Virus record (IMG/VR): IMGVR_UViG_3300023109_000011
Location: 34,113-98,112 of that record
DNA from: a virus
Strand: one strand, 5' to 3'
DNA length: 64,000 bases
Part shown: piece by piece, positions 1-64,000 of the stretch
How positions within the stretch are numbered: position 1 is the first letter of the stretch
Layout of the letters: every line of letters starts with the position of its first letter
Notes under the pieces: generated by a model
Seen by the model: only the letters and a program-made list of their open reading frames with translations
The model's database searches: none
Told to the model about the DNA's origin: nothing
Translations under genes and position numbers: made by a program

Positions 1-760
1 ATCTATTACGGCTTAATGTACCTTCGATCAGTTTGTCTGATTTTGTGAATTCAATGTTTTGTTCTGGTGTCATTATATGCTGGACTTCATGCGTCCACTT
101 TTCTCGTTTGAAAGGTATAATTTGAACCATAGGACTGCCACCTTTAATAATGAACTCGTCGCCAGGTTTACATTTCAACATAGCTGGAAATAAGATATTC
201 GTCTGATAAACGTCAGTGTCAACTACACCAGATTGTACTTCCCACTTATCAATCCCTTGGTGTTGAGGATGTAAGAACATGCAAGAAATACCGGGAGGTG
301 TTTTCATAACCCAAGGATTAATAAACTTATAAACCTTATCTGCGCTATAACCTTGTTTCCAATAGGGATGCTCAGACGTTTGTGATCGAGCATGAAATCC
401 AATTGGTTCATGACCATCTAATTCTTTTACACCGGTATGTATGCCTATAACTTCTTCACCAGAATCTGGATCTATTATACATTTAACTGCAATATCATAG
501 GGGAAAGGAATGATATATCCACTCGTCATCATTTCACGAAATGGAATGCATCTTTTAACTGTAGGAGTATAAGCAGGCCGGATACTATCTTCGACGAAGA
601 CGTGAGTTTTGGATTCTCTACCCGAGTAAGGTTTTTGATTCTTAAACCATTCAGGTATAAATTTCATCGCAGGCGCTGGCTCGTGAGCCATAGGTCCTAG
701 ATTTGAAGTGAAGGTCACTTCGTTTTTTCTTGTTAGCCAAGATTTCAAAAGACTAAACAT
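1..760 (-). CDS. Hypothetical phage protein, 3' end cut by window edge (DUF6065-like?)
   Basis: The frame opens with ATG at 760-758 and stays open to position 1, giving at least 253 residues; the stop lies outside the window. A purine-rich ribosome site (TTGGAG) precedes the ATG. I translated it by hand. It begins MFSLLKSWLTRKNEV, then contains FIPEWFKNQKPYSG, CIPFREMMTSGYIIPFPYDI and a later GGSPMVQIVPFKREKW. The pattern of a 'PEWFK' segment followed by a Cys-Pro-Phe segment and 'GY.IPFP.DI' reminds me of the DUF6065 family, proteins of unknown function seen in cyanophages and bacteria, but this is from memory. No catalytic motif or membrane segment is evident. It is the last gene of the accessory group after the largest fibre, 16 bases downstream of the thioredoxin-like gene. 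The function is unknown. Confidence 0.75.
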   Translation of the reverse strand, partial: MFSLLKSWLTRKNEVTFTSNLGPMAHEPAPAMKFIPEWFKNQKPYSGRESKTHVFVEDSIRPAYTPTVKRCIPFREMMTSGYIIPFPYDIAVKCIIDPDSGEEVIGIHTGVKELDGHEPIGFHARSQTSEHPYWKQGYSADKVYKFINPWVMKTPPGISCMFLHPQHQGIDKWEVQSGVVDTDVYQTNILFPAMLKCKPGDEFIIKGGSPMVQIIPFKREKWTHEVQHIMTPEQNIEFTKSDKLIEGTLSRNR

Positions 761-776
761 AATATACTCCAAAAAA

Positions 777-1157
777 TTAGGTTGGTACTATAGATTCCCC
801 GCCTGATACGGTATTAATATCTATATTACCATTCAACCAATTATCTAGCATGACTTCAAGAGGTCCGGTCGTTTCATGAGCACCAAGTGCTTCCCACATT
901 CTATAACCGTTTTCAAAATTTAATATTGAAGGAACAACAGGAGGCGCACATAAAGGAAGGGTAAGATCATCTGCTTCGAGCTTACAAAAATTAATGCCTG
1001 GATAATCGGCTACTATATTTTCAATTGCTTCTTCCCATGCAGCACAACCAGCACAGCCGGGATTAACCAGCATGACCGAATCTAATATAAGAGTAGAACG
1101 ATCTTCAGGGCCTCGTTTAGCCAGCAATTCTTCTGCAGTAACATAGGGTAAAGCCAT
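777..1157 (-). CDS. Thioredoxin-fold protein with a CAGC redox motif
   Basis: This 126-residue protein has a thioredoxin-like layout. A CxxC motif (Cys35-Ala-Gly-Cys38, in NPGCAGCAAWEEAI) sits at the start of a helix after a beta strand (STLILDSVMLVN), and a later Val75-Pro76 (PPVVPSILNFENGYR) matches the cis-proline strand and turn. The canonical active site is WCGPC or CxxC, so this is a variant that keeps both cysteines. There is no signal peptide, so it should act in the host cytoplasm. Phage thioredoxin or glutaredoxin-like proteins commonly keep ribonucleotide reductase or other thiols reduced, but nothing here points to a specific partner. The start has a good ribosome site (AAGGA, 7 bases before ATG). 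It lies 13 bases after the preceding gene. Two further cysteines (58 and 70) are present. Confidence 0.75.
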   Translation of the reverse strand: MALPYVTAEELLAKRGPEDRSTLILDSVMLVNPGCAGCAAWEEAIENIVADYPGINFCKLEADDLTLPLCAPPVVPSILNFENGYRMWEALGAHETTGPLEVMLDNWLNGNIDINTVSGGESIVPT

Positions 1158-1169
1158 AATATTTCCTTT

Positions 1170-1721
1170 TTATGTATAACCATTAGAGGTTGCTGTTACG
1201 CCATTATAATAGCATCTATTCACTGATACTTTCATATACGCATTACCACCACAACCATAATCTTTTTCCATGAAAAACATCCAAGCGCCATCGTAGTGAA
1301 AGACACCGACTCTACCGTTTTGGTTATTAGGATTCACGTTATTATTGTTTGTGCGACCTTCATAACTAAAACCACCCGGGCAATTAGCTGGAGTTCTGTA
1401 ATTTGCGCTATTCGAGTTCCAATTCCAACACGGCCCATTTCCAATTTGAGCGGTGTTATTATAGAGTCTCCGAGTTGACGTATAACCGTACGTGCTAGTC
1501 CCTAAGTTGTATTGTCTGCCATCACCATATACCCGTCCACCTGAATCTTGAAATTCGTTCCATATTGAATATCTTTCGGCGGCAGTTTGTTCACCTAAAA
1601 ACATATTGCTACTGTCTGTATTATAAACAATACACCAGCGATAACGCTCAGGTCTGTTGCCATCATTGCCTGGCCCGTATCGACTAAGATAACGTTGACC
1701 TGATGGTAATACTCTGCTCAT
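1170..1721 (-). CDS. Unknown Asn/Gly/Tyr-rich protein, possible virion or adhesin protein
   Basis: This 183-residue protein matches no family I recognise. It is rich in Asn, Gly, Tyr, Ser and Arg and has few aliphatic residues. Cysteines fall in CWNWNSNSANYRTPANCPGG, KDYGCGGNAY and NRCYYNG, plus an early WCIVYN. Aromatic residues are frequent (GAWMFFMEKDYG). The composition resembles beta-rich, surface-exposed virion domains such as lectin-like fibre tips or T-even adhesins, more than a soluble enzyme. It follows the sulfotransferase gene and the giant fibre gene and has a strong ribosome site (GAGG, 6 bases before ATG). A role as an adhesin or small structural protein is inferred from composition and position only; no domain shows it. 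Confidence 0.7.
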   Translation of the reverse strand: MSRVLPSGQRYLSRYGPGNDGNRPERYRWCIVYNTDSSNMFLGEQTAAERYSIWNEFQDSGGRVYGDGRQYNLGTSTYGYTSTRRLYNNTAQIGNGPCWNWNSNSANYRTPANCPGGFSYEGRTNNNNVNPNNQNGRVGVFHYDGAWMFFMEKDYGCGGNAYMKVSVNRCYYNGVTATSNGYT

Positions 1722-1730
1722 TTTATTCCT

Positions 1731-2516
1731 CTACAATATGTTAAACTGAGAATATTTTGTAAACAAATCGTCGCCTAATACTTTTCTTGGATCTTGAGAT
1801 ATTTTCTCAATTTTAGGACGAACAACGTGAAGATCTTTTATTCCCCAGTTTTCATCCGGCTCCTCGAGGTATGTTTGTACATTTTCAAAATCATGTTTTG
1901 GAGGATCAAGTTCAAGATACTCCCATATATCGTTCATAGTTTGTTCTGTATTATTTATAAGATCATCGTAATTTACAATATGAACTAAATGCGGAAACCT
2001 ATCAATTGCGCCTTTACAACTTTCATAGCCATAGTCTTTAAAATTATTCCATATTTGCTCAGTGCGATTCTCAGTATTAATTTTTATGTTTTCTTTAAAA
2101 AGCTGAACGTCAACGTGGTTCTTAGGATCTTTATCCATTAAGGTAATAAACGACGTTAAAATGTCAGGAATAGGTCTATAGGTAACTATTACTTTTGGTG
2201 TTGGGTTAATAAATGCTTCTATAGCTTGTATATTATAACCCCATCCTCGGCTTTTGTCAACTATATACTTCTTTTTTACCGGTGAGTACCAACCTTCAAA
2301 CATATACTTAAATATGCGCTGATTCATTTCATCCATGTCCCAGTCACCGCGATATCCATTTTCTTGCAACACACCATATAGATCATGCATAACACGGTTC
2401 AACGGACTGGTCGCAGAGACATAAAATTCTGGATGCTGGGAAAGCAAGGAACCGAGTAAAGTAGATCCGGTCCTTGGCATTCCCGTAAGATAAAAATACC
2501 GACTCATATCAAACAT
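1731..2516 (-). CDS. Sulfotransferase-like enzyme
   Basis: This 261-residue protein has the sulfotransferase P-loop-like fold. The N-terminal strand and loop YFYLTGMPRTGSTLL (residues 7-21) matches the loop that binds the 5'-phosphosulfate of PAPS. DKSRGWG (87-93) occupies the place of the usual DK(T/S)P segment. The strand VIVTYRPIPDILTSF (109-123), with Arg114, matches the 3'-phosphate-binding motif. Such enzymes transfer sulfate from PAPS to a hydroxyl or amine on a sugar, protein or small molecule; the acceptor cannot be told. The start at 2516 is supported by GAAGGG seven bases upstream, inside the last codons of the giant fibre gene; a second ATG lies three codons in. The tight link to the fibre gene suggests late expression, possibly modifying a virion or host surface glycan (inference). 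Confidence 0.8.
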   Translation of the reverse strand: MFDMSRYFYLTGMPRTGSTLLGSLLSQHPEFYVSATSPLNRVMHDLYGVLQENGYRGDWDMDEMNQRIFKYMFEGWYSPVKKKYIVDKSRGWGYNIQAIEAFINPTPKVIVTYRPIPDILTSFITLMDKDPKNHVDVQLFKENIKINTENRTEQIWNNFKDYGYESCKGAIDRFPHLVHIVNYDDLINNTEQTMNDIWEYLELDPPKHDFENVQTYLEEPDENWGIKDLHVVRPKIEKISQDPRKVLGDDLFTKYSQFNIL

Positions 2517-2519
2517 AAT

Positions 2520-5500
2520 TTAACCCTTCAATAGTTGTTGTACCATTCCTTTCAATTCTTCAATTTGGTTGGCTTGACTATCGATTTGCTCTTGTTGTTC
2601 TTTAACTGCTTCAACTAAGAGACCAACCAGGTGTCCGTATTCAATAGAAAGAACATCTTCAATACCATCGTTATGAGCTGGTTTAGATGCCGGTGCATTT
2701 GGATCATCACTTGTATTATCAGACGTGTCTTGTACAACAACAACTTCTGGAATAACTTCTTGAACTTCCTGAGCAATAAGACCAATATCCTTATCACCCG
2801 AGTCTTTCCAGTTATATTCAACACCGCGAAGTTTCTTAACTTTATCTACAGCGTTTTCAATAGTAACAATATTCTCTTTTAGCCTTTCATCAGAAGAGTA
2901 GAAGAAGCCTTGAGCCTGAATACCATTTGTACGAGTACGAAGTTTTTCAGAACCGTCGTGGTAAAGAATACAGTAAGAGTTGAGATCGAATCTCATCATC
3001 CATTCGTTATTAACGTCGTTGTACATACCAGCAACGCCGCCATTGTTGTGCATCATTACAACACGATCACCAATCGAGAATCCTTCGTATCCGCCGCGTG
3101 ACGCGCCATCAACACAGAATGAACCATAGTTACCATCAGGTGATCTTAATACAACACCATCATTCAGAGTAATACGACCCATTCGAGAAGTATTCTCTGT
3201 TCCTCGAATGTCAATTAACATGGCGGTGTTACTTCTGTAATATCGAAGACCGTTATCCTGAACAGTAGCATTGACATACATTGTTCCACCTACATACCAG
3301 TTAATATATGTAGAATATCCAGACCTTGAATCTAAATGTAAGTTACCATTAGTTGTTGCAACAGAAGCATAAGAACCAGTCCAATGTCCGTTACCACCAA
3401 CATACAGATATTGTCCCCAAGATGGGTTAGGTCCATGTAATGTACCACCTCGAATACGAAGGGCAGAGTTACTTGTTGAGTTAGGATCTAAGTAGTAGCC
3501 AGTATCGTTCCAATCATAATAAATTGGAGTACGAACATCAGAACTGAATACCGCTCTACTTGATATAGCAGCTCTAAATGAACCATTGTTAATAATCAAC
3601 ATACCATGGTCATTCAGTTGATTCGCACCACCTAGTCCACCAGCATTTGGATGTGACCAACCAATACCGTACATATTTGCAGCAGAGGTACCAGCAGAGT
3701 TCGGTCTATAAGAGGAACCCATTGCGAATACTAATTGTAATCTTGTAGAAGTATATGTTCCGGTTACACCTAATCCATAATTGTTAAATGTGTGATAACC
3801 GTTTTGATTAGTGGTATTGATTATAGAAGTACTCGCCGGATCGATATAATAACCAGTATTATTAGTATCGTAATACCGGCCTGCATACATTGAACCACCG
3901 TTACCATTGTTTTCATCAAGTACCGGAATTGTTCTCCAAGTTCTCCAACCACCCCATGCACTTCTGAATCGTAAGTTGGTAATTGGTCCACCAACCATCT
4001 GCCAGCCATAACCACTTGTGTTAGAACTACGATAGTGATATGATTGAATGCCAACCCAGTGAGAAGTACCTGAAGGCTGGTTGCCTGGATTAGACCAAGA
4101 ATCAATAAAGCCTGAACCCCAAGTACTAACAACGTTCATGTCCTGGGTTCCCCAACCCATTGCACCAGTCCAATAGTTGGTATCTGATGTTATTCGAGGA
4201 CGTGCTCTATAGTACTCACCACTATTACGCGTATGGCCAGGCTGATTGATCCAAGCCATCGTACGGTTGTTAACACCTTCAAATCTTGTGCTGTGACCAG
4301 ATGCTGGATCAATGTAGTAACCACTATTGTTTGAATCGTAGAAGATAGTACCGTAAATAGCACCATCACTACCAAAGTACTTGCTACCGTTCCAGTAGTT
4401 TTCTTTCAGAATGGCTCGGCCATTCATGTACATTTCATTTACGTTAAAGTAGAAGTTACTACGATCGGTGTAAATGTGTGCGTGAGAACCGTTAGCCGGA
4501 CCAAACTCGATGTATCCATAAGGAGTCTGGTGTCTCCATCCCCAAGAACCGCCATGTAAGTAGTATCCACTGTTTCCGTAATCAATACTTGACAGTCGAC
4601 TTCTTCCTGCTGGATCACAGAAGTAGTTCGAGTTATTTGAATCATAGAAGATATCAGCGTAAAGACCACCGGTGTTATTGCTGTTTTCTCCCATTACTGG
4701 AATTGTACGCCAAGTTCTAAATGATGACCAAGTACTACGGAATCTTAAGTTAGTAACTGGTCCACCAACCATCTGCCAACCATATCGAGCTGAACCATTA
4801 GTATAGTGGTATGCCTGCATTCCAACCCAGTGAGATGTACCTGAAGGCTGGTTGCCTGGATTACTCCAAGAATCAATAAAGCCTGAACCCCAGTCGGCAA
4901 CCGTGTTCATGTCAACACGGCTCCAACCCATTGCGCCGGTCCAGTAGTTCGTGTCACCTGTAATACGAGGACGTGCTTTGTAGTATTCAGCACTTGATCT
5001 TGTTTGACCAGATAGTGCCTGGAATGCCATTGTTAAGTTATCTACACCACGGAATCTTGAACTATTATCTGAAGCACCATTCCAACGATAACCAGTATCA
5101 TCTAAATCATAGAAGAGTGGAGCACGAGCAGAACCACGCATGACTGTATAGCCATAAGTAAATTCATTATAACTTCCATTCCAATAGTATATCCAACCAC
5201 GACTATTGTCGTGTATACCTACGTTATCGCCGCCAGTTGACATGAACACGTGGCGAGAACCGATACCCCAACCTGACCAGCCGTTTCGACCAGTATTATA
5301 TGTAGTTACGTTACCGTAAGAGTTACCACCTGCTTCTGGAGCCCACATTCCCTTTCCATAATCTTGGAAGTAGAATCCAGTACTGCCTTGAGCACGGAAC
5401 CAGTTATTAGCGAGAACGTAGTGGAACTGAGACGTTGAATTAAAGTTTCCGTAATATCCAGTGTTGTCACGATCATAGAAAATCGGAGCTCGAATATCTG

Positions 5501-8500
5501 AGATGTGATCTAAGTAGTCAGTATTAATTCTGCTGTATGTCGTGTTTTGATAACGAACATCGAGCATTGTAGTGTTGTCAGAACTAATTGAGTCACTATC
5601 AATAACAGTTCTTGCTTGCAATCTAATGTAGTCTGAAGAACCTAGACCATCGTTTTCAGAACCAATAACCATGGCTCCATTTTCACCAGTGTTATCATAG
5701 TCTGGATCATATGTAATGTAACCAAAGTCAGAAGGTGCATTAACACCTGAACGGAAGTAGAGTGATACCGGTTGATCGTTACCTGAGTGGAATTCAGCAG
5801 CAACATTACCCATGTACTCGGCAAGTCGCCCGCCGGCGTAAGCGGCTGATCCACCTGAATCACCTTCTCGACCTATGAACTGAGTACGACCATAGAACTC
5901 AACTCGCTGTAATCTGGATGTACCATTAGGATCGAGATAACGACCTGTGTTATTAGTATCATAGAAGATTGGAGCACGGAATGATCCAAACGTACTAACA
6001 TAACCAAGAGAGTTATTAATGTAGCCGTCGTATGCTAAGTACCATGCTTGTGTTGGGTAACTATCATTACCACCGATTGCTGCATACCAGCTTGATCTTC
6101 CACCGCCCCATCCACTTGCATACTTATAAAGTCCAGTGTTAACATGAGTGCGATAACCAGAACTATAAAGAGCAGTCTGGTGAGTAAGTGGTAAGTAACG
6201 ACTTGTTCCACCGACATTGTAATCTCTATTACGAGTAGAAATTGGAGCGTTAGTCAATCCACTGATTGATGTTGACCAGTAATCTGTCGGATCATTAGCG
6301 TAGAATTGACCATTAGATGTTAATGTACTAACAACTTCTAATGTATTAAGTCTTGTATTTGAACGAGGATCAGTGTAGTAAGCACTATCATTATAGTCAT
6401 ACATGATTGGAACATCAAGACGACCACTTATTAAGACCTGACCGTTACCACGAATAATTTGGTTCCAAGATCCACCGAATCCACCATCACGGAAGATAAT
6501 GTCTTCGTTACCTGACGTTGCAAATTCGAAGTGAGAATCATCAGACTCAGTTGCACGAATATATCCACGTAAGTTACCTGAACTTGTATAGAAGTAAGCA
6601 GGTGCACCACCAAGATAGTTAATTCGATCTACACTCAGTGTATTCATTCTCGATGTTGAGTTAGGATCTGCGTAGTAGTTCGTGTTATCACTATCATAGT
6701 AACGTTTTGCGTACATATCCCCAGTGTTAATATTCTGGTTGTATGTTGCAGTTACCTTCATCACTATCGTACGTTCTTTAGTACGACCTCCAGGCAGGCT
6801 AGAGTTTGTAATGTTAGTTACAAGGTTACGATCATCACCACCTGCGTCTCGTACGTGCACCGAGAAAGAGTTCCAGTAAGAAACACGTGGCCACCAGAAA
6901 TGTAGTGTTCCGTTATATTGGAACACTTGCATGTCAGCAAAGCCAGGCTTACCAAAGTGCTGTCCAGAATAGTTGATAATAGTATCGTAGTACAAGTAAC
7001 CCTGAGCAGTAAAGCTAAATGGTGGATCACCCGAGTAAGACTTACCTGTTGCTTCAAGTACGAACGAAGCACCGCTAGTTGCCGTCGCAGGAATACTTGT
7101 TGATACTAACGTACCTAATGTAAAGTCAGAACCTGAATGTCTATAAGTTCTTACATAATTTCCGCGGAGACGCAGATCATACAACTCAGATGTATTATCA
7201 CCATGTATGTAGTAGTTTGTATTATTTCGATCATAGAAAATTGGAGCTCTAAACGAGTTTTCAGTATACACCTGTCGGTCATTTTGGATCCACATAATGG
7301 AAACGTTATTACCGCTACTCCAACCACGACCAATACCATAGTGTGGGTTTGTTTGGTTAGGTGAATAACCGAAGTGTAATGATGTTGCATTAGTACCAGC
7401 AATACCAATTACCCAATGCTTAAAGTTACCTGAAGAAGCATTTGCACTATCGTAAGCAGCAAATCTTAATGTTGGACCGTGAGTACCATTACTAATCTGA
7501 GTCGACATAAGATTCAACTGAGGATACTGGCCTTTAATAACCAGATCCGGCCTGTTGAGCGCTGAGCCTTCCAAGATTCCGTTATATAAATTAGTTTCGT
7601 CACCAATATGTAATCTATGAACTATACGCTGTTGTAAGAATCTTGAAGTAGCATTTGGATTAGCATAGTAAGCAGTATCTTGGATGTCATAGAATATCTG
7701 AGCTCTTGCGTCTCCAGCCATAACATATAAGTTACTACTTTCAACACGAGTGTGTGTATCACCTCGACCGACAGAGAATAGCAGAGAACTTAAATCTTCG
7801 TTGTTGTAGAAACGAGTACCACCGTAGACTGCCTGAGCACCCATACGAATACCTGTATGCCACCTTAGATCAAGCTTGGTGTAGTTGCCACCGTAGTTTT
7901 CCATGTTGGTGCCGATGAAATAATTGCCTGCAGCATTACTATCACCACCACCAAACATTAACCTTGCACCAGTGGTGCTACTGTATGGGTTGTTTTGGAA
8001 TGTACCACCAATTACAACTTGACCAGCAGTTCGCATACTATTAATTCGCGATTCTGCGTGAGGATTCGTGTAGTAAGCAGTGTCATCAGTATCGTAGAAA
8101 ATTGGAGCTCTTACACTTGCAGCCGATTCAATAATACCTTGAGCATCAATACGATCGAGTGCGCGGATATCATCTGCTAACAAATTAGATTCAGCATTAC
8201 GTCGCTTAAGCATAATACCACCGTATTGGCGAAGAGCGCCACCGGCATTATAGTTCATTAAGATACGAATTCTTACATAGTAACAACCACCGCCGTCTGA
8301 ACCATTATAAGGTGTATGTGATGATGGTATTGTTGTATGACCACGTTGTGTCTGCCAACTAGTGTTCGTAAAATTGCTACCGCCAGATACGAAGTATGTT
8401 GTACCTGTGTTACCAGCAATAGCTCTCTTCTGACTATCAAATCTTTCAATACCGTAGTATAATAAACCACCTGAGCCTGAAATTAGTTTATGGGAAATCT

Positions 8501-11500
8501 CACCATAAATCTCTTCACCTGGGGCAACAGGAATATAATCAGAGTAGAATGTTCTATAAGCGGCCGATTGAAGAACATATGATCCAGCAAATGGACCGTC
8601 TGTTGTTCTTACAAATTCTGATGTCGTACCTGTAAGAGCGCTTTCGTTATCTGCCATTGGCTTAATAACACGCTTGTCAAAGTATTCTGTAGCATCAAAT
8701 AGTACTAAGTCTGCTCCACCTGAACCGTATGACTTAATAAGACCAATGTTTTCGTTTCCACCATTTAGTAAGAAGTTACCAGCAGAAACATTACCGATGA
8801 AGTGTGCATTACCGTTATCAAGGTCAATACTTGCTCTTAATTGACCTGAACCTACAAATACAATCTCATTTGGATTAGAAGTACTAAAGTGTGAATAAGC
8901 AGGATTATCATTACCAGCCCAGAAGATACCCCAGTTGCTAGCTGTTTGCCAGATCCAGTGAGTATAATCTTGAGCTCTTAATAGAACATTATTACTGCCA
9001 TTGCCCGAAGTTTGGAATCCTAATCTATCGTAAATGCCATTGACGCGAACGGCCGTGCTTGTGTTTCCACTTGCAAAGTTTCCATAATAGTTCGTGTCAT
9101 TTGAATCATAATAGATTGGTGCTCGCATTTGGTTATTAGCGAGGAAATAACCATTTTCTGTTTCAGCCTGTTTTGTGCCATTAAAGTGAAGCTCAGTAGA
9201 TCCACCACGACGCCAGATTGTCATCCATTCATTGTCGATGTCATTGTAGATGCCGGCCTCATCAGCACTGCTTGACATGAATACAAATCTGTCAGCAATA
9301 GAATAACCTTGCCATCCACCTTTACCACTACCATGAACAGACATTGAACCGTAATTACCGCCCGGCCAATCCATGTAAGTATCAGTACTATTATCGTATG
9401 CAAAATAAATTCGGTTTGTTCTCAGCGTAGCAAGACGAGAAGTACTGTTTGGATCCACAAAATAGTTAGTGTCATTTCGATCATAGAAGAGCGGTGCTCG
9501 CATATCGCCAGTAACCTGAAGGATACCTGACGCTGCAGTAAAGAACATTCGAGCGGCACCAGAGCCGTAACCAACGTTACCCCATTCAAATTCTTGTGCA
9601 TCAGATGCTAGTGTGCCTGATGTTCTATTGTATAAACGAGACTGCCAAGAACCATAATTTGTAGTACTTACACCGAAGTAAATATTGGTAGCGCCGCGTA
9701 CTGCAACAGGGCCAGCAATATCTAAAGTAGCATTAGTTACAATACTCGATGTCGAGCCTACCGTTAGTTGATTAAGTACTGAACGGCTAGCGAAGTCACC
9801 ATAGTATGCAGTGTTATTGCTGTCATAGAATATTGGTGCTCTAACGTCGCTATAATGACTCAAGTAATCAGTATTGATTATTGCAAGCTCAGTCAGTGCT
9901 GATCCATTCTTACGATAGAATCTAAAGTCACCACCATATTCCATAAATGAAATTCTATCAAGCAGAGCATATCCGGTTGTAGCATTAGTTGGATAACCTC
10001 TAAAGATGATACCGTGGTATTCATCATTGTGACCGTTTAATAAGCCATAAGATCCATTTGAAATAGTAAGTCTGTTAAGTCTATTATCAGCAAGTCCACT
10101 TCCATTAGGATTTAAACGATATGTGGTATCGTCCATATCGTAGAAGACTTGAGTCGTTATTTGTGATGACTTAAATTTCTCGTAACCAGTTCCTGGGTTA
10201 TTTCTTATTGCGATCGTACCATCTGATTCAATAGCAATGTTCGATGCTACAACACCACCCCAATGGAATCCAAGATAAGGAGGAGTTGCTGCTCCTGTTG
10301 CTGTGTAATTACTTTCTCTTAATTCGATTGAAGCAGTAGAATAACCTGTGCCTGTTGAAGATGAAGCAAACTCAAAGTTGCCGAGTAGTTTAGCACCGTC
10401 GCCAGGTTCAATGTAATATGCTGTAGAATTAGAATCATAGTAACGAGGTGCATAAACATTGACTGCAAAGTCTGCAGAATTATTATCGATGTTGAAGCGC
10501 TGGGTGCCGTTTGTCCAAATTCTAAATGTATCGTTTGCTTCAAAACCAAAGAATGTATTTGTATCACCACGATGACGAATGTAGTCGTCGATGTCGATAC
10601 GATTCATCTGAGATGTGCCAGCAAAGTCACCATAATAGTTTACATCATCTGAATCATAAACTATACTAAAGTATGCAGAGCCGGTCGAGTATAATGCTTT
10701 GTTATTTCGTACGCGGAGGTACGTGGCATCGGTCATATACCAACCGCCGCCCCATCCGAATCCTAATTCTTCGTCTTTCAGGAATGAAGATGTACCACGT
10801 CCAAATACAATAGCATCATCATTACCATTAAGTTGAATACCACCATTGACATGTAGTTTGCTATTTGTTATACTACCAACTAATGGAGTATTATCCATTG
10901 AGGTGTATGTTACAGAAGAACCGCCAACTATGACGTTATTATTAGTTTCCTCAGCAACAAGAATTTCACCACCACCGGTATCCCAGAATCCTGCGGTTGT
11001 ACCTGCTGGTGGAACAATGTAGAAGTTTCCGCTTGAGTCACCTCTAAACTGAGTTCCGTTAGCACCATCATGGTAGAAATTAATGTATCGATTACCGTTA
11101 GCATAAGGATTGGCGCTAGCATCGATAATGTTCATGTACATCAATGCGTATCCACCGGCCGAGTTACCACTAATTCCTACCGTGGTATTTTGACCAGAAG
11201 CATATGAACCGTGGTTCATTAACGAGATGCCACCGTTGCCTGTGCTATCATCCCATCTTGCAGCATCGGAGACATTACCGATTAACACCTTACCATTCAA
11301 TGTGGCAGCGGTGTCTGTAGAAGCAGGATCTACAAAGTAAGCGCCATCGCTTCGATCGACAAATCTATTTGCAAGTAAGTCGCTAAAGACTGTTGTATTT
11401 GTGTTGGTAATGTTTACACGTTCGACATTATCAGTAACAAAAGTAATACTATCATCGGCATCAAAACCTAGATAAGTAGTCGTGTCACCGCGGTGTCGCA

Positions 11501-14474
11501 TGTAAGTATCAATAGCAAGAGCTGACAATTGTGATGTGCCAGCAAAGTCACCATAATAAAGAGTATCGTTTTGATCGTAGAAAGCAGGTGAACGCATTTG
11601 GTTATTTGCTAAGACATAACCATTTTGAACTCTTAATCTTTCTGCACCACCTGTAACAACTGCAAATTGGTCAGCTGCTGGGAAATGAATGTAAGTATTA
11701 GTATCTCCATCGTGAATAATCTCACCAACTAAACTAATATCATTTACACGAGATGTACTCGCTGGATCCATGTAGTAAGTAGCATTGCTACTATCGTAAT
11801 ATCTTCCAGCATATAGATTTGGGAAAATACCATCAAGACTTGAAGTGACGTAAGTCGTATCAATTAAAAGTCTTTCAGTACCATCAGTTGCAAATCGTAT
11901 ATTATTATTCGATGGGAATCCGAGATAGGTAGTTGTATTACCACGATGTCTTACATAATCATCAATGTCTACAGTATTTAATTGTGAGTCACCAGCAGGG
12001 TCTGCAAAATAATTAGTATCATCAGCATCAACAAATCTCGCTGCAGTAACATCGCCTGTAAATGTACCACTACCACCTGAAACGTCTCCACCAAAGTCAC
12101 CATCACCAGTAACATCAAGGTCACCGGTAATATCTACACCAGCATCATTAACTTCTAATCTTTGAGCACCACCGGTTTGAACTTCCCAACGATTTGCGCC
12201 TGGGAAATTAAGGAACGTGTCGGTATCACCATCGTGAACAACGGTTCCTGTCATTGTAATTGTATTTACGCGAGAGCCAGAAGCTGGATCTAAATAGAAG
12301 GTAGCATCGTTGCCATCGTAGAAAATAGGTGCTGTAACACTTACCGTTGAATCAAATGCTACTTTAGCTGATATGCTTGCGTTACTAATATACAAACGCT
12401 CAGCACCACCAGTGGCTAATCGTATTTGATCAGCACCAACAAACCCGAAGTAAGTATCCGTATCGCCATTGTGACGAATATAAGAATCAAGGTCAATTTG
12501 ACTCATTACGGAGGTACCATGGAAGTCTCCGTAATAGTTGTTATCGTTTGAATCGTAGAAGACTGGTGCATAAACATTTACAGTAAAGTCTGCACTATTA
12601 TTATCTACACTGTATCGAAGAGTACCGCCGGTGTATACTCCGAAAGTATCAGCAGATGGGAATGTAATATAAGTGTCTGCATCACCGTTGTGACTAATAG
12701 AACCTTCCAATGCGATTCCATTAATTACAGATGTACCAGCAAAATCTCCATAGAAGCTACGATTATCTGAATCATAGTAAACAGGTGCTTGTACTTCTGT
12801 AAGTGCAGTGATGTAATCACCGGTGATACTATTTGAAGCACTCAGATTCGTTACAAATATTCCACTGGTGTTTGCAGTTAATTGAGTAGAGCCACCAGCA
12901 TCTACACCAATAGAGTCAGCACCAAATGTGACCTTTGTATCGACATCATTGTTATGAATGATAGCATCGTTAACAACGAGATTAGGAACATACGTATCAA
13001 GGTTAGCTAAGACTCTTGTGTTGTTAATATCTAACTGTGTATTTCCACCAGTCTGTAAAAGAATATTGTCTGTTTCAAAACTTAATCTTGTATCTGTATC
13101 GCCGTTATGGAAAAGATTATCATCAATTCCAATAGCGTGCATTGTTGAATCTGCATTTGGATTTACCACATAACTATTATTGTCTGCATCTATAAATCGT
13201 TGACCAATAACATCTGTTCCAGCCGATACAGTAGTACCAGCCGATACAGTAGTACCAGCTGTTACTGAACCGAGTGTTGCTTCAATATTACCGGCCGAAG
13301 CTGTAATGTTACCCGCGGTTGCGGTTATGTCTACACCTGCAGTTACATCAGTCGTAGCAATTACGTCCCGACCTGCGCTTACGTCTCGCCCTACAACCCA
13401 GTCATCATCACTGGTCGATCGAGCTGCATAGTTAAACGATGCATTTAAGAAACCAATAGTACCAGTTGTTGAGTATATTGCTCGATCTTGTCCAGATCCA
13501 TTAAATACGATCTGCGCAGGACCACCATCATCCCCGATAGTAAGGTCGCCTTCAATGGTTATATTACCTGTGGCTGTATCATCTGCGTCACTACGAAGGA
13601 ACTGAGAGGCTTCTAAGCCATCGACAGTGTCTGCATCAAAGCCATTTCCTGAGCCTTCATCAGCAGTCGTAATGATTCGACCTAAGTCTAGAAGCGAGCC
13701 GTTTCCTGCAAGCGAAATAAGTTTCCAGTAATCTGTACTCTCGTCCCATAGAATTTTTGGATTGTTTAAAGTACCACGCTCAATTTCAATACCACTATTT
13801 TCTGATGGGCTTGAACCTGTGTAATTACTATTAAGAGTAATAATATTATCAGCAAGTAAAATTTCTTCTGTATTAACAGTAGTTGTTGTACCTGAAACAG
13901 TAAGGTTACCGCTGACCGTAAGACTCTGTTGAATGGTATAGTTACCAGCCATGATGTCATCGACATCAGAACGAACGAGTTGAATTCCTTCAAGACCATC
14001 AACAGTATCTGCATCAAACCCATTTCCTGAGCCTTCATCAGCAGTTGTAATAATACGATTGTTATCAATGGTGGTGGTTGCTAATCCGTAGAATCGGTTA
14101 CCCGAAGAACTGATTGCAAGCCGAGGAGAGTTGTTATAGAGTATACGAACACCAGGTGTGGAGTCGTAGAATATGATTCCGTTGTTTTGCTGAGAGTTGA
14201 CAAGTTTATAGTCGCCTGTACCCGAGTTGAGAATCTGGAGTGAATCAGAGTCTCCTACAAATTCTGCGATAGGTGGGGAAAACAAACTGCCGGCACTATT
14301 AGTAACTTTTAATGATGGAGTGCTAAAATCGTTTTGATCGATTACCACTTCACCCGAGAACTTAGATTCTCCAGTTACCTGTAGTTTTTGCCCGTTGTCG
14401 GTGGTTGTTCCAATGACAACGTTTTGCGACGTTTGTAGTCCATTTTTGACTATAAACTTTTTATCATTTGCCAT
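2520..14474 (-). CDS. Giant tail fibre protein (3984 aa) with S74 intramolecular chaperone tail
   Basis: The ATG at 14474 is preferred over a GTG three codons upstream (14483), because the GGGGAG ribosome site is about 10 bases before the ATG and only one base before the GTG. The N-terminus (MANDKKFIVKNGLQTSQNVV) resembles other marine T4-like fibres. Next come 'VDGLExxQxLRSDxDD' units and an 'EILLADNIITLNSN' module shared with the 1142-residue fibre. About 26 copies of a unit resembling AP(I/V)FYDSNDTxYYxDPxxxSR fill most of the rest. One segment of about 130 residues is duplicated near the C-terminus. The tail SSDERLKENI (from about residue 3860) with IGLIAQEVQEVIPEV is the Peptidase_S74 chaperone of endosialidase, which trimerises the fibre and usually cuts itself off near the Ser-Asp. 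A terminal coiled coil follows. The role is probably a host-binding fibre, secreted by no signal but assembled on the virion. Confidence 0.93.
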   Translation of the reverse strand: MANDKKFIVKNGLQTSQNVVIGTTTDNGQKLQVTGESKFSGEVVIDQNDFSTPSLKVTNSAGSLFSPPIAEFVGDSDSLQILNSGTGDYKLVNSQQNNGIIFYDSTPGVRILYNNSPRLAISSSGNRFYGLATTTIDNNRIITTADEGSGNGFDADTVDGLEGIQLVRSDVDDIMAGNYTIQQSLTVSGNLTVSGTTTTVNTEEILLADNIITLNSNYTGSSPSENSGIEIERGTLNNPKILWDESTDYWKLISLAGNGSLLDLGRIITTADEGSGNGFDADTVDGLEASQFLRSDADDTATGNITIEGDLTIGDDGGPAQIVFNGSGQDRAIYSTTGTIGFLNASFNYAARSTSDDDWVVGRDVSAGRDVIATTDVTAGVDITATAGNITASAGNIEATLGSVTAGTTVSAGTTVSAGTDVIGQRFIDADNNSYVVNPNADSTMHAIGIDDNLFHNGDTDTRLSFETDNILLQTGGNTQLDINNTRVLANLDTYVPNLVVNDAIIHNNDVDTKVTFGADSIGVDAGGSTQLTANTSGIFVTNLSASNSITGDYITALTEVQAPVYYDSDNRSFYGDFAGTSVINGIALEGSISHNGDADTYITFPSADTFGVYTGGTLRYSVDNNSADFTVNVYAPVFYDSNDNNYYGDFHGTSVMSQIDLDSYIRHNGDTDTYFGFVGADQIRLATGGAERLYISNASISAKVAFDSTVSVTAPIFYDGNDATFYLDPASGSRVNTITMTGTVVHDGDTDTFLNFPGANRWEVQTGGAQRLEVNDAGVDITGDLDVTGDGDFGGDVSGGSGTFTGDVTAARFVDADDTNYFADPAGDSQLNTVDIDDYVRHRGNTTTYLGFPSNNNIRFATDGTERLLIDTTYVTSSLDGIFPNLYAGRYYDSSNATYYMDPASTSRVNDISLVGEIIHDGDTNTYIHFPAADQFAVVTGGAERLRVQNGYVLANNQMRSPAFYDQNDTLYYGDFAGTSQLSALAIDTYMRHRGDTTTYLGFDADDSITFVTDNVERVNITNTNTTVFSDLLANRFVDRSDGAYFVDPASTDTAATLNGKVLIGNVSDAARWDDSTGNGGISLMNHGSYASGQNTTVGISGNSAGGYALMYMNIIDASANPYANGNRYINFYHDGANGTQFRGDSSGNFYIVPPAGTTAGFWDTGGGEILVAEETNNNVIVGGSSVTYTSMDNTPLVGSITNSKLHVNGGIQLNGNDDAIVFGRGTSSFLKDEELGFGWGGGWYMTDATYLRVRNNKALYSTGSAYFSIVYDSDDVNYYGDFAGTSQMNRIDIDDYIRHRGDTNTFFGFEANDTFRIWTNGTQRFNIDNNSADFAVNVYAPRYYDSNSTAYYIEPGDGAKLLGNFEFASSSTGTGYSTASIELRESNYTATGAATPPYLGFHWGGVVASNIAIESDGTIAIRNNPGTGYEKFKSSQITTQVFYDMDDTTYRLNPNGSGLADNRLNRLTISNGSYGLLNGHNDEYHGIIFRGYPTNATTGYALLDRISFMEYGGDFRFYRKNGSALTELAIINTDYLSHYSDVRAPIFYDSNNTAYYGDFASRSVLNQLTVGSTSSIVTNATLDIAGPVAVRGATNIYFGVSTTNYGSWQSRLYNRTSGTLASDAQEFEWGNVGYGSGAARMFFTAASGILQVTGDMRAPLFYDRNDTNYFVDPNSTSRLATLRTNRIYFAYDNSTDTYMDWPGGNYGSMSVHGSGKGGWQGYSIADRFVFMSSSADEAGIYNDIDNEWMTIWRRGGSTELHFNGTKQAETENGYFLANNQMRAPIYYDSNDTNYYGNFASGNTSTAVRVNGIYDRLGFQTSGNGSNNVLLRAQDYTHWIWQTASNWGIFWAGNDNPAYSHFSTSNPNEIVFVGSGQLRASIDLDNGNAHFIGNVSAGNFLLNGGNENIGLIKSYGSGGADLVLFDATEYFDKRVIKPMADNESALTGTTSEFVRTTDGPFAGSYVLQSAAYRTFYSDYIPVAPGEEIYGEISHKLISGSGGLLYYGIERFDSQKRAIAGNTGTTYFVSGGSNFTNTSWQTQRGHTTIPSSHTPYNGSDGGGCYYVRIRILMNYNAGGALRQYGGIMLKRRNAESNLLADDIRALDRIDAQGIIESAASVRAPIFYDTDDTAYYTNPHAESRINSMRTAGQVVIGGTFQNNPYSSTTGARLMFGGGDSNAAGNYFIGTNMENYGGNYTKLDLRWHTGIRMGAQAVYGGTRFYNNEDLSSLLFSVGRGDTHTRVESSNLYVMAGDARAQIFYDIQDTAYYANPNATSRFLQQRIVHRLHIGDETNLYNGILEGSALNRPDLVIKGQYPQLNLMSTQISNGTHGPTLRFAAYDSANASSGNFKHWVIGIAGTNATSLHFGYSPNQTNPHYGIGRGWSSGNNVSIMWIQNDRQVYTENSFRAPIFYDRNNTNYYIHGDNTSELYDLRLRGNYVRTYRHSGSDFTLGTLVSTSIPATATSGASFVLEATGKSYSGDPPFSFTAQGYLYYDTIINYSGQHFGKPGFADMQVFQYNGTLHFWWPRVSYWNSFSVHVRDAGGDDRNLVTNITNSSLPGGRTKERTIVMKVTATYNQNINTGDMYAKRYYDSDNTNYYADPNSTSRMNTLSVDRINYLGGAPAYFYTSSGNLRGYIRATESDDSHFEFATSGNEDIIFRDGGFGGSWNQIIRGNGQVLISGRLDVPIMYDYNDSAYYTDPRSNTRLNTLEVVSTLTSNGQFYANDPTDYWSTSISGLTNAPISTRNRDYNVGGTSRYLPLTHQTALYSSGYRTHVNTGLYKYASGWGGGRSSWYAAIGGNDSYPTQAWYLAYDGYINNSLGYVSTFGSFRAPIFYDTNNTGRYLDPNGTSRLQRVEFYGRTQFIGREGDSGGSAAYAGGRLAEYMGNVAAEFHSGNDQPVSLYFRSGVNAPSDFGYITYDPDYDNTGENGAMVIGSENDGLGSSDYIRLQARTVIDSDSISSDNTTMLDVRYQNTTYSRINTDYLDHISDIRAPIFYDRDNTGYYGNFNSTSQFHYVLANNWFRAQGSTGFYFQDYGKGMWAPEAGGNSYGNVTTYNTGRNGWSGWGIGSRHVFMSTGGDNVGIHDNSRGWIYYWNGSYNEFTYGYTVMRGSARAPLFYDLDDTGYRWNGASDNSSRFRGVDNLTMAFQALSGQTRSSAEYYKARPRITGDTNYWTGAMGWSRVDMNTVADWGSGFIDSWSNPGNQPSGTSHWVGMQAYHYTNGSARYGWQMVGGPVTNLRFRSTWSSFRTWRTIPVMGENSNNTGGLYADIFYDSNNSNYFCDPAGRSRLSSIDYGNSGYYLHGGSWGWRHQTPYGYIEFGPANGSHAHIYTDRSNFYFNVNEMYMNGRAILKENYWNGSKYFGSDGAIYGTIFYDSNNSGYYIDPASGHSTRFEGVNNRTMAWINQPGHTRNSGEYYRARPRITSDTNYWTGAMGWGTQDMNVVSTWGSGFIDSWSNPGNQPSGTSHWVGIQSYHYRSSNTSGYGWQMVGGPITNLRFRSAWGGWRTWRTIPVLDENNGNGGSMYAGRYYDTNNTGYYIDPASTSIINTTNQNGYHTFNNYGLGVTGTYTSTRLQLVFAMGSSYRPNSAGTSAANMYGIGWSHPNAGGLGGANQLNDHGMLIINNGSFRAAISSRAVFSSDVRTPIYYDWNDTGYYLDPNSTSNSALRIRGGTLHGPNPSWGQYLYVGGNGHWTGSYASVATTNGNLHLDSRSGYSTYINWYVGGTMYVNATVQDNGLRYYRSNTAMLIDIRGTENTSRMGRITLNDGVVLRSPDGNYGSFCVDGASRGGYEGFSIGDRVVMMHNNGGVAGMYNDVNNEWMMRFDLNSYCILYHDGSEKLRTRTNGIQAQGFFYSSDERLKENIVTIENAVDKVKKLRGVEYNWKDSGDKDIGLIAQEVQEVIPEVVVVQDTSDNTSDDPNAPASKPAHNDGIEDVLSIEYGHLVGLLVEAVKEQQEQIDSQANQIEELKGMVQQLLKG
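3495..13200 (-). repeat. About 26 copies of a 'FYDSNDTxYYxDP' unit in the giant fibre
   Basis: The coding units share a core like AP(I/V)FYD(S/R/T)N(D/N)TxYYxDPxxxSRxN. In the first third of the gene they alternate with 'HNGDTDTYxxFPxADxFxxxTGGxERL' segments; later the spacers vary in length and sequence. The copies are diverged at the DNA level. Two more units occur in the 1376-residue fibre. Confidence 0.85.
3890..5075 (-). repeat. Duplicated ~130-residue segment in the giant fibre
   Basis: Copy A (about 4655-5075) and copy B (about 3890-4295) both encode 'RPRITxDTNYWTGAMGW', 'WGSGFIDSWSNPGNQPSGTS' and 'YGWQMVGGPxTNLRFRS.W...RTWRTIPV'. Long stretches are nearly identical in DNA, for example the part that encodes SNPGNQPSGTSHWVG, which points to a recent duplication or gene conversion. 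Confidence 0.85.
13221..13256 (-). repeat. Two tandem 18-base repeats
   Basis: AGCCGATACAGTAGTACC occurs twice in direct succession (plus-strand reading), encoding the repeated Gly-Thr-Thr-Val-Ser-Ala of the giant fibre N-terminal third. It lies in a stretch of low-complexity 'DVTAG / ITASAGN' units. Confidence 0.9.
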
Positions 14475-14514
14475 ACGGTTCACTCTCCCCAGATTGGCGG
14501 TTTAAATTATTCAA

Positions 14515-17500
14515 TTAATCTTTAATAAGCGTTGCGGCTATTTTGTAATCCGTTGCAGTTGTTGATGTCGCTGATACTGACAGTTCTACATTTCCTCCTG
14601 CTATTCCAACATCATAATTTGCTAAAGAGTTGTTAGTATATATTGTAGCAAACTCAGTAGCAGATGCGGTTGTATCATTATGCACCACTAACAACTTGGT
14701 GACATGTCTATTTATCCCTTGAGTAGCTGTGATCACGAGCTCAGCTGAATTATAAGTTGCGTAATCAAAATCAAATATAACAGTGCTACTTGTTGATGAA
14801 GTACTACCTGATCCTGAAGTATGAGTTACATGATCAGTTACAACGTTGTTTGCTATGAGATCTGGAACCGTAAGGTTACCAGTCATAGTGTCACCGACAA
14901 GGTTTACATATCTCGCATCAGCAATTGCGATCGTAATTACAGAAAGATTACCTTTCGTGTATCCTTGTACGTGACCAAACTTATCGAAAGTAAAGCTTGA
15001 AATTACCTCAGCCTGACCAAGATCAAGTAAGCCGGTATTTGCAGCACCGGCTGATGTGGCGTGACTAATAGTAACGTTAGAGGTAAGTTGACCTCCTCCT
15101 ACTAATCCCTCACCAGCAATTACATGTACATCACTACCTACAGTGTTATTTAAGAAACCATCAATTTCAGTTTCTGTATAGTATCTATTATCGAGCTGGC
15201 CAGCATCTAATTCTGTTTCAGTATAATAAAGATCATTTAATTGACCGGCGTCTAATTCAGTTTCAGTATAATATCTTAAGTCTAAATCTGTAGATGCAAC
15301 CGTTTGAACATGACCAAATGTATCGAATGTGATATCTTGTAGTACATTACCATCAGCGTTATCTACATCAGAAACTGAAGATGTATCATCGTGGTCAATT
15401 GTAATTGATCCATTAGCAGATTGGTTTAGATTAAACGATCCTCCACCCGCAATAGCATTTCCAGCAGTAATTGTTACTGTTGCATTACTTACATTATTTG
15501 CTGCTTGGGCCGATGCTGCATTAATAATGTCGAGAGCATGTTGACCATCAAGTAAATCAGCATCTAAAGTTGAGCCGACACCGTCTGCATCTAAAATAAC
15601 TTGGAATATTTCTGTATTCGATAAGCTGACATCAGCACCAACCTCGATACCGTCGAGTTTAGTACCATCAACCGAAACATCGCGACCATCAACAGTTCCA
15701 GTAATTGTAATATTACCAGTAACTCCGATGTTACCTGTTGAAATACCATCATTGAATACAGAAATATTTGTATCAAACTGTGTACCGTCACCAGTAATAA
15801 TTTGATATGTATTGTTAGCATTATACCAAGCGGTTGAGTCGATACCAGCAACGGCTGCTGTATTTGCTACTGTAATACGACCATCATCATCGATGGTAAC
15901 AATAGGAATCGATGTTGCACTACCATAAGTGCCTGCCACAACTCCTGTGTCTTCGAGCTCAGTGGCAATACTAATTGATCCATTAGCAAGATCAGTAAGT
16001 GTAGTTGTACCAGTACCTGTAACTTTACCAGTAAGTGCTAGGTCAATTGTTGGATCGGGCAGATTTGTAAAGTTAGGAAAGTCAAGATAGAATGTACCTT
16101 CTTGACCATCAAGTAAATCAGCGTCTAAACCTGAGCCAGCACCATCAACGTCTTTAACAGCTTCAAGTATATCTGTATTCGATCGATCAGGTGGAATGTT
16201 TGTAAAGTTATTATAGTCGAGATAGTATGTACCTTCTTGACCATCGAGTAAATCAGCATCAAGTAATGTACCTGTGCCATCAACAGTAAGAAGAGCTGAA
16301 AGTATTTCAGCCGGAGTTTGGTCTGCGGTTGCTCCTGGCTCGATACCATCAAGTTTTGTACCATCAGCTCCAACGTCGCGACCATCAACAGTTCCTGTGA
16401 CTGTAATATCACCAGTAACATCGACACCTGCACCAAAGTTGACATTTAAATCAAAGTCTGATATAATAGTATCAAACTGAGATCCGTCACCTGTATTGAT
16501 TTGGAATGTATTATTTGCAGAATACCAATCAGTTGAATCTACACCTTTTACAGCACCAGTGCCAACATTAGTTAATCGACCATCTTCATCAACCGTTATA
16601 ATTGGTATAGCAGAAGCTGAACCATATTGACCTGCTGTAACTGCAGTGTTTGCAAGCTCTGTTGTAATGCTAATCGATCCATTACCAAGATCTGTAAGAG
16701 TAGCACTACCTGTACCAGTAACTTTACCTGATAAAGTAACATCAACTACAGGATCAGGCAAATTCGTAAAGTTAGGGAAGTCAAGATAGTGAGTGCTGTC
16801 TTGTCCATCAAGTAGGTCGGCATCGAGTCCAGAGCCTGAACCATCAACAGCTTTAACAGCTTCGAGGATTTCAGTATTCGACATGTCGGCTGTTGCGCCG
16901 GATTCAATAGCATCAAGCTTTTGACCATCTGCTAATATGTCACGACCATCAACAGTACCAGTAACCGTAACATTGCCTGTTACATCAATGCCTGCACCGA
17001 AGTCTACGTTTAAATCGAATTGAGATATTTGCTCATCAAAGGAAGAGCCATCAACTGTGTTAATTTGGAAAGTATTATTTGCGGTGTACCATGCTGTATC
17101 AGACACACCTGCTACATCTACATCTGCTGCTGCAGTTAATCGACCGTCTTCATCGACAGTAAATGTTGGAATCTGAGAAGCTGAACCGTAAGAGCCTGCG
17201 GTAACTGTAGTATTTGCTAGTTCAGCAGCAATGTTAATTGTGCCATCAGCAAGGTCGGTTAAAGTGGTCGTCCCTGAACCAGTTACTTTCCCCGTAATAT
17301 TAACATCAATTGTTGGATCAGGTTTGTTTGTAAAATTAGGAAAATCTAAATAATGCGAACCTTCCTGTCCGTCCAACAGATCAGCGTCAAAGCCATTCCC
17401 AGCACCAGCATCGCTTGTAGTAATGATCCGCCCTGTTGTTCCACCCGAAGCAATTTCCCAATAACCATTTGCTTCATTCCATTGTAGAACAACATTTGAT

Positions 17501-17943
17501 TCTGTACCACGCTCAACTTCGAGACCAGCATCTTGACTAGGAGTGCCGGTTTCATTTGAGTTAAGAGTTATCTTATTGTCAGCAAGTAGAATCTCTTCTG
17601 TGCTAACGGTGGTGGTATTACCAGTAACTGTAAGATCGCCCGTAATCGTAAGACTACCATCGAAGATATCATCTTCATCCGAGCGTAAGAATTGTAAGGA
17701 GTCAAGTCCATCAAAGAGATCGGCATCTAAACCTGAGTTTGCCCCGTCAACGGTTTTAATTAAATCAAGAAGATCTTGAGGGTCAGCACTAAACTCGACA
17801 ATGGATTGAATTCCACCGACGTCCTGTTTAATGAAGATTTTGCCATCGACCGTGTTGATAGCAAGTTCGCCTAACTCCAGCTGGGCTGTCGTCGGAATGC
17901 GACCTGCAACGGCGCTTCTTCTAAGCTTAATTAACGTTGACAT
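14515..17943 (-). CDS. Tail fibre-like virion protein with long internal repeats (1142 aa)
   Basis: The N-terminus STLIKLRRSAVAGRIPTTAQ with LELGELAINTVDGKIFIKQD is the common phage fibre or hyaluronidase-like start ('P...L..GELA.N..DGKLF.K'). An 'EILLADNKITLNSNETG' module follows, shared with the giant fibre. Three long repeats of about 140-145 residues then each run from 'LLDGQEGxxYLDFPNF' through 'TGKVTGxGTxTLTDL' and 'VDEDGRLT' to 'VDGRDxxxDGxKLDxIExGA', with one shortened copy between the second and third. Three tandem YYTETELDAGQL units follow, then a C-terminal beta-rich domain (ITATQGINRHVTKLLVVHND). There is no S74 tail, so this protein probably folds another way or is a connector. 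A ribosome site (AAGGGA) lies 8 bases before the ATG. It sits between two other fibre genes. Confidence 0.88.
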   Translation of the reverse strand: MSTLIKLRRSAVAGRIPTTAQLELGELAINTVDGKIFIKQDVGGIQSIVEFSADPQDLLDLIKTVDGANSGLDADLFDGLDSLQFLRSDEDDIFDGSLTITGDLTVTGNTTTVSTEEILLADNKITLNSNETGTPSQDAGLEVERGTESNVVLQWNEANGYWEIASGGTTGRIITTSDAGAGNGFDADLLDGQEGSHYLDFPNFTNKPDPTIDVNITGKVTGSGTTTLTDLADGTINIAAELANTTVTAGSYGSASQIPTFTVDEDGRLTAAADVDVAGVSDTAWYTANNTFQINTVDGSSFDEQISQFDLNVDFGAGIDVTGNVTVTGTVDGRDILADGQKLDAIESGATADMSNTEILEAVKAVDGSGSGLDADLLDGQDSTHYLDFPNFTNLPDPVVDVTLSGKVTGTGSATLTDLGNGSISITTELANTAVTAGQYGSASAIPIITVDEDGRLTNVGTGAVKGVDSTDWYSANNTFQINTGDGSQFDTIISDFDLNVNFGAGVDVTGDITVTGTVDGRDVGADGTKLDGIEPGATADQTPAEILSALLTVDGTGTLLDADLLDGQEGTYYLDYNNFTNIPPDRSNTDILEAVKDVDGAGSGLDADLLDGQEGTFYLDFPNFTNLPDPTIDLALTGKVTGTGTTTLTDLANGSISIATELEDTGVVAGTYGSATSIPIVTIDDDGRITVANTAAVAGIDSTAWYNANNTYQIITGDGTQFDTNISVFNDGISTGNIGVTGNITITGTVDGRDVSVDGTKLDGIEVGADVSLSNTEIFQVILDADGVGSTLDADLLDGQHALDIINAASAQAANNVSNATVTITAGNAIAGGGSFNLNQSANGSITIDHDDTSSVSDVDNADGNVLQDITFDTFGHVQTVASTDLDLRYYTETELDAGQLNDLYYTETELDAGQLDNRYYTETEIDGFLNNTVGSDVHVIAGEGLVGGGQLTSNVTISHATSAGAANTGLLDLGQAEVISSFTFDKFGHVQGYTKGNLSVITIAIADARYVNLVGDTMTGNLTVPDLIANNVVTDHVTHTSGSGSTSSTSSTVIFDFDYATYNSAELVITATQGINRHVTKLLVVHNDTTASATEFATIYTNNSLANYDVGIAGGNVELSVSATSTTATDYKIAATLIKD
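15157..15275 (-). repeat. Three tandem YYTETELDAGQL units
   Basis: Three successive copies, the last as YYTETEIDGFL, in the 1142-residue fibre. The 'YYT.TE.D' element is a common trimeric stalk motif of tail fibres. Confidence 0.8.
15680..17390 (-). repeat. Three long repeats (~140-145 residues) in the 1142-aa fibre
   Basis: Copies lie at about 16955-17390, 16390-16815 and 15680-16120. Each runs from 'LLDGQ' through 'YLDFPNFTN.PDP', 'VDEDGRLT' and 'W(Y)xANNT(F/Y)QI' to 'VDGRD'. A short partial copy (YLDYNNFTNIPPDRSNTDIL) sits between the second and third. Confidence 0.85.
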
Positions 17944-17977
17944 ATATATGTCCCTTTGTCACACCTATAAAGGCGAG

Positions 17978-20900
17978 TTAAAAAGTTCCTCCGTCTAGTG
18001 TTGTAACCGTAACATCACCACTAGAGACTGTAAAATTATTTATGTTAAATGAAGCAACACCAATATTGGTATCCGTTGCTAATTCACCAGCAATCAATAT
18101 TTGATTATTGCTGACTGTTGTGTTGATCCCTTCACCTGCGGCAAACGAGATCCCTTCACCTAGCGCTACCACATCTGTAGTACCACTCTCAGCTGATATA
18201 GAGATACCTGCTGCTGATATTGAATCTAATTCTGTTTGTAAATATTGTAGGTTTACTGCATCTAAACTGTTGACAGGATCATTCAAACCTGTTATAATAC
18301 TATTATCCACTCCAATAATACTAGTGGCTGGGGATATTGTAAAGTCACCAGCTGTCGTAGATAATTGGTTGTTGGCTAATTCTAAATTCCCACCTATCGT
18401 AACTTCTTCGTCGAGATTCAACGCAAGCATTCGAGAGGTTCTTTGATTCATATCAAGATAGTAAGCCTGATCATTTGAATCATAGAATCTTTGAGAATAG
18501 ATGTATCCGTCTAGTACCTTCCAACTGTTGTTAATAGTATCAAAGTAAGTACCAAAGTTAAACGAACTACTTAAGTAACCAATTCGTGTTGATGTAGCAT
18601 ATATGTACTGAGCACTGAATGGACCAGTAGACATTTCAATCTGTGACTGAGATAACTGGTGACCAACGATCAGGTTCTTAATTTTAGAAGTTGATGATGG
18701 CTGTACAAAATAATCAGTATCATCTGAATCGATAAACTTAGGTGCTTGAAGGTCACCGGTCATTGTATCACCGGTTACGTTAATGTACCTTGCATCAGCA
18801 CCTGAAGCGTTAAAATCTAAAGTTGTTTCAATATGTACGTTTGAGTTGTTAACAACAGTATTCGATCCAACGACTGCACCATCTAAGAATATGTCAAAGC
18901 TGTTGGTAGCAAAATCGAGTTTAAGACTTGCTGTATTAGCAGATACTCGAATACCACGCTCATCATTACCATTACGAACAGAGTTATCAATTACATCAAA
19001 GATCGATCCGGCAAAGTCAACAACCGCGTTAGATGATACAGATAGAGGAACGTTAATTAATGAACGAACACGACCATAGACGTCAAACTCAAAGTTTGGA
19101 ACTGTTCCTTCAACACCAGCTTCTCTTAAACCTACAAACGATTGCCAAACTGGATCTAATCCAATCTGCAATGTATTGTCTGCACTACTATATGATTCGA
19201 TTGTAAGAGCGGTACCAATTTCGATAGCACCGGGGTCAGAAGAATCTAATAGATCAAGAGGGTAAGTATTTGCACCTTTTGTTACATTAAAGGTACGAGC
19301 GTAGGTGTTTTCTAAATAATCTTTATTTACTGCATCAAAACTGTTGACAGGAGCATTCAAACCTGTTATAATACTGTTACCAACATTAAAGTTACCATCA
19401 AGGTTCAGGACTAGGTCAGCGTTGCTAGTTTGGATCTCTCCGTTAGCATTGACCTTAAAGTGTTCTACCCCAGCGGTAAAGAAACGAAGTTCGTCATTAT
19501 CCGCACCTGGTGTGCTTTCAGCATCAATAAATGTATCTTGGTCAACGTCTTTAACGCCACCTAAAGAAGCCCAGGCCGTTCCACTATATCCTTCGAATAC
19601 TCCATCAGTAGAGTTGAAACGAACCATACCAGAAGCAAGACTAGCAGGACGGTCTGATGTTGTACCAACCGGAACAGTAAATGCACCAGTAGTATTAACA
19701 CCGATAACGCCAGTATCCGATTCCAGTACTCTTATATATAGCGTGTCCCAGTTACTTCCAGTAGCACCTAAGTCGTATGTCGCGTCATCCTTTGGAACTA
19801 AACTACTAGTAAAGTCTGCAACAACATTAATCGTATCTACGACATTGTCACCGAGCTGTAAGTTACCAGCAATCGTTACATCACCTGTAAATTCTCCATC
19901 GCCATCAACATAGAATTTAGAACCATCCCATGCTAACCCTGCAGAATCTTCAAGCTCACCATTTGTTCCAGTAAATACGACTCGTTGAGGAGTAAGATCT
20001 AAAACATTAACACTTGGTACAGTTACTTGATCACCGCCGAAGACACCACCGTCTCCAATAGTAAGTGATCCACTGATATCGACACTACCTACAATATCAA
20101 GATTAGCACCATCATAAGTAAATCCAGAACTACCTTGTAATGCTCCATTGGCTCCAGCTACAAAGACTTGATTTTGTGTAACTGTTTCAATTGTAGGTGC
20201 AACTAAGAATGCAGAAGTCGCATTCACATTCATATGCGAACCATCGAACTGAATATTGTTATTCGATGATAATGCGCCGGTATCCGATACGAACATCATT
20301 GTGTTCGCTTGCAAGTTACCTACTGATAAGCTATCGCCTGATAAACCACCTGATGTACTAAAGTCACCATCAACCGTAATACCACCAAGGATTGTTAAAT
20401 TGGTTCCATCCCATGCAAGGTTAGCTTCCCCGCGTAGGTCTCCGCCTGGGCCCGCGTAGACGATCCCACTGACAGGAATATCTGGAACTTTAACACCTTC
20501 AAAGGTAGCATCACGAGTGCTGTAATCAAATATTACTGCGCCGTTAGCGTAATTAAATTCACCGTCTTGATTAATCTGTAATCTTTGTACACCGGCAGTA
20601 AAGAAGTCGAGATCATCGCCATCATCGCCTGGTCCGGTTTCAGCCCGTATAAACGTATCTTTATCAACGTCTTTTACACTACCTGCCAACTCAGCCCATG
20701 AATTACCGTCGTAACCTTCGAATCTCTCATCCGTAAGGTTATAACGAATCATTCCATAAGCGCTATTAGCTGGACGTTCAGCAGTTGAACCAGCTGGTAA
20801 AGTTAAAGCACCGGATGTGTCGATAGTAATAACTTCACTATCGCTCTTAAGATTTTCTGTATAAACTCGATACCAGTTCTTACCTATCGTACCAAGACTG

Positions 20901-22108
20901 TATAGGCCTGAAGCATCAGGTATAATATCTGAAGTAAAGTCTGCAACGACATTGATTGTATCAATGGGAGCGTCACCAAGAATAATATTACCACCAATCG
21001 TAATATTACCGGTAATGTCTGCATCACCATCAACTACAAATGTTGACCCGTCAAATGTAAGTCCACTACTATCAACTAACTCGCCTTGAGGACCAGTAAA
21101 CACGACTCGTTGAGGTGTAAGATCTGTTACGTTAACTGAGCCTAGTGTTGTCTGGCCAGGAACAGAAAGTATGTCGAGGAACACACCACCAGTTGCTGTA
21201 ATCGAAACACCATCAAAGCTTAGGTTAGCAGAATCAATAAGCTCGCCGTTTGCACCGGCATACATAATTCGACCTTCGTTAAGGTCTTCAATGTTTACAC
21301 TACCGAATGTTGCTTGGCCCGGAACAGATAAGTTGTCTAAGAAGACACCACCTGTTGCAATAATACTTGTATCGTTGAATGTTAGATTTGAAGAATCAAT
21401 AAGCTCGCCATTAGCTCCAACGTATACTATGCGACCTTGCGTTAAGTCTGTAACATTAACACTTCCCAATCCAGACTGGCCGGGAACTTGTAATCCATCG
21501 AGGAATACACCACCATCTGCAATTAATGATGTACCATCGTATCGTAACCCATCCGTATCGATGATAGCACCATTAGCGCCAGCATATAGAATACGACCTT
21601 CTGTCTTATCTCTTATTGTAAGACTGTCAGCTGATACCGGACCACCGATGTCGAGAGATGATAAACCGACAAGTGTATCAACGGTTTCACCGAGAGTTAG
21701 AGAGGTATTACCAATCGTGATATCATTTGAAATAATAACAGTCGAGTTGGCTGAGAAATTGAGTGGGTTAAGACTTGTATTTTCGAATTGAGTAATATGA
21801 CCAAACTGATCAATATTAATATTTTTTGGAAACTGAAGATTTCCGTTTACCGTGCTAACTTCAGAAGAAGTATTTGCGTGACCGATAACAACGTTTGCGG
21901 CCTGATCATTAACTGTTTGAGTAACAATGATACCATTGGCACTTTCAATTTGCTGAACGTAATTACCAATTGTATCAATGCCAAGGACGACAGAATCTGG
22001 AACGATCTGTGGCTTTCGTTCTGCTGGAGCGACTATGCTAGTTTTAGAACCTTCCTTGGGTATGGCCTTAATACTTCGGCCACCACCAATCTTGACCTTT
22101 ATGCTCAC
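17978..22108 (-). CDS. Tail fibre-like virion protein (1376 aa)
   Basis: After a basic N-terminus (MSIKVKIGGGRSIKAIPKEG), four units of about 55 residues repeat the pattern 'GRIxYxGANGELIDSxNLxFDG...GGVFLDxLxVPGQ'. Two larger copies of 'GALTLPAGSTAERPANSAYG', 'MIRYNxTDxxFEGYxGxxWAxLG', 'KDVDxDTFIxAExxPGxDxD' and 'FFTAGVQR' follow; this module is widespread in marine phage fibres. Near the C-terminus two units of the 'FIDSDDTDYF' / 'FYDSNDQAYYLD' type link it to the giant fibre gene. No S74 tail is present. The start overlaps the stop of the preceding 112-residue gene (ATGA), which suggests translational coupling. It is probably a fibre or baseplate-attached structural protein; the exact position in the virion is unknown. 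Confidence 0.87.
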   Translation of the reverse strand: MSIKVKIGGGRSIKAIPKEGSKTSIVAPAERKPQIVPDSVVLGIDTIGNYVQQIESANGIIVTQTVNDQAANVVIGHANTSSEVSTVNGNLQFPKNINIDQFGHITQFENTSLNPLNFSANSTVIISNDITIGNTSLTLGETVDTLVGLSSLDIGGPVSADSLTIRDKTEGRILYAGANGAIIDTDGLRYDGTSLIADGGVFLDGLQVPGQSGLGSVNVTDLTQGRIVYVGANGELIDSSNLTFNDTSIIATGGVFLDNLSVPGQATFGSVNIEDLNEGRIMYAGANGELIDSANLSFDGVSITATGGVFLDILSVPGQTTLGSVNVTDLTPQRVVFTGPQGELVDSSGLTFDGSTFVVDGDADITGNITIGGNIILGDAPIDTINVVADFTSDIIPDASGLYSLGTIGKNWYRVYTENLKSDSEVITIDTSGALTLPAGSTAERPANSAYGMIRYNLTDERFEGYDGNSWAELAGSVKDVDKDTFIRAETGPGDDGDDLDFFTAGVQRLQINQDGEFNYANGAVIFDYSTRDATFEGVKVPDIPVSGIVYAGPGGDLRGEANLAWDGTNLTILGGITVDGDFSTSGGLSGDSLSVGNLQANTMMFVSDTGALSSNNNIQFDGSHMNVNATSAFLVAPTIETVTQNQVFVAGANGALQGSSGFTYDGANLDIVGSVDISGSLTIGDGGVFGGDQVTVPSVNVLDLTPQRVVFTGTNGELEDSAGLAWDGSKFYVDGDGEFTGDVTIAGNLQLGDNVVDTINVVADFTSSLVPKDDATYDLGATGSNWDTLYIRVLESDTGVIGVNTTGAFTVPVGTTSDRPASLASGMVRFNSTDGVFEGYSGTAWASLGGVKDVDQDTFIDAESTPGADNDELRFFTAGVEHFKVNANGEIQTSNADLVLNLDGNFNVGNSIITGLNAPVNSFDAVNKDYLENTYARTFNVTKGANTYPLDLLDSSDPGAIEIGTALTIESYSSADNTLQIGLDPVWQSFVGLREAGVEGTVPNFEFDVYGRVRSLINVPLSVSSNAVVDFAGSIFDVIDNSVRNGNDERGIRVSANTASLKLDFATNSFDIFLDGAVVGSNTVVNNSNVHIETTLDFNASGADARYINVTGDTMTGDLQAPKFIDSDDTDYFVQPSSTSKIKNLIVGHQLSQSQIEMSTGPFSAQYIYATSTRIGYLSSSFNFGTYFDTINNSWKVLDGYIYSQRFYDSNDQAYYLDMNQRTSRMLALNLDEEVTIGGNLELANNQLSTTAGDFTISPATSIIGVDNSIITGLNDPVNSLDAVNLQYLQTELDSISAAGISISAESGTTDVVALGEGISFAAGEGINTTVSNNQILIAGELATDTNIGVASFNINNFTVSSGDVTVTTLDGGTF

Positions 22109-22443
22109 GAAACCTCCGTGATAGTATCGACTACGATTGCTAAGCCTTCAACTATTTTTGACAATTCTCCTGTTTGTTTTTGCATTATTACGTCGTATTG
22201 ATACTTTCCAGGTTTGAGAGCATCGGTTTGTTGATCAGTTAGAACGAGAGTGATGTCATTATTGGATTTTTCTATCGTGAAGTCTGCTAAACTCGTGCCT
22301 GAATATACTTTTCGTAGACTGCTATAGAAGCTATAAACGCTCATTGTTACGTCAGAATATTCTTGCCCTTCGTCGTTAAAAAGCTCGATAGCGGTTCTAA
22401 AGTCAGTTCCTTTGTCAATGTATATGTTAGCTCTGGATGCCAT
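22105..22443 (-). CDS. Small virion structural protein, beta-sandwich-like (112 aa)
   Basis: This protein starts MASRANIYIDKGTDFRTAIE and alternates short strands (DITLVLTDQQTDALKPGKYQ, YDVIMQKQTGELSKIVEGLA). The 'L....T..LKPGKY.YDV....G...KI..G...V' pattern resembles the small immunoglobulin-like N-terminal domain of siphophage baseplate upper proteins (BppU) and small structural proteins of marine myophages. This is a pattern match from memory, not a search. Its last codons overlap the ATG of the 1376-residue fibre (ATGA), so the two are probably coupled and may act together. A late-promoter-like box lies 35 bases upstream of its ATG. Confidence 0.75.
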   Translation of the reverse strand: MASRANIYIDKGTDFRTAIELFNDEGQEYSDVTMSVYSFYSSLRKVYSGTSLADFTIEKSNNDITLVLTDQQTDALKPGKYQYDVIMQKQTGELSKIVEGLAIVVDTITEVS

Positions 22444-22477
22444 TGTGATGAACCTTCTTAGTTGATCCTGTTTCTTA

Positions 22478-22485
22478 TATTTATT
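22478..22485 (-). promoter_or_regulatory. Late promoter-like box (AATAAATA) before the 112-aa gene
   Basis: The minus strand reads GTTTAATAAATATAAG, overlapping the stop of the 311-residue gene and lying 35 bases before the ATG at 22443. A further GAATAAATAG occurs about 25 bases upstream, inside the 311-residue gene. It would drive the 112-residue and the downstream fibre genes. Confidence 0.55.
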
Positions 22486-23419
22486 AAACTACTAATACGT
22501 TTCTATTTATTCGAGTAGACTGCACAGCCAGAACCCGTAAACCAGGACGTATCTTCGATCCTCTTCGAGAGGAGTCATTACGAATCAAAAAGAATATTTC
22601 ATATTTACCGGTCAAATCAGTTATTGAATCGATAACTTTAGTGCCAGTAATTACTAGTTCATCACCTACAATATTAAAATCTCTCTGATTAAATGTTTTA
22701 ACTAATACGCAGCCCTTTCTTTGAAGTATATCGCTCCCAAACACCACATCGGTTTTTTCTTGAGCTGTGGCTGCTTTTGCAACACTTGGTTTTATCTTAA
22801 AGACAGAACCGGTTTGTGCTACATCAATTTTATTTTGTTGTTCTAGACTATCTATAATATCTTTAGCTTTTGAAGACCAATAGCTGTCCGCAGACTCCCA
22901 CGTCTCAGCATTGTCTTTTTTAATCGATATTGGTATTTTTTGATTTGAAGTAGTAACAAGATTAATGTCAGCCTTTTTGCGACCAACAGTATCTCGTCCC
23001 ATCTCTTCGATGCCGGCTATATTTTTATAGAGTTTATTCTTAACACCGTCTGTGATTCGAATATTGATAGGACCGCCTGCCGTGTATTGTTTCACAAGCT
23101 TTATCATTAAAAGCTCGTTTTGAATACCGGCAGAAAAGTTCCCTTGCTTGGATGCGGGTCTTGCTTTAATTGTGAATTGACCTACGGTAACCGCTCCTAA
23201 AGATGATGATCCTTTGTTGGGATCATATACAGCTTGAATATCTCGAAGTCCCTCTTCTACTAGCTGAAGAACTTCGAGACGATTACCGTCGGTTAAGATC
23301 GATATCGTTCTACCAGAATCTCTTTTGAGATTAGTGTAATCTAATAGCTTAAGGCGATTTTCAAGGTCAGCGAGCGAGAAGTCAGCATTGCTGAGGGCAT
23401 CAGCTGTAAGTCTCGCCAT
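22484..23419 (-). CDS. Unknown protein with a possible PD-(D/E)XK nuclease-like core (311 aa)
   Basis: No family is recognised with certainty. Residues 97-170 hold a pattern seen in restriction-endonuclease-like folds: an acidic helix (GIQNELLMIKLVKQY, Glu102), a strand with Asp151 (GRKKADINLVTT), and a second strand IPISIKKDNAETW carrying Lys167 and Lys168. The 'KAD...ISIKK' spacing resembles families in which Ser replaces the usual Asp/Glu before the lysine. The first 60 residues are helical (LADLENRLKLLDYTN), and the C-terminal half (DVVFGSDILQRKGCVLVKTF) looks beta-rich. It lies between two fibre genes, 14 bases after the collagen-like fibre, so it could also be a structural or assembly protein whose fold is misread here. 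The start at 23419 is an ATG in a GC-rich spacer. Confidence 0.8.
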   Translation of the reverse strand: MARLTADALSNADFSLADLENRLKLLDYTNLKRDSGRTISILTDGNRLEVLQLVEEGLRDIQAVYDPNKGSSSLGAVTVGQFTIKARPASKQGNFSAGIQNELLMIKLVKQYTAGGPINIRITDGVKNKLYKNIAGIEEMGRDTVGRKKADINLVTTSNQKIPISIKKDNAETWESADSYWSSKAKDIIDSLEQQNKIDVAQTGSVFKIKPSVAKAATAQEKTDVVFGSDILQRKGCVLVKTFNQRDFNIVGDELVITGTKVIDSITDLTGKYEIFFLIRNDSSRRGSKIRPGLRVLAVQSTRINRNVLVV

Positions 23420-23433
23420 GGTGATCCCCCACC

Positions 23434-26400
23434 TTACTTATTAGACTTTAATTCATCGATCTGTTTTTGTTGTTCCTTAACGGCTTCGATTAATAATGCG
23501 ACCAAGTTAGAGTAAGAAACATTCTTAATCTTATCTTCTGAATCGTCTTCACCAACAACCTGTGGAACAATCTCTTCAACTTCTTGAGCGATAAGACCAA
23601 TCTTCTTACCAGTCATTTCTTTAAAGTTGAATTCAACACCTCTTAAGGAAAGTACCTTATCAAGAGCGTTCTCGATCGTTTCTACGTTTTCTTTAACTCG
23701 AGCATCAGAAGTTGAGTTAAAGTCTGCAGCGGTTAATTCACCGGTTCCTGTATCGAACTTGAACCTTTGAGTTGTTCCTTCGCGAATAAAGATGTCGTAG
23801 CTAGCGTCAGCATCGATGTACATTGCTGTGCCGTTGTTATAGAATTCAATATCCTTACCAGTACCGAAGTTAAGCTTAATGTTATCGTTAAACGTTAAGT
23901 CACCACCAGCTTGAACATTGTTTCCGCCACCATCATATCCAGCAGGCCATGCAGTTTCAGTAACACCACCTAGTGTAATACCACCTTCGACTGTTACGTT
24001 TTCAACAGATAATTCGTCATCGATGCCGGTATAGAATAGGTTAGAGTTTCCGCCTCCTGGCAGTGGTCGTGGGTTAGGACCAGTTGTACCATAAATTGGT
24101 CTACCACCTGAGCCACCTTGGACCAAGTTGACAAACATTGCAGTACCCTGAAGAGCACTAGTATAAAGGTTTTGTACGTCAACCGAACCAGTCGTACCAG
24201 TTAAACCTTGAATACCTTGCGGTCCAGTTGCACCTGCAAAGCCTTGTGGTCCTTCTGGTCCTGGTATGCCATCGCCGCCTGCTCCACCTTGAATACCTTG
24301 CGGTCCAATACCAAATGGTCCTTGGAAACCTTGAACTCCGCGATATCCTTGGGCGCCACCGCCACCACTAGGACCGGAACCACCTTGTGCTCCTATGAAT
24401 CCTTGGAATCCTTGCTCACCCTGAAGACCCTGTTCAGATCCACCGATTGGTCCTTGGAATCCTTGCTCACCTTGAACACCCTGTGCACCAATAGCACCTT
24501 GTAAACCAAATCCTGAAGGACCTTGTCCACCATCAGCACCTTGGAATCCACGATAACCCTGTACACCAACTCCACCAGTTCCGCCAGCCTCACCTTGTGG
24601 TCCTTGGAATCCGCGTTCACCTTGAACACCCTGAATACCTTGAGGTCCACCGTTCTCAGCGCCTTGAACACCTTGGAAACCTTGAATACCACGAGGACCT
24701 TGAGCACCTTCGACTCCATTACCGATTGCGCCCTGAATACCTATTTCACCCTGAACACCTTGAGTACCCTGTGGGCCTGGGTCACCAGCACCTCTTGTTC
24801 CTTGAGTTCCTTGGAATCCACGATATCCCTGAATACCCGTAGATGCATCACCCTGTTCGCCCTGAGGACCTTGAACACCTTGAGTACCGCTTGCACCCTG
24901 AGGACCTTCTTGACCTTGTCCAAATGCACCTTGAATACCTTGTACACCTTGAGTACCCTGTAGTCCCTGTACACCGTTACCGGTTAAACCAGAAATACCT
25001 TGCGGCCCTTGTATACCTTGAGCACCTTCATCACCAGCAGGACCCTGCGTACCAATTGCACTCGGTCCTTGAGCACCCTGTGGTCCTTGAATACCTTGAG
25101 CACCATCTGTTCCTGGGCCGCCCGGCTGACCTTCATCACCAGCAGGACCTTGAATACCGTCTTCACCAGTTGTACCTTGTGGTCCTTGAGGACCAGCTGG
25201 ACCCTGTGCACCTATACCGCCAGATCCATTAAATCCTTGGAATCCACGATAACCCTGTATCCCTAATGGACCTTGAGCACCGATACCACCAGTACCACCT
25301 TGAATACCATCAGTACCTTGTGGACCCTGAGGACCTTGAACACCTTGAGCGCCAGCACCTTCAGGACCATCACCACCTTGAACACCTTGAGTACCTTGAA
25401 CACCTTGAATACCCTGTGAGCCGATTCCTCCGCCGGCACCCTGTAAACCTTGAGCACCTTGGATACCAGTACCACCAGTAGCACCCTGAGGACCTGCTGA
25501 ACCAGTGGCACCAATGTCACCAGTTCGAGCAAATGTAATTGTAACATCTTCACCATTTGCGAACGATCCGTTTCCACTCACAAAGTCACAGTTGACAATG
25601 AAGTATCCACCTTGGTTAACCGTTCCGCTAATAGTAAAGATCTTGAAGTCTTGTGGTGCAGACTTCTTAGTAATCTTAAAGTGACCTTTAACAGGGCTTG
25701 TACTATCATCAATAGTAAGTAAGAAAGGCTCAATGTTAACGAAGTTATCGTCACGATCATCAATGAACATTGCTGTAATGTCAGCATCAGTTGTATCATT
25801 GACCTTTAACTTACCGAAGCCCGGATCAGCATTGTTTGTTGTATTGTCGAATGTGTAGTCGAATGTTACACCACCAAACGAACCATCGGCACCCTGAATA
25901 CCTAAGTCACCTTGTACACCCTGTACACCCTGTACACCAGCACCGGTAAATCCTTGTATACCTTGAGCACCCTGAGGTCCTTGAGCACCCTGCACACCAG
26001 CAGGTCCGCGTGGGATAAATGAGATTAGTGTTTCTGCTGAGTGAGATGCAGCAACCGCGGTCCAAGATGTCGCATTACCATCAACGTAATTAACGTCAAA
26101 GTAACCGTAATTCTTAGAACCTGAATCCCAAGACCAGTTTGTAACTTCGTATACGAGCCAATGGTGTCCGCCAGGTCCTGTTCCGCCGGGGCCTGCACCT
26201 GCCTGAATTTTTAAATAACCTTTTACGGTACCAGGTTGATTATCAATGAAGTCTAAGAAGTCATCAATTTCTGTATCGTATTGGTCGAAAGGAACATCGT
26301 CAAGTGTTAATAGGTCAGCCAGAGTTGTGTTTGCATTATTCAGTTTCCAGTTGTTGGTGCCTGGGTCTGTTCCACCCAGTGTGTTAGAACTCCAATTCCA

Positions 26401-28923
26401 CTTGAAGGTCATTCCACCATATTCACCTTGGTCGCCCTGGAAGCCGCGCCAACCCTGTAATCCTTGAGCACCTTGGGTACCTTGCGGTCCTTGCATACCT
26501 TGGATTGCTTCACCTTGTACGCCTTGGATACCTTGTGTACCCTGCATACCCTGAACACCTTGTGGTCCTTGCATGCCCTGGATTGCTTCACCCTGAACAC
26601 CTTGGAGACCTTGCATTCCCTGAGGACCCTGTGGTCCTTGCATACCTTGAATAGCTTCGCCTTGAACACCCTGTAAGCCTTGGAGACCTTGAGTACCCTG
26701 CGGTCCTTGAGGTCCTTGGATACCTTGGATTGCTTCACCTTGTACACCCTGAAGGCCCTGTAAGCCTTGGAGACCTTGCAATCCTTGAGTACCCTGCGTT
26801 CCTTGAACACCTTGAGCACCTTGTAAACCTTGGAGACCTTGCATTCCCTGAATACCTTGATCACCAGTTCTGACAAACGAGATTCGGAAATCAGTACCAT
26901 TAGGATAGGTTTGAGCAGCTGACATTGTATCAACGTCAATGAGATACCAACCTGAACCAGCGTTACCATTCAGAGCGCCACCAGTAACTTCGAACAGGGC
27001 ATAATTGTAAACGTTTGAAGCGTCTGCTAACTTTAAGTAACCCTTATTGCCTGGGTTAGTTGATGCAAAGAAGTCTGCAAGCATTGCAGCAATTTGTACA
27101 CTATCAGCATCTTCAACATCAAAGTAAAGTTGAGTAGAGTTACCGAAGACAGAATTGTTACCTTTTACAAAACCAATGCCGGGATCTGATGCTGTCGTGT
27201 CGGTAGCGTCATATGTAAATCTAAATGTAACTCCACCGTAAGCACCGGTAAAGCCTTGGGTACCTTGAGCACCCTGTAATCCTTGTGTTCCCTGAGTACC
27301 TTGAGAACCAGTTACACCTTGAGGTCCTTGTACACCCTGTAATCCTTGAACACCTTGTAGTCCCTGTGGACCTTGTACACCTTGAACGCCTTGAGGACCA
27401 AGATCACCTTGTAAACCCTGAACACCTTGTGGTCCACGGAAACCTTGGATACCTTGGTCACCTGCAATACTAAATGCAACAACCAAAGGTTGAGAAATAA
27501 ACGTGCCTGAACCAGGAGAAGATTCTGCAACAAAATGTTCTTTAGCAGCAGAACCAGAAACGTATGTGACATCGAGTTCCCAATATGATCCATCATCAAC
27601 CATTGTTTGAACGGTAAAGATAACGTATCTTGAAGGTTCATCGCGTCTTGTAATTTTTACGAATGCTTTATTTGCGGATGTAGACTGAGATACAGCAGTG
27701 AGCAAAGGCTCAATGTCATTGTTATAGGTATCATTTTCGCTGATATAAAGTTTAGTTACAGCACTAAAGTCGTCAGTTGGATTTGATTGACCGTTAACTT
27801 GGAAGAATCCGCCGGGAGGAGCAGGAAACTCTCCACTCGTGTTCATCATTCCAAAGTCTATAACACCACCTGAGTCTGTACCGTTATATCCTTGTAAACC
27901 TAACTTACCTTGGATACCGGTGAAACCTTGCGTACCTTGAACACCTTGTGTTCCCTGAGTACCTTGAATACCCAAGTCACCTTGAATACCTTGTGTACCC
28001 TGAACACCTTGCGGTCCACGTCTACCTTGAACACCCTGTGTTCCTTGGAAGCCACGGAAACCTTGAAGACCTTGAGTACCCTGTGCGCCTTGGAAACCAC
28101 GAACACCACGATAACCCTGAACACCAGTATTACCGGTTGGTCCTTGAGTACCTTGTGGTCCTAGATCGCCTTGTAAACCTTGAATCCCTCTGAATGAACC
28201 AATGTTTATCCAAGCGGCTCCGTCATAAATCCAGAGCTCATCATCGGCTTCATCAATAACACCGTCACCGGTATTGGGAGTTGCAAATGCTGCGTTTAAT
28301 GTTGCTTGAGGATCACCGCCTGAGTCAACATCTGGTACTGATCCGACAATAGTAAAGCCAGGACCATACTCACCTTGAGTACCTTGAACACCTTGTATGC
28401 CCGGTATACCTTGACCAACCGAAACAACTGGATCTGATCCAAATACCATGATACTAAATGCACTTGCACCAGATGGAGCGGTTGCAGCACCATTGTCATC
28501 ATAGAACGAAGCTTCAAATCCGTTGACTGTTTTACTTTGAATCGAAACTAACCGGCTATCGTCATTCAATTCACCGTCAGTAATAACAGTATAATCTGTG
28601 TCAGGCTGAGCGGTATCGAAGGTAAAGTCTGCGGTCCCAGCAGCTCCATCCCAGTTGGACATTGAGATTCCAGTACCTGAGATATCTGCTGTTTGGCCTA
28701 CTCGAATAAATGCGAATGGAAGGATAGCATTAACTGCTCCTCCTGTCCCTGCGCCTGCTAGTTCTACCCAAGCAGTTCCATCGGAAAAATATACCTTATC
28801 GTTATCGGCATAAACGAGAGCGCCCTCGTGGACGACAGGATCTAATGTAATCGGAAACGCTTGCGGCGTTCCGAAGCCTATTAGCTTACTTCTTCCTGTT
28901 AGTGTGCCGAATCTATTGGCCAT
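23434..28923 (-). CDS. Collagen-like tail fibre with S74 chaperone tail (1829 aa)
   Basis: An N-terminal head (MANRFGTLTGRSKLIGFGTP) is followed by several collagen-like tracts of Gly-X-Gln or Gly-X-Y triplets (GIQGVQGTQG style, the third position very often Gln). Four globular modules separate them, with patterns such as 'GGVTFRFTYD...DPGIGF...KGYLKL...FEVTG...SFVRTGDQG'. The last tract is the longest, about 440 residues. A C-terminal beta region is followed by TSDARVKENVETIENALD (from residue 1738) and KKIGLIAQEVEEIVPQVV, the S74 intramolecular chaperone, ending in a coiled coil. Collagen-like phage fibres form trimeric triple helices without proline hydroxylation. GGAG lies nine bases before the ATG. 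It is probably a long side or tail fibre involved in host binding. Confidence 0.92.
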   Translation of the reverse strand: MANRFGTLTGRSKLIGFGTPQAFPITLDPVVHEGALVYADNDKVYFSDGTAWVELAGAGTGGAVNAILPFAFIRVGQTADISGTGISMSNWDGAAGTADFTFDTAQPDTDYTVITDGELNDDSRLVSIQSKTVNGFEASFYDDNGAATAPSGASAFSIMVFGSDPVVSVGQGIPGIQGVQGTQGEYGPGFTIVGSVPDVDSGGDPQATLNAAFATPNTGDGVIDEADDELWIYDGAAWINIGSFRGIQGLQGDLGPQGTQGPTGNTGVQGYRGVRGFQGAQGTQGLQGFRGFQGTQGVQGRRGPQGVQGTQGIQGDLGIQGTQGTQGVQGTQGFTGIQGKLGLQGYNGTDSGGVIDFGMMNTSGEFPAPPGGFFQVNGQSNPTDDFSAVTKLYISENDTYNNDIEPLLTAVSQSTSANKAFVKITRRDEPSRYVIFTVQTMVDDGSYWELDVTYVSGSAAKEHFVAESSPGSGTFISQPLVVAFSIAGDQGIQGFRGPQGVQGLQGDLGPQGVQGVQGPQGLQGVQGLQGVQGPQGVTGSQGTQGTQGLQGAQGTQGFTGAYGGVTFRFTYDATDTTASDPGIGFVKGNNSVFGNSTQLYFDVEDADSVQIAAMLADFFASTNPGNKGYLKLADASNVYNYALFEVTGGALNGNAGSGWYLIDVDTMSAAQTYPNGTDFRISFVRTGDQGIQGMQGLQGLQGAQGVQGTQGTQGLQGLQGLQGLQGVQGEAIQGIQGPQGPQGTQGLQGLQGVQGEAIQGMQGPQGPQGMQGLQGVQGEAIQGMQGPQGVQGMQGTQGIQGVQGEAIQGMQGPQGTQGAQGLQGWRGFQGDQGEYGGMTFKWNWSSNTLGGTDPGTNNWKLNNANTTLADLLTLDDVPFDQYDTEIDDFLDFIDNQPGTVKGYLKIQAGAGPGGTGPGGHHWLVYEVTNWSWDSGSKNYGYFDVNYVDGNATSWTAVAASHSAETLISFIPRGPAGVQGAQGPQGAQGIQGFTGAGVQGVQGVQGDLGIQGADGSFGGVTFDYTFDNTTNNADPGFGKLKVNDTTDADITAMFIDDRDDNFVNIEPFLLTIDDSTSPVKGHFKITKKSAPQDFKIFTISGTVNQGGYFIVNCDFVSGNGSFANGEDVTITFARTGDIGATGSAGPQGATGGTGIQGAQGLQGAGGGIGSQGIQGVQGTQGVQGGDGPEGAGAQGVQGPQGPQGTDGIQGGTGGIGAQGPLGIQGYRGFQGFNGSGGIGAQGPAGPQGPQGTTGEDGIQGPAGDEGQPGGPGTDGAQGIQGPQGAQGPSAIGTQGPAGDEGAQGIQGPQGISGLTGNGVQGLQGTQGVQGIQGAFGQGQEGPQGASGTQGVQGPQGEQGDASTGIQGYRGFQGTQGTRGAGDPGPQGTQGVQGEIGIQGAIGNGVEGAQGPRGIQGFQGVQGAENGGPQGIQGVQGERGFQGPQGEAGGTGGVGVQGYRGFQGADGGQGPSGFGLQGAIGAQGVQGEQGFQGPIGGSEQGLQGEQGFQGFIGAQGGSGPSGGGGAQGYRGVQGFQGPFGIGPQGIQGGAGGDGIPGPEGPQGFAGATGPQGIQGLTGTTGSVDVQNLYTSALQGTAMFVNLVQGGSGGRPIYGTTGPNPRPLPGGGNSNLFYTGIDDELSVENVTVEGGITLGGVTETAWPAGYDGGGNNVQAGGDLTFNDNIKLNFGTGKDIEFYNNGTAMYIDADASYDIFIREGTTQRFKFDTGTGELTAADFNSTSDARVKENVETIENALDKVLSLRGVEFNFKEMTGKKIGLIAQEVEEIVPQVVGEDDSEDKIKNVSYSNLVALLIEAVKEQQKQIDELKSNK
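24190..28410 (-). repeat. Collagen-like Gly-X-Y coding tracts
   Basis: Five tracts of Gly-X-Y triplets lie at approximately 27885-28410 (interrupted), 27250-27460, 26420-26860, 25885-26000 and 24190-25515. The DNA is built of degenerate nine-base units (CCTTGAACA and CCTTGTGGT style on the plus strand), which also creates long open frames in other phases. Confidence 0.9.
26470..26760 (-). repeat. Four VQGEAIQG units inside the third collagen tract
   Basis: The DNA word for EAIQG begins near 26504, 26582, 26651 and 26729, giving spacings of 78, 69 and 78 bases. Spacings are whole codons and multiples of three residues, so the Gly-X-Y register mostly holds; each unit still interrupts it locally with Glu-Ala-Ile. 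Confidence 0.8.
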
Positions 28924-28966
28924 TTAGTATTTCTCCGTGATCCTTTATTATACTATATATGTTGTT

Positions 28967-29386
28967 TTAAACAACGTCATCTTCTTCTGATTGTCCAAGT
29001 GTGAACGATAGGGTACTGTGAATCGCAAAGCTTACGGAAGCTGATGCTTGTAGTATGTCTCCAGTTTTTAGAAATTGACCGTTCAATGGCAAAGGAACTG
29101 TGTCATAAGCCGGAACAGGTAAATTTTTAACAATGTGGAAAAACTGGTTTTCTACGTTTCTATATATTTCAACATCAACAGTAACCGTGTTTGCAGTTGT
29201 GTTACACAGGAGCAATGGAGAAATAACTTCGCCAACACCCGGCTCAACAGTAGTACTACCACCAAAGACTAATTCAGGTACCTCATAGTTAGGTACATTC
29301 ATTAATTCCTTCGCTGTAGTTTCAAGTATTAAACTACTGTATACCGGTTTCGCGTCTGGCGCCTGACTGGTAGTAATTGTTGCCAT
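28967..29386 (-). CDS. Small virion structural protein (139 aa)
   Basis: This protein has a single beta-rich domain. It starts MATITTSQAPDAKPVYSSLI and contains VEPGVGEVISPLLLCNTTAN, VTVDVEIYRNVENQFFHIVK and VPLPLNGQFLKTGDILQASA. The sequence 'LLCNTT...V.V.I......F.I.K..PVP....VPL.G.FLK.GD.L......' is a pattern I associate with small structural proteins next to fibre genes in marine T4-like phages; the name of the family is not known to me. It has no enzymatic motif. It lies 15 bases after the stop of the 3565-residue gene and 43 bases before the collagen-like fibre, so it may be a connector or assembly partner (inference). Confidence 0.75.
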   Translation of the reverse strand: MATITTSQAPDAKPVYSSLILETTAKELMNVPNYEVPELVFGGSTTVEPGVGEVISPLLLCNTTANTVTVDVEIYRNVENQFFHIVKNLPVPAYDTVPLPLNGQFLKTGDILQASASVSFAIHSTLSFTLGQSEEDDVV

Positions 29387-29401
29387 TTTTTTCTATCCTA
29401 T

Positions 29402-32400
29402 TTAAAGTGACGCTCTACTATTAGAAGCTCTTCTTGCAAGTTTTCTTACAGATGATGTAAATGGTCGTCCTTCAATTCGTCCTGTTCGACCATTAATACG
29501 TAATCCTCTTGCGAAGTACTGGTTGTTCAATTCATCCGCACCTGACCATCTGATACGTCCACCATCTTCATTCAATACCGAAGCGATAGCAGAGATTGGC
29601 TGACCTAAGTTTCTAAAGTTCAGTGGCAATGCGTTTCTGTTAACACCTGCCGATGCACCGTTGAACTGGTGAGCAATGGATTCAACCAACGATCCGAAGA
29701 TCAATGTTTCTGGTCTTACCACGTTATCAATCAAACAATCATTAAACAATCCGGCAATCATTGCTGAGTGAGCCGCGTCAGGTGAAAGGTTACTAATCAT
29801 GTAATCTCTCATTCGTTCCCATGCACCTACGAAGGAATCTAGAAGTTCAGTGTTATTAGGACCATCGTATCTCCAATCGTTGATTGTAGGATCCCAATAA
29901 TATATATCACCCTCGTAGTGACTAACCGCCATGTTAGTAGCAACGATATATGCGTGGTTTGGTTTTTGACCAGTGACCGATGCTAGAATACCGCTACCAA
30001 CAGGACCTTGTAAAGAACCTTGATACTTCAAGCCCCGAGTAGTTGAGTTGAATACTGGGAATGCATGTTGACCTTTGTAATCGAAGAACGATGATGTAAA
30101 GGTTCTTATTGCATTCTGAGCACCAACCGCAATACTACCAGTGTAAGATGGTGAATTAACTTCTGTGCCATCCTCATACTTGAAGTCATTTGCTATTGCT
30201 TGAAGCAAGTTAGATGCATCGCGTCTAGTAAGAGGTAAGTTGATAAATCCGTATTCAGCACTTACATATCTTACGGTATCAGCAGCGAGATTAATCTTAT
30301 TCTCACCGATGATAAACTGAGCACCAGTAAACTTGTCTCCAGCATAAGCGTAATCAGGTTCTTGCTTAGCAGGTAAATACTTCGTATCTTTATTTATCTG
30401 AGTCAGATAGAATACATTTGCAAGCTTTTCAACTTTATCAGCTTCAACCTGAGTACCAAGCTCGCCTTTAGCAACCTGTCCTGCATACTTACCGAGAACG
30501 ATATCTTTACAAATTACACCAAGCTGTCTATAAGACTTAGCAGTTGCTTCACGTTGATTTTCTGGTACTCGATACTCGTTATTCCAGAAGTAGAAGTCTG
30601 CATTCCAACGAGAAGCGATGTTACCACCATAGTTCAAGTCATAGCTGAATGCATCGAGTAAGTAACCAACATCTCGGAAACACTTGGCTCGGTTATAATC
30701 AAGAGCATTAAACTCAGTGTTGATAAAGTGTACCAAGTCATTTGCTAGATGATCGACATTATCTTCGATTTGCTCTGCAGCTCCAATTAACTCAGAGTTG
30801 ACCCAAGAAAGATCAGGTCCTTCAAGCCCTGGTAGTGCATCAGTTGAATTTGCTCGAATAACATCTTCAACAATACCGATGAGAGACTGTGCAGCCGCTG
30901 CTTCGGTAGCTGTTCCCGGTGTTCCGAGGAACTGTTGATAAGGACCGTTAGCAAGTGAATCAGCATCAGCCGTTACGAATGTATGAGCAACTTGGCCTGT
31001 TCCGCCCGTTCCTACATTCATCGTAATCGTAGTACCCTCTACAGCAGTAATTGGGCATCCTCTGTTATAGTATGGGTGATGTGATTCTGGTGACCTATGA
31101 TTCTGGTTACCAGAGCCCATGTTGCAAGAGAATACAATACTTTCAGGAGCAAACCATACAAGATCTCCAACCTTAAAGTTGTTGCTTCCGATCGTTGCGG
31201 TAAATACTCCAGATGCTGGATCGTAAGTTGCATTAGTTGGAGTGTAAGTTGTAAACTGCGATACATCATTTTCTTGAACGACTTGTGACATTACAAGACC
31301 GAGGTAATCGTAAATGTCTGCAGTTTGCTTACGGGTATCTGCTGGAAGTACACTTACTCCATTTTCGAAGTAGATTCCTGCAGATTGTCTAGAAGCAAAG
31401 TTTCCGCCATATTGAACGTCGTGTGATACAGCATCAATTAAGTAACCGATGTCTCTTCGACATTTCGCTCCTGGGAAGCCTAATCCATTTTGAACTGCGG
31501 TCAAGTATGTAAGTACATTATCTGCTAGAGCAGGTACAGCATCTTCAACCGCTTCCTTACCAGCAATAACTGTTGGTGATTGCCATGTTTGTAATGGATC
31601 GACTCGAGTTGGGAATGTAGCATAAGATCCAGTCTCAACAACATTGGTAATAATCATACCTAATGCTTTTGCTCGAGTAGCGATCATTGGGTTACCAGCA
31701 ACATTACCGAGTTCTTGTCGATATGGATTTGAAACCTTAATGATAGCATTTGCTTTAGCACTTACAAATGAGTGAGCCTGAGTGTATCCACCGGCAGGTT
31801 CAACATTAACTGTAAATGTAGTTGCAGTAACAGCAGATACTCGAAGTGGCTTACGATAAACAGGATCTGTTACTCGTGGATGCGAGATCTCAACGGCTGG
31901 GTTATTACACTCAAATGTAATACCTTCCTTTTCGATAACAATGTAATCACCAAGACTTAATGTGTGTGGTGCCAAAGTAGTTGTTACCATTTCACCAGAT
32001 ACTGGATCATAAGCAACTGTACTTACACCGAATCGATCAAGTGGTCGTAATGGAATTTCTTGACGTTGTACAATCTTCTCGACCAACTCAGACATGTGAG
32101 TAAAGGCAAACTTAGAAGCTTCTCTCTGTTCGAGTGGCAGAGTATTAACTGCGTTATCAAAGTAGAGTTTAGCATTACCTAAGGTTGCTGCATTACCACC
32201 ATACTGAATATCATGTGAGATTCCATCCAAGATGTACTTGGTATCTCTTCGACATTTGTCTTCGCTATAAGGAAGAATCTCGAAGTACTCAGCAAGGTGA
32301 GCATAAAGACCATCTTGTACGCTTGGGATTACAGCTTCCAACTCAGTGAATGCAGTCTTGAATTCATCGACATAAGCATTAGATGCACTGTTTGGTTCTT

Positions 32401-35400
32401 CCAAAGCAGGCATACTTTCAAGTGAGTTATTTGATATTGCATTAGCAACTACAGAGAATAGTCTCTCAACTTCATTACCAACCGCTAGACCAGCACTACC
32501 TGAGTCTCTATTCTGTGTAGCACTGTTTGAGCTAGACTTAAGTCCCAGTCCATCGACATCTTGATCTTGTACGATGTACTTAGCAACCTCTGCAATGTGG
32601 ATGAATGTTTCAGCGGTCTTAGCTTGTTGATCAACCGGTAATACACTTACAGCATTCTCGAAGTAAAGTTTAGCATTTCCTCGAACTGCTGAGTTACCGC
32701 TGTGGTAAGTGTCAAAGATTACACAATCTGTTAAGTAACCAACGTCCCTCTCACACTTAGCAACATCATAAACATATGAAGGATAGTTGTCAGCAAGGTA
32801 AGCAGTGATTTCAGCCTGCATGAATGCTTTGTTATTCTTTAACTGTTCCCGAGCATTAATACCATTTAGACCACGAGAGCTTGATGGACCGAATACAATA
32901 TTATCAGCGGCTGTTTCACCGTTGGTCATAATGTCGATAAGCTCATTGAATGAATTCAGAGTCTTTGTCTTAGCAGTAGGATCGGTTACAGCGGCTACCG
33001 CAGCATCTCGAGTATATTCAATTGCAGAAACAGTTTCTGTTAATTGTTCAGTGATTACGTTATCAGCTAATTTCGTACCAATTCGATAAGCTAATCCATT
33101 GAATACCGCATTAAAGTTTGAATCGGTTAGAACATCTCGCTTAACTGCATTAATCAGAATTGCCATATCTCTGTAGCACTTTTCACCATCGAAGGTGTAG
33201 TAACGCTCTCTCAGATATTCAACAACGTCTTCAGCAATAAAGTCCTTGTTCATTTGGATTTGCTTACGTGCCACAGTCCTATTAGGATCAACTGTTGGGT
33301 TAGTAGCTTTAGGAATGTAATCAGCAGTCTTATCATCTACAAGGGCAGCAACTGCTTGGATCAAGTCATGTACCGCAGTACCGGTAGCAGCAGGAGCGGC
33401 TGTACCACTTGTATCCTGAGCTGGTACATTAGCAGATGAAGGAGTGATTGCAGTTTCTGTTACGACCTTTTCAGCAACATCTGCTAATCTCTCGAATGCC
33501 AATCGAGTTGGAACTCGTTGTATTTCTGGTAAAACATTAATAAGTGTACGTAGACCAGAAACGTTAGCAGTTGGATACTCTTCAGCAGTATCTCTCATTT
33601 GTCCTTTTACTTCAAGAGGAAGAACGTTAACGCTTCGTAGTTGCTCGTAATCACCGGATGTTTCATCATCACGTGAGAAGTAGAATGCAGCAGACTCAAT
33701 AGTAGAAGCATTGCCACCATACTCAATATCCTTAGATACCGAATCGATGATATGACCAATATCTCTGAAACACTTAGCCTTGTTATATGGAAGACCGTTG
33801 AATACGTTGATGATGTGTTCAATAACATCAGTTTGAAGGTTTTCAGTCTTACCATCCATTCTAGCAACGGCAGTCTCGAATCCAGCTTCAATGGTAGGTT
33901 CAACATAAGAAGGTAACCAATCAAGTGTGTCAGCTTCAATTGTCTTAGTGACAACCGTAACAAGATCACGACCTTTATTACCTAGGATGATTCCTAAATC
34001 TCCACCTGAAACATCCTGTGTTTGAACGTTTCCTGTTGTAGGTGTAATTGCAATTGCTCGAATAACCGAGTAGCAAACTTCAGCAATGTATTCCCAAGTT
34101 CGAACGGTTGGAACAACTTGATCTTCGGGTAATACAGCCATTGCGTTTTCAAAGTAAAGTCTTGCAAAGTTAACCGCACCAGCATTTGATCCGTGTTGAA
34201 TATCCCAAGAGATTGCATCAATCATGTATCCAGTATCACGAAGACACTTAGCAGTATCATAAGTAAGATTTGGATAAGTGTCAGCGATATGTGCTACTGT
34301 TTCAGCTTGGATAAACGTCTTGTTTGTCTGTAGTGCAACTCGAGCATTAGCATGAGCTACATCAACTGCATTAGTACCCCAAACAATCGTATCAGCATTA
34401 CCTGAACCGTTTGATAAGATGTCAATGATTTCGTCGAAAGCATCGTTGCTTCGAGTTAAAGCAGTACCTGTAAGTTCTTCACTAACCTCTGACTTGAGGT
34501 AGTTGATTGCACCAACAGTTTCTGTGAGCTGGTCATTAACGACCTTGTCTGCACCTACGGTTCCAATTCGATATCCCAATCCCATGTAAATTGCAGGATA
34601 GTTAGAACCAGTAGCAACCGAACGTCTTGCTGCATCAACAATAAATCCAGTATCTCGAGAACACTTATCACCATCAAATACGAAGTATTGAGTATCAAGG
34701 TATTCCATGATCTCAGTCTGAATCATGTTTCGATTTGCTTGGAGTTGCTCTCTAGCCAACTGCCCGGCTGTATTGGTTGTTACCTTTATGACCGCGTCAT
34801 TAGCCACACTCACGAAGGTGTGAGTCCCTCCAGATCCTGTACCTACATTGACAGTAATATTGTTTCCTGCAACGTTTGTAATCTCCATTGCGGTCTTGTA
34901 ATTACCATCTCCAACTCGTGGATATTGATGCTCAGTAGCATTACTATCCAGAGAACAGGTGTATGTAAAGCTATATGGTGTAAACTCAATACGATCACCA
35001 ATTGCCAAATCATGGTCAGGAATAGTAACAACACTGACTCCAGTTGCAGGATCGTATGTAGCAGTTGTTGGTGTGTAGTAGTTCAAGTAAGATGATGGAT
35101 CAGTCCAAACGAGTGGATCAGCAATGATAGCGCCAACATCAGCACTTACAAATGTATGAACACCGGTATAACCTCCACCAGCACCGACATTCATAGTAAT
35201 TGACGTCGTAGTTACCGCGGTAACTAATACTGGTTTCTTATAGAATGGATGGTGTTGCTCTGGACTTGCATGATCTTCTGGACCATTACCGTTGTCACAA
35301 CTAAATACTACACTCTCTGGCTTGATTTCTACATAATCACCAACCTGGACGTTGTGCTTTCCAATTGAAGCAACGAAGACACCAGTGTTAGGATCGTAAG

Positions 35401-38400
35401 TAGCATTTTGTGGAGTGTAAGTACCTGAGTAACCAAACTCTTTAACACAGTCAGCGGTAGCACTTACAAATGTGTGTACTTTATCTGTTCCTGCAGGACC
35501 AATGTAGCAAGTAAATGTAGTAGAAGATGTCGCAGTAATCTTGATCGGCTTACGATAAACTGGATCAGTTGGCCGTGGATGGGTAATTGAAACAGGGTTA
35601 CCACCTGCATCTGGGCATGTAAACGTAATGCAAGAATCTGCAAGTACAATTTCTTGGCCGGGCTGAAGATCATGATCACCAATTGTGCTAATCATCATTC
35701 CTGTTACAGGATCATAAGTTACGCCAGTTGGTGTATATGTCTTTCCGGTATTATTAACAATGTCAACAAGTTGACGGAACGAGAGATCTGCTTGAGTAGA
35801 TTCAGCATTACGTCCGACCGAAGTAACTTCAGAGATAGCATTAGCAACAGATGATACAAATGTATGTGGGAACAAGCCTGTTCCACCAGTACCTACATTC
35901 ATAGTAATTGTAGTTGCATCAACCTCGGTAACCAAACATGGCTTACGATAGAATGGGTGGTGAGCTGCTGGTGAAGTATGGTTAGTAGCACCACTTCCCA
36001 TGTCACAACTCATTGTAATACCGTTATCTGCAAACCAGACATAATCGCCAGGTTCTAAACTGTGAGTTCCTACCGTTGCAACAAAGATTCCAGTATTAGG
36101 ATCGTAAGTAGCATTGGATGGAGTAAACTGAGCACCAAACTCAACGCCAACATTGTCGGTAATTTCTTGTCGTGTATTAAACTGGAGATCTTCAATTGCT
36201 GCAACAGTCTGTGGCAGTTCATTAAGTATGGTTGACTCACCAGTTTTCTGACGATAAGCGATACCAGCTTGAATTGCGTTATAGTTACTACCGGTAACCA
36301 TGTCACGTTGTACAGCAGGTAAGATGTAATCTGTTACATCCCTACGGCAAGCGATGTTATCGTAATGGAAGTAGTTAGTATCGATATAATTCAATACCGA
36401 ATCTTGCATAAACTCTCGGTTAGCTTGAAGTAGCTTACGAGAATCTCGTCGAGCTTCCAAAATACCAGCGTCATCAGAGAATGTAATTTCAGCACCAAGT
36501 ACCGAGATAGCATTTGGTAAAGCTGATACGAAGGTGTGGGCTTTATCGACTGTTGCTACACCAGCATTAATTGTAATAGTGGTTGCACCAACATCTGTAA
36601 TTTCACATGGTGTGTTGTAGCATGGATCTGGACGACCTGCTCCACCCAATGCTCGTGGATGTGCGATTTGACCAATGCTTCCATCACCTTCACAAGCAAG
36701 AAGAATACTTTCTGGCTTGAATAGTATCTTATCACCTGGTTCTAAATTATGAGTACCGATGGTCATTATCATAACACCGGTAATGTGATCGTAATCTACA
36801 CCAGTAGGAGTAAATGTAGCACCGTTAGCTCGTAGTTGTGTAATAATTTCATCGAAAGCACCATCGACTCGAGCTGAACTAATGTAAGAGTTCGCATCAA
36901 GAATTTCGTTAGTACGATCTTTCAGGAATCGGTAAGCACCAATTGTTTCATTTCGTTGCTCACCTATAACCTTAGATGCAGATGCCATGTAGTATGCATT
37001 ACCGGCGGTTACTGCATTATAGTTTGTGTCAAGAAGCATGTCATTCTTAACTGCTGGCATGATGTAGTCAGTAGTATCTCTACGGCATGCAACACTATCA
37101 TATGAGTAGAACTGATCGTTATTGTCGATCCAGTTGGTCAACTCAGTTTGAATGAATGTTCTATTATCTTGGAGAAGTTCCCGAGCTGCAGTTTGTTCAA
37201 CAGATGTTGGTACCCAAGTAATTGGGTTAATGTTTTCTTCACCGTATTGAAGAACATTGTACAGTTCTTGCATCGAGGTATTTGCTCGTGCTACAATTGC
37301 TGGATCACCTTCGAAGAGATCTTGCACTCGAGCTTGCATGTACTCGTTAGCACCAAGAGTTTCTTCAAGCTGCTCGCCTGGGACTACATATGAAATTGGT
37401 GAACGGTAAGAAATACCTGCTAATCGACCCCAGTAGTTACTATCAAGAGCAATGTCATATCCAAGACCATCGAGGATAATCTTAGAATCTCGCTCACACT
37501 TATCAGCATCATATCCTTTATAACCCAATCCGCCCGAAGCAGTATTTGCAGTTATGAAGTCGACCATGTCGTCGATGATAAGTGGCTCATTTGCTTCGAT
37601 AGTGTCGGCAAATGCTGTGTTACCAAATATGTTAGCAGCGCTAGTAGACTTAGGAGCAAAGAACCTTGTGGTACCTTTTGCTCGCATTGAGATGTCACCG
37701 AACTGAGTACCTGAGTTGTTCAATGTCATTTGTCCGCCGTTCAAGGCGTAGAATGCAATACGTACGAAGATTGACAGAGAACCAATACCGTTTACACCAG
37801 CACCATCCCGTGCTACATAACCGATACCGTTCTGAGTACGAGGTGTGAAACCAAAACATAGTACATATGTATATAGTGAATCTGGATCTAGAACTCTTCG
37901 GTCTGCAAGTACACAACCACCACCTCGACCTACCAACCTGTTAGGGAAGTCGTCGATGCCGATGGATGCTACTGTTCCTGTTCCGCCTGATTCACATTGT
38001 ACGGTATCACCTACCGCAAAACCTCGATTGTTCTTAAGGTTTCGTACTCGAATCTTACGATTTTGGTCGACGTCACGATCAATACCCTGAGCTGCATCCA
38101 TGCTGTCATCCCAAGAGAGATAACCAACTGCACCAGATGAGAATGTAACTTCATCACCTTCTTGCCACAACGACAATGCAGGGTTAGCATTTTGTCCTGT
38201 CATGCCAACTTCAAGTGTAAACTCTCTACCAAGGTCAGCTAGTGTACCTTTGGTGTTGTATGGGTTAAGAGGTGGTTCAACATCAGAACGAACAAAGTTT
38301 GAAAGCTGAGTTGAGTCTCTCAAGTATGGAGAACGAAGTAACTTAGCGCCTGGTCGATAAGCAACCGCGAATCCACCTTCTGGGAAATCGAAGTTATCGA

Positions 38401-40099
38401 TCTTCCAGTTCATGTAAGAGAAGCCCTGTACATAACAACCAGAACCTACTAGAATCGCATTGTTATTTTCATAACCTGGAAGTGCTTCAATAACCGTGGC
38501 ATACTGACCAGATGTAGAAGTAACCGAACAATCATCCGGCAACATCAAGTTACCCTTGGTGTAATATGTTCCTGGCCCTGCAGAAATATGAACTGAGTTG
38601 TTTAAAGCATTTCGATCAAATGATCCACCAGCCTTTTCTAAACAAAGCTCAAACGCTCGTTCCATACTTTGAACTGGCTGTAACATAGTTCCTGGGTTGT
38701 CATCATTACCTGATGCAGCATCAACGTGAACTTTAAGAGCCTGTGCAGTACTCTTCGATACTTCGTCAAATAATTGACTGTAAGAAATTTGTTCTGTTTG
38801 ACCTGTCTTTTCGTTCTTAATAGCAAAGTAGCTATCTTGATCAAGAGGTGGCTCAAACTTATCATTGAGATCCATGTCAAAGTCGACAAGAGTAGAATCC
38901 TTAACGATACCATTGTCGAACGTTGACTTAGTAACATCACCACTGTCGAACGTTGATCTTGTTTGACTAAAGCCATCAGCACTTGAACTCGTGATGGTCA
39001 TGTTCTGAGCTACTACATTATCCATCGTTCCTGTAAAGGATGAATTAGTAATTTCAGAATTCTGAATTGTACCTTGGTCAATTGTAGTATTGGTAAAGAC
39101 GTTGTTATTGCCGGTACCATCAGAGAAGTCTGAGTTAATGATTTCAACATTATCAAGATCAGACTGAGTAATTGTAACGTTGTTTGCTGTTGAATCTTCA
39201 ATTGCGCCATCTGTAAACGTTGAATTAGCAATTTCTAAATTATCAGCAGTGCTATCGGTGATTGTAGAATCATCAATAGTAGAATTTGTAAGTACTACAT
39301 TATTACCAGTACCGTTATTAAATTCAGAATCAGTTATAACAACGTTGCTTGCAACCGAATCTTCAATTTCACCGTTCGTAAAGACAGAAGTATCAATGGT
39401 AGATCTGGTAAGTACTACGTTGTTGCCGGTTCCGTCATTAAACTGAGAATCAGTAATAACTACGTTATTTGCGGTAGAGTCGTTTAACTCAGAATTTGTA
39501 AGTACTACATTGTTACCGGTAGAGTCAAAGATCTCTCCATCAGTAAACTCGGAATTTGTTATTACAATATTGTTAGCAGTGGAATCTTCAATCGACCCAT
39601 CATTAAATTCAGAATTTGTTATTACAACATTGTTTGCTGTACTATCATTAAGTTCTGAATTCGTGAGTACAACATTATTACCGGTTGAATCATTAATCTC
39701 GCCGTCGTTGAACTCAGACTGAGTAATGATTACGTTGTTTGCTGTAGAGTCGTTAATCTCACCGATATTAAATTCGGATGAGGTAATGATTAAGTTATTA
39801 GCATCCGAGTTCGTAATGACAGTATCGTCAATCGTCCCTCGTTCAAAGTTAGTATCTTCGATGTCAGAATTGTCGATAATGACTCGATCAATGCGCAGGT
39901 CGTGGATGAACGCGCCGGAAATGTCTCCGCCGGTAATCGTGATCCGATCAAATACCTCGTACTGAATGGCCTGTACGAGTTCTTTACGAGTGATGTTTGA
40001 TGTGCCATCATCACCTTGTACCAGATTGACAATAACAAATAGATCTTCTGATCTAGTATTATCACCGGTAATCGGAGGTAATTCTGAAATCTTCGCCAT
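29402..40099 (-). CDS. Giant modular virion protein with beta-helix and 'HTFVSA' modules (3565 aa)
   Basis: Residues 1-55 form a head (MAKISELPPITGDNTRSEDL). Residues about 60-400 repeat 'STANNVVITNSEFNDG'-like units of about 20 residues, probably a parallel beta-helix. Residues about 455-590 (VHVDAASGNDDNPGT...YYTKGNL...GCYVQGFSY) resemble a pectate-lyase-like beta-helix. The rest mixes two module families: 11 copies, plus one degenerate, of a helical unit around 'CxRDxGYxIDAxSxDIxYGGN', and seven copies of a beta unit running 'YTPTNATYDPNTG...GDxVxFxPESIxFxC...HPFYRKP...TTITMNVGTGG...HTFVSA'. The C-terminus is unique and basic (SSVRKLARRASNSRASL). No S74 tail is present. A perfect late box lies just upstream. 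It is probably a very long fibre or tail-associated protein of marine T4-like type; polysaccharide binding or cleavage is possible but not shown. Confidence 0.9.
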   Translation of the reverse strand: MAKISELPPITGDNTRSEDLFVIVNLVQGDDGTSNITRKELVQAIQYEVFDRITITGGDISGAFIHDLRIDRVIIDNSDIEDTNFERGTIDDTVITNSDANNLIITSSEFNIGEINDSTANNVIITQSEFNDGEINDSTGNNVVLTNSELNDSTANNVVITNSEFNDGSIEDSTANNIVITNSEFTDGEIFDSTGNNVVLTNSELNDSTANNVVITDSQFNDGTGNNVVLTRSTIDTSVFTNGEIEDSVASNVVITDSEFNNGTGNNVVLTNSTIDDSTITDSTADNLEIANSTFTDGAIEDSTANNVTITQSDLDNVEIINSDFSDGTGNNNVFTNTTIDQGTIQNSEITNSSFTGTMDNVVAQNMTITSSSADGFSQTRSTFDSGDVTKSTFDNGIVKDSTLVDFDMDLNDKFEPPLDQDSYFAIKNEKTGQTEQISYSQLFDEVSKSTAQALKVHVDAASGNDDNPGTMLQPVQSMERAFELCLEKAGGSFDRNALNNSVHISAGPGTYYTKGNLMLPDDCSVTSTSGQYATVIEALPGYENNNAILVGSGCYVQGFSYMNWKIDNFDFPEGGFAVAYRPGAKLLRSPYLRDSTQLSNFVRSDVEPPLNPYNTKGTLADLGREFTLEVGMTGQNANPALSLWQEGDEVTFSSGAVGYLSWDDSMDAAQGIDRDVDQNRKIRVRNLKNNRGFAVGDTVQCESGGTGTVASIGIDDFPNRLVGRGGGCVLADRRVLDPDSLYTYVLCFGFTPRTQNGIGYVARDGAGVNGIGSLSIFVRIAFYALNGGQMTLNNSGTQFGDISMRAKGTTRFFAPKSTSAANIFGNTAFADTIEANEPLIIDDMVDFITANTASGGLGYKGYDADKCERDSKIILDGLGYDIALDSNYWGRLAGISYRSPISYVVPGEQLEETLGANEYMQARVQDLFEGDPAIVARANTSMQELYNVLQYGEENINPITWVPTSVEQTAARELLQDNRTFIQTELTNWIDNNDQFYSYDSVACRRDTTDYIMPAVKNDMLLDTNYNAVTAGNAYYMASASKVIGEQRNETIGAYRFLKDRTNEILDANSYISSARVDGAFDEIITQLRANGATFTPTGVDYDHITGVMIMTIGTHNLEPGDKILFKPESILLACEGDGSIGQIAHPRALGGAGRPDPCYNTPCEITDVGATTITINAGVATVDKAHTFVSALPNAISVLGAEITFSDDAGILEARRDSRKLLQANREFMQDSVLNYIDTNYFHYDNIACRRDVTDYILPAVQRDMVTGSNYNAIQAGIAYRQKTGESTILNELPQTVAAIEDLQFNTRQEITDNVGVEFGAQFTPSNATYDPNTGIFVATVGTHSLEPGDYVWFADNGITMSCDMGSGATNHTSPAAHHPFYRKPCLVTEVDATTITMNVGTGGTGLFPHTFVSSVANAISEVTSVGRNAESTQADLSFRQLVDIVNNTGKTYTPTGVTYDPVTGMMISTIGDHDLQPGQEIVLADSCITFTCPDAGGNPVSITHPRPTDPVYRKPIKITATSSTTFTCYIGPAGTDKVHTFVSATADCVKEFGYSGTYTPQNATYDPNTGVFVASIGKHNVQVGDYVEIKPESVVFSCDNGNGPEDHASPEQHHPFYKKPVLVTAVTTTSITMNVGAGGGYTGVHTFVSADVGAIIADPLVWTDPSSYLNYYTPTTATYDPATGVSVVTIPDHDLAIGDRIEFTPYSFTYTCSLDSNATEHQYPRVGDGNYKTAMEITNVAGNNITVNVGTGSGGTHTFVSVANDAVIKVTTNTAGQLAREQLQANRNMIQTEIMEYLDTQYFVFDGDKCSRDTGFIVDAARRSVATGSNYPAIYMGLGYRIGTVGADKVVNDQLTETVGAINYLKSEVSEELTGTALTRSNDAFDEIIDILSNGSGNADTIVWGTNAVDVAHANARVALQTNKTFIQAETVAHIADTYPNLTYDTAKCLRDTGYMIDAISWDIQHGSNAGAVNFARLYFENAMAVLPEDQVVPTVRTWEYIAEVCYSVIRAIAITPTTGNVQTQDVSGGDLGIILGNKGRDLVTVVTKTIEADTLDWLPSYVEPTIEAGFETAVARMDGKTENLQTDVIEHIINVFNGLPYNKAKCFRDIGHIIDSVSKDIEYGGNASTIESAAFYFSRDDETSGDYEQLRSVNVLPLEVKGQMRDTAEEYPTANVSGLRTLINVLPEIQRVPTRLAFERLADVAEKVVTETAITPSSANVPAQDTSGTAAPAATGTAVHDLIQAVAALVDDKTADYIPKATNPTVDPNRTVARKQIQMNKDFIAEDVVEYLRERYYTFDGEKCYRDMAILINAVKRDVLTDSNFNAVFNGLAYRIGTKLADNVITEQLTETVSAIEYTRDAAVAAVTDPTAKTKTLNSFNELIDIMTNGETAADNIVFGPSSSRGLNGINAREQLKNNKAFMQAEITAYLADNYPSYVYDVAKCERDVGYLTDCVIFDTYHSGNSAVRGNAKLYFENAVSVLPVDQQAKTAETFIHIAEVAKYIVQDQDVDGLGLKSSSNSATQNRDSGSAGLAVGNEVERLFSVVANAISNNSLESMPALEEPNSASNAYVDEFKTAFTELEAVIPSVQDGLYAHLAEYFEILPYSEDKCRRDTKYILDGISHDIQYGGNAATLGNAKLYFDNAVNTLPLEQREASKFAFTHMSELVEKIVQRQEIPLRPLDRFGVSTVAYDPVSGEMVTTTLAPHTLSLGDYIVIEKEGITFECNNPAVEISHPRVTDPVYRKPLRVSAVTATTFTVNVEPAGGYTQAHSFVSAKANAIIKVSNPYRQELGNVAGNPMIATRAKALGMIITNVVETGSYATFPTRVDPLQTWQSPTVIAGKEAVEDAVPALADNVLTYLTAVQNGLGFPGAKCRRDIGYLIDAVSHDVQYGGNFASRQSAGIYFENGVSVLPADTRKQTADIYDYLGLVMSQVVQENDVSQFTTYTPTNATYDPASGVFTATIGSNNFKVGDLVWFAPESIVFSCNMGSGNQNHRSPESHHPYYNRGCPITAVEGTTITMNVGTGGTGQVAHTFVTADADSLANGPYQQFLGTPGTATEAAAAQSLIGIVEDVIRANSTDALPGLEGPDLSWVNSELIGAAEQIEDNVDHLANDLVHFINTEFNALDYNRAKCFRDVGYLLDAFSYDLNYGGNIASRWNADFYFWNNEYRVPENQREATAKSYRQLGVICKDIVLGKYAGQVAKGELGTQVEADKVEKLANVFYLTQINKDTKYLPAKQEPDYAYAGDKFTGAQFIIGENKINLAADTVRYVSAEYGFINLPLTRRDASNLLQAIANDFKYEDGTEVNSPSYTGSIAVGAQNAIRTFTSSFFDYKGQHAFPVFNSTTRGLKYQGSLQGPVGSGILASVTGQKPNHAYIVATNMAVSHYEGDIYYWDPTINDWRYDGPNNTELLDSFVGAWERMRDYMISNLSPDAAHSAMIAGLFNDCLIDNVVRPETLIFGSLVESIAHQFNGASAGVNRNALPLNFRNLGQPISAIASVLNEDGGRIRWSGADELNNQYFARGLRINGRTGRIEGRPFTSSVRKLARRASNSRASL
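34785..36810 (-). repeat. Five consecutive 'YTPTxATYDP...HTFVSA' modules
   Basis: Five of seven copies in the 3565-residue protein lie here, the second after a helical module and the last four nearly tandem; the other two copies are at about 31745-32030 and 30945-31240. Each copy is about 95-105 residues and contains two conserved elements, 'HPFYRKPxxIT' and 'TITMNVGTGG'. Confidence 0.85.
38890..39900 (-). repeat. About 20-residue beta-helix-like repeats in the 3565-aa protein
   Basis: Units such as 'STANNVVITNSEFNDG' and 'STGNNVVLTNSELND' recur through residues about 60-400. The regular Asn-Asn-Val-hydrophobic-Thr-(Asn/Asp)-Ser spacing suggests a parallel beta-helix stalk. Confidence 0.8.
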
Positions 40100-40121
40100 C
40101 TAGCCTTTCCTTTTTACTTTA

Positions 40122-40129
40122 TATTTATA
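40122..40129 (-). promoter_or_regulatory. T4-type late promoter box (TATAAATA)
   Basis: Read on the minus strand the gap contains CTTATAAATATAAAG, a perfect TATAAATA. It lies 23 bases upstream of the ATG of the 3565-residue gene, inside one of the longest gaps of the window (53 bases). T4-like phages transcribe late genes from such boxes with the gp55 sigma factor. Confidence 0.7.
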
Positions 40130-40152
40130 AGACCATTATTGGACTAATGTGA

Positions 40153-41355
40153 CTATTCGCTTGGTAAGCGACTTTCTAAAACTTCTACTTTTTCTTTCAA
40201 TTCTTTAATTGCTTCCAATAGTAGAGGGATAAGGCCATTGTAGTTCACGCCTTTATACACTCCATCATTTTTTTGTATATCATAAATAACTTCAGGCAGG
40301 ACTCTTTCAACTTCCTGTGCTATAACACCGGATTCGACAGTATCACTACCAATTTTATTAAATGTGTACCCATTCACCGACATAAGTTTGTCTAGGCTGT
40401 TGGGTATAATCATTAAATTTTCTTTTAATCGTTGATCAGATGCGGTAACAACGTTGCCTGATGCAGTAATGTTACCAGTAACCGTTAGGTTAGTATCGAT
40501 TTGAGCGGTTCCTGAAACGTCAAGATCACCCAGAACATTAAACCCTCCAGTAGTCCACTCAGCAGTAGAGTACTCTGATCCTGCAAGTGTAACTCGTAGT
40601 TGTCCAACAGGATTCGCACCGTCGAGAGTTCCTCTAACATGTGAGGCATAGCCCGAACCTTCGAAACTAATCTTTCGTTGTTGTATATCTTTTGGCGTAT
40701 TTAATGTAGTAATATCAGTACTAGCGTTATAGTTAACACTTACATTAGCAGGACCAACCCCAGGTTGAAGTGCACTACCGACTCGAGCATTTGTGAAGTA
40801 AAGATTAGTGGAACCTTCAGGAACGTCATCGGTATCAGAGAATTGAGATGCACCAACAAATGAGGCTGCAGTAACAGTTCCAGTACATACAATACTAGGA
40901 ATTGTTAATACACCTGCAGTTGAAAGTTCAAACTTAACAGGAGCGACGCCAGTGTCGATAATAAAGTTTGAGTCGGCTTGAGTATCATCAATACCCACAT
41001 CCCAACTAAAGCTTCCATCGGTGAAACGAACTTGGCCACCAGATGCAACGTTATTAAATATAGCGGCAGGATTAGCAGCAGCTGTAATCTCAACGGGAGA
41101 TCCGAATGCAACCGTACCGGAACTCGATGCAGAGTTAATAAGATCAGTTTTAAGATCACCACCGTTACCTGCATCTACAACAAGATTATCAGCTGTAAAA
41201 ATACCGGTTAGTGTAGCGTCTCCGTCTGTTGTATCCCCAGAGCCTGACGCAGTCATTACTTCGTCTTTGAATATGCCGACCATTTCATTAGTCTTAGCAA
41301 GCCAATTCTCAAACGTCTGACTGGTAGTTACTTCGGTTATTAGTGGTTTTGCCAT
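40153..41355 (-). CDS. Tail fibre protein with S74 chaperone tail (400 aa)
   Basis: This is a compact fibre. The N-terminus MAKPLITEVTTSQTFENWLA with KTNEMVGIFKDEV resembles the virion-attachment segment of other marine phage fibres. The middle is beta-rich ('DGDATLTGIFTADNLVV', 'VPEGSTNLYFTNARVGSALQ', the latter a typical 'D.VPEG..NLYFTxARV' fibre motif). The C-terminus has the S74 chaperone: Ser306 in ASDQRLKENLMIIPNSLDKL, then SGVIAQEVERVLPEVIYDIQ, and a terminal coiled coil (LLLEAIKELKEKVEVLESR). It would form a trimer and may self-cleave near Ser306. The start directly follows the stop of the 60-residue gene. It is the shortest of three S74 proteins in the window. Confidence 0.9.
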   Translation of the reverse strand: MAKPLITEVTTSQTFENWLAKTNEMVGIFKDEVMTASGSGDTTDGDATLTGIFTADNLVVDAGNGGDLKTDLINSASSSGTVAFGSPVEITAAANPAAIFNNVASGGQVRFTDGSFSWDVGIDDTQADSNFIIDTGVAPVKFELSTAGVLTIPSIVCTGTVTAASFVGASQFSDTDDVPEGSTNLYFTNARVGSALQPGVGPANVSVNYNASTDITTLNTPKDIQQRKISFEGSGYASHVRGTLDGANPVGQLRVTLAGSEYSTAEWTTGGFNVLGDLDVSGTAQIDTNLTVTGNITASGNVVTASDQRLKENLMIIPNSLDKLMSVNGYTFNKIGSDTVESGVIAQEVERVLPEVIYDIQKNDGVYKGVNYNGLIPLLLEAIKELKEKVEVLESRLPSE

Positions 41356-41356
41356 T

Positions 41357-41539
41357 TTATTCGGATTCCAACTTTTGTATTCTGTCGTAAATAAGTGTTA
41401 TGCTCTTCTTGATTTCTACGATATCATCATGGAGCCTGTCAACTTTACGGTAGTACTTACGCTCTACTTTATATTTATTCAGCGCTTCAACATCGGTATT
41501 GAGAACAGCACCGGTTATTGGATCTTTTTTACTTTGCAT
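41357..41539 (-). CDS. Small coiled-coil protein (60 aa)
   Basis: This small, charged protein (MQSKKDPITGAVLNTDVEAL) ends in a heptad-like helix, DDIVEIKKSITLIYDRIQKL. It is accepted as real because it fits exactly between two genes (13 bases after the DUF4815-like gene, one base before the 400-residue fibre), is on the coding strand, and no other frame occupies the gap. Function is unknown; small coiled-coil proteins in this position could be assembly factors or fibre connectors (inference). A late-promoter-like box lies inside it. Confidence 0.7.
   Translation of the reverse strand: MQSKKDPITGAVLNTDVEALNKYKVERKYYRKVDRLHDDIVEIKKSITLIYDRIQKLESE
41472..41479 (-). promoter_or_regulatory. Possible internal late promoter box (AATAAATA) within the 60-aa gene
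   Basis: The minus strand reads TGAATAAATATAAAG, which matches the extended form of the box before the 3565-residue gene (ATAAATATAAAG). It lies 117 bases before the ATG of the 400-residue S74 fibre. Confidence 0.4.
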
Positions 41540-41552
41540 GATAAGTCTACCC

Positions 41553-44500
41553 CTAGGATAACGCTATGGCCCTGTAATCGTTTAATGTGGGAGCGTTGTG
41601 GATGTTAGGTGATAGCATATCAATGCGGATGGCAAACTTTCTAAATCCAGAGAAAGTACCAGCATTGCTAGTATATTGTAGTAGTCCATTAACATCCTTA
41701 TCCGACTCAGCTACCTTATACTTGTACTCTTTAAAATCACCGATGTTAATATTTGAAGAGAATAAATTTACACCTTCAAACATTTCTAATTCTACCCATT
41801 CCATCTCACCAAAGCTCTGACCATCGTAAACATTCTGAGGCTTAATGTAAACCTTAATGTCTGTACCGTTAGGGCGATATGCGCTGATAGTTACTTCCAT
41901 ATCTTCGGCGTCAAGATCTTCAGCCAGTTCTACGCGGTTTGAAATAAACACCGCATCAGGATCAGATGCATCATTATTGATGTTATATTGATATGCGAAT
42001 AGTTTAGCAATTTCGATATCAACCACAGGTGTAGATGTTACGTTACCGCTGTTTTCTAAGTTGACTGTAAAGTTGAATGCTTTAGTTTCATTAACATCGT
42101 TAGATTTACTATATACCATCACACCCTTTTCTGGGAAGTGAATGTTACCATTAAACTTTAAGCCTTTAGTGTAAGTACTGCTTACGTCTGCTGGTGAAAC
42201 GAATGTTCCATCAAGAGTTGTAGTTGCAACAGTATCTTCTGTTTTCTGAATCATTGCTTGAACATAGCTTAGATTAATATCATCAACCGTTGTAATGTCA
42301 GCAGTCTTGCCACTGTCGAGTCCAACAATCTTAGTTGTTGCATCTGAAGGATTACTTGCTTGGAATACTCGTGATGGCTTAGCTGAACTGTGCTCGAGGT
42401 TCATAGTAAATGGTCTTAGTACATTATAGTAACTTATGTTACCTACCACCACTGCTGCACAAGTTCCTCCACTTACCGCAAACGATGTTGGCTTATTCAC
42501 AGTAAGTTGCGATGCGGAATCGACACTGATAACTTTAAAGATATCTTTACGAGTAGCACCAGCATCATTTATTAGAATAAAGTCATTCTCGTTAAACGTA
42601 TCATCGAGATCTGTACCGGTAATGATTGCTGTATTTATTGCCATACTTACAGTTGCAGATGTTGAGCCTGCAAAAGCCTTTTGCTGGTAAACAAGCTCAC
42701 CGGTATTGAATCGGCCAGTAACGTCGCTGATAGTCAAGAACTCACAATCATTTGCTGTCATTGTAATTGAACCAGCAGACTCGTTAAAGTTATGTCGATA
42801 AAGCTTGAACTTTAAATCTTCGTCTTGGTATGACTTCCAAGCACTGTTGTTTGTTGAACTAAATAGAACACCATCACCCCAGTCCTGTACAATAGCAGTT
42901 CCTTGAGTCGCTCCAGGCGTAAGATCATTTTGTCCGATTTGAGATATGAACAGCAAGTAGTTAGGATCGTTAGCATCTGCTTGTAATACTAATGCATATT
43001 CTTTTTCTACATCCAATCTTACAGGAGCTTCAAAAGTAAATGTAGTTGGAACCGAAGCGTCATCAGATGCAGCCCCTACTAAATCAGAAGGTAGTTTACG
43101 AGACTTCGAGAATGGAATGATTTCGTTTGTTGGGAAACCATTAACAACTTCTCGTATCTGACAGGTGATACCATTCTCTGTACTAACTCGCTTGAAGAAT
43201 ACATCAACCTGAGATAAGAATACTGTATTGCTTCCAGCACCCATACCTTTCTTAACAAAGAATGTTTGAGCAAGTGGATCACGACCTTCTGGTCTTCGAA
43301 CAACATTTCGAACAGTGGTTGTCTTAGCTACATCAGCATCTGGCTTACGAGTTGTTTGAGTAAGAGATGTACGCTCCATTGAGAAGTTATAAGCACGGTA
43401 TGTAACAAAACCTGTAGATGTTGCAGCTGAATTAATATTGTCGTAAGAATCAACATCCACAATATCTAATACGCGATCACCGACGAAGAATGTTTCACCA
43501 GGGATTGTAAAGACTGCACGTAATACACCATTTGCATCAGTAGATACTGCATCACCGTATTCGCCTAATCGCTCAACTAGGTTAACATCGTCAACAGCAC
43601 TTCCTGGGATTACATTAGCATTAACGTCTGTCTTGTCGAAGAAGAAATAATGTTGAGTGTTTGGACGAAGACCTGACATATAGACCTTAACATCCCTGCC
43701 AGCAATAAATGGCTTGAACTGTACATTACTAACAAAGTCTCCAACAGGAACTGAAACGCTAGTATTCTCAGGCATTGAGATATCGATATCACGCTGAGTG
43801 GTAACTTCTCGGAATGTGCCGGGATTGTATCCATACCGACGGTTACGATAACGTGGGTGGTGCCATCCGCCATGCCACCATCTGTTCCACCACCAATCAC
43901 CACCCCAATATTCGCCAGGAACATATTCGTAACTGGTATCAGTAAGTGGTAGTACTTCTTGAATGTTATCAATGAGTTCGCTAAATGCTCCAGTCATATC
44001 AACATCAATTGTCACTGGATTGACCGTAGTGTCATAGTTCACGTCGTAAGGAGGTGAAATGTAACCGTTACCTTTGTACTGGTAGAAGTTGTTTGCACAA
44101 GTTCTAAAACCAGTTGCTGAAGGTTGGTCTATGAAAGCGACATTTGAATCTCGACCTAGTGTACCCACCTTAGCACTTGTGGCTGAAGGGAATAAGGAAG
44201 CGCCGGAGCTTGTCTTATATTTAAGATCAATAGGGAATTGCTTGACTGAAGGAGTAAGTACCTTACGACCATGCGGAATCGCTGCACTAAATAAAGGATC
44301 TTTAATGTTTGAAAGAGAAATATCATTGAATGGATCTACAATAAATCCATTTTTAAATCTGTTAAGTCCATTCTCATCGAGTACTCGCATATTTTGTGTA
44401 TCAGATTCAAGCTGATTCAATGAGATGTAATAAGACATATTGTCGATTCTCTTTTCGAGAGAATGCATGTCTTTCATAGTAAAGTTTTTAACACCTGTAC

Positions 44501-47018
44501 CCTTACAAGTAATTGCATGTGCTCGTTTATTTTGAGCATCAGCTGCTCGAGCTGATAGAGCTGGAAAGCCAGGGACTCGAACTTCAGCAACGGCAAACTC
44601 TTCTCGACTTACTCGTGGTGGTGTTGGGTTATCTTGCTCTTTACCTTTAAGAAGTTTAATTTCACCATAAGAATCAACAACAATACTGTCGATACGTGCT
44701 AAGTAATATTCGATGTCAGTTGTAATTGCTTGATCGACTGCAGGGATGAGAGGTGTACCGTGACCATCAGCACCAAAGGTAGTAACTGCACCACCTACGG
44801 TTCCAGCAATAATAGGAGCGGTTGGCCCGTCGTTTGCACCATAGTTTGCATTAGCTGCTTTATCTGCGACTGGTCTAAAGTCAAAGCACTCTCGTAAACT
44901 ATATGAATCACCTGCATCAGCTACGTAAGCTGGAATATCAGATGGTTGAATTGTATTGGGATAACTGTTAATTGTAAAGTAGTAATCACCAGATGAACTA
45001 ATTACTTTAAAGCACTTTAATTGAATAATCAATCGCTGGTTACCAGGACGTGGTCGACCTTGGATGTATTCAATATATGAAATATCGTAGTGAGTATCTT
45101 TTTGGTTATTATGCAGCTTAAAGCTCTTGGTGTAATCAGTTCCTAATGTGTCTTCGATACTAATAATTTCAAATACGTCTGGGAAACCAAGGCTATATTT
45201 GTTTTGGCCTAGGGTATGATCAACACGTACAAACGGTTCTTCTACTACCTTACCATAAGGCTCTACACCATCTGTGGAGCCAATCAAACGAACGTTATAG
45301 TAAACCTCTACTGAACTCCAAGGACCTCCAGATGGATCCAGCTCAATCACCAGCTCACTGTTATTAGTCTGTGTGGTAGTTGAAGTGATTGTTGGATAAG
45401 CACCACCTGCCGCAACAACCAATACGTCGTTATTATCACATACAAAGTCTTCACCTGGGCCTGCTGTAATCGTGATGACGTTTGTTTGAGCAGTTGCAGA
45501 TACCTGTTGTCGTACTGGAATCAAAGTATCTGAGGTCGAGAATAAGCTTACCAAACCAGTGCGGAAAATGAGTGGCTTAAGTCCTACATTTCGAATTACA
45601 TTTCCTACTGAAACAAATCCGTTTCCATCTGAAAGCTTAGCAATATCTTGTACTGCACCTACCATTACTACGTTTGTGATATAGGCTTTTGTAGGTGTAA
45701 TGTTAATCGCTTGACAAGAACCGATAGACGAACCACCAGAATCTTGAATATCAACCGTTGCTCGATTTAAATCAATTTTACCACTAAAACCAGTAACATC
45801 AAGATAGTAACCATAAGCAGTTGATACCGCTTGGTTGGCTGCAGTTTCTGTTTCAGTTATTTGATCAATAGGGAAGGAGCGTTCTGCATTGTTCTCAACT
45901 CGATAACCTTTAACATAAGCAACACCGGTTCCTAACACTGCATGTGCTGATGCTGGCGTACCTGGTGCTGATCCTGAAGGAACAAGGTCATCTGAAATTA
46001 CGTCGAAGTTATCAAGTACATAGTTACCTGATTCTTCATAAGTCCGGCGGGCCATCTCTTCACCGAGAACGTTATATTGAGAAACGTCTCGAATTGTTAC
46101 TGCATTACCATTTTGGTATCGAATCAAAGAGAAAAATTCGACATCACTATTACCTGTTTCGCTATTAACAACGATAAGTTCTGGTGTAAGCTTAAGTCGA
46201 TCAGCACCAGGAGCGTTTTCGTTAGCGGATCCATTTGCATTGTCGAAAAGTTGTGCATCTTCAAGAGCATTAACATTTCGCTCAGTAATCTTATAACCTA
46301 CTGAAACACCGTCTGGTACTCGATTGTATTTAGATACAACAAGTGTTTGCTCACCCGCAAATATAAAGTGACCTTTCTGGAAAATAACACCGGGTGCTGA
46401 TTGAATACCAAATGAATCACCAACCGCATCATCCGATGGTAAAGAAATTACAGAAAGAGTAGGTGGTGTGACATCAGATGGAGCGAATACTTCGTCAGTA
46501 GTACCACGCTTATATCTAAATAAGGTAATAGTAAGTGTATCACCTTTGTTGAATTTTTCTTGGCCTGGAATGGTGTTTAAGTAATTAATGAAGAATGTTT
46601 TCTTGTTAACCGGATCAGCGAGGAAACCGTTTGCTGCCTGGACAATGGCTGCTCGCAGACCTGCGGCATTACTTAAAACGTAAACATAATCGATTTCTAC
46701 ATCAATACCACCAATAGTTTCAATCTCAACTTTAGGGATATATGCTAAAGGATTAATGTCAGTACCACCAAGGGCATCATTTATTTTAACGAATTGCAGG
46801 CTGTCAAGGTTTGTAAAGTTACAACCTTTAATAACGCTTCCTTCTTTGAAGATGTTATCTCCAAATTGTTCAACCTGATTTTGAAGCATTGACTGAAGTT
46901 GAATCAGTTCGCGCGCTTGAACAGCAAATCCTGGCTTAAACAATACGCGATAGTATTGATTCTCGACGTCAAAATCGTCAAAGTATGGTGACTTATTAAG
47001 ATCTGTGTTTATAGGCAT
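41553..47018 (-). CDS. Large DUF4815-like baseplate/fibre structural protein (1821 aa)
   Basis: The N-terminal 60-odd residues (YFDDFDVENQYYRVLFKPGF, AVQARELIQLQSMLQNQVEQ, FGDNIFKEGSVIKG) match the DUF4815 signature of large tail structural proteins that often sit beside gp8 in marine T4-like phages. The centre carries 'LRPNTQHYFFFDKTDVNANV', a recurrent phage structural motif, and later 'RRPEGRDPLAQTFFVKKGMG' with 'FLSQVDVFFKRV'. A striking Trp/His/Arg-rich insert covers residues 1037-1064. No S74 tail is present. It follows gp8 by 15 bases. By place and family it is probably a baseplate-periphery or fibre-base protein that may replace T4 gp9-gp12 (inference). Confidence 0.88.
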   Translation of the reverse strand: MPINTDLNKSPYFDDFDVENQYYRVLFKPGFAVQARELIQLQSMLQNQVEQFGDNIFKEGSVIKGCNFTNLDSLQFVKINDALGGTDINPLAYIPKVEIETIGGIDVEIDYVYVLSNAAGLRAAIVQAANGFLADPVNKKTFFINYLNTIPGQEKFNKGDTLTITLFRYKRGTTDEVFAPSDVTPPTLSVISLPSDDAVGDSFGIQSAPGVIFQKGHFIFAGEQTLVVSKYNRVPDGVSVGYKITERNVNALEDAQLFDNANGSANENAPGADRLKLTPELIVVNSETGNSDVEFFSLIRYQNGNAVTIRDVSQYNVLGEEMARRTYEESGNYVLDNFDVISDDLVPSGSAPGTPASAHAVLGTGVAYVKGYRVENNAERSFPIDQITETETAANQAVSTAYGYYLDVTGFSGKIDLNRATVDIQDSGGSSIGSCQAINITPTKAYITNVVMVGAVQDIAKLSDGNGFVSVGNVIRNVGLKPLIFRTGLVSLFSTSDTLIPVRQQVSATAQTNVITITAGPGEDFVCDNNDVLVVAAGGAYPTITSTTTQTNNSELVIELDPSGGPWSSVEVYYNVRLIGSTDGVEPYGKVVEEPFVRVDHTLGQNKYSLGFPDVFEIISIEDTLGTDYTKSFKLHNNQKDTHYDISYIEYIQGRPRPGNQRLIIQLKCFKVISSSGDYYFTINSYPNTIQPSDIPAYVADAGDSYSLRECFDFRPVADKAANANYGANDGPTAPIIAGTVGGAVTTFGADGHGTPLIPAVDQAITTDIEYYLARIDSIVVDSYGEIKLLKGKEQDNPTPPRVSREEFAVAEVRVPGFPALSARAADAQNKRAHAITCKGTGVKNFTMKDMHSLEKRIDNMSYYISLNQLESDTQNMRVLDENGLNRFKNGFIVDPFNDISLSNIKDPLFSAAIPHGRKVLTPSVKQFPIDLKYKTSSGASLFPSATSAKVGTLGRDSNVAFIDQPSATGFRTCANNFYQYKGNGYISPPYDVNYDTTVNPVTIDVDMTGAFSELIDNIQEVLPLTDTSYEYVPGEYWGGDWWWNRWWHGGWHHPRYRNRRYGYNPGTFREVTTQRDIDISMPENTSVSVPVGDFVSNVQFKPFIAGRDVKVYMSGLRPNTQHYFFFDKTDVNANVIPGSAVDDVNLVERLGEYGDAVSTDANGVLRAVFTIPGETFFVGDRVLDIVDVDSYDNINSAATSTGFVTYRAYNFSMERTSLTQTTRKPDADVAKTTTVRNVVRRPEGRDPLAQTFFVKKGMGAGSNTVFLSQVDVFFKRVSTENGITCQIREVVNGFPTNEIIPFSKSRKLPSDLVGAASDDASVPTTFTFEAPVRLDVEKEYALVLQADANDPNYLLFISQIGQNDLTPGATQGTAIVQDWGDGVLFSSTNNSAWKSYQDEDLKFKLYRHNFNESAGSITMTANDCEFLTISDVTGRFNTGELVYQQKAFAGSTSATVSMAINTAIITGTDLDDTFNENDFILINDAGATRKDIFKVISVDSASQLTVNKPTSFAVSGGTCAAVVVGNISYYNVLRPFTMNLEHSSAKPSRVFQASNPSDATTKIVGLDSGKTADITTVDDINLSYVQAMIQKTEDTVATTTLDGTFVSPADVSSTYTKGLKFNGNIHFPEKGVMVYSKSNDVNETKAFNFTVNLENSGNVTSTPVVDIEIAKLFAYQYNINNDASDPDAVFISNRVELAEDLDAEDMEVTISAYRPNGTDIKVYIKPQNVYDGQSFGEMEWVELEMFEGVNLFSSNINIGDFKEYKYKVAESDKDVNGLLQYTSNAGTFSGFRKFAIRIDMLSPNIHNAPTLNDYRAIALS

Positions 47019-47033
47019 ATCTAATTAAATTCC

Positions 47034-48662
47034 TTAAAGTTCCAGTACAAACTTAAATTCTTCTCTAGAAAGGTCCGTTCTCGCAAGTGGGAAAAAGTTT
47101 TCCATGAAGTACACTTCGCCTGAGCGTTGTTGGTAGTTCGACATCACGATGTTGTCTTCTACTGGACTATTTATAGTAATTGTTTGACCTGTTATATTTC
47201 TAAGCGGTAAAGTAAGATCTAATGAAGTGTCACCGTCTCCTGTTGCTGGATTGTTAGGATAAGGTCCCATGTATTCAGCTAAATAGAAGGTATTATTATC
47301 TTCATCAACCTCGTGTACTACTCCTGAGAATGTTACTATATTACCACTACTTAGTTGTGTTAACACTGTATTTGCAGATACCTTATCTATATCATCAGTT
47401 GTAATTGCAATACGGTTATCAAAAATAACTGGAGTGGTATCATGAAAAGTTGGTTCTTTTACAATTCCTACCCCTGTGTAAGTATTGCTATCACCAATTT
47501 GTGTATTATCATCTGCTGTAATATAAGCATAAAGCATAAAGTGCTTACATTTAAATTCGTCAATAAAGTTATATCCGTGGCCGCCATCAGGTGTTAGCCT
47601 AGCTCGTAAAATACAACGAACTTCATCACTTCCAGATTGCCCTGGTCTAAAGTCAACTCGAGGATCTGTAACAGTAATTGTAATATTATGATAGCCGGTG
47701 CCTGGCTCAATTAATTGAATGCTTCGAATTTGGCTATCGACAATATTAGGTATTCCAATAGCACCTGTACCATCACCTTCAATCTTAACTTCTGGTAAGA
47801 TTTTCCAAGAAGCGTTTTGAGTAACACCAGCTGCAACTGGATTTGCTGCACCTGTAATTAACTCACCACCAACTCGTATCTGAGCATTACCTGTATTCTT
47901 ATTATAGAAGTAATAAGTGATTTTAAATATTCTTGTTGTTACACCATCAGGATTCGTTGTTATTAGATATTGCCCAGTATAATAATTTGTTGTTGGACTT
48001 ACTACAGTTGAAGGATCAACAATAATAATACCAGTCGAATATGGACTACCTACTAAAGCACCACGCTCTTCTTTATATCCAAAGTTATCATTAGGATTAA
48101 CAACTAATATGTCAGAGACTTGGCTACCTGTACTCGTAGGAGGATCGATAACATAATCGTCAACTAATGGAATATAACCAACAGCGTTGTATGCTTCGAA
48201 TTGAAGGTCGGTAAGCTTATACATAAACTTCCAAACATACCCATCAGCTGTTTCATATATTTGATTAGGAGTTGTTTCAGCCCAGTTAGGTGGGTTTGAA
48301 ACCTCAGTTCGATCGTTATTGTTTAAGCATTTATAAACTCGATAGTCTCCAGTGTCATTATCGTTTGGACCGACAACGGCATAGAACTTAACACCGGTAA
48401 GATCAACTTGGTCGTCATACTCTTCGAATACTAATCCTTTCTGCCAAGGATAATACTTAATCATGTAATGCATATCGTTAGACGATATTTTCTTAGCAAA
48501 CAGTGTTTTCTCTAAAAATTCATTTTTTGAAAATAAAGAATCCGAAGGATCGAACGGGCCGATTGACGACACAAAAAGATAGTAATCTTCGCTTGCTCTT
48601 GATTGTTCAAGGAAGAGTCTATTCAAGTCACTTTTTAGATTGGTGCTTAGAATCTCTGGCAT
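47034..48662 (-). CDS. 8: Baseplate wedge protein gp8-like (542 aa)
   Basis: T4 gp8 is a dimeric baseplate wedge component of 334 residues; this version has 542. Two segments support the call. Residues 108-150 (YRVYKCLNNN...YETADGYVWKFMYKL) match the T4 'YRCL...GDGYVWEYLFEI' region. The end (SGEVYFMENFFPLARTDLSR, EEFKFVLEL; 514-542) matches the T4 C-terminus 'SGEMIYMENRPPI.......INILFTF'. Insertions in the middle (around residues 175-420) explain the extra length. It acts in assembling the baseplate wedge with gp7, gp10 and gp6 in T4; no gp10 is recognised here. A late-type box 32 bases upstream of the ATG suggests it starts its own transcript. The start is ATG at 48662. Confidence 0.85.
   Translation of the reverse strand: MPEILSTNLKSDLNRLFLEQSRASEDYYLFVSSIGPFDPSDSLFSKNEFLEKTLFAKKISSNDMHYMIKYYPWQKGLVFEEYDDQVDLTGVKFYAVVGPNDNDTGDYRVYKCLNNNDRTEVSNPPNWAETTPNQIYETADGYVWKFMYKLTDLQFEAYNAVGYIPLVDDYVIDPPTSTGSQVSDILVVNPNDNFGYKEERGALVGSPYSTGIIIVDPSTVVSPTTNYYTGQYLITTNPDGVTTRIFKITYYFYNKNTGNAQIRVGGELITGAANPVAAGVTQNASWKILPEVKIEGDGTGAIGIPNIVDSQIRSIQLIEPGTGYHNITITVTDPRVDFRPGQSGSDEVRCILRARLTPDGGHGYNFIDEFKCKHFMLYAYITADDNTQIGDSNTYTGVGIVKEPTFHDTTPVIFDNRIAITTDDIDKVSANTVLTQLSSGNIVTFSGVVHEVDEDNNTFYLAEYMGPYPNNPATGDGDTSLDLTLPLRNITGQTITINSPVEDNIVMSNYQQRSGEVYFMENFFPLARTDLSREEFKFVLEL
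47169..47176 (-). promoter_or_regulatory. Possible internal late promoter box (TATAAATA) within gp8
   Basis: A perfect TATAAATA on the minus strand lies inside the gp8 coding region, about 150 bases before the ATG of the 1821-residue gene, which has no box in its own 15-base spacer. Chance occurrence in AT-rich coding DNA is possible. Confidence 0.35.
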
Positions 48663-48693
48663 GATTGCCCCGTTGTTCGATGCTGGTTTACTT

Positions 48694-48701
48694 TATTTAT
48701 T
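48694..48701 (-). promoter_or_regulatory. Late promoter-like box (AATAAATA) before gp8
   Basis: On the minus strand the gap between the subtilisin-like gene and gp8 reads GATAATAAATAAAG. The box is 32 bases before the gp8 ATG. It shares the AATAAATA core with three other boxes in this window, so it is likely a gp55-type late promoter. Confidence 0.6.
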
Positions 48702-48709
48702 ATCATCCT

Positions 48710-51151
48710 CTATACCTCAATTGTCTTCTTTCTTCTAGGAAATACATTTCCACTCGCAGGCCTTTCTTTATGTCGAGGTGCAAATGCTGCGCCATGATTC
48801 ATGTACTTTCCCGGTGAATTACGAACAGCCCACGGAACATTAATCATTTGAGTAGTATTCCCGTGTAAATCAGTAATGTCACTGCCGCCGTTTTTAAAAT
48901 CGTTTGCGTAAATGCTATAAACATCTGAGCTGGCCCCATCTAGGTACTGGACAACTTTTTCACCGGCCGACCCTTGTGTAGTATCGGTTTTTGTGTTATA
49001 TGCAGTTATGATCCAATTGGTGCTTGAGAAGTCAACGCCCCGTACAATATTTTTGCTATCATTTTGTATTTGCTCTTTAAGTTGAGCTATGCTTGGATAT
49101 GTTCCGCGCTTCAAGTAAAAGTCATCTATCATTAAGGCTGCAGCCCCAGCAGCCCTAGGTCCTGCACAACTCGTTCCACCAAATCCTGACCATGTATAAC
49201 CATTTTGATCAGTAGTTTGCATTGAGCCAACTGGGTAACTACTAAATGTGTTAGACCCCGGAGCTGCAATGTCTATGCCCGGTCCTCTATCACTAAAACC
49301 ATCTAAATAAGGATACAACCGGGATGTAGTCGCCGCTGCAACTGTGATCTCGTTTGAATAGCATCCTCTAAAAGAGCGGTTAGGATAAAATTGTTCATAA
49401 CCAGAACCGAGCGGGCCTTCTCCTTCATTAACAGCAGTTAAATTAGCTAAAGTATATCGGCTAGATGAAATACCTATTGATATGTAACTTTCCCCTGCAG
49501 CTACACTTAACTGGTTATGCCAATGCTGATGTTCTGGACCTACCTCACCTGCTATTGCATAATTGCCAGCACTTTGAAAATAATATATTCCGCCGACAGT
49601 ATCGTAGTTATCTAAGATAGTGTCAAATGCTGTATCTCGAAGGTCACGGTTATATGGTATCGTCCACTTAGCTGTACTGTCAGAAGGATCTACTATTAAA
49701 CGAGGAGCGATATTAGCATTTGCAAAAGGTCTTAAATCACCTTCCCAGCTAGTTGAACTCCACGAAGTGGCTACTATCGCACCTATCATTCCAGAGTGTA
49801 ATGTACACCTATACTTAAGAAGAGTTGAGGTGTTTGCAGGCACTGTAATAGTAACCGTAGCAGTTCCTTGACCTGTAATCCACGAGTCAGTCCTTACTTC
49901 TAAGGTCGAGTGGTCAATAATTTCGATAGGATGAGAACCTACACTACTTGCGTCTAAAACAACCGTGTCACCGGCTTTTAAAACTAGCGTGGGATTATCT
50001 TGACTAGCTAAAACGCTGCCAGTTGGTCGGTAAGTACCTCGGTCATATCCTTCAAAACGATAAGCACTTGATCCGTTAGCAGTCACTTTATAGTTAAATG
50101 TTGCTAGTTGTGGATCACCTCGGTTAATTGTTATAGGCGAGTCAATGGGATTTCCCAGCGAATTGTTTGGCCCATCAGGATAATACGTTATAGCTTTAAC
50201 TTTATCTACTGGGATACCACCATTCATCCCATCAGTTGTATAAATCCAAGCTCCAGTTACAACAGTTGCATTACGTATACCAGTGTTAGGATTAACAGGT
50301 TTACTTTGATGCCACGCTAATACTGCATTCATTGCTTCAGCAACACCGTCGCCCAAATATACGACTCTTAAAGATGCGTTAAAAGCCCAACCAGAGGCTT
50401 TACCACCTGTAGCACTTAATACACCAATCGCGTGAGCGCTAAAATATTCAGATCCGTTATCAACTTGGTTAAAGCTCACTAAGTTAGGTTCGTAGTCTTC
50501 CCAGTTCATTGGAACAAACCTTGATGTACCCGAGTTAGCTCCCAATCCGCAAAAGTCTACATGTGGACTATTGTGCCAGCTATCATAAGAGGTTGTTGGT
50601 GATCCTGCTTCAACAGCAACAATATCTACATATTCACCTGCGTAGTTTTGTATTACTTGACCGTCGAAAAAAGGGTCTTCAGTCGTCGAATTAATCGGTA
50701 AGCTTCGTGAGACTCCTTCTGCATTAGAGTGATATCCGTAACCAGTCGAGCCGGAAAGGATAAAATTTGATGTTTCATTTGCTGTAGGGGTTGCTCCGCC
50801 AGTATACAATAATGCCATTGGAGAATAATCTAAACCATCCGCAACCCCGAGACCAGCGTTATCCCAATCATTAGCAACTAATCTTTGTGGAGTAGTTCCA
50901 TCTCCTCTTTCATAATTAGGTGACCCGATTGTATTATAAGAAGCGTCTTCAACTTGTAATTCTGGTACTACATCTCGGACCTTTTCACTTGCTTTAAGCG
51001 TAGCAACCTCTTCGTCTGTTAGCATCATTGAAATCAAACTATCTAATAAACTTAGATTAGATTTGACCTGCATTCCTGCAGCTTCATTTGCTAGAAACTC
51101 TGGTTCGTTAGTTCCTTTTACGAGAACAACTGTATGCTTATGCTTTTCCAT
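48710..51151 (-). CDS. Subtilisin-like (S8) virion protein with inserted cupredoxin-like domain (813 aa)
   Basis: Residues 1-70 resemble an I9-type propeptide (MMLTDEEVATLKASEKVRDV). The S8 core has His240 (EYFSAHAIGVLSATGG), the oxyanion Asn530 (FQSAGNYA) and Ser661 in GFGGTSCAGPRAAGAAAL. At the usual Asp position the strand reads VDIVAVEAGSP, so Glu181 takes the place of Asp; Asp176 is nearby. Between His240 and Asn530 lies a cupredoxin-like domain (about residues 350-462), with His407 (SHPIEI), Cys449, His452 and Met455 (YRCTLHSGMIGA) as potential type-1 copper ligands. Subtilase-domain virion proteins occur in T4-like cyanophages, but their role is not settled. It may process virion proteins or host surface proteins, or be an inactive scaffold. 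It lies one base after the fibre-like gene with the other cupredoxin-like domain. Confidence 0.88.
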   Translation of the reverse strand: MEKHKHTVVLVKGTNEPEFLANEAAGMQVKSNLSLLDSLISMMLTDEEVATLKASEKVRDVVPELQVEDASYNTIGSPNYERGDGTTPQRLVANDWDNAGLGVADGLDYSPMALLYTGGATPTANETSNFILSGSTGYGYHSNAEGVSRSLPINSTTEDPFFDGQVIQNYAGEYVDIVAVEAGSPTTSYDSWHNSPHVDFCGLGANSGTSRFVPMNWEDYEPNLVSFNQVDNGSEYFSAHAIGVLSATGGKASGWAFNASLRVVYLGDGVAEAMNAVLAWHQSKPVNPNTGIRNATVVTGAWIYTTDGMNGGIPVDKVKAITYYPDGPNNSLGNPIDSPITINRGDPQLATFNYKVTANGSSAYRFEGYDRGTYRPTGSVLASQDNPTLVLKAGDTVVLDASSVGSHPIEIIDHSTLEVRTDSWITGQGTATVTITVPANTSTLLKYRCTLHSGMIGAIVATSWSSTSWEGDLRPFANANIAPRLIVDPSDSTAKWTIPYNRDLRDTAFDTILDNYDTVGGIYYFQSAGNYAIAGEVGPEHQHWHNQLSVAAGESYISIGISSSRYTLANLTAVNEGEGPLGSGYEQFYPNRSFRGCYSNEITVAAATTSRLYPYLDGFSDRGPGIDIAAPGSNTFSSYPVGSMQTTDQNGYTWSGFGGTSCAGPRAAGAAALMIDDFYLKRGTYPSIAQLKEQIQNDSKNIVRGVDFSSTNWIITAYNTKTDTTQGSAGEKVVQYLDGASSDVYSIYANDFKNGGSDITDLHGNTTQMINVPWAVRNSPGKYMNHGAAFAPRHKERPASGNVFPRRKKTIEV

Positions 51152-51152
51152 A

Positions 51153-52922
51153 TTAGCTCTCTAATACTAACCCTGTTAAGGATACGGTAATTGTTGCAGT
51201 TCCTGAGTCTATGTTTGTAACAGTAACCGGAACAGTTGTTTCTGAATCATCAACATATCCGTAAATTGCCGGAGTTACTTTAAACTCAGTTGTTCCTGAT
51301 TGAGTCGCAATAAACTCGGCAATAACGCCTCCACCTTCTGGTGGATCTTCACCTTGAGTTCGAGAAGCATCGGCTGTTCGAGATGCTGTATCACTATAGA
51401 TACGAACCCAGCAAGGTGCATCTACTTGGCATGTATACAAGGCATACGAAATACCTAAGTTTGCGAATGATAAGTTAGTACTCGATCCAGCGTTGAGGCT
51501 AGTTGCTTGTTCGGATTCGGTAGCTCGAGATAGTGAACCACCTCCGCCGCCGCCGCTGTTACCGGCCGCAGGTTCAATTACAATAGTACCAACCATACTC
51601 GAGTGTGCTTGACATATGTACCTATAGTTACCAGAAATACCTGCTGGAATTTTCCAGAATAAAGCGCCACCTATTCCTGCGTTTGCAGCTGAACCTTCGT
51701 AATAGACTCCTAAATCAAGTGCAACTAGTCCTTCATTATAATCTGCACCTGCCGCAGTTTGAATTACGAATGGGTGTACAGCACCACCTGCACCAGTTAA
51801 ATCAAATCCAACTGTCGTTCCTGCTTTTACATAAATTGTTGGGTTATCAGCTGTACCATATTGGTCAAAACGATATGAAGAAGAACCATTATTAGTAACC
51901 TTTAATACAGTGGTAGCATTTAAGAAACTGTTTTCAAATAATGCTTTATCTGAAACACCGGCAGGCTGTTCACTAATGTTTAAATAAGTTGGAGTGAACG
52001 TTACGTTTCTCCAAGTCCCATCACTACCGAAGTATTTTAAAATATCATCAGATTGTGGATTTGTAATTGTGGTATCAGTAATATCAGCCATAGCAGTTGA
52101 ACCACCGCCACCTGATAATGCGGCCCATGCAAAATCTGAACCATCCCACTGTAATACTTGGTTTGCACTTGCACTACTTACGTTTAGGTGAGCACTTACT
52201 GCGTTATCATTATATGCACCACCACCACTTTGTGAAATCCAAGAATAGTCAGTACCGTTCCAACTTAATATATCGTTTTCGCTAGCGCCACTTACATTGA
52301 TATGAGCATCAACATCGCTATCAGCATAAGATCCACCGCCACCAGAGATATCATCGAATACCAAACCATCAGCATTACTGTTAACAACCAATGCTTGGCC
52401 GGCCGTGCCAAACGAACTTGGTGTATCAGATAAACCGATTATAGTGCTTGAACCACCGCCACCACTTTGAGCTACCCAAGTATATGTACCATCTGCATTT
52501 GATTTAAGTACATAATCAACGGTTTCACTATTAGTAATATTGGTTGAGTAAACGATGTTGTTTAAAGGATCGGAATAGTTTGTTACTGCACCAGCTGAAG
52601 TGTCTGTTAACACTTTACGCCATTCACCGTGAGCGTAATACAATGCGCCTGTATCGTGAGCATGCCCAATAGATCCGTGATAAGTACTTGGGCTTAGAGC
52701 AAGTAATGATTCTTCTGTATCGTGCAAGAATGAAATTTTATGAGGTTTTCCAACAAGATCGAATGCTCCATTTTGATCGAAAAGAACTTCTGCATTTGTA
52801 GAACTACCTAATGCGAAATATAATTCCGTGAAGTTATCGTTTGCTTTATCGAATGCATTCCTTAACGGATCACCTGTTCCGTCGTTCGCTGATGCACCGA
52901 TATTAATTATCTGCTTGGCCAT
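51153..52922 (-). CDS. Fibre-like virion protein with cupredoxin-like domain (589 aa)
   Basis: The N-terminus KQIINIGASANDGTGDPLRN and AFDKANDNFTELY is the standard start of many marine phage fibre or baseplate proteins ('I..G...NDGTGD.LR.AF.K.N.NF.ELY'). Repeated 'ILxWNGTDYSWISQSGGG' units with Gly-rich linkers follow. Residues about 340-455 form a plastocyanin-like domain: 'SSYRFDQYG', 'NPTIYVKAGTTVGFDL', His383 (VHPFVIQT) and Cys437, His440, Met443 in YRYICQAHSSMVGTIVIEP. The C-x2-H-x2-M spacing matches amicyanin-type blue-copper sites. The C-terminal 110 residues are beta-rich. A late-type box lies 33 bases upstream, so this gene probably begins a transcript. Structural role probable; copper binding is inferred from the ligands. 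Confidence 0.85.
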   Translation of the reverse strand: MAKQIINIGASANDGTGDPLRNAFDKANDNFTELYFALGSSTNAEVLFDQNGAFDLVGKPHKISFLHDTEESLLALSPSTYHGSIGHAHDTGALYYAHGEWRKVLTDTSAGAVTNYSDPLNNIVYSTNITNSETVDYVLKSNADGTYTWVAQSGGGGSSTIIGLSDTPSSFGTAGQALVVNSNADGLVFDDISGGGGSYADSDVDAHINVSGASENDILSWNGTDYSWISQSGGGAYNDNAVSAHLNVSSASANQVLQWDGSDFAWAALSGGGGSTAMADITDTTITNPQSDDILKYFGSDGTWRNVTFTPTYLNISEQPAGVSDKALFENSFLNATTVLKVTNNGSSSYRFDQYGTADNPTIYVKAGTTVGFDLTGAGGAVHPFVIQTAAGADYNEGLVALDLGVYYEGSAANAGIGGALFWKIPAGISGNYRYICQAHSSMVGTIVIEPAAGNSGGGGGGSLSRATESEQATSLNAGSSTNLSFANLGISYALYTCQVDAPCWVRIYSDTASRTADASRTQGEDPPEGGGVIAEFIATQSGTTEFKVTPAIYGYVDDSETTVPVTVTNIDSGTATITVSLTGLVLES

Positions 52923-52954
52923 AGCATTTTTTTCCTAGAGTTTGGTTAACTAAA

Positions 52955-52962
52955 TATTTATT
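52955..52962 (-). promoter_or_regulatory. Late promoter-like box (AATAAATA) before the 589-aa gene
   Basis: The minus strand reads GTTAATAAATATTTAG across the end of the gp7-like gene. The box is 33 bases before the ATG of the fibre-like cupredoxin protein. Confidence 0.6.
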
Positions 52963-55852
52963 AACTAGTTGGTTCGTGGTCAACTGTAATGAAAGAACTA
53001 TCAACAGTAAAGTTCGTTACCGATGCTTCAAGGCTGTCAGTATTCGCTGTGTCTAATGGCGAACCTCTTCCGTCGTCATTGAATCGTCGGAAGAATCGAG
53101 TTCTTGCATTATTCGGTACTTCAACCTTATAAACAAAGTCACCGAATAGTTTTGTTCCTGCTAAGTGTACATTTTCTTTAAGTGTACTTTCATACATACT
53201 TAATGGCAGTGTTGACTTGATTAAGTAAGAATAGTCTTGATAGAAATCGCTATCTTGAATACGTACACCAGCATTAAAGTATTTAAACTGCGTAACATAT
53301 TCGTATAACTCAGGACTCAAATCATAAAAGCCCTGTTGCTTCATGCTAGGTGCAACAATATTATTCCATCTATTTAATTGCTCAACCGTACCTCCGCCAG
53401 CAACGATCCGCTCATAAATTGTAACATCATCAGGAGTAATTGTACCATCTTGATCTGCATCTAAATAAGGAAATCCGTCTGAACTTATAGTTGCTCCCCA
53501 GTTCGCGAAGTCTTCATCCCAGAGATACTGAGTTTGATATGGAATCCATAGAACATCTTCTTGACCTGCATACCAAGTCTGACTCTTTAAGTTAGGTGCA
53601 ACAATTTCATTCCATCTTTGAGTAACTGCTTCAGCAGCTGTACCAGAAGCAAGAAGCTGGAATTGTATTAATCCAGGACCATTTAGCGGAAATCCTTGCT
53701 TAGTCATATCATATATTGCGTACCCATCAGAAGCAGTGCTTTCCATCCATGCTGCCCATTGAGGCGCTAGATCTGGGAATATGTTTACGGGATTATTACC
53801 AAAGATAATTTGAAATCCACCAATATTCCATACATTACCAATAGGAAGAATTGTTGTCTCACCAACAATAGCAGCTTGCGTTTGTTCTACAAAATCCGAT
53901 GTAGGTAAAATAGGATTTTCTATCGTAATTTGTTGTTGTTCGTATCCATTTAGATGTGAAGTAAAATCTGCCCAGTAACCTTCTGTAAAACCTTGTGTGT
54001 TTTGTTCAATAATACCGTAAGCCTTACGGTTACCGTCTTCATCTTGTAATTCACCTACAGTATTTGCGACATATCCAAAGCCGGAGTTAATAATCTCGAC
54101 TTTACTAATTTGTCCAATAGCAAACTCTGTTTCAGTTTCTACGATTGCGTTATCACCATAGTCTTTGCTTTCATAATCTGTTTGAACTGCATCAACACTG
54201 AAACGATCTCCGTTTGCTTTTTGAACATCATTAACACCATCAAACCCGTAATAAGCAAATGGTGTAATACTAATTGTTCCCTTCGTAGTATCAATTGCAT
54301 TTACTTCAGCACTCTTTCCAGTAGAGTTTTCCGTAATCAATTCACCAATACTAAATACACCTGCATCAGCCGGTGTTTCAAACCGTATTATTTGTCCTTT
54401 ACGTCCAAGATTCTTAATCACCTGATCTTGAGCCCGAGCAAAAACCTGTGTAGTATAATTCTCACCTGAAGCAATATTACGGAATAGTTCGATACGACCA
54501 ATTGTAATTGGTGTTAAGTCAAATGCATCTTCAAGCGGAGTAGTAATCGTTACCGGACTTGCAGTACCTGACATTGGAGTAACTGCCCCATAATCAGCAG
54601 CATCGAGAGTTGTTGTAAGATAAGGCTGGATTGGATCGGTAATAACTGATATTGAAACTGTGTTTTTAATGTCAGCAATAACACTCGTACCTAAACCGTC
54701 GTCAGCATATTGTGTTCCTGGCGAGCTGACATTGTAAGGTGTAACTAAGTCAATATCAATTGGATTGCTTGGGTCCCTGTCTATTGCAAATATGTTTCGA
54801 GTATTTTCGAATGCAATAGGGAAACCACCGCGAATAGTTACGATGTTCGTTACATATATTCCTACGGCGTTTTCTGTTTGACCTAATACTATACCTTCGT
54901 TGTTCTGAGTATCTCTTACTCGTTCGTATAATACAAATTCTAAGCCGGGATTATCGAGAATAAATGTTTGTTGTGAAACTAAAAGTTTCGTATTTTCAAC
55001 ACTGTATCCATAACCGCCATAAATGAGTTCGTAACTAATCTCTCCTGAAGTACTATCTGAAAGACCTTTAACAACTGCTTTACCACCGCGACCTTGATCT
55101 GATACAACATTTAAAATATCACCAACGCGATTGTTTGTTGCCCGATCTTTATTAGTGTCAACTTCAAAAGCATTTAATGATCCATTGACTCGACCAAAGT
55201 CAACAAGCTCGCCATCGATACTTGAAAGAACGTCATCATCCTTTTGGAAGTTACCTTGAACTGCATCAATGTAAATAATAGGAGTGCGCGTACCTTCGAT
55301 TAAAATAAAGTTAATGCGGCTTACAGCTGCCTTAGCACCGGAAACTGATCCTTGAATATTTTTTGAAATTAAATCTGCGTAGGTATATTTTTTACCGAGC
55401 GACGATACAAAGGAATTATTATTAGAATATAGCTGAAGATAAACACCACGCTTCCATTTTGAATTCGATATCTTTAACATCTTTTCTGCAGGATACGTAA
55501 TATCAATCTCGTACTCATTATAGAATATCGAGAAGAACGTTTCAATACCTGCAGGTGTACCTTTTCGACGATAAAGATCTAAAATATTTTTTACTAGAAA
55601 TGGTACACTGTTTTCTTTGAACGGTAAATCGGCTAGGAACTTTTTGTGGAAAAATACGAGTAATTCTTTAACAGTAGAGTCTACATCTTTATAATCAAAC
55701 AACCTTCGATTAACGTGGTGACTTTGATTTGTAGCTTCCTCTAGAAACTTATAATAATATCTAGTCAGCGCAACGAGTTCTGGACCATCTTGTTTATAGA
55801 TATCCGGAAATTGTTGATCGATGAAAAACGATATATTCTTTTCTATTTCCAT
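52961..55852 (-). CDS. 7: Baseplate wedge protein gp7-like (963 aa)
   Basis: Residues 22-48 (DGPELVALTRYYYKFLEEAT) and 80-125 (KNILDLYRRKGTPAGIETFF, SIFYNEYEIDITYPAE) match the C-terminal domain of T4 gp7, in which 'STKGIEASYKFLF.VLYNEEVEIE' is recognisable. T4 gp7 is 1032 residues; here that module is at the N-terminus and the rest is different. Near the C-terminus two related segments of about 55-60 residues ('...AVTQRWNEIVAPNLKSQTWY' and '...QLNRWNNIVAPSMKQQGFY') are repeated, and the second holds an EF-hand or dockerin-like loop (DADQDGTITPDD, residues 798-809). It follows gp6 by 15 bases, which fits T4 order. It is probably a central baseplate wedge subunit. Confidence 0.85.
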   Translation of the reverse strand: MEIEKNISFFIDQQFPDIYKQDGPELVALTRYYYKFLEEATNQSHHVNRRLFDYKDVDSTVKELLVFFHKKFLADLPFKENSVPFLVKNILDLYRRKGTPAGIETFFSIFYNEYEIDITYPAEKMLKISNSKWKRGVYLQLYSNNNSFVSSLGKKYTYADLISKNIQGSVSGAKAAVSRINFILIEGTRTPIIYIDAVQGNFQKDDDVLSSIDGELVDFGRVNGSLNAFEVDTNKDRATNNRVGDILNVVSDQGRGGKAVVKGLSDSTSGEISYELIYGGYGYSVENTKLLVSQQTFILDNPGLEFVLYERVRDTQNNEGIVLGQTENAVGIYVTNIVTIRGGFPIAFENTRNIFAIDRDPSNPIDIDLVTPYNVSSPGTQYADDGLGTSVIADIKNTVSISVITDPIQPYLTTTLDAADYGAVTPMSGTASPVTITTPLEDAFDLTPITIGRIELFRNIASGENYTTQVFARAQDQVIKNLGRKGQIIRFETPADAGVFSIGELITENSTGKSAEVNAIDTTKGTISITPFAYYGFDGVNDVQKANGDRFSVDAVQTDYESKDYGDNAIVETETEFAIGQISKVEIINSGFGYVANTVGELQDEDGNRKAYGIIEQNTQGFTEGYWADFTSHLNGYEQQQITIENPILPTSDFVEQTQAAIVGETTILPIGNVWNIGGFQIIFGNNPVNIFPDLAPQWAAWMESTASDGYAIYDMTKQGFPLNGPGLIQFQLLASGTAAEAVTQRWNEIVAPNLKSQTWYAGQEDVLWIPYQTQYLWDEDFANWGATISSDGFPYLDADQDGTITPDDVTIYERIVAGGGTVEQLNRWNNIVAPSMKQQGFYDLSPELYEYVTQFKYFNAGVRIQDSDFYQDYSYLIKSTLPLSMYESTLKENVHLAGTKLFGDFVYKVEVPNNARTRFFRRFNDDGRGSPLDTANTDSLEASVTNFTVDSSFITVDHEPTS

Positions 55853-55867
55853 TAGGAATTATCTCTC

Positions 55868-57778
55868 TTAATAACCGCCGCCACTGGAAGATGAACTTCC
55901 GCTGGATGATCCTGTTGTTTGCAGAGTTCCAATAGTCGAACTTGAAGAAGTTCCAGTTGCCATGGCTGATTCTTCCAATACCGAAACAAATATATCTTCA
56001 TCTCTTAACAGGAATACTCGACCCTGAGGAGATTTAACATCACTACTCTTAATGTTTGCTTTAATCTTAATTGCACTACCAGTATATTCTTCAACAATAA
56101 AGTTTGACAATACAACGTTACCTGTGTCATAATTGACCTTGCCTGCTGTTGGGTTTACAACCTGTGGATCAGTCGCGTCATCAGTGACTGTCATAATATT
56201 ACCCATACCATCGTCCTGCAAATAAACACATACACCATTTACATCAAATGGAGTACTTGTAACCGCGGGCTTATAACCACTAAATCCGTTAGCAGCTCTA
56301 AAAGGATATGGCCTAACCAGCTGGGCTTCAAAGTTAAATGAAGGAGCGGTTCGTACATTTAGAATAGGAGCATACTCAATGTAAGGTGTGACTATAATTG
56401 ATGTACTTTGAATAGCAGTATCGATACTATCAATCTGACTTGCTAATCTACTCTTACGTAAAGAAGTATTAAAGTTCTCAAGATTATTATCTGAATAAGC
56501 TTGTACTATTTGACGTATAGATGATTCAAGTTGCGAAGCATTCTTTTCTGTTTCTTTTAATGTGAATATAGTATCAACGCTAAGCTCAGCGTAAATAAAC
56601 TTAGTTTGTACAAATACAGGCTCAATACCTAGAGGACTCTTTTCTGATAGGTAAGCAATAAATGCATTACTCAATGTTGAGCTAATTAACTGAGTAGTAC
56701 TATCTAAGTAAACTGAAATAGCAACCTTACCAAACTGAGGTGGATCGAGATCTTCACCACCATAAGCTGCAACTGCTTTAATTTCTGGAAATTTTTGCTG
56801 CAATAAGATTTCGTAATCTTTAGTTGTGCAAGCTCGTTCTTGAATTTGCAATGCCTTAGGTGCGAAGTAACGAATGCTCTCAATACTTTCTCGTTCTTCA
56901 CCACCGGCTGCGGCCGTAGTTGTTTGACATTCGATAGTAGCGTTTTCTAAAAATCCGGCTGAGAATTGACTAGCACCATTTGATTCATTGCCTGAACAAA
57001 TACGATACCTTACACGGACATCTTCGAATTCTTGAGGTTGTAAACCAAACTCGTTCTTACCAAAGTAAATCGAATAACGATCATCGTAATAAGGTTCTAT
57101 ATAGAATACTCGATCCGTGGGTTTTACACCATAAATCGTAGTTGCTCGTGTAAAGACGTTTTGATCTTCAGTTGCTTCAGCATCAACGAATACTACAATA
57201 CTGTTTGTATCAACTTCGTTGTTTGAAAGATAGACTCGTAATACTCCATCAGCATCAATAATAAATCCTTCTCGCTGGAAGCTCGTTAACATCTGACCTT
57301 CGAAAATATCTACATTTTCTGCGATGAAAGTTACTTCACGTGTAATTGGATCAATATTTTTACGAGCAACATATGTTTGTTCAGTGACAAAATTAAATGT
57401 TTCACCCTGGTAGCTTGAACTAAAGCTGCTATAGGTTGGAATCGTAATGGTTGAGTTTTCTTCATCAGGCGCTGTAATTACAAGCCTTATCGTTGCTTTA
57501 GCTGACCTGCGAGATCTTGGAATATAATTTAATTCTTTAGCATGGGAAACAACGGAGTTCTTAATGACGGCCGAGTCAAGAAACATTTCGTTGATTGCCA
57601 TATTGGTATAGAAGTTATTTTGGAACGTGTTAAAAGCGAGTACATCGAGCAAAGCAGCCATGTTACTACCTTCAAAGTTGTAATCTTTGAATTGTGCCTG
57701 TTGCGCTAAATACGTTTTTAACTGACTTTTAATACCTTCAAAGTCAAGTTCCGTAATTGGAGTTTTTGGATTGGCCAT
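55868..57778 (-). CDS. 6: Baseplate wedge protein gp6
   Basis: This 636-residue protein is a clear gp6. The start (PITELDFEGIKSQLKTYLAQ, FKDYNFEGSNMAALLDVLAF) and NNFYTNMAINEMFLDSAVIK with SVVSHAKELNYIPRSRRSAK are the most conserved part of the family; T4 gp6 has 660 residues. gp6 dimers form the inner ring of the baseplate that links the wedges and rearranges when the sheath contracts. The central 'YGGEDLDPPQFGKVAISVYL' segment is also family-like. The C-terminus carries an unusual Ser/Gly/Thr-rich tail of about 40 residues (TGTSSSSTIGT, SSGSSSSSGGG), not typical of T4. It begins two bases after gp25 ends, as in T4-like marine phages. Confidence 0.95.
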   Translation of the reverse strand: MANPKTPITELDFEGIKSQLKTYLAQQAQFKDYNFEGSNMAALLDVLAFNTFQNNFYTNMAINEMFLDSAVIKNSVVSHAKELNYIPRSRRSAKATIRLVITAPDEENSTITIPTYSSFSSSYQGETFNFVTEQTYVARKNIDPITREVTFIAENVDIFEGQMLTSFQREGFIIDADGVLRVYLSNNEVDTNSIVVFVDAEATEDQNVFTRATTIYGVKPTDRVFYIEPYYDDRYSIYFGKNEFGLQPQEFEDVRVRYRICSGNESNGASQFSAGFLENATIECQTTTAAAGGEERESIESIRYFAPKALQIQERACTTKDYEILLQQKFPEIKAVAAYGGEDLDPPQFGKVAISVYLDSTTQLISSTLSNAFIAYLSEKSPLGIEPVFVQTKFIYAELSVDTIFTLKETEKNASQLESSIRQIVQAYSDNNLENFNTSLRKSRLASQIDSIDTAIQSTSIIVTPYIEYAPILNVRTAPSFNFEAQLVRPYPFRAANGFSGYKPAVTSTPFDVNGVCVYLQDDGMGNIMTVTDDATDPQVVNPTAGKVNYDTGNVVLSNFIVEEYTGSAIKIKANIKSSDVKSPQGRVFLLRDEDIFVSVLEESAMATGTSSSSTIGTLQTTGSSSGSSSSSGGGY

Positions 57779-57780
57779 CT

Positions 57781-58197
57781 TTATCTTATCCTTTCTAGTA
57801 TGACGTCTAGTTGTATTGGCGCGCTAGTATTTTTAATGTAGAATGTTACTCTTACACTTACTGTATTATCATCAATAATAGATGAAACCAAAACATCAAT
57901 GAGTTCAGCTCTAGGTTCGTAATTCTTTATTGTGTTTTTTACTTTTTCTTCTATTAACTTGAGAGTACCCGGTGTCACATTTTCAAATAATAAAGCTCGT
58001 ATGCCACCACCTAAAAAAGGCTGCATAGGACGTTCACCAGGATCAGTTAATAGCAAATTACGAATCGCTTCTTTAACAGCAGCTTCGTCTTTGTTTACAG
58101 TCAGGTCTTGAGAGACAGGAGAAATCTGCAGGTCTTTTTTAAAGTCCGCATATAGTGTCGGTCTTTTACTGACTGGCGTTTTAACTACTACTGTCAT
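57781..58197 (-). CDS. 25: Baseplate wedge protein gp25
   Basis: This 138-residue protein has the gp25/lysozyme-fold signature 'AVKEAIRNLLLTDPGERPMQ PFLGGGIRALLFE' split across residues 40-72; the run LTDPGERPMQPFLGG with the following NVTPGTLKLIEEKVKNTIKN is diagnostic. T4 gp25 has 132 residues and joins gp6 and gp53 in the wedge; the same fold occurs in type VI secretion TssE. Despite the old name, no catalytic lysozyme residues are expected. Its ATG overlaps the stop of the M15 gene (ATGA), so the two are probably coupled. Confidence 0.95.
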   Translation of the reverse strand: MTVVVKTPVSKRPTLYADFKKDLQISPVSQDLTVNKDEAAVKEAIRNLLLTDPGERPMQPFLGGGIRALLFENVTPGTLKLIEEKVKNTIKNYEPRAELIDVLVSSIIDDNTVSVRVTFYIKNTSAPIQLDVILERIR

Positions 58198-59783
58198 CTT
58201 GGTACGTTCCTGATGTCTAGATGAATCTCATCGTCTTTGATGACGATATATTTAAATCCAGCTTTAAATGCTTGTTCTTGAAAGTCTTCTATACTTTTGA
58301 TTGAAGTAGCAACACTCAAGTCTTCGCTCGGAATATCAAAACTAAAATCGTTCTTTATATCTATAACAAGCCCACTTAAGTGACTATTTTCTGGATCCCC
58401 ACCCACTTTCTCATTATATTCCGTACTGTACCACCCTCTGGTAATAGTAATATCTTTACCAAGTACTTTTCTCAATCTCATTAGATATACTTTAACATCT
58501 AAATCAATTCGTGTATAACCTGTAATTCCAAGATCTTCTACCCAGTCACCCGAAACTTTAATCCCTTTATGACCAGACTTAAATACTTTACCACATACAG
58601 GAAGTTCTTGATATTCCTTTGCGGTAATCGGCTTTACTGCTATGGGCTTTTCGCCAGTAGAGGTAACGACCTCTCCGTTGTTATCACCATCCCACATAGC
58701 TCTTAATCTATTTATGGCTTCTTCACGACGTTCAGGAGAATATCTTATTGCTCCATTACGAATTGCAGTCGATGTATTAATGTTTGAGATTGCTTCCATC
58801 CGGCGAACAATACGTTGAAACCTTAATCCATAATCATCGAGTGGATTCATGATATCTTTAAGTAATGCTTCGACATTAGCTGCAAGGGCACAGAACCTAA
58901 AGACAAGATAACGAATTTGTTCTAATCCTGGGCTTTCTAATAGACTTACCGCATAGTCAACGAATCCTTTGAGCTTATCTTTAATACTCTTTTTATTCTC
59001 ATCAGTCAATACAGTACATAATTGTTCTTTAGCAGTCATAATTGCTTTAACACTCGCCAAAGATCCTTCGGTAAACTCACCGATAATATTCTCAACATTA
59101 AAGTTAGCAATCGCATCTTCAACTTCTTGGAATACTTTCTCAGCGATATCTTCCATCTTTTGTTTAATTTGATTAATTAAAAACGTAATAAGACCTTGCT
59201 GAGCAATTTCAGGAGGATATCCTTCAAACTCATTAATTTTCTGAATGAAAGCTAATGCATCGGTAATGATGCCATCAATTACTCCTATTAGATCATAGAA
59301 CGCATCGATCTTTTGAAATATATTTGTCATAGTACTACAAAATCCACCGAGTAAACTATCACTAAACGAAGAAGTATAATAATTATTCAGCTCTCGTAAT
59401 AGTTTAGTAAAATCAGTTTGATTTGCAATACCCTGTGGTGTATAATTAAATGCTTCCATAAAGTCCGCTACTTCGATAGCAGTCATATTTCCAGAAGCCC
59501 AGCGAGTTTGTATTTCAGGATAGTCGTTTAAATTGTTCGCCATTAATTCTTTAAACAATCCATTCAAATACGAAACCGTATTATTAAGTCCATCACCAAA
59601 CGCGTTTGTCATTCGAGTTAAAGCGTTGTTGTTAGCATTTTCTGCAATGTTCTTCGAAAGCTCTTCGGTAAAAACCGCGATTTGAGCTGTCGTATACTCA
59701 CCATTAAAGTTAACGGAAGGACCTGTACTCAGTGATAAAGTATTTTGAGTAATTTGATCTCTTAAGTCAATACAATTAGCCAC
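58194..59783 (-). CDS. Baseplate-associated protein with C-terminal M15-type peptidase domain (529 aa)
   Basis: Residues 1-400 are long helices (LSKNIAENANNNALTRMTNA, FQEVEDAIANFNVENIIGEF), resembling a structural or hub-lengthening part. Residues about 405-529 form a Peptidase_M15 domain: 'ITRGWYSTEYNEKVGG', then NSHLSGLVIDI (His468 and Asp475) and IKDDEIHLDIR (Asp518, His521). These give the zinc ligands H-D-H of D-Ala-D-Ala carboxypeptidase or endolysin-like enzymes, so it can cut peptidoglycan cross-links. The start is GTG at 59783, chosen because GGAGG lies eight bases before it, overlapping the end of the gp5-like gene; no better ATG exists nearby. With the neighbour gp5-like spike lacking a lysozyme domain, this is likely the tail's cell-wall enzyme. 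Confidence 0.87.
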   Translation of the reverse strand: MANCIDLRDQITQNTLSLSTGPSVNFNGEYTTAQIAVFTEELSKNIAENANNNALTRMTNAFGDGLNNTVSYLNGLFKELMANNLNDYPEIQTRWASGNMTAIEVADFMEAFNYTPQGIANQTDFTKLLRELNNYYTSSFSDSLLGGFCSTMTNIFQKIDAFYDLIGVIDGIITDALAFIQKINEFEGYPPEIAQQGLITFLINQIKQKMEDIAEKVFQEVEDAIANFNVENIIGEFTEGSLASVKAIMTAKEQLCTVLTDENKKSIKDKLKGFVDYAVSLLESPGLEQIRYLVFRFCALAANVEALLKDIMNPLDDYGLRFQRIVRRMEAISNINTSTAIRNGAIRYSPERREEAINRLRAMWDGDNNGEVVTSTGEKPIAVKPITAKEYQELPVCGKVFKSGHKGIKVSGDWVEDLGITGYTRIDLDVKVYLMRLRKVLGKDITITRGWYSTEYNEKVGGDPENSHLSGLVIDIKNDFSFDIPSEDLSVATSIKSIEDFQEQAFKAGFKYIVIKDDEIHLDIRNVPR

Positions 59784-59798
59784 TGCTTAATCCTCCAG
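59783..59798 (-). promoter_or_regulatory. Strong ribosome site deciding a GTG start
   Basis: On the minus strand GGAGG is followed by eight bases and then GTG GCT AAT, the start of the M15-domain gene. The site overlaps the last codons and stop of the gp5-like gene, which suggests coupled translation of spike and peptidase. Confidence 0.7.
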
Positions 59799-61538
59799 AT
59801 TCGTATTAAAGGTGCCGGGTACATGTCCTTTTCGATTTACAAATGGATCTTTTTGAATTGACATATTTTTCGCTGGTGGCTCGGGAGCCTTGATCATTTC
59901 CATACCGTATCCGGATCCTAATAGCGGAGGAATGATTCCTCCAAAGAACGCTGTGAAGGGAGAGGTGAGAACTTGAGCTAGGAATAGGTCTCCATTACCT
60001 CTCGGATACGCCATCCCAGAAGCCATCGGAAACAACGGTGGGGCTGGATTACTAATGGCCGGTACGTTTAATATTGGCACAGTTGGTATGCTTACATTGG
60101 GTATAGTCGATGGCGTAACACGACCAGGACCGGGGGAACAAGGACTACCTGGTGATGAACTAATAGGCAATGGAGCACCTAATGTCGCAAAGTCTCCTCG
60201 AGTTCCTCCTACCTTTGTTGCTTGAACCGCAGTAGCATTTACAAGCTTTGTATTGACAGAAACGGTTGCTGTTAAAATACCAGTGCTCATACCAGTTGCA
60301 TTCCATAGACCGGTAAAGCTTCCATTAGCAGCAACCATGTTTACAGTAGGTGCTATAACACTTAAACCAGCAGAAGTAGGAACACCAATAGTACCAGATG
60401 CAAGAGATGTCGGTGTATCTTTCGGTGATGGAGGAACTAATCCAGTGAAAGTCATTAAGCCATTTGAAGCCTGAAGATGAAAATCCATTGGAGAAGTAAG
60501 CTTAATACCTTTCGAAGCATAGACATTAAAGTCTTGCAACGCGTTATTTTTAATATGATTCGAAACATTATTAATCTGTTGTTCTGCTTCGATCTTAATT
60601 TGTTTTTTACCAAACAATGTAAGGGTATCAGTGTTTGCTTCGACTTTAACAGTTGAACCTCGTATGTTAACACCATCACCAGTATTTAAGAATAAGTTCA
60701 TGCCTGAACCAATCTCAGTTGTGCCACCCACTAATAGTTTGTAGTTACCGGTAACTTCTTCTGTTTTATTACCATTCACTTTAACAAAAGCGTCGCCATT
60801 AATTGTAATGATGCTACCTGACGAAGATTCGTGTTTTGTTCCTATATTAATCTCATAACGGTCGCCTTCTGCTCGCTCAGTAGTAGTACCTTTCGCATCG
60901 ATTTGAATAAAAGAACCAGTTTTATGGTGAATCATAATTCGCTCACCACCGGGTGTATCATCTAATTCTATAGTGTGGTGGCTGGTTTCGATTACCTGAT
61001 TGTAAGGATATACTGTAGAGTAAGCAGACGGTGGTTGCTCCCACTTTTCTTCTCTACCTGCAATGTCTTGGTTCCTTTTTACATTCGCTGATACTTGGTT
61101 GTGAAAAGTTTTTCCGACATCCTCGGCTCTAGCAAGTTTAGATCTTTGATGATGACCAATATCTTCAGGTGTAAATCCTTTTGCTAACAGAGGTGCTACT
61201 TCTCCGTTCTTAACAGGAATAACACCATATCCGTCAGCGGTTGGAAACATTTCTTCTACATACTGAGTAGGAATCATTCCCAGAATCATTGGATGTTGAG
61301 CTTCGTCGCCATCAGTAAATATACCGAATACAAACGAATTGATTGGTGGTATAGGAGAGTTTGGATCGTAGTGACCTGAAACACATATAGCCCAAGGAAG
61401 ATCTTGAGTAGGAATGTTCGCGTGGGTCCCGTGGACGCCGAACGCGCGCACCTGCACCCGACCTTGAAATTGTCGATCGTCATTATTCTCTACGACTCCG
61501 ATGAAGAACATCGGATTAGGTATACCAATTCCTCTCAT
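59787..61538 (-). CDS. 5: gp5-like baseplate hub/central spike protein without lysozyme domain (583 aa)
   Basis: Residues 8-90 form the gp5/VgrG OB-fold (FFIGVVENNDDRQFQGRVQV, SFVFGIFTDGDEAQHPMILG). Residues 186-325 carry the spike pattern: HHTIELDDTPGGERIMIHHK, then 'GSIITINGDAFVKVNGNKTE' and 'VTGNYKLLVGGTTEIGSG', the repeated beta-helix typical of the T4 gp5 C-terminal needle. In T4 a lysozyme domain lies between OB-fold and needle; here that stretch (about 91-185) is short and has no lysozyme motif. The C-terminal 120 residues are Pro/Ser-rich (SSPGSPCSPGPGRVTPST). It would form the trimeric membrane-puncturing spike. Four bases separate it from the M15 gene. Confidence 0.88.
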   Translation of the reverse strand: MRGIGIPNPMFFIGVVENNDDRQFQGRVQVRAFGVHGTHANIPTQDLPWAICVSGHYDPNSPIPPINSFVFGIFTDGDEAQHPMILGMIPTQYVEEMFPTADGYGVIPVKNGEVAPLLAKGFTPEDIGHHQRSKLARAEDVGKTFHNQVSANVKRNQDIAGREEKWEQPPSAYSTVYPYNQVIETSHHTIELDDTPGGERIMIHHKTGSFIQIDAKGTTTERAEGDRYEINIGTKHESSSGSIITINGDAFVKVNGNKTEEVTGNYKLLVGGTTEIGSGMNLFLNTGDGVNIRGSTVKVEANTDTLTLFGKKQIKIEAEQQINNVSNHIKNNALQDFNVYASKGIKLTSPMDFHLQASNGLMTFTGLVPPSPKDTPTSLASGTIGVPTSAGLSVIAPTVNMVAANGSFTGLWNATGMSTGILTATVSVNTKLVNATAVQATKVGGTRGDFATLGAPLPISSSPGSPCSPGPGRVTPSTIPNVSIPTVPILNVPAISNPAPPLFPMASGMAYPRGNGDLFLAQVLTSPFTAFFGGIIPPLLGSGYGMEMIKAPEPPAKNMSIQKDPFVNRKGHVPGTFNTNLED

Positions 61539-61539
61539 A

Positions 61540-62964
61540 TTATTCCTTTCCTAGGTCTCCGGCTCCATCACTCCAATCATACTTAACTATTTTACAAATA
61601 GTGTTTAGTACGTTACCATCAACTTTGTTTATTACTCCGGTGATAAGGTATTTACCACTTAACTGTTTATTTCTACCAGATTTATTACTAGCATCGAGCT
61701 CTCGTATATTAATATCAGTTATCATACCAGGCATTAAATCTAATCGACCTTTTAAAGCAATAGTAGCACTCGTTGCGTTAGCGTGTTGATTATACATGAT
61801 TTTATGTGCAGTCGTTTCTCGATAGAATTTCTCGTCTGCGGTTTGAGCTGATCCGCTTTCTTTATCACTATACTCTCGTATAATCATAAACTGTTTAGAA
61901 TTATTTTGGTTAAATGTATCTTTTATGAATTCTTCTGAATGGATATCATTTCTTAAGCTAGCGGTTCTTCCACCAGAATCTTTATACTTGTTAACTTCTT
62001 CGTTATACTTATACGTGTATAGTTTTGTTCTATGTCGTAGCAAATCAATTTCTAAAAATGAATTTGTATATGAACCACTTAAAACTTCGTCAGCAACATC
62101 TACTCGTTTATCATTTACAAATTCTTGTATTGTACTCACTTGAACTGCAGCATCTTCAGGCTGCTTACTTGAATATGTAAAATAGTTGAGAGTAGGTACG
62201 TCATCATGTGCTTTAGCTTTTACGTGTAGCCATTCATCGGTTACTGCATGAAAGCCATCCCATCTTTCAAAGAAACGAAATGTTGATGATGGACCAATGG
62301 TTGATTTTGAATATATCCTTTTAGTGATAAACTGGATCGCTTCAGATGGACTATAATTTGGTATAGTAACTCTTAGTATTCCTCGGGTAGGAGCGATCCA
62401 CAAAAAGCGTCCAGGATCAGATTGGATCTTAAATGATTTCGTATCACTTGGTTGTTCTTTCTCGGTTCCATCAGACCAAGTTTCTTTACCTGCTGTAAGC
62501 TTACTATAATGTTTACTAAATAGATCTTCAATAACACTTTGACCTTCTTTACCATTATAAGACGTAATGATATTTTTAATGTTTGCGTTATAAGAAAGTT
62601 TAGAGATCCATTGTAAAGTATATCCGACACCATTACCACTTTCAGTTCTGTTAACATTACTAATTTTAATAATACGTGCTACTATACTTCTTGTGGTTCC
62701 AAGATCAAAGCTTTTAATTTCAAAATGTAATTCTTCTTCTCCACGGAGTGGAAGATTTTCTAAGAATCCTACGTTATCGATACAATCAATAGTACCTGAC
62801 ATTGAAACATTATTCATACCTTGGTTAATTTGAAACCCAGTAATCAAAGGTGTGATATCTTTTCCAATTTCAATAGGCGGCACCATGTACCCATCTTTGT
62901 ACCCTTGATAAGGTATTATAATAGCTTGTGTAATCTCGCAAATGCCAGGATTAAACTTTTCCAT
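61540..62964 (-). CDS. gp27-like baseplate hub protein (474 aa)
   Basis: The pattern fits the hub fold of T4 gp27 and VgrG: an N-terminal domain with 'GFQINQGMNNVSMSGTIDCI', LPLRGEEELHFEIKSFD, a strand 'ARIIKISNV', and a later 'PGMITDINIRE...SGKYLITGVINKVDGN' region near the C-terminus that resembles the end of gp27 and of phage late control D proteins. The gp27 role is to form the trimeric ring that joins the tail tube to the gp5 spike, which follows directly. The gp27 name is inferred from fold pattern and place and is not an alignment. Its ATG overlaps the stop of the preceding gene (TAATG). Confidence 0.75.
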   Translation of the reverse strand: MEKFNPGICEITQAIIIPYQGYKDGYMVPPIEIGKDITPLITGFQINQGMNNVSMSGTIDCIDNVGFLENLPLRGEEELHFEIKSFDLGTTRSIVARIIKISNVNRTESGNGVGYTLQWISKLSYNANIKNIITSYNGKEGQSVIEDLFSKHYSKLTAGKETWSDGTEKEQPSDTKSFKIQSDPGRFLWIAPTRGILRVTIPNYSPSEAIQFITKRIYSKSTIGPSSTFRFFERWDGFHAVTDEWLHVKAKAHDDVPTLNYFTYSSKQPEDAAVQVSTIQEFVNDKRVDVADEVLSGSYTNSFLEIDLLRHRTKLYTYKYNEEVNKYKDSGGRTASLRNDIHSEEFIKDTFNQNNSKQFMIIREYSDKESGSAQTADEKFYRETTAHKIMYNQHANATSATIALKGRLDLMPGMITDINIRELDASNKSGRNKQLSGKYLITGVINKVDGNVLNTICKIVKYDWSDGAGDLGKE

Positions 62965-63224
62965 TAATTATCGCTCATAGACCTAACGTAATCTTTAGTT
63001 AACTGGCCCAAGAATTTACTGTCAAACAAGAATATTTCTTTCTTATTTTCGTTCAAATCATATTCGTAATCATACATTCGGTATGGCTGCCATTCTTCTG
63101 GGATAATTCGCTTAACAATAATTTTACGTCCTTGCTCAGTACGTAGAATAACCCTGTCTTCTCGACGAAGGTAAATTGTTCGGAAAGATTCCGGTGCTAA
63201 TATAATATCATCTACTGCGGCCAT
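62964..63224 (-). CDS. Small baseplate-region protein of unknown function (86 aa)
   Basis: This protein starts MAAVDDIILAPESFRTIYLR and continues VILRTEQGRKIIVKRIIPEE. It contains a run of Tyr/Asp (WQPYRMYDYEYDLNENKKEI). No motif is recognised. It overlaps by one base both the gp53 stop upstream (TAATG) and the hub gene downstream (TAATG), so it is surely translated as part of that unit. It may be a small hub or wedge assembly factor, as T4 has several in this region (gp26, gp28, gp51), but there is no visible similarity to any of them. Confidence 0.8.
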   Translation of the reverse strand: MAAVDDIILAPESFRTIYLRREDRVILRTEQGRKIIVKRIIPEEWQPYRMYDYEYDLNENKKEIFLFDSKFLGQLTKDYVRSMSDN

Positions 63225-63604
63225 TAGTCAACTCTCCTCACATAGTATAAAATATTGTCGTCGTTTGTTTCATCACTAATCCAATCAAGAACGTTCTCAC
63301 CGATTTCACCAGACTGATCTTGGTACTTATCGACAAGATAAGCATTAAATGTTCGTGGATCTAACGGCCACTCGTGATATGGATCAATAATGTTGTTTGC
63401 CATATACACTAACCAGATATAGTCAACGGATCCGTAATAAAACTGAGCAATGTCTTCGGCGCGCTCACCTTCTTGTACCGTATAAGGATAGTATAGGAAT
63501 GGATTGTTTTGTACAGCACTCATGAAAGAACTTCGTCGAGTAATATCTCGAACTCGTCTTCCTTGATATTCTATAGTTGGAAAAGGTTTAAAATACTTGG
63601 TCAT
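63224..63604 (-). CDS. 53: Baseplate wedge protein gp53
   Basis: This 126-residue protein matches the gp53 family: KPFPTIEYQGRRVRDITRR, NNPFLYYPYTVQEGERAEDI, AQFYYGSVDYIWLVYMANNI, DPYHEWPLDPRTFNAYL. The 'GE.AEDIA..YYG....IWLVY.AN.I.DP..EWPL' run has a LysM-like shape and is very conserved. T4 gp53 has 196 residues. It joins gp25 and gp6 in the wedge core. It lies about 25 bases after the gp48-like gene. Confidence 0.93.
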   Translation of the reverse strand: MTKYFKPFPTIEYQGRRVRDITRRSSFMSAVQNNPFLYYPYTVQEGERAEDIAQFYYGSVDYIWLVYMANNIIDPYHEWPLDPRTFNAYLVDKYQDQSGEIGENVLDWISDETNDDNILYYVRRVD

Positions 63605-63630
63605 TGATTATAGTCCACTCGTTACTGATG

Positions 63631-64000
63631 TTACGCCCGGGCTACGCCGGCGCCGGTATTAATTTTAGATTCTTCTGAACCCTCTCCCTGTCCTTTAGGT
63701 GTAGCAGATTCTGCTGCACTGCTGTCTGCCTCATCTGGAGTAATAGGATAATCTTCCGCAGTATGAATAGTAAGTTCTGTAAATGAAAGTGTAAGAGTAA
63801 CCGCTGCAGGGCGTCCACCTTTCATTATTCCAACTTGCGACGCTGGCCCACTATAATCTACACTTACGTCAGTTAGCATGGCAGGTTTAAATCGTACAAA
63901 GTGACTTTCATCTACTCCTAAAAGATTTAACCTTACAACACTGGGGTACTTAAGAAATGCCCTATTCATTCCTTGAACAGTAGCCTCACCAGAACCGACC
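63631..64000 (-). CDS. 48: Baseplate tail-tube cap gp48-like protein, C-terminal part only
   Basis: The frame is open to position 64000, so the gene begins outside the window; an internal ATG at 63969 is not its start. The visible C-terminus reads KYPSVVRLNLLGVDESHFVR, then FKPAMLTDVSVDYSGPASQV and AAVTLTLSFTELTIHTAEDY. This 'F.P..LT.V.V.Y........G.P..V.L.LSF.E......D' pattern is that of T4-like gp48 (or the related gp54), which caps the baseplate and starts the tail tube. The last 35 residues are a Ser/Glu/Gly-rich tail. Position just before gp53 fits gp48 in marine T4-like phages; gp54 is the alternative. Confidence 0.7.
   Translation of the reverse strand, partial: VGSGEATVQGMNRAFLKYPSVVRLNLLGVDESHFVRFKPAMLTDVSVDYSGPASQVGIMKGGRPAAVTLTLSFTELTIHTAEDYPITPDEADSSAAESATPKGQGEGSEESKINTGAGVARA

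Follow-up and report, generated by a model that had tools for sequence, protein, structure and literature searches.

Gene content of the baseplate block

The window, meaning the whole 64,000-nucleotide stretch that was analysed, is part of a 98-kb viral record from a marine T4-like myovirus. Its minus strand encodes a run of baseplate genes in the order gp6, a 963-aa protein, a 589-aa gp9/gp10-like protein, an 813-aa protein, a 542-aa wedge protein and an 1821-aa protein. The genes at issue and the two cupredoxin domains that they encode are the following.

55868..57778, minus strand: gp6-like baseplate wedge protein (phrog_219, E = 8.8e-139), which anchors the syntenic block
52961..55852, minus strand: 963-aa baseplate wedge protein, upstream (phrog_17744, E = 4.9e-90)
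51153..52922, minus strand: 589-aa gp9/gp10-like baseplate gene with cupredoxin domain B (PF07880, PHROG_677)
51576..51905, minus strand: cupredoxin domain B, residues 340-449 of the 589-aa protein (HMM 95 bits; homology to A)
48710..51151, minus strand: 813-aa pro-subtilisin-like protein with an inserted cupredoxin (PF00082; predicted structure)
49772..50095, minus strand: cupredoxin domain A, residues 353-460 of the 813-aa protein (homology to B; HMM 99 bits)
47034..48662, minus strand: 542-aa baseplate wedge protein downstream of the subtilase (phrog_438, E = 1.1e-47), conserved in the block by synteny

The closest isolates by gp6 are the Sinorhizobium phages phiN3 and phiM12 (37-38%), not cyanophages. 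The 589-aa protein matches T4_gp9_10_N (PF07880) at 25.5 bits against a cut-off of 25, and its residues 1-451 match PHROG_677, annotated as 'baseplate wedge tail fiber protein connector' (E = 4.7e-42). It also resembles T4 gp10 (phmmer, 5.7e-4). The gp9/gp10 N-terminal domain and the baseplate synteny together place this protein among the gp9/gp10-like proteins. PHROG_677 is the gp9-type connector of cyanomyoviruses (T4-like GC 398) and ends in the same cupredoxin, with all 33 tested copies matching, whereas the 589-aa protein starts with a T4 gp9/gp10 N-terminus and has one further domain at its C-terminus. The gp9 annotations in the phage records examined make no mention of copper. From the synteny it is plausible that the 589-aa and 813-aa proteins share one assembly.

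The 813-aa protein is a subtilisin-fold relative

The initial annotation called the 813-aa protein subtilisin-like, and both sequence and predicted structure agree. PF00082 matches residues 516-677 (E = 9.9e-10, 38.6 bits against a cut-off of 21.8), and the whole-protein model (mean pLDDT 70.7, pTM 0.77) aligns with pro-subtilisins in VIA-align over 330-350 residues with Z scores of 26-27.3. The protein thus has the subtilisin fold of peptidase family S8. Its propeptide-like region and catalytic positions are as follows.

50957..51151, minus strand: N-terminal propeptide-like (I9-type) domain, residues about 1-65 (predicted structure)
50609..50611, minus strand: Glu181, where S8 peptidases have the catalytic Asp (of 118 relatives, 81 have Asp and 37 Glu)
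50432..50434, minus strand: His240, catalytic His position (118/118 relatives)
49562..49564, minus strand: Asn530, oxyanion-hole Asn position (118/118 relatives)
49169..49171, minus strand: Ser661, catalytic Ser position (118/118 relatives)

Residues 1 to about 65 are modelled as a confident beta-alpha-beta pattern (pLDDT about 90). In the model they look like an I9-type propeptide, because the chains of pro-Tk-subtilisin and pro-PCSK9 align from residue 1-3 of the 813-aa protein onward. A Pfam sequence search of the protein returned no I9 propeptide match.

After removal of the inserts, the 118 aligned relatives show two catalytic sets, Asp-His-Asn-Ser (81) and Glu-His-Asn-Ser (37). Conservation of the Ser is partly due to selection, since three of the five scans that collected the relatives searched for the Ser block; the other catalytic positions were not search patterns. 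The Glu forms make up a whole clade and require one change on the S8 tree. With Glu181, His240 and Ser661, the window protein departs from the Asp-His-Ser triad of S8, and we therefore regard it as a subtilisin-fold relative with a variant triad rather than a textbook S8 peptidase. Members of the Glu-type clade possibly use a Glu-His-Ser triad. The subtilase part has probably been maintained as a protease, or as a protease-like binder, with a role at the cell surface or in maturation of the tail.

T4-like cyanophages also encode S8 peptidases; PMC3037559 lists GC 292 of S-SSM7, with PF00082, and T4-GC518 of P-HM1 and P-HM2. The S-SSM7 peptidase resembles the window protein in its subtilase fold and in its position beside a gp9-type gene. 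The two differ in that the S-SSM7 type lacks an insert and has the Asp-His-Ser triad, whereas a cupredoxin interrupts the window protein and its catalytic Asp position is occupied by Glu.

Two homologous cupredoxin domains in neighbouring genes

The 813-aa protein had been proposed to hold a second copy of the metal-site domain of its neighbour. Alignment of the two domains had been set beforehand as the test of this idea, and by blastp domains A and B are 34% identical over 120 columns (54 bits, E = 1e-15), homologous far beyond the C-x2-H-x2-M motif. The repeated ligand set thus reflects a true second domain. The opening strand said to be common to both is present and aligned, as 'GSSAYRFE' in A and 'GSSSYRFD' in B. 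Each domain is detected by a profile built from both together with the copies of other phages, and a search of the whole 98-kb record found A and B as the only two copies. Judged from these alignments, the two neighbouring genes carry homologous cupredoxin-like domains that are distantly related copies. The interval first assigned to domain A, 49789-49933, covers its ligand-bearing half; the full domain is wider, from about 49772 to 50095. On an S8 alignment stripped of inserts, it enters the loop that connects the substrate-strand block to the oxyanion-Asn block.

Searched against the PDB, a profile of 33 diverse phage copies gave top-ranking hits to cupredoxin-type molecules only, namely copper nitrite reductase (4.4e-7), plastocyanin (5.2e-6), amicyanin and rusticyanin. 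Pfam Copper-bind is matched weakly by 22 of the 33 copies. By sequence relation over the domain, the phage copies are cupredoxins, and they share with plastocyanin, amicyanin and the type-1 domain of CuNiR (PF00127/PF13473) the type-1 ligand set His...Cys-x2-His-x2-Met and, by the profile match (E 4e-7 to 5e-6), the sequence signature of the fold. They differ from these in being internal or C-terminal modules of baseplate proteins rather than stand-alone secreted carriers, and in that one phage lineage is circularly permuted and domain A lies below Pfam detection. Domain A alone finds no cupredoxin in a Pfam search, as would be expected if the C-x2-H-x2-M motif had arisen by chance; homology over the length of the domain and conservation in dozens of phages exclude this reading, to which we assign a vanishingly small probability.

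Beta strands are predicted over residues 351-462 in the whole-protein model and in a permuted copy; residues 360-384 of domain A have low prediction confidence. Fold searches were run with whole models, and subtilisins filled their result lists.

The predicted type-1 copper site

Four residues of domain A form the predicted copper site.

49931..49933, minus strand: His407, first predicted type-1 Cu ligand (H column invariant, 100% of 261 copies)
49805..49807, minus strand: Cys449, predicted Cu thiolate ligand (99% of 239 copies)
49796..49798, minus strand: His452, second predicted His ligand (99% of 239 copies)
49787..49789, minus strand: Met455, predicted axial ligand (Met 89%, Gln 10% in relatives)

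All four lie in the 813-aa ORF where the initial annotation had placed them, their codons spanning 49787-49933. The corresponding residues of domain B are His383, Cys437, His440 and Met443. Their order and spacing, His, Cys, His and then Met or Gln, are those of cupredoxins. Gln is a natural axial ligand known from stellacyanin-type cupredoxins, and type-1 copper is normally buried, not bridging.

The columns that never vary in the 33 copies (Tyr12, His55, Pro56, Tyr95, Cys97, His100 and Met103 in domain A numbering) include the type-1 ligand set. Among 41 copies with less than 70% mutual identity, the first His is present in every one. Cys and the second His are kept in all 25 of these copies that lie outside subtilases, with Met in 23 and Gln in two; of the 16 copies inside subtilases, six are permuted, with Cys, the second His and Met lying at the front, and one, a degenerate second copy in L280, has lost these residues. 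The ligands stay constant while the rest of the domain drops to about 30-40% identity. The type-1 ligand set is essentially invariant across the phage copies, and the domains presumably bind copper. A 1040-aa subtilase elsewhere (L280:6748-9867) has two tandem cupredoxins near its N-terminus, the second of which is degenerate and lacks Cys, His and Met.

The same conservation bears on whether the domain could be a purely structural beta-sandwich that decorates or spaces the protein and retains its copper site as a relic. These tail proteins commonly have Gly/Ser-rich linkers and beta-rich repeats beside the domain, and its loss and gain seem to be tolerated. Against this, His, Cys, His and Met or Gln are kept in 99-100% of copies whose remaining sequence has diverged to about 35% identity. 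Because the ligand set is conserved while the rest diverges, we disfavour the relic reading and rate it as improbable.

Pairing of subtilase and cupredoxin in related phages

Five scans of viral contigs together with named phages yielded 281 subtilase loci, or 122 non-redundant loci at 90%; these contigs were chosen by subtilase patterns, which defines the scope of the following counts. The cupredoxin occurs only in a nearby gene within 600 bases and not in the subtilase at 46 of the 122 loci, only inside the subtilase at 16 and in both at four (the window, L245, L250 and L280). Neither the subtilase nor its neighbours carry it at 41 loci, and 15 are cut by contig ends. About one third of the subtilase loci have no cupredoxin inside or flanking, so the subtilase does not need it. 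Whether the pair seen in the window recurs in other phages had been raised at the outset, and it does: the domain is found in 54 of 231 genes flanking the subtilase and in 6 of 361 genes two to four positions away (OR 18, p = 6e-18). Raw counts also suggested an either/or rule, with at least one cupredoxin per pair and mutual exclusion, and this was gone in independent phylogenetic pairs (median p 1). Metal-dependent docking of the two proteins on each other, which the initial annotation had raised as a possible shared function, is supported by none of these results.

Named phages show the pairing in several forms. In S-SSM7, the PF00082 gene is followed by a gp9 with a cupredoxin, and in S-SCSM2R a peptidase S8 is followed by a gp9-like gene annotated PetE. 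AG-345-L05 is a further independent phage with the pairing. AG-345-F15 has the insert in the subtilase, and the gp9-like gene that follows is without a cupredoxin. Altogether 321 phage records, nearly all of cyanophages, hold the domain, mostly in proteins annotated as gp9 baseplate/tail-fibre connector. The S-SCSM2R gene (L009:3833-4339) encodes a gp9-like baseplate protein with a cupredoxin, and its PetE label probably mistakes a virion protein for a photosynthesis gene product. Two cupredoxin domains occur within one neighbour protein in L122:9018-9950 and in the upstream 1152-codon ORF of L168.

The full type-1 ligand set, a phage copy annotated PetE and the nearest solved structures, which are those of electron carriers and nitrite reductases, would be compatible with electron transfer during infection by a virion-borne plastocyanin. 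We consider this very unlikely. The domain is embedded in baseplate proteins, and cyanophages such as S-SSM7 have a separate petE gene family (PMC3037559). The plastocyanin encoded by petE, an auxiliary metabolic gene (T4-GC225), is also a cupredoxin but has a small gene of its own, whereas domains A and B are internal to the 813-aa and 589-aa proteins, which are encoded by virion genes, and the gp6 of their phage has its closest matches in Sinorhizobium phages.

Repeated insertion or loss, and permutation

Mapped on the stripped subtilase alignment, the cupredoxin inserts at about four different sites. It lies N-terminal to the catalytic part in L280, between the Asp and His blocks in the S-CAM1 type, in the loop that precedes the oxyanion Asn in the window, L249-L258, L007/L092/L095 and the second copy of L190/L197/L202/L204, and near the C-terminus in L238 and L245. 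On a subtilase tree calculated after removal of the inserts, the loop site alone needs four changes and the presence of any insert six (eight with more rows).

Copies of the S-CAM1 type are circularly permuted, with the Cys-x2-His-x2-Met strand first and the half with the first His last. With the halves reordered canonically for the tree, they form one clade (support 100/98), and for most of its length a permuted copy is modelled at a confidence of about 80-91. Permuted cupredoxins were seen in the subtilases of L005:4080-6335 (S-CAM1), L178, L188, L194 and L206, and of L190/L197/L202/L204. Some phages with a permuted cupredoxin have it twice in the subtilase, at two different sites. In the open-access literature, a search for naturally permuted cupredoxins brought up only a paper on Ig-fold numbering.

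The block of gp6, 963-aa protein, gp9/10, S8, 542-aa and 1821-aa proteins recurs in relatives and shows every cupredoxin state. The domain is in S8 only in L249, L251, L253 and near-copies, L252 and L238, and also in L258, whose neighbour is truncated; in gp9/10 only in L232, L235, L239, L241 and L243; and in both in the window, L250 and L245. L236 has it in neither, and carries instead a C-terminal cupredoxin (residues 908-1001) in its homologue of the 963-aa protein (L236:1907-4912). In L250 and L253 the C-terminal flanks of gp9/10 are nearly identical, with the domain present in one and absent from the other; so clean a difference is direct evidence that the module was gained or lost recently. 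By these comparisons, the cupredoxin is repeatedly gained or lost at several positions of the gene block. The spread of the domain, which the initial annotation had offered as one explanation of the pair, is well supported by the alignment beyond the motif, the recurring pairing and the several sites of entry into the subtilase. In L243, the downstream 542-aa wedge gene is split into two ORFs of 348 and 186 codons (L243:7393-8953), reflecting a frameshift or a sequencing error.

That domain A is a recent tandem copy of B is weakly rejected (A and B forced as sisters, p-AU 0.034). By blast, domain A is closest to gp9-type copies of other phages; a single origin with the same-site S8 copy of L249/L250 gives a p-AU of 0.36. 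The domain tree behind these values is short and poorly resolved, and the inserted copy of the window is a long branch in it. A single genome scan with domain A as query, made to find a cellular donor, returned only a 54-residue Sphingobium match.

The insertion sites also bear on whether the cupredoxin acts on the subtilase itself, as an exosite or regulator beside the active-site cleft that would select substrates or gate the enzyme, perhaps by copper or redox state. Two recurrent sites flank catalytic blocks (Asp-His, and substrate strand-oxyanion Asn), and all 118 relatives conserve the catalytic positions. We rate such a role as unlikely: the same domain sits in adjacent genes without being in the protease as well as at the far C-terminus (L238, L245), and it occurs in hundreds of gp9 proteins from phages most of which yielded no such subtilase.

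A putative copper-stabilised module of the baseplate rim

We are confident of the anatomy, a baseplate pro-subtilisin-like protein with an inserted type-1 (blue) copper cupredoxin. Both proteins would belong to the rim of the baseplate, the attachment region of fibres or receptor-binding parts. There the cupredoxin, a compact copper-stabilised beta-sandwich, could serve as an exchangeable binding or docking module whose binding face is locked by copper. Intragenic recombination between phages would move it among neighbouring rim proteins. We put forward the binding or docking role tentatively, as a possibility somewhat short of even. Taken as a whole, a copper-stabilised, recombining binding module of the rim is the explanation that we favour, by a little over an even chance.

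The metal-loaded domain could also be the receptor-binding part. Type VI secretion systems are built like contractile phage tails. A metal-loaded domain might bind an outer-membrane receptor for copper uptake or handling and so mimic copper for host entry; there is precedent in azurin, a cupredoxin that is secreted by a type VI system and docks directly on the TonB transporter OprC (PMC6907878). The location in gp9/gp10-like rim proteins, metal ligands more conserved than all else and a fast exchange among tail genes that is typical of receptor-binding parts are in keeping with such mimicry. We nevertheless consider it doubtful, as hundreds of cyanomyovirus records from different host strains contain the domain, a distribution which a structural role fits better than a host-range determinant. 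The broader version, in which marine T4-like phages use loaded blue-copper sites of the baseplate, in a copper mimicry directed at the host's receptors for copper uptake or cupredoxin docking, to attach or to trigger contraction, seems to us slightly more doubtful still. If true, it would be the copper counterpart of the Ferrojan-horse idea for iron, with a module shuffled among rim proteins including a subtilase.

In the open-access literature, covered mainly through titles and abstracts, we found no description of cupredoxin domains in phage virions. In hundreds of sequenced ocean phages, a baseplate protein preserves almost without change a metal site that is usually associated with respiration and photosynthesis. 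The recurrent insertions at different sites of the subtilase, with one lineage permuted, offer a natural record of a folded domain invading positions in an assembly.

The same strand run of the window also includes two very large ORFs, at 2520-14483 (3987 aa) and 29402-40099 (3565 aa).

Follow-up and report, generated by a model that had tools for sequence, protein, structure and literature searches.

In the characterised small blue copper proteins, the type-1 ligand set serves electron transfer. Amicyanin and plastocyanin (PF00127, TIGR02657) are periplasmic or lumenal electron carriers of the cupredoxin fold, in which the last three copper ligands are located in a loop ahead of the final strand. 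Cyanophages carry a soluble plastocyanin, PetE, as an auxiliary gene; this free protein of 107 aa has a C-x2-H-x4-M loop, and a role in photosynthetic electron flow is assumed for it (PMC3037559, PMC2984593). Metal ions in a phage tail appendage have been described for the iron sites of T4 gp37, and a role in host contact was proposed for them under the Ferrojan Horse idea (PMC11705849). In the comparative genomics of cyanophages plastocyanin is discussed only as PetE (PMC3037559), and copper is not mentioned in a review of the structural genes of cyanophages, where gp10 is among those given as missing (PMC2984593). The literature searched, which was partial, with most subscription papers and preprints outside it, contained no description of a phage virion or tail bearing a cupredoxin, blue copper or plastocyanin-like domain. 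Blue copper proteins, cyanophage PetE and the gp37 iron sites are thus known, and the new element, as far as could be checked, is a cupredoxin fold and site on the virion.

The window analysed here is a stretch of viral DNA of 64 kb in total length, and the domain in question is part of the protein P0001 encoded in it. The P0001 domain is predicted to share with amicyanin and plastocyanin the fold and the position of the last three ligands, and it has the same ligand-loop length as amicyanin (His...Cys-x2-His-x2-Met). It differs from both in being part of a large virion protein instead of an electron carrier, in its first ligand His, which is found in the motif HPF and not in HNV, and in falling below the curated cut-offs of PF00127 and TIGR02657. 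PetE has the same fold and ligands and co-occurs with the virion domain in some phages, e.g. S-SM1; however, the virion domain has a C-x2-H-x2-M loop and is embedded within baseplate or fibre proteins. In T4 gp37 iron is bound on HxH repeats in a fibre trimer, whereas the site considered here is of copper type and lies within a folded virion domain. The cyanophage connectors of phrog_677 (T4-GC 398, gp9/gp10-like) show the same succession of a gp9/10-type N-terminus and a cupredoxin domain; in contrast to these, P0001 has an extra C-terminal region and belongs to a phage with a backbone closest to the Sinorhizobium phiM12 group. An origin of the virion domain from cyanophage PetE was considered and rejected, as the loop lengths differ and similarity is found only at the profile level.

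Gene context and baseplate placement of P0001

The genes and segments relevant for the placement of P0001 are the following:

52961..55852, minus strand: gp7-like baseplate wedge protein, immediate upstream neighbour of P0001 (phrog_17744, E 4.9e-90)
51153..52922, minus strand: P0001 ORF, 589 aa with ATG start, gp9/gp10-type baseplate appendage protein with a predicted cupredoxin domain
52800..52922, minus strand: N-terminal T4 gp9/gp10-like segment of P0001, residues 1-41 (PF07880 and gp10 structure match)
51156..51581, minus strand: C-terminal region of P0001 with Gly linker and phage domain, residues 448-589 (phrog_15343, phrog_9627)
48710..51151, minus strand: P0002, subtilisin-like (S8) protein of 813 aa with an inserted cupredoxin domain (PF00082, phrog_15006)
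47034..48662, minus strand: gp8-like baseplate wedge protein, downstream neighbour (phrog_438, E 1.1e-47)

Over its whole length P0001 resembles phrog_677, annotated as "baseplate wedge tail fiber protein connector" (E 4.7e-42). The Pfam family PF07880 (T4_gp9_10_N) matches only residues 3-41 and just meets its cut-off (E 1.6e-5, 25.5 bits against 25), and the solved structure of T4 gp10 (2fl8/5hx2) matches residues 3-40 with an E-value of 5.7e-4. Genes for gp6-, gp7- and gp8-like baseplate proteins are located nearby. Those relatives of the window that are long enough to show it have retained the gene order gp7, P0001, next gene, gp8, the gene after P0001 being of S8 type in all four relatives tested, and a homologue in S-TIM5 carries the annotation virion structural protein. 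P0001 was assigned to the baseplate because of its gp9/10-type N-terminus and its gp6-, gp7- and gp8-like neighbours. Homology and gene order together show it to be a baseplate appendage protein and not a fibre in general; trimerization and docking on the wedge are inferred, and no virion proteomics is available for the window phage. A preliminary description made from the sequence alone had called P0001 a fibre-like virion protein, a term that can now be narrowed to a baseplate appendage of gp9/gp10 type, and had missed the N-terminal segment.

Three very large ORFs were also observed near the tail genes, at positions 2520-14483 (3987 aa), 29402-40099 (3565 aa) and 41553-47018 (1821 aa), the last of which is VrlC-like (phrog_358).

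The cupredoxin-type domains and their ligand set

Two domains of cupredoxin type were identified in the window, with the following positions:

51567..51929, minus strand: cupredoxin-type domain of P0001, residues 332-452 (AlphaFold2 model, Foldseek PDB matches, profile comparison with the PDB)
51774..51776, minus strand: His383 (HPF), predicted copper ligand 1 (conservation; hhalign alignment with the plastocyanin His)
51594..51614, minus strand: Cys437-x2-His440-x2-Met443, predicted copper ligands 2-4 (conservation; synonymous codon variation), with the codons of Cys437 at 51612-51614, His440 at 51603-51605 and Met443 at 51594-51596
49760..50116, minus strand: second cupredoxin-type domain, P0002 residues 346-464, with His407, Cys449, His452 and Met455 (domain profile)

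For the structure prediction with AlphaFold2, an alignment of 23 domain sequences from the window and from fetched contigs was used as input. The resulting model of the P0001 domain, which lies in the distal half of the protein, is nearly all beta and has a mean pLDDT of 91 and a pTM of 0.84. In a Foldseek search against the PDB, all 50 listed matches were copper proteins of cupredoxin fold with E-values from 1.5e-5 to 5.5e-4; these comprised the copper nitrite reductase 2dv6 (1.5e-5), rusticyanin, AcoP, plastocyanin, amicyanin, laccases and one cytochrome oxidase subunit. The likeness in fold is moderate, with TM-scores on the query between 0.35 and 0.57. Profile comparison of the domain family with the PDB returned chains of copper nitrite reductase, plastocyanin, rusticyanin and amicyanin, the best of them at 4e-7 to 1e-5. 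In these alignments the Cys, the second His and the Met are in register with the copper proteins, and the first His is in register with nitrite reductase 2vmj. A direct hhalign comparison with phage plastocyanin PetE gave an E-value of 3e-6 with all four ligands in register, the first His included. Both the model and the profile evidence thus predict a Greek-key beta-sandwich of the cupredoxin fold.

As a single sequence, P0001 remained below the cut-off of Pfam Copper-bind PF00127 (E 0.054, 14.4 bits against 21.2) and gave no match to the amicyanin equivalog TIGR02657, for which the homologue from S-SCSM2R reached 21.2 bits against a cut-off of 110.2. This phage has one virion-type gene which was labelled 'PetE' by the depositor.

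In the model, the first His lies ahead of the strand formed by model residues 58-62, and the C-x2-H-x2-M motif between the last two strands. This topology and the alignment to known sites, but no measured distances, support the prediction of a single site shared by the four ligands. Among six-frame ORFs of at least 60 aa in the 64 kb of the window, C-x2-H-x2-M occurs only twice, in both cases within a domain of cupredoxin type, which speaks against a chance occurrence.

The second of these is the domain of P0002, which was recovered by the domain profile among the window ORFs with an E-value of 7.6e-30. P0002 meets the cut-off of PF00082 at residues 516-677 (E 9.9e-10, 38.6 bits against 21.8). 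In four S8 relatives (L010, L014, L021 and L022) the cupredoxin stretch is missing while the flanks align, and the P0002 domain is therefore an insertion in the S8 fold. This conclusion rests on sequence alignment, the model of residues 170-700 being useless (pLDDT 27, three near-identical sequences). The catalytic triad of P0002 is incomplete: His240 and Ser661 are kept, and Glu181 occupies the position of the catalytic Asp, which is kept in the relatives L010, L014 and L021 in the same gene position. The combination of S8 and cupredoxin was also found in other layouts, with a C-terminal cupredoxin in S-H9-1 and in the contig L037; in P-HM2 the cupredoxin domain adjoins a protease-like region.

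The complete set His-Cys-His-Met was found in 106 of 108 distinct full domains, which correspond to about 27 effective sequences at 70% identity. One exception is a divergent copy (L036) without any of the four ligands, the other a frameshifted contig. Proteins that retain the set are only 25-40% identical, and in 165 distinct sequences both synonymous codons are in use at every His and Cys ligand position. An internal comparison is offered by a baseplate protein of about 997 aa which is encoded directly downstream of the cyanophage gp9/10 gene and contains two cupredoxin modules in tandem (L056-L135; e.g. L078:3342-6332). Its first module has all four ligands in each of 76 homologues found by overall similarity; 72 of these fit the full pattern, and in the other four, which lack the Pro after the first His, the ligands were read directly. 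For the second module (n = 69), none of the ligands is present in 64 proteins, all four in two and Met alone in one, and two could not be aligned. The ligands are thus retained or lost together in a nearly all-or-none manner, which fits a metal site rather than a structural motif, and the two-module protein constitutes a natural control, or test pair, for the role of that site. The counts may be biased due to the fact that some loci were found with patterns containing the motif; the set obtained by overall similarity reduces this bias and does not remove it.

Taken together, it is very likely that the fold and site of type-1-copper type in P0001 are real and located on the virion, with copper binding and function being inferred. 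A search for a metal analysis, a spectrum or a structure of any member of the domain family yielded none.

Most claims of the preliminary description concerning this domain were confirmed. It had proposed a cupredoxin-like domain at residues of about 340-455, which holds with the bounds revised to 332-452; its numbering of His383, Cys437, His440 and Met443 is exact, and the amicyanin-type spacing C-x2-H-x2-M was borne out by the sequence and the profile alignments. Its span of 51596-51776 holds only in part, as the Met codon starts at 51596 and extends to 51594, so that the true span is 51594-51776. Neither of the two outcomes named there as refuting, a fold other than cupredoxin and freely varying ligands, was seen when checked against the model and the ligand counts (106/108, and 76/76 in the related domain). 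The homologous domain in the adjoining gene 48710-51151, a second copy in which all four ligands recur, had been missed, and the proposed copper or redox centre and the roles suggested for it remain inferred.

Possible roles of the conserved site

The explanation we favour, with moderate confidence and without direct evidence for copper binding, its timing or its function, is an exposed appendage module which is stabilised by copper and serves in contact with the host. Each domain would bind one copper ion; since the cytosol contains very little free copper, uptake would probably take place on or after leaving the cell. The bound copper would lock the ligand loops and stabilise the exposed module, and this module may take part in contact with the host surface, by analogy much as iron does in the tip of T4 gp37. 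A function in electron transfer would be possible and is not required. Against this view stand the moderate fold similarity, the single-sequence scores below the Pfam cut-offs and the absence of any metal analysis, spectrum or structure. In addition, phage virions are built in a reducing, copper-poor cytosol and nothing shows loading; a zinc or unmetalated site could yield similar conservation; and copies without the ligands demonstrate that the baseplate can use the fold in the absence of metal.

Among the rival readings, the one that survives best and remains possible is a plain beta-sandwich module for adhesion or spacing, in which the ligand residues hold zinc or persist unmetalated for folding. 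It is supported by the ligand-less versions of the fold in related virion proteins, by the lack of direct evidence of copper and by assembly in the cytosol, which favours a zinc or apo site. Against it, the near all-or-none retention of His-Cys-His-Met at only 25-40% identity fits a metal site, and Met as a kept ligand points to copper over zinc.

Ranked next is a copper Trojan horse, in which the copper-loaded domain would be a lure or ligand for copper-acquisition proteins of the host surface or for copper-protein partners. Tail iron sites and the Trojan horse idea have been published (PMC11705849), the domain is located on baseplate and fibre proteins, and its occurrence in annotated phages is almost restricted to marine cyanophages and their uncultivated relatives. 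However, a receptor is not known, and copper in a type-1 site is tightly bound and half buried. Moreover, a single shared host receptor is improbable because the backbone of the window phage is closest to alphaproteobacterial phages. We consider this reading unlikely.

Doubtful as well, and ranked below the lure, is a redox element, in which Cu(I)/Cu(II) cycling, or oxidation of a free Cys outside the cell, would make the baseplate alternate between a state inside the cell and one outside it or in contact with the host. The intact type-1 ligand set and the joint retention of its members are in favour of it. On the other hand, no redox partner was recognised nearby, there are no data on potential or conformational coupling, and cupredoxins change their shape very little on redox change. 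A chance match of the motif in an unrelated fibre domain, for which only the single-sequence Pfam matches under the cut-off could be cited, is all but excluded by the profile matches of 4e-7 to 1e-5 with ligands in register, the confident cupredoxin-like model and the hhalign match to PetE at 3e-6.

A bolder reading would be that the baseplates of T4-like marine phages bear type-1 centres which are loaded with copper and redox-active; each virion would have several of them, belonging to more than one kind, and they would take part in sensing or contacting the host and make the tail a redox-active device. We hold this to be improbable. Phage tails are known to carry metal sites with iron, and a site of blue-copper type on a virion has not been described in the literature searched. 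If copper on virions proved true, consequences would follow for host recognition, for the stability of virions in sunlit seawater and for viral copper cycling, and the annotation of hundreds of genes would be corrected.

Spread of the domain among phages

In tblastn searches with five different copies of the domain, matches were obtained in 216 to 338 records out of a collection of 50,697 phage records, almost all of them from phages of marine Synechococcus and Prochlorococcus. The others were a few single-cell marine viruses, one record labelled Actinomycetia and one Kyanoviridae record (C48C1). Enterobacterial T4-like phages, which are very numerous in the 50,697-record collection, gave zero matches. 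Genes with the domain in public phage records are mostly labelled "baseplate wedge tail fiber connector"; in the podovirus P-GSP1 it is found in a tail-fibre protein, and BFVD contains matches in cyanophage fibres and S8 proteins. At least 583 relatives were confirmed in one scan of IMG/VR. The domain is a portable module, carried by gp9/10-like connectors, tail fibres and S8 proteins of marine T4-like phages, and cyanobacterial podoviruses contribute at least one further case. It is a shared and conserved baseplate part in phages infecting the cyanobacteria that dominate the ocean; such phages can be cultured and their virions purified.

The backbone of the window phage is closest to alphaproteobacterial phages and not to cyanophages, its gp6- and VrlC-like proteins being nearest to those of the Sinorhizobium phages phiM12, phiM7 and phiN3. 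In phiM12, gp8 follows directly after gp7, with no genes of P0001 or P0002 type between them.

Apparent cellular homologues on contigs assigned to bacteria or archaea (Nonlabens, Euryarchaeota, Rickettsiales and others) were rejected, as those checked read as phage contigs; L137, L138 and L140-L143 have T4-like neighbours or a gp9/10 N-terminus. One of these, L138 (NZ_RMVE01000006.1, labelled Nonlabens xiamenensis), is a 188-kb contig with T4-like gp9/10-cupredoxin and VrlC-like genes and looks like a phage genome within a bacterial assembly. Fold matches in BFVD were also observed in giant viruses, namely 'beta-sandwich' proteins of Marseillevirus LCMAC201 and LCMAC202 and of Pithovirus LCPAC, and a 'blue type 1 copper protein' of Fadolivirus.

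Two short cytidylyltransferase-like ORFs, recognised by eye only, are located among structural genes at L158:15556-15969 and L159:11264-12025 (starts TCSAFDLLHAGHVQML and TGGFDPIHSGHIAYL). A tryptophan halogenase gene (PF04820, E 3e-101) was found on the same phage contig just beyond the window, at L159:15391-16878 (G000:C1 about 32591-34078).
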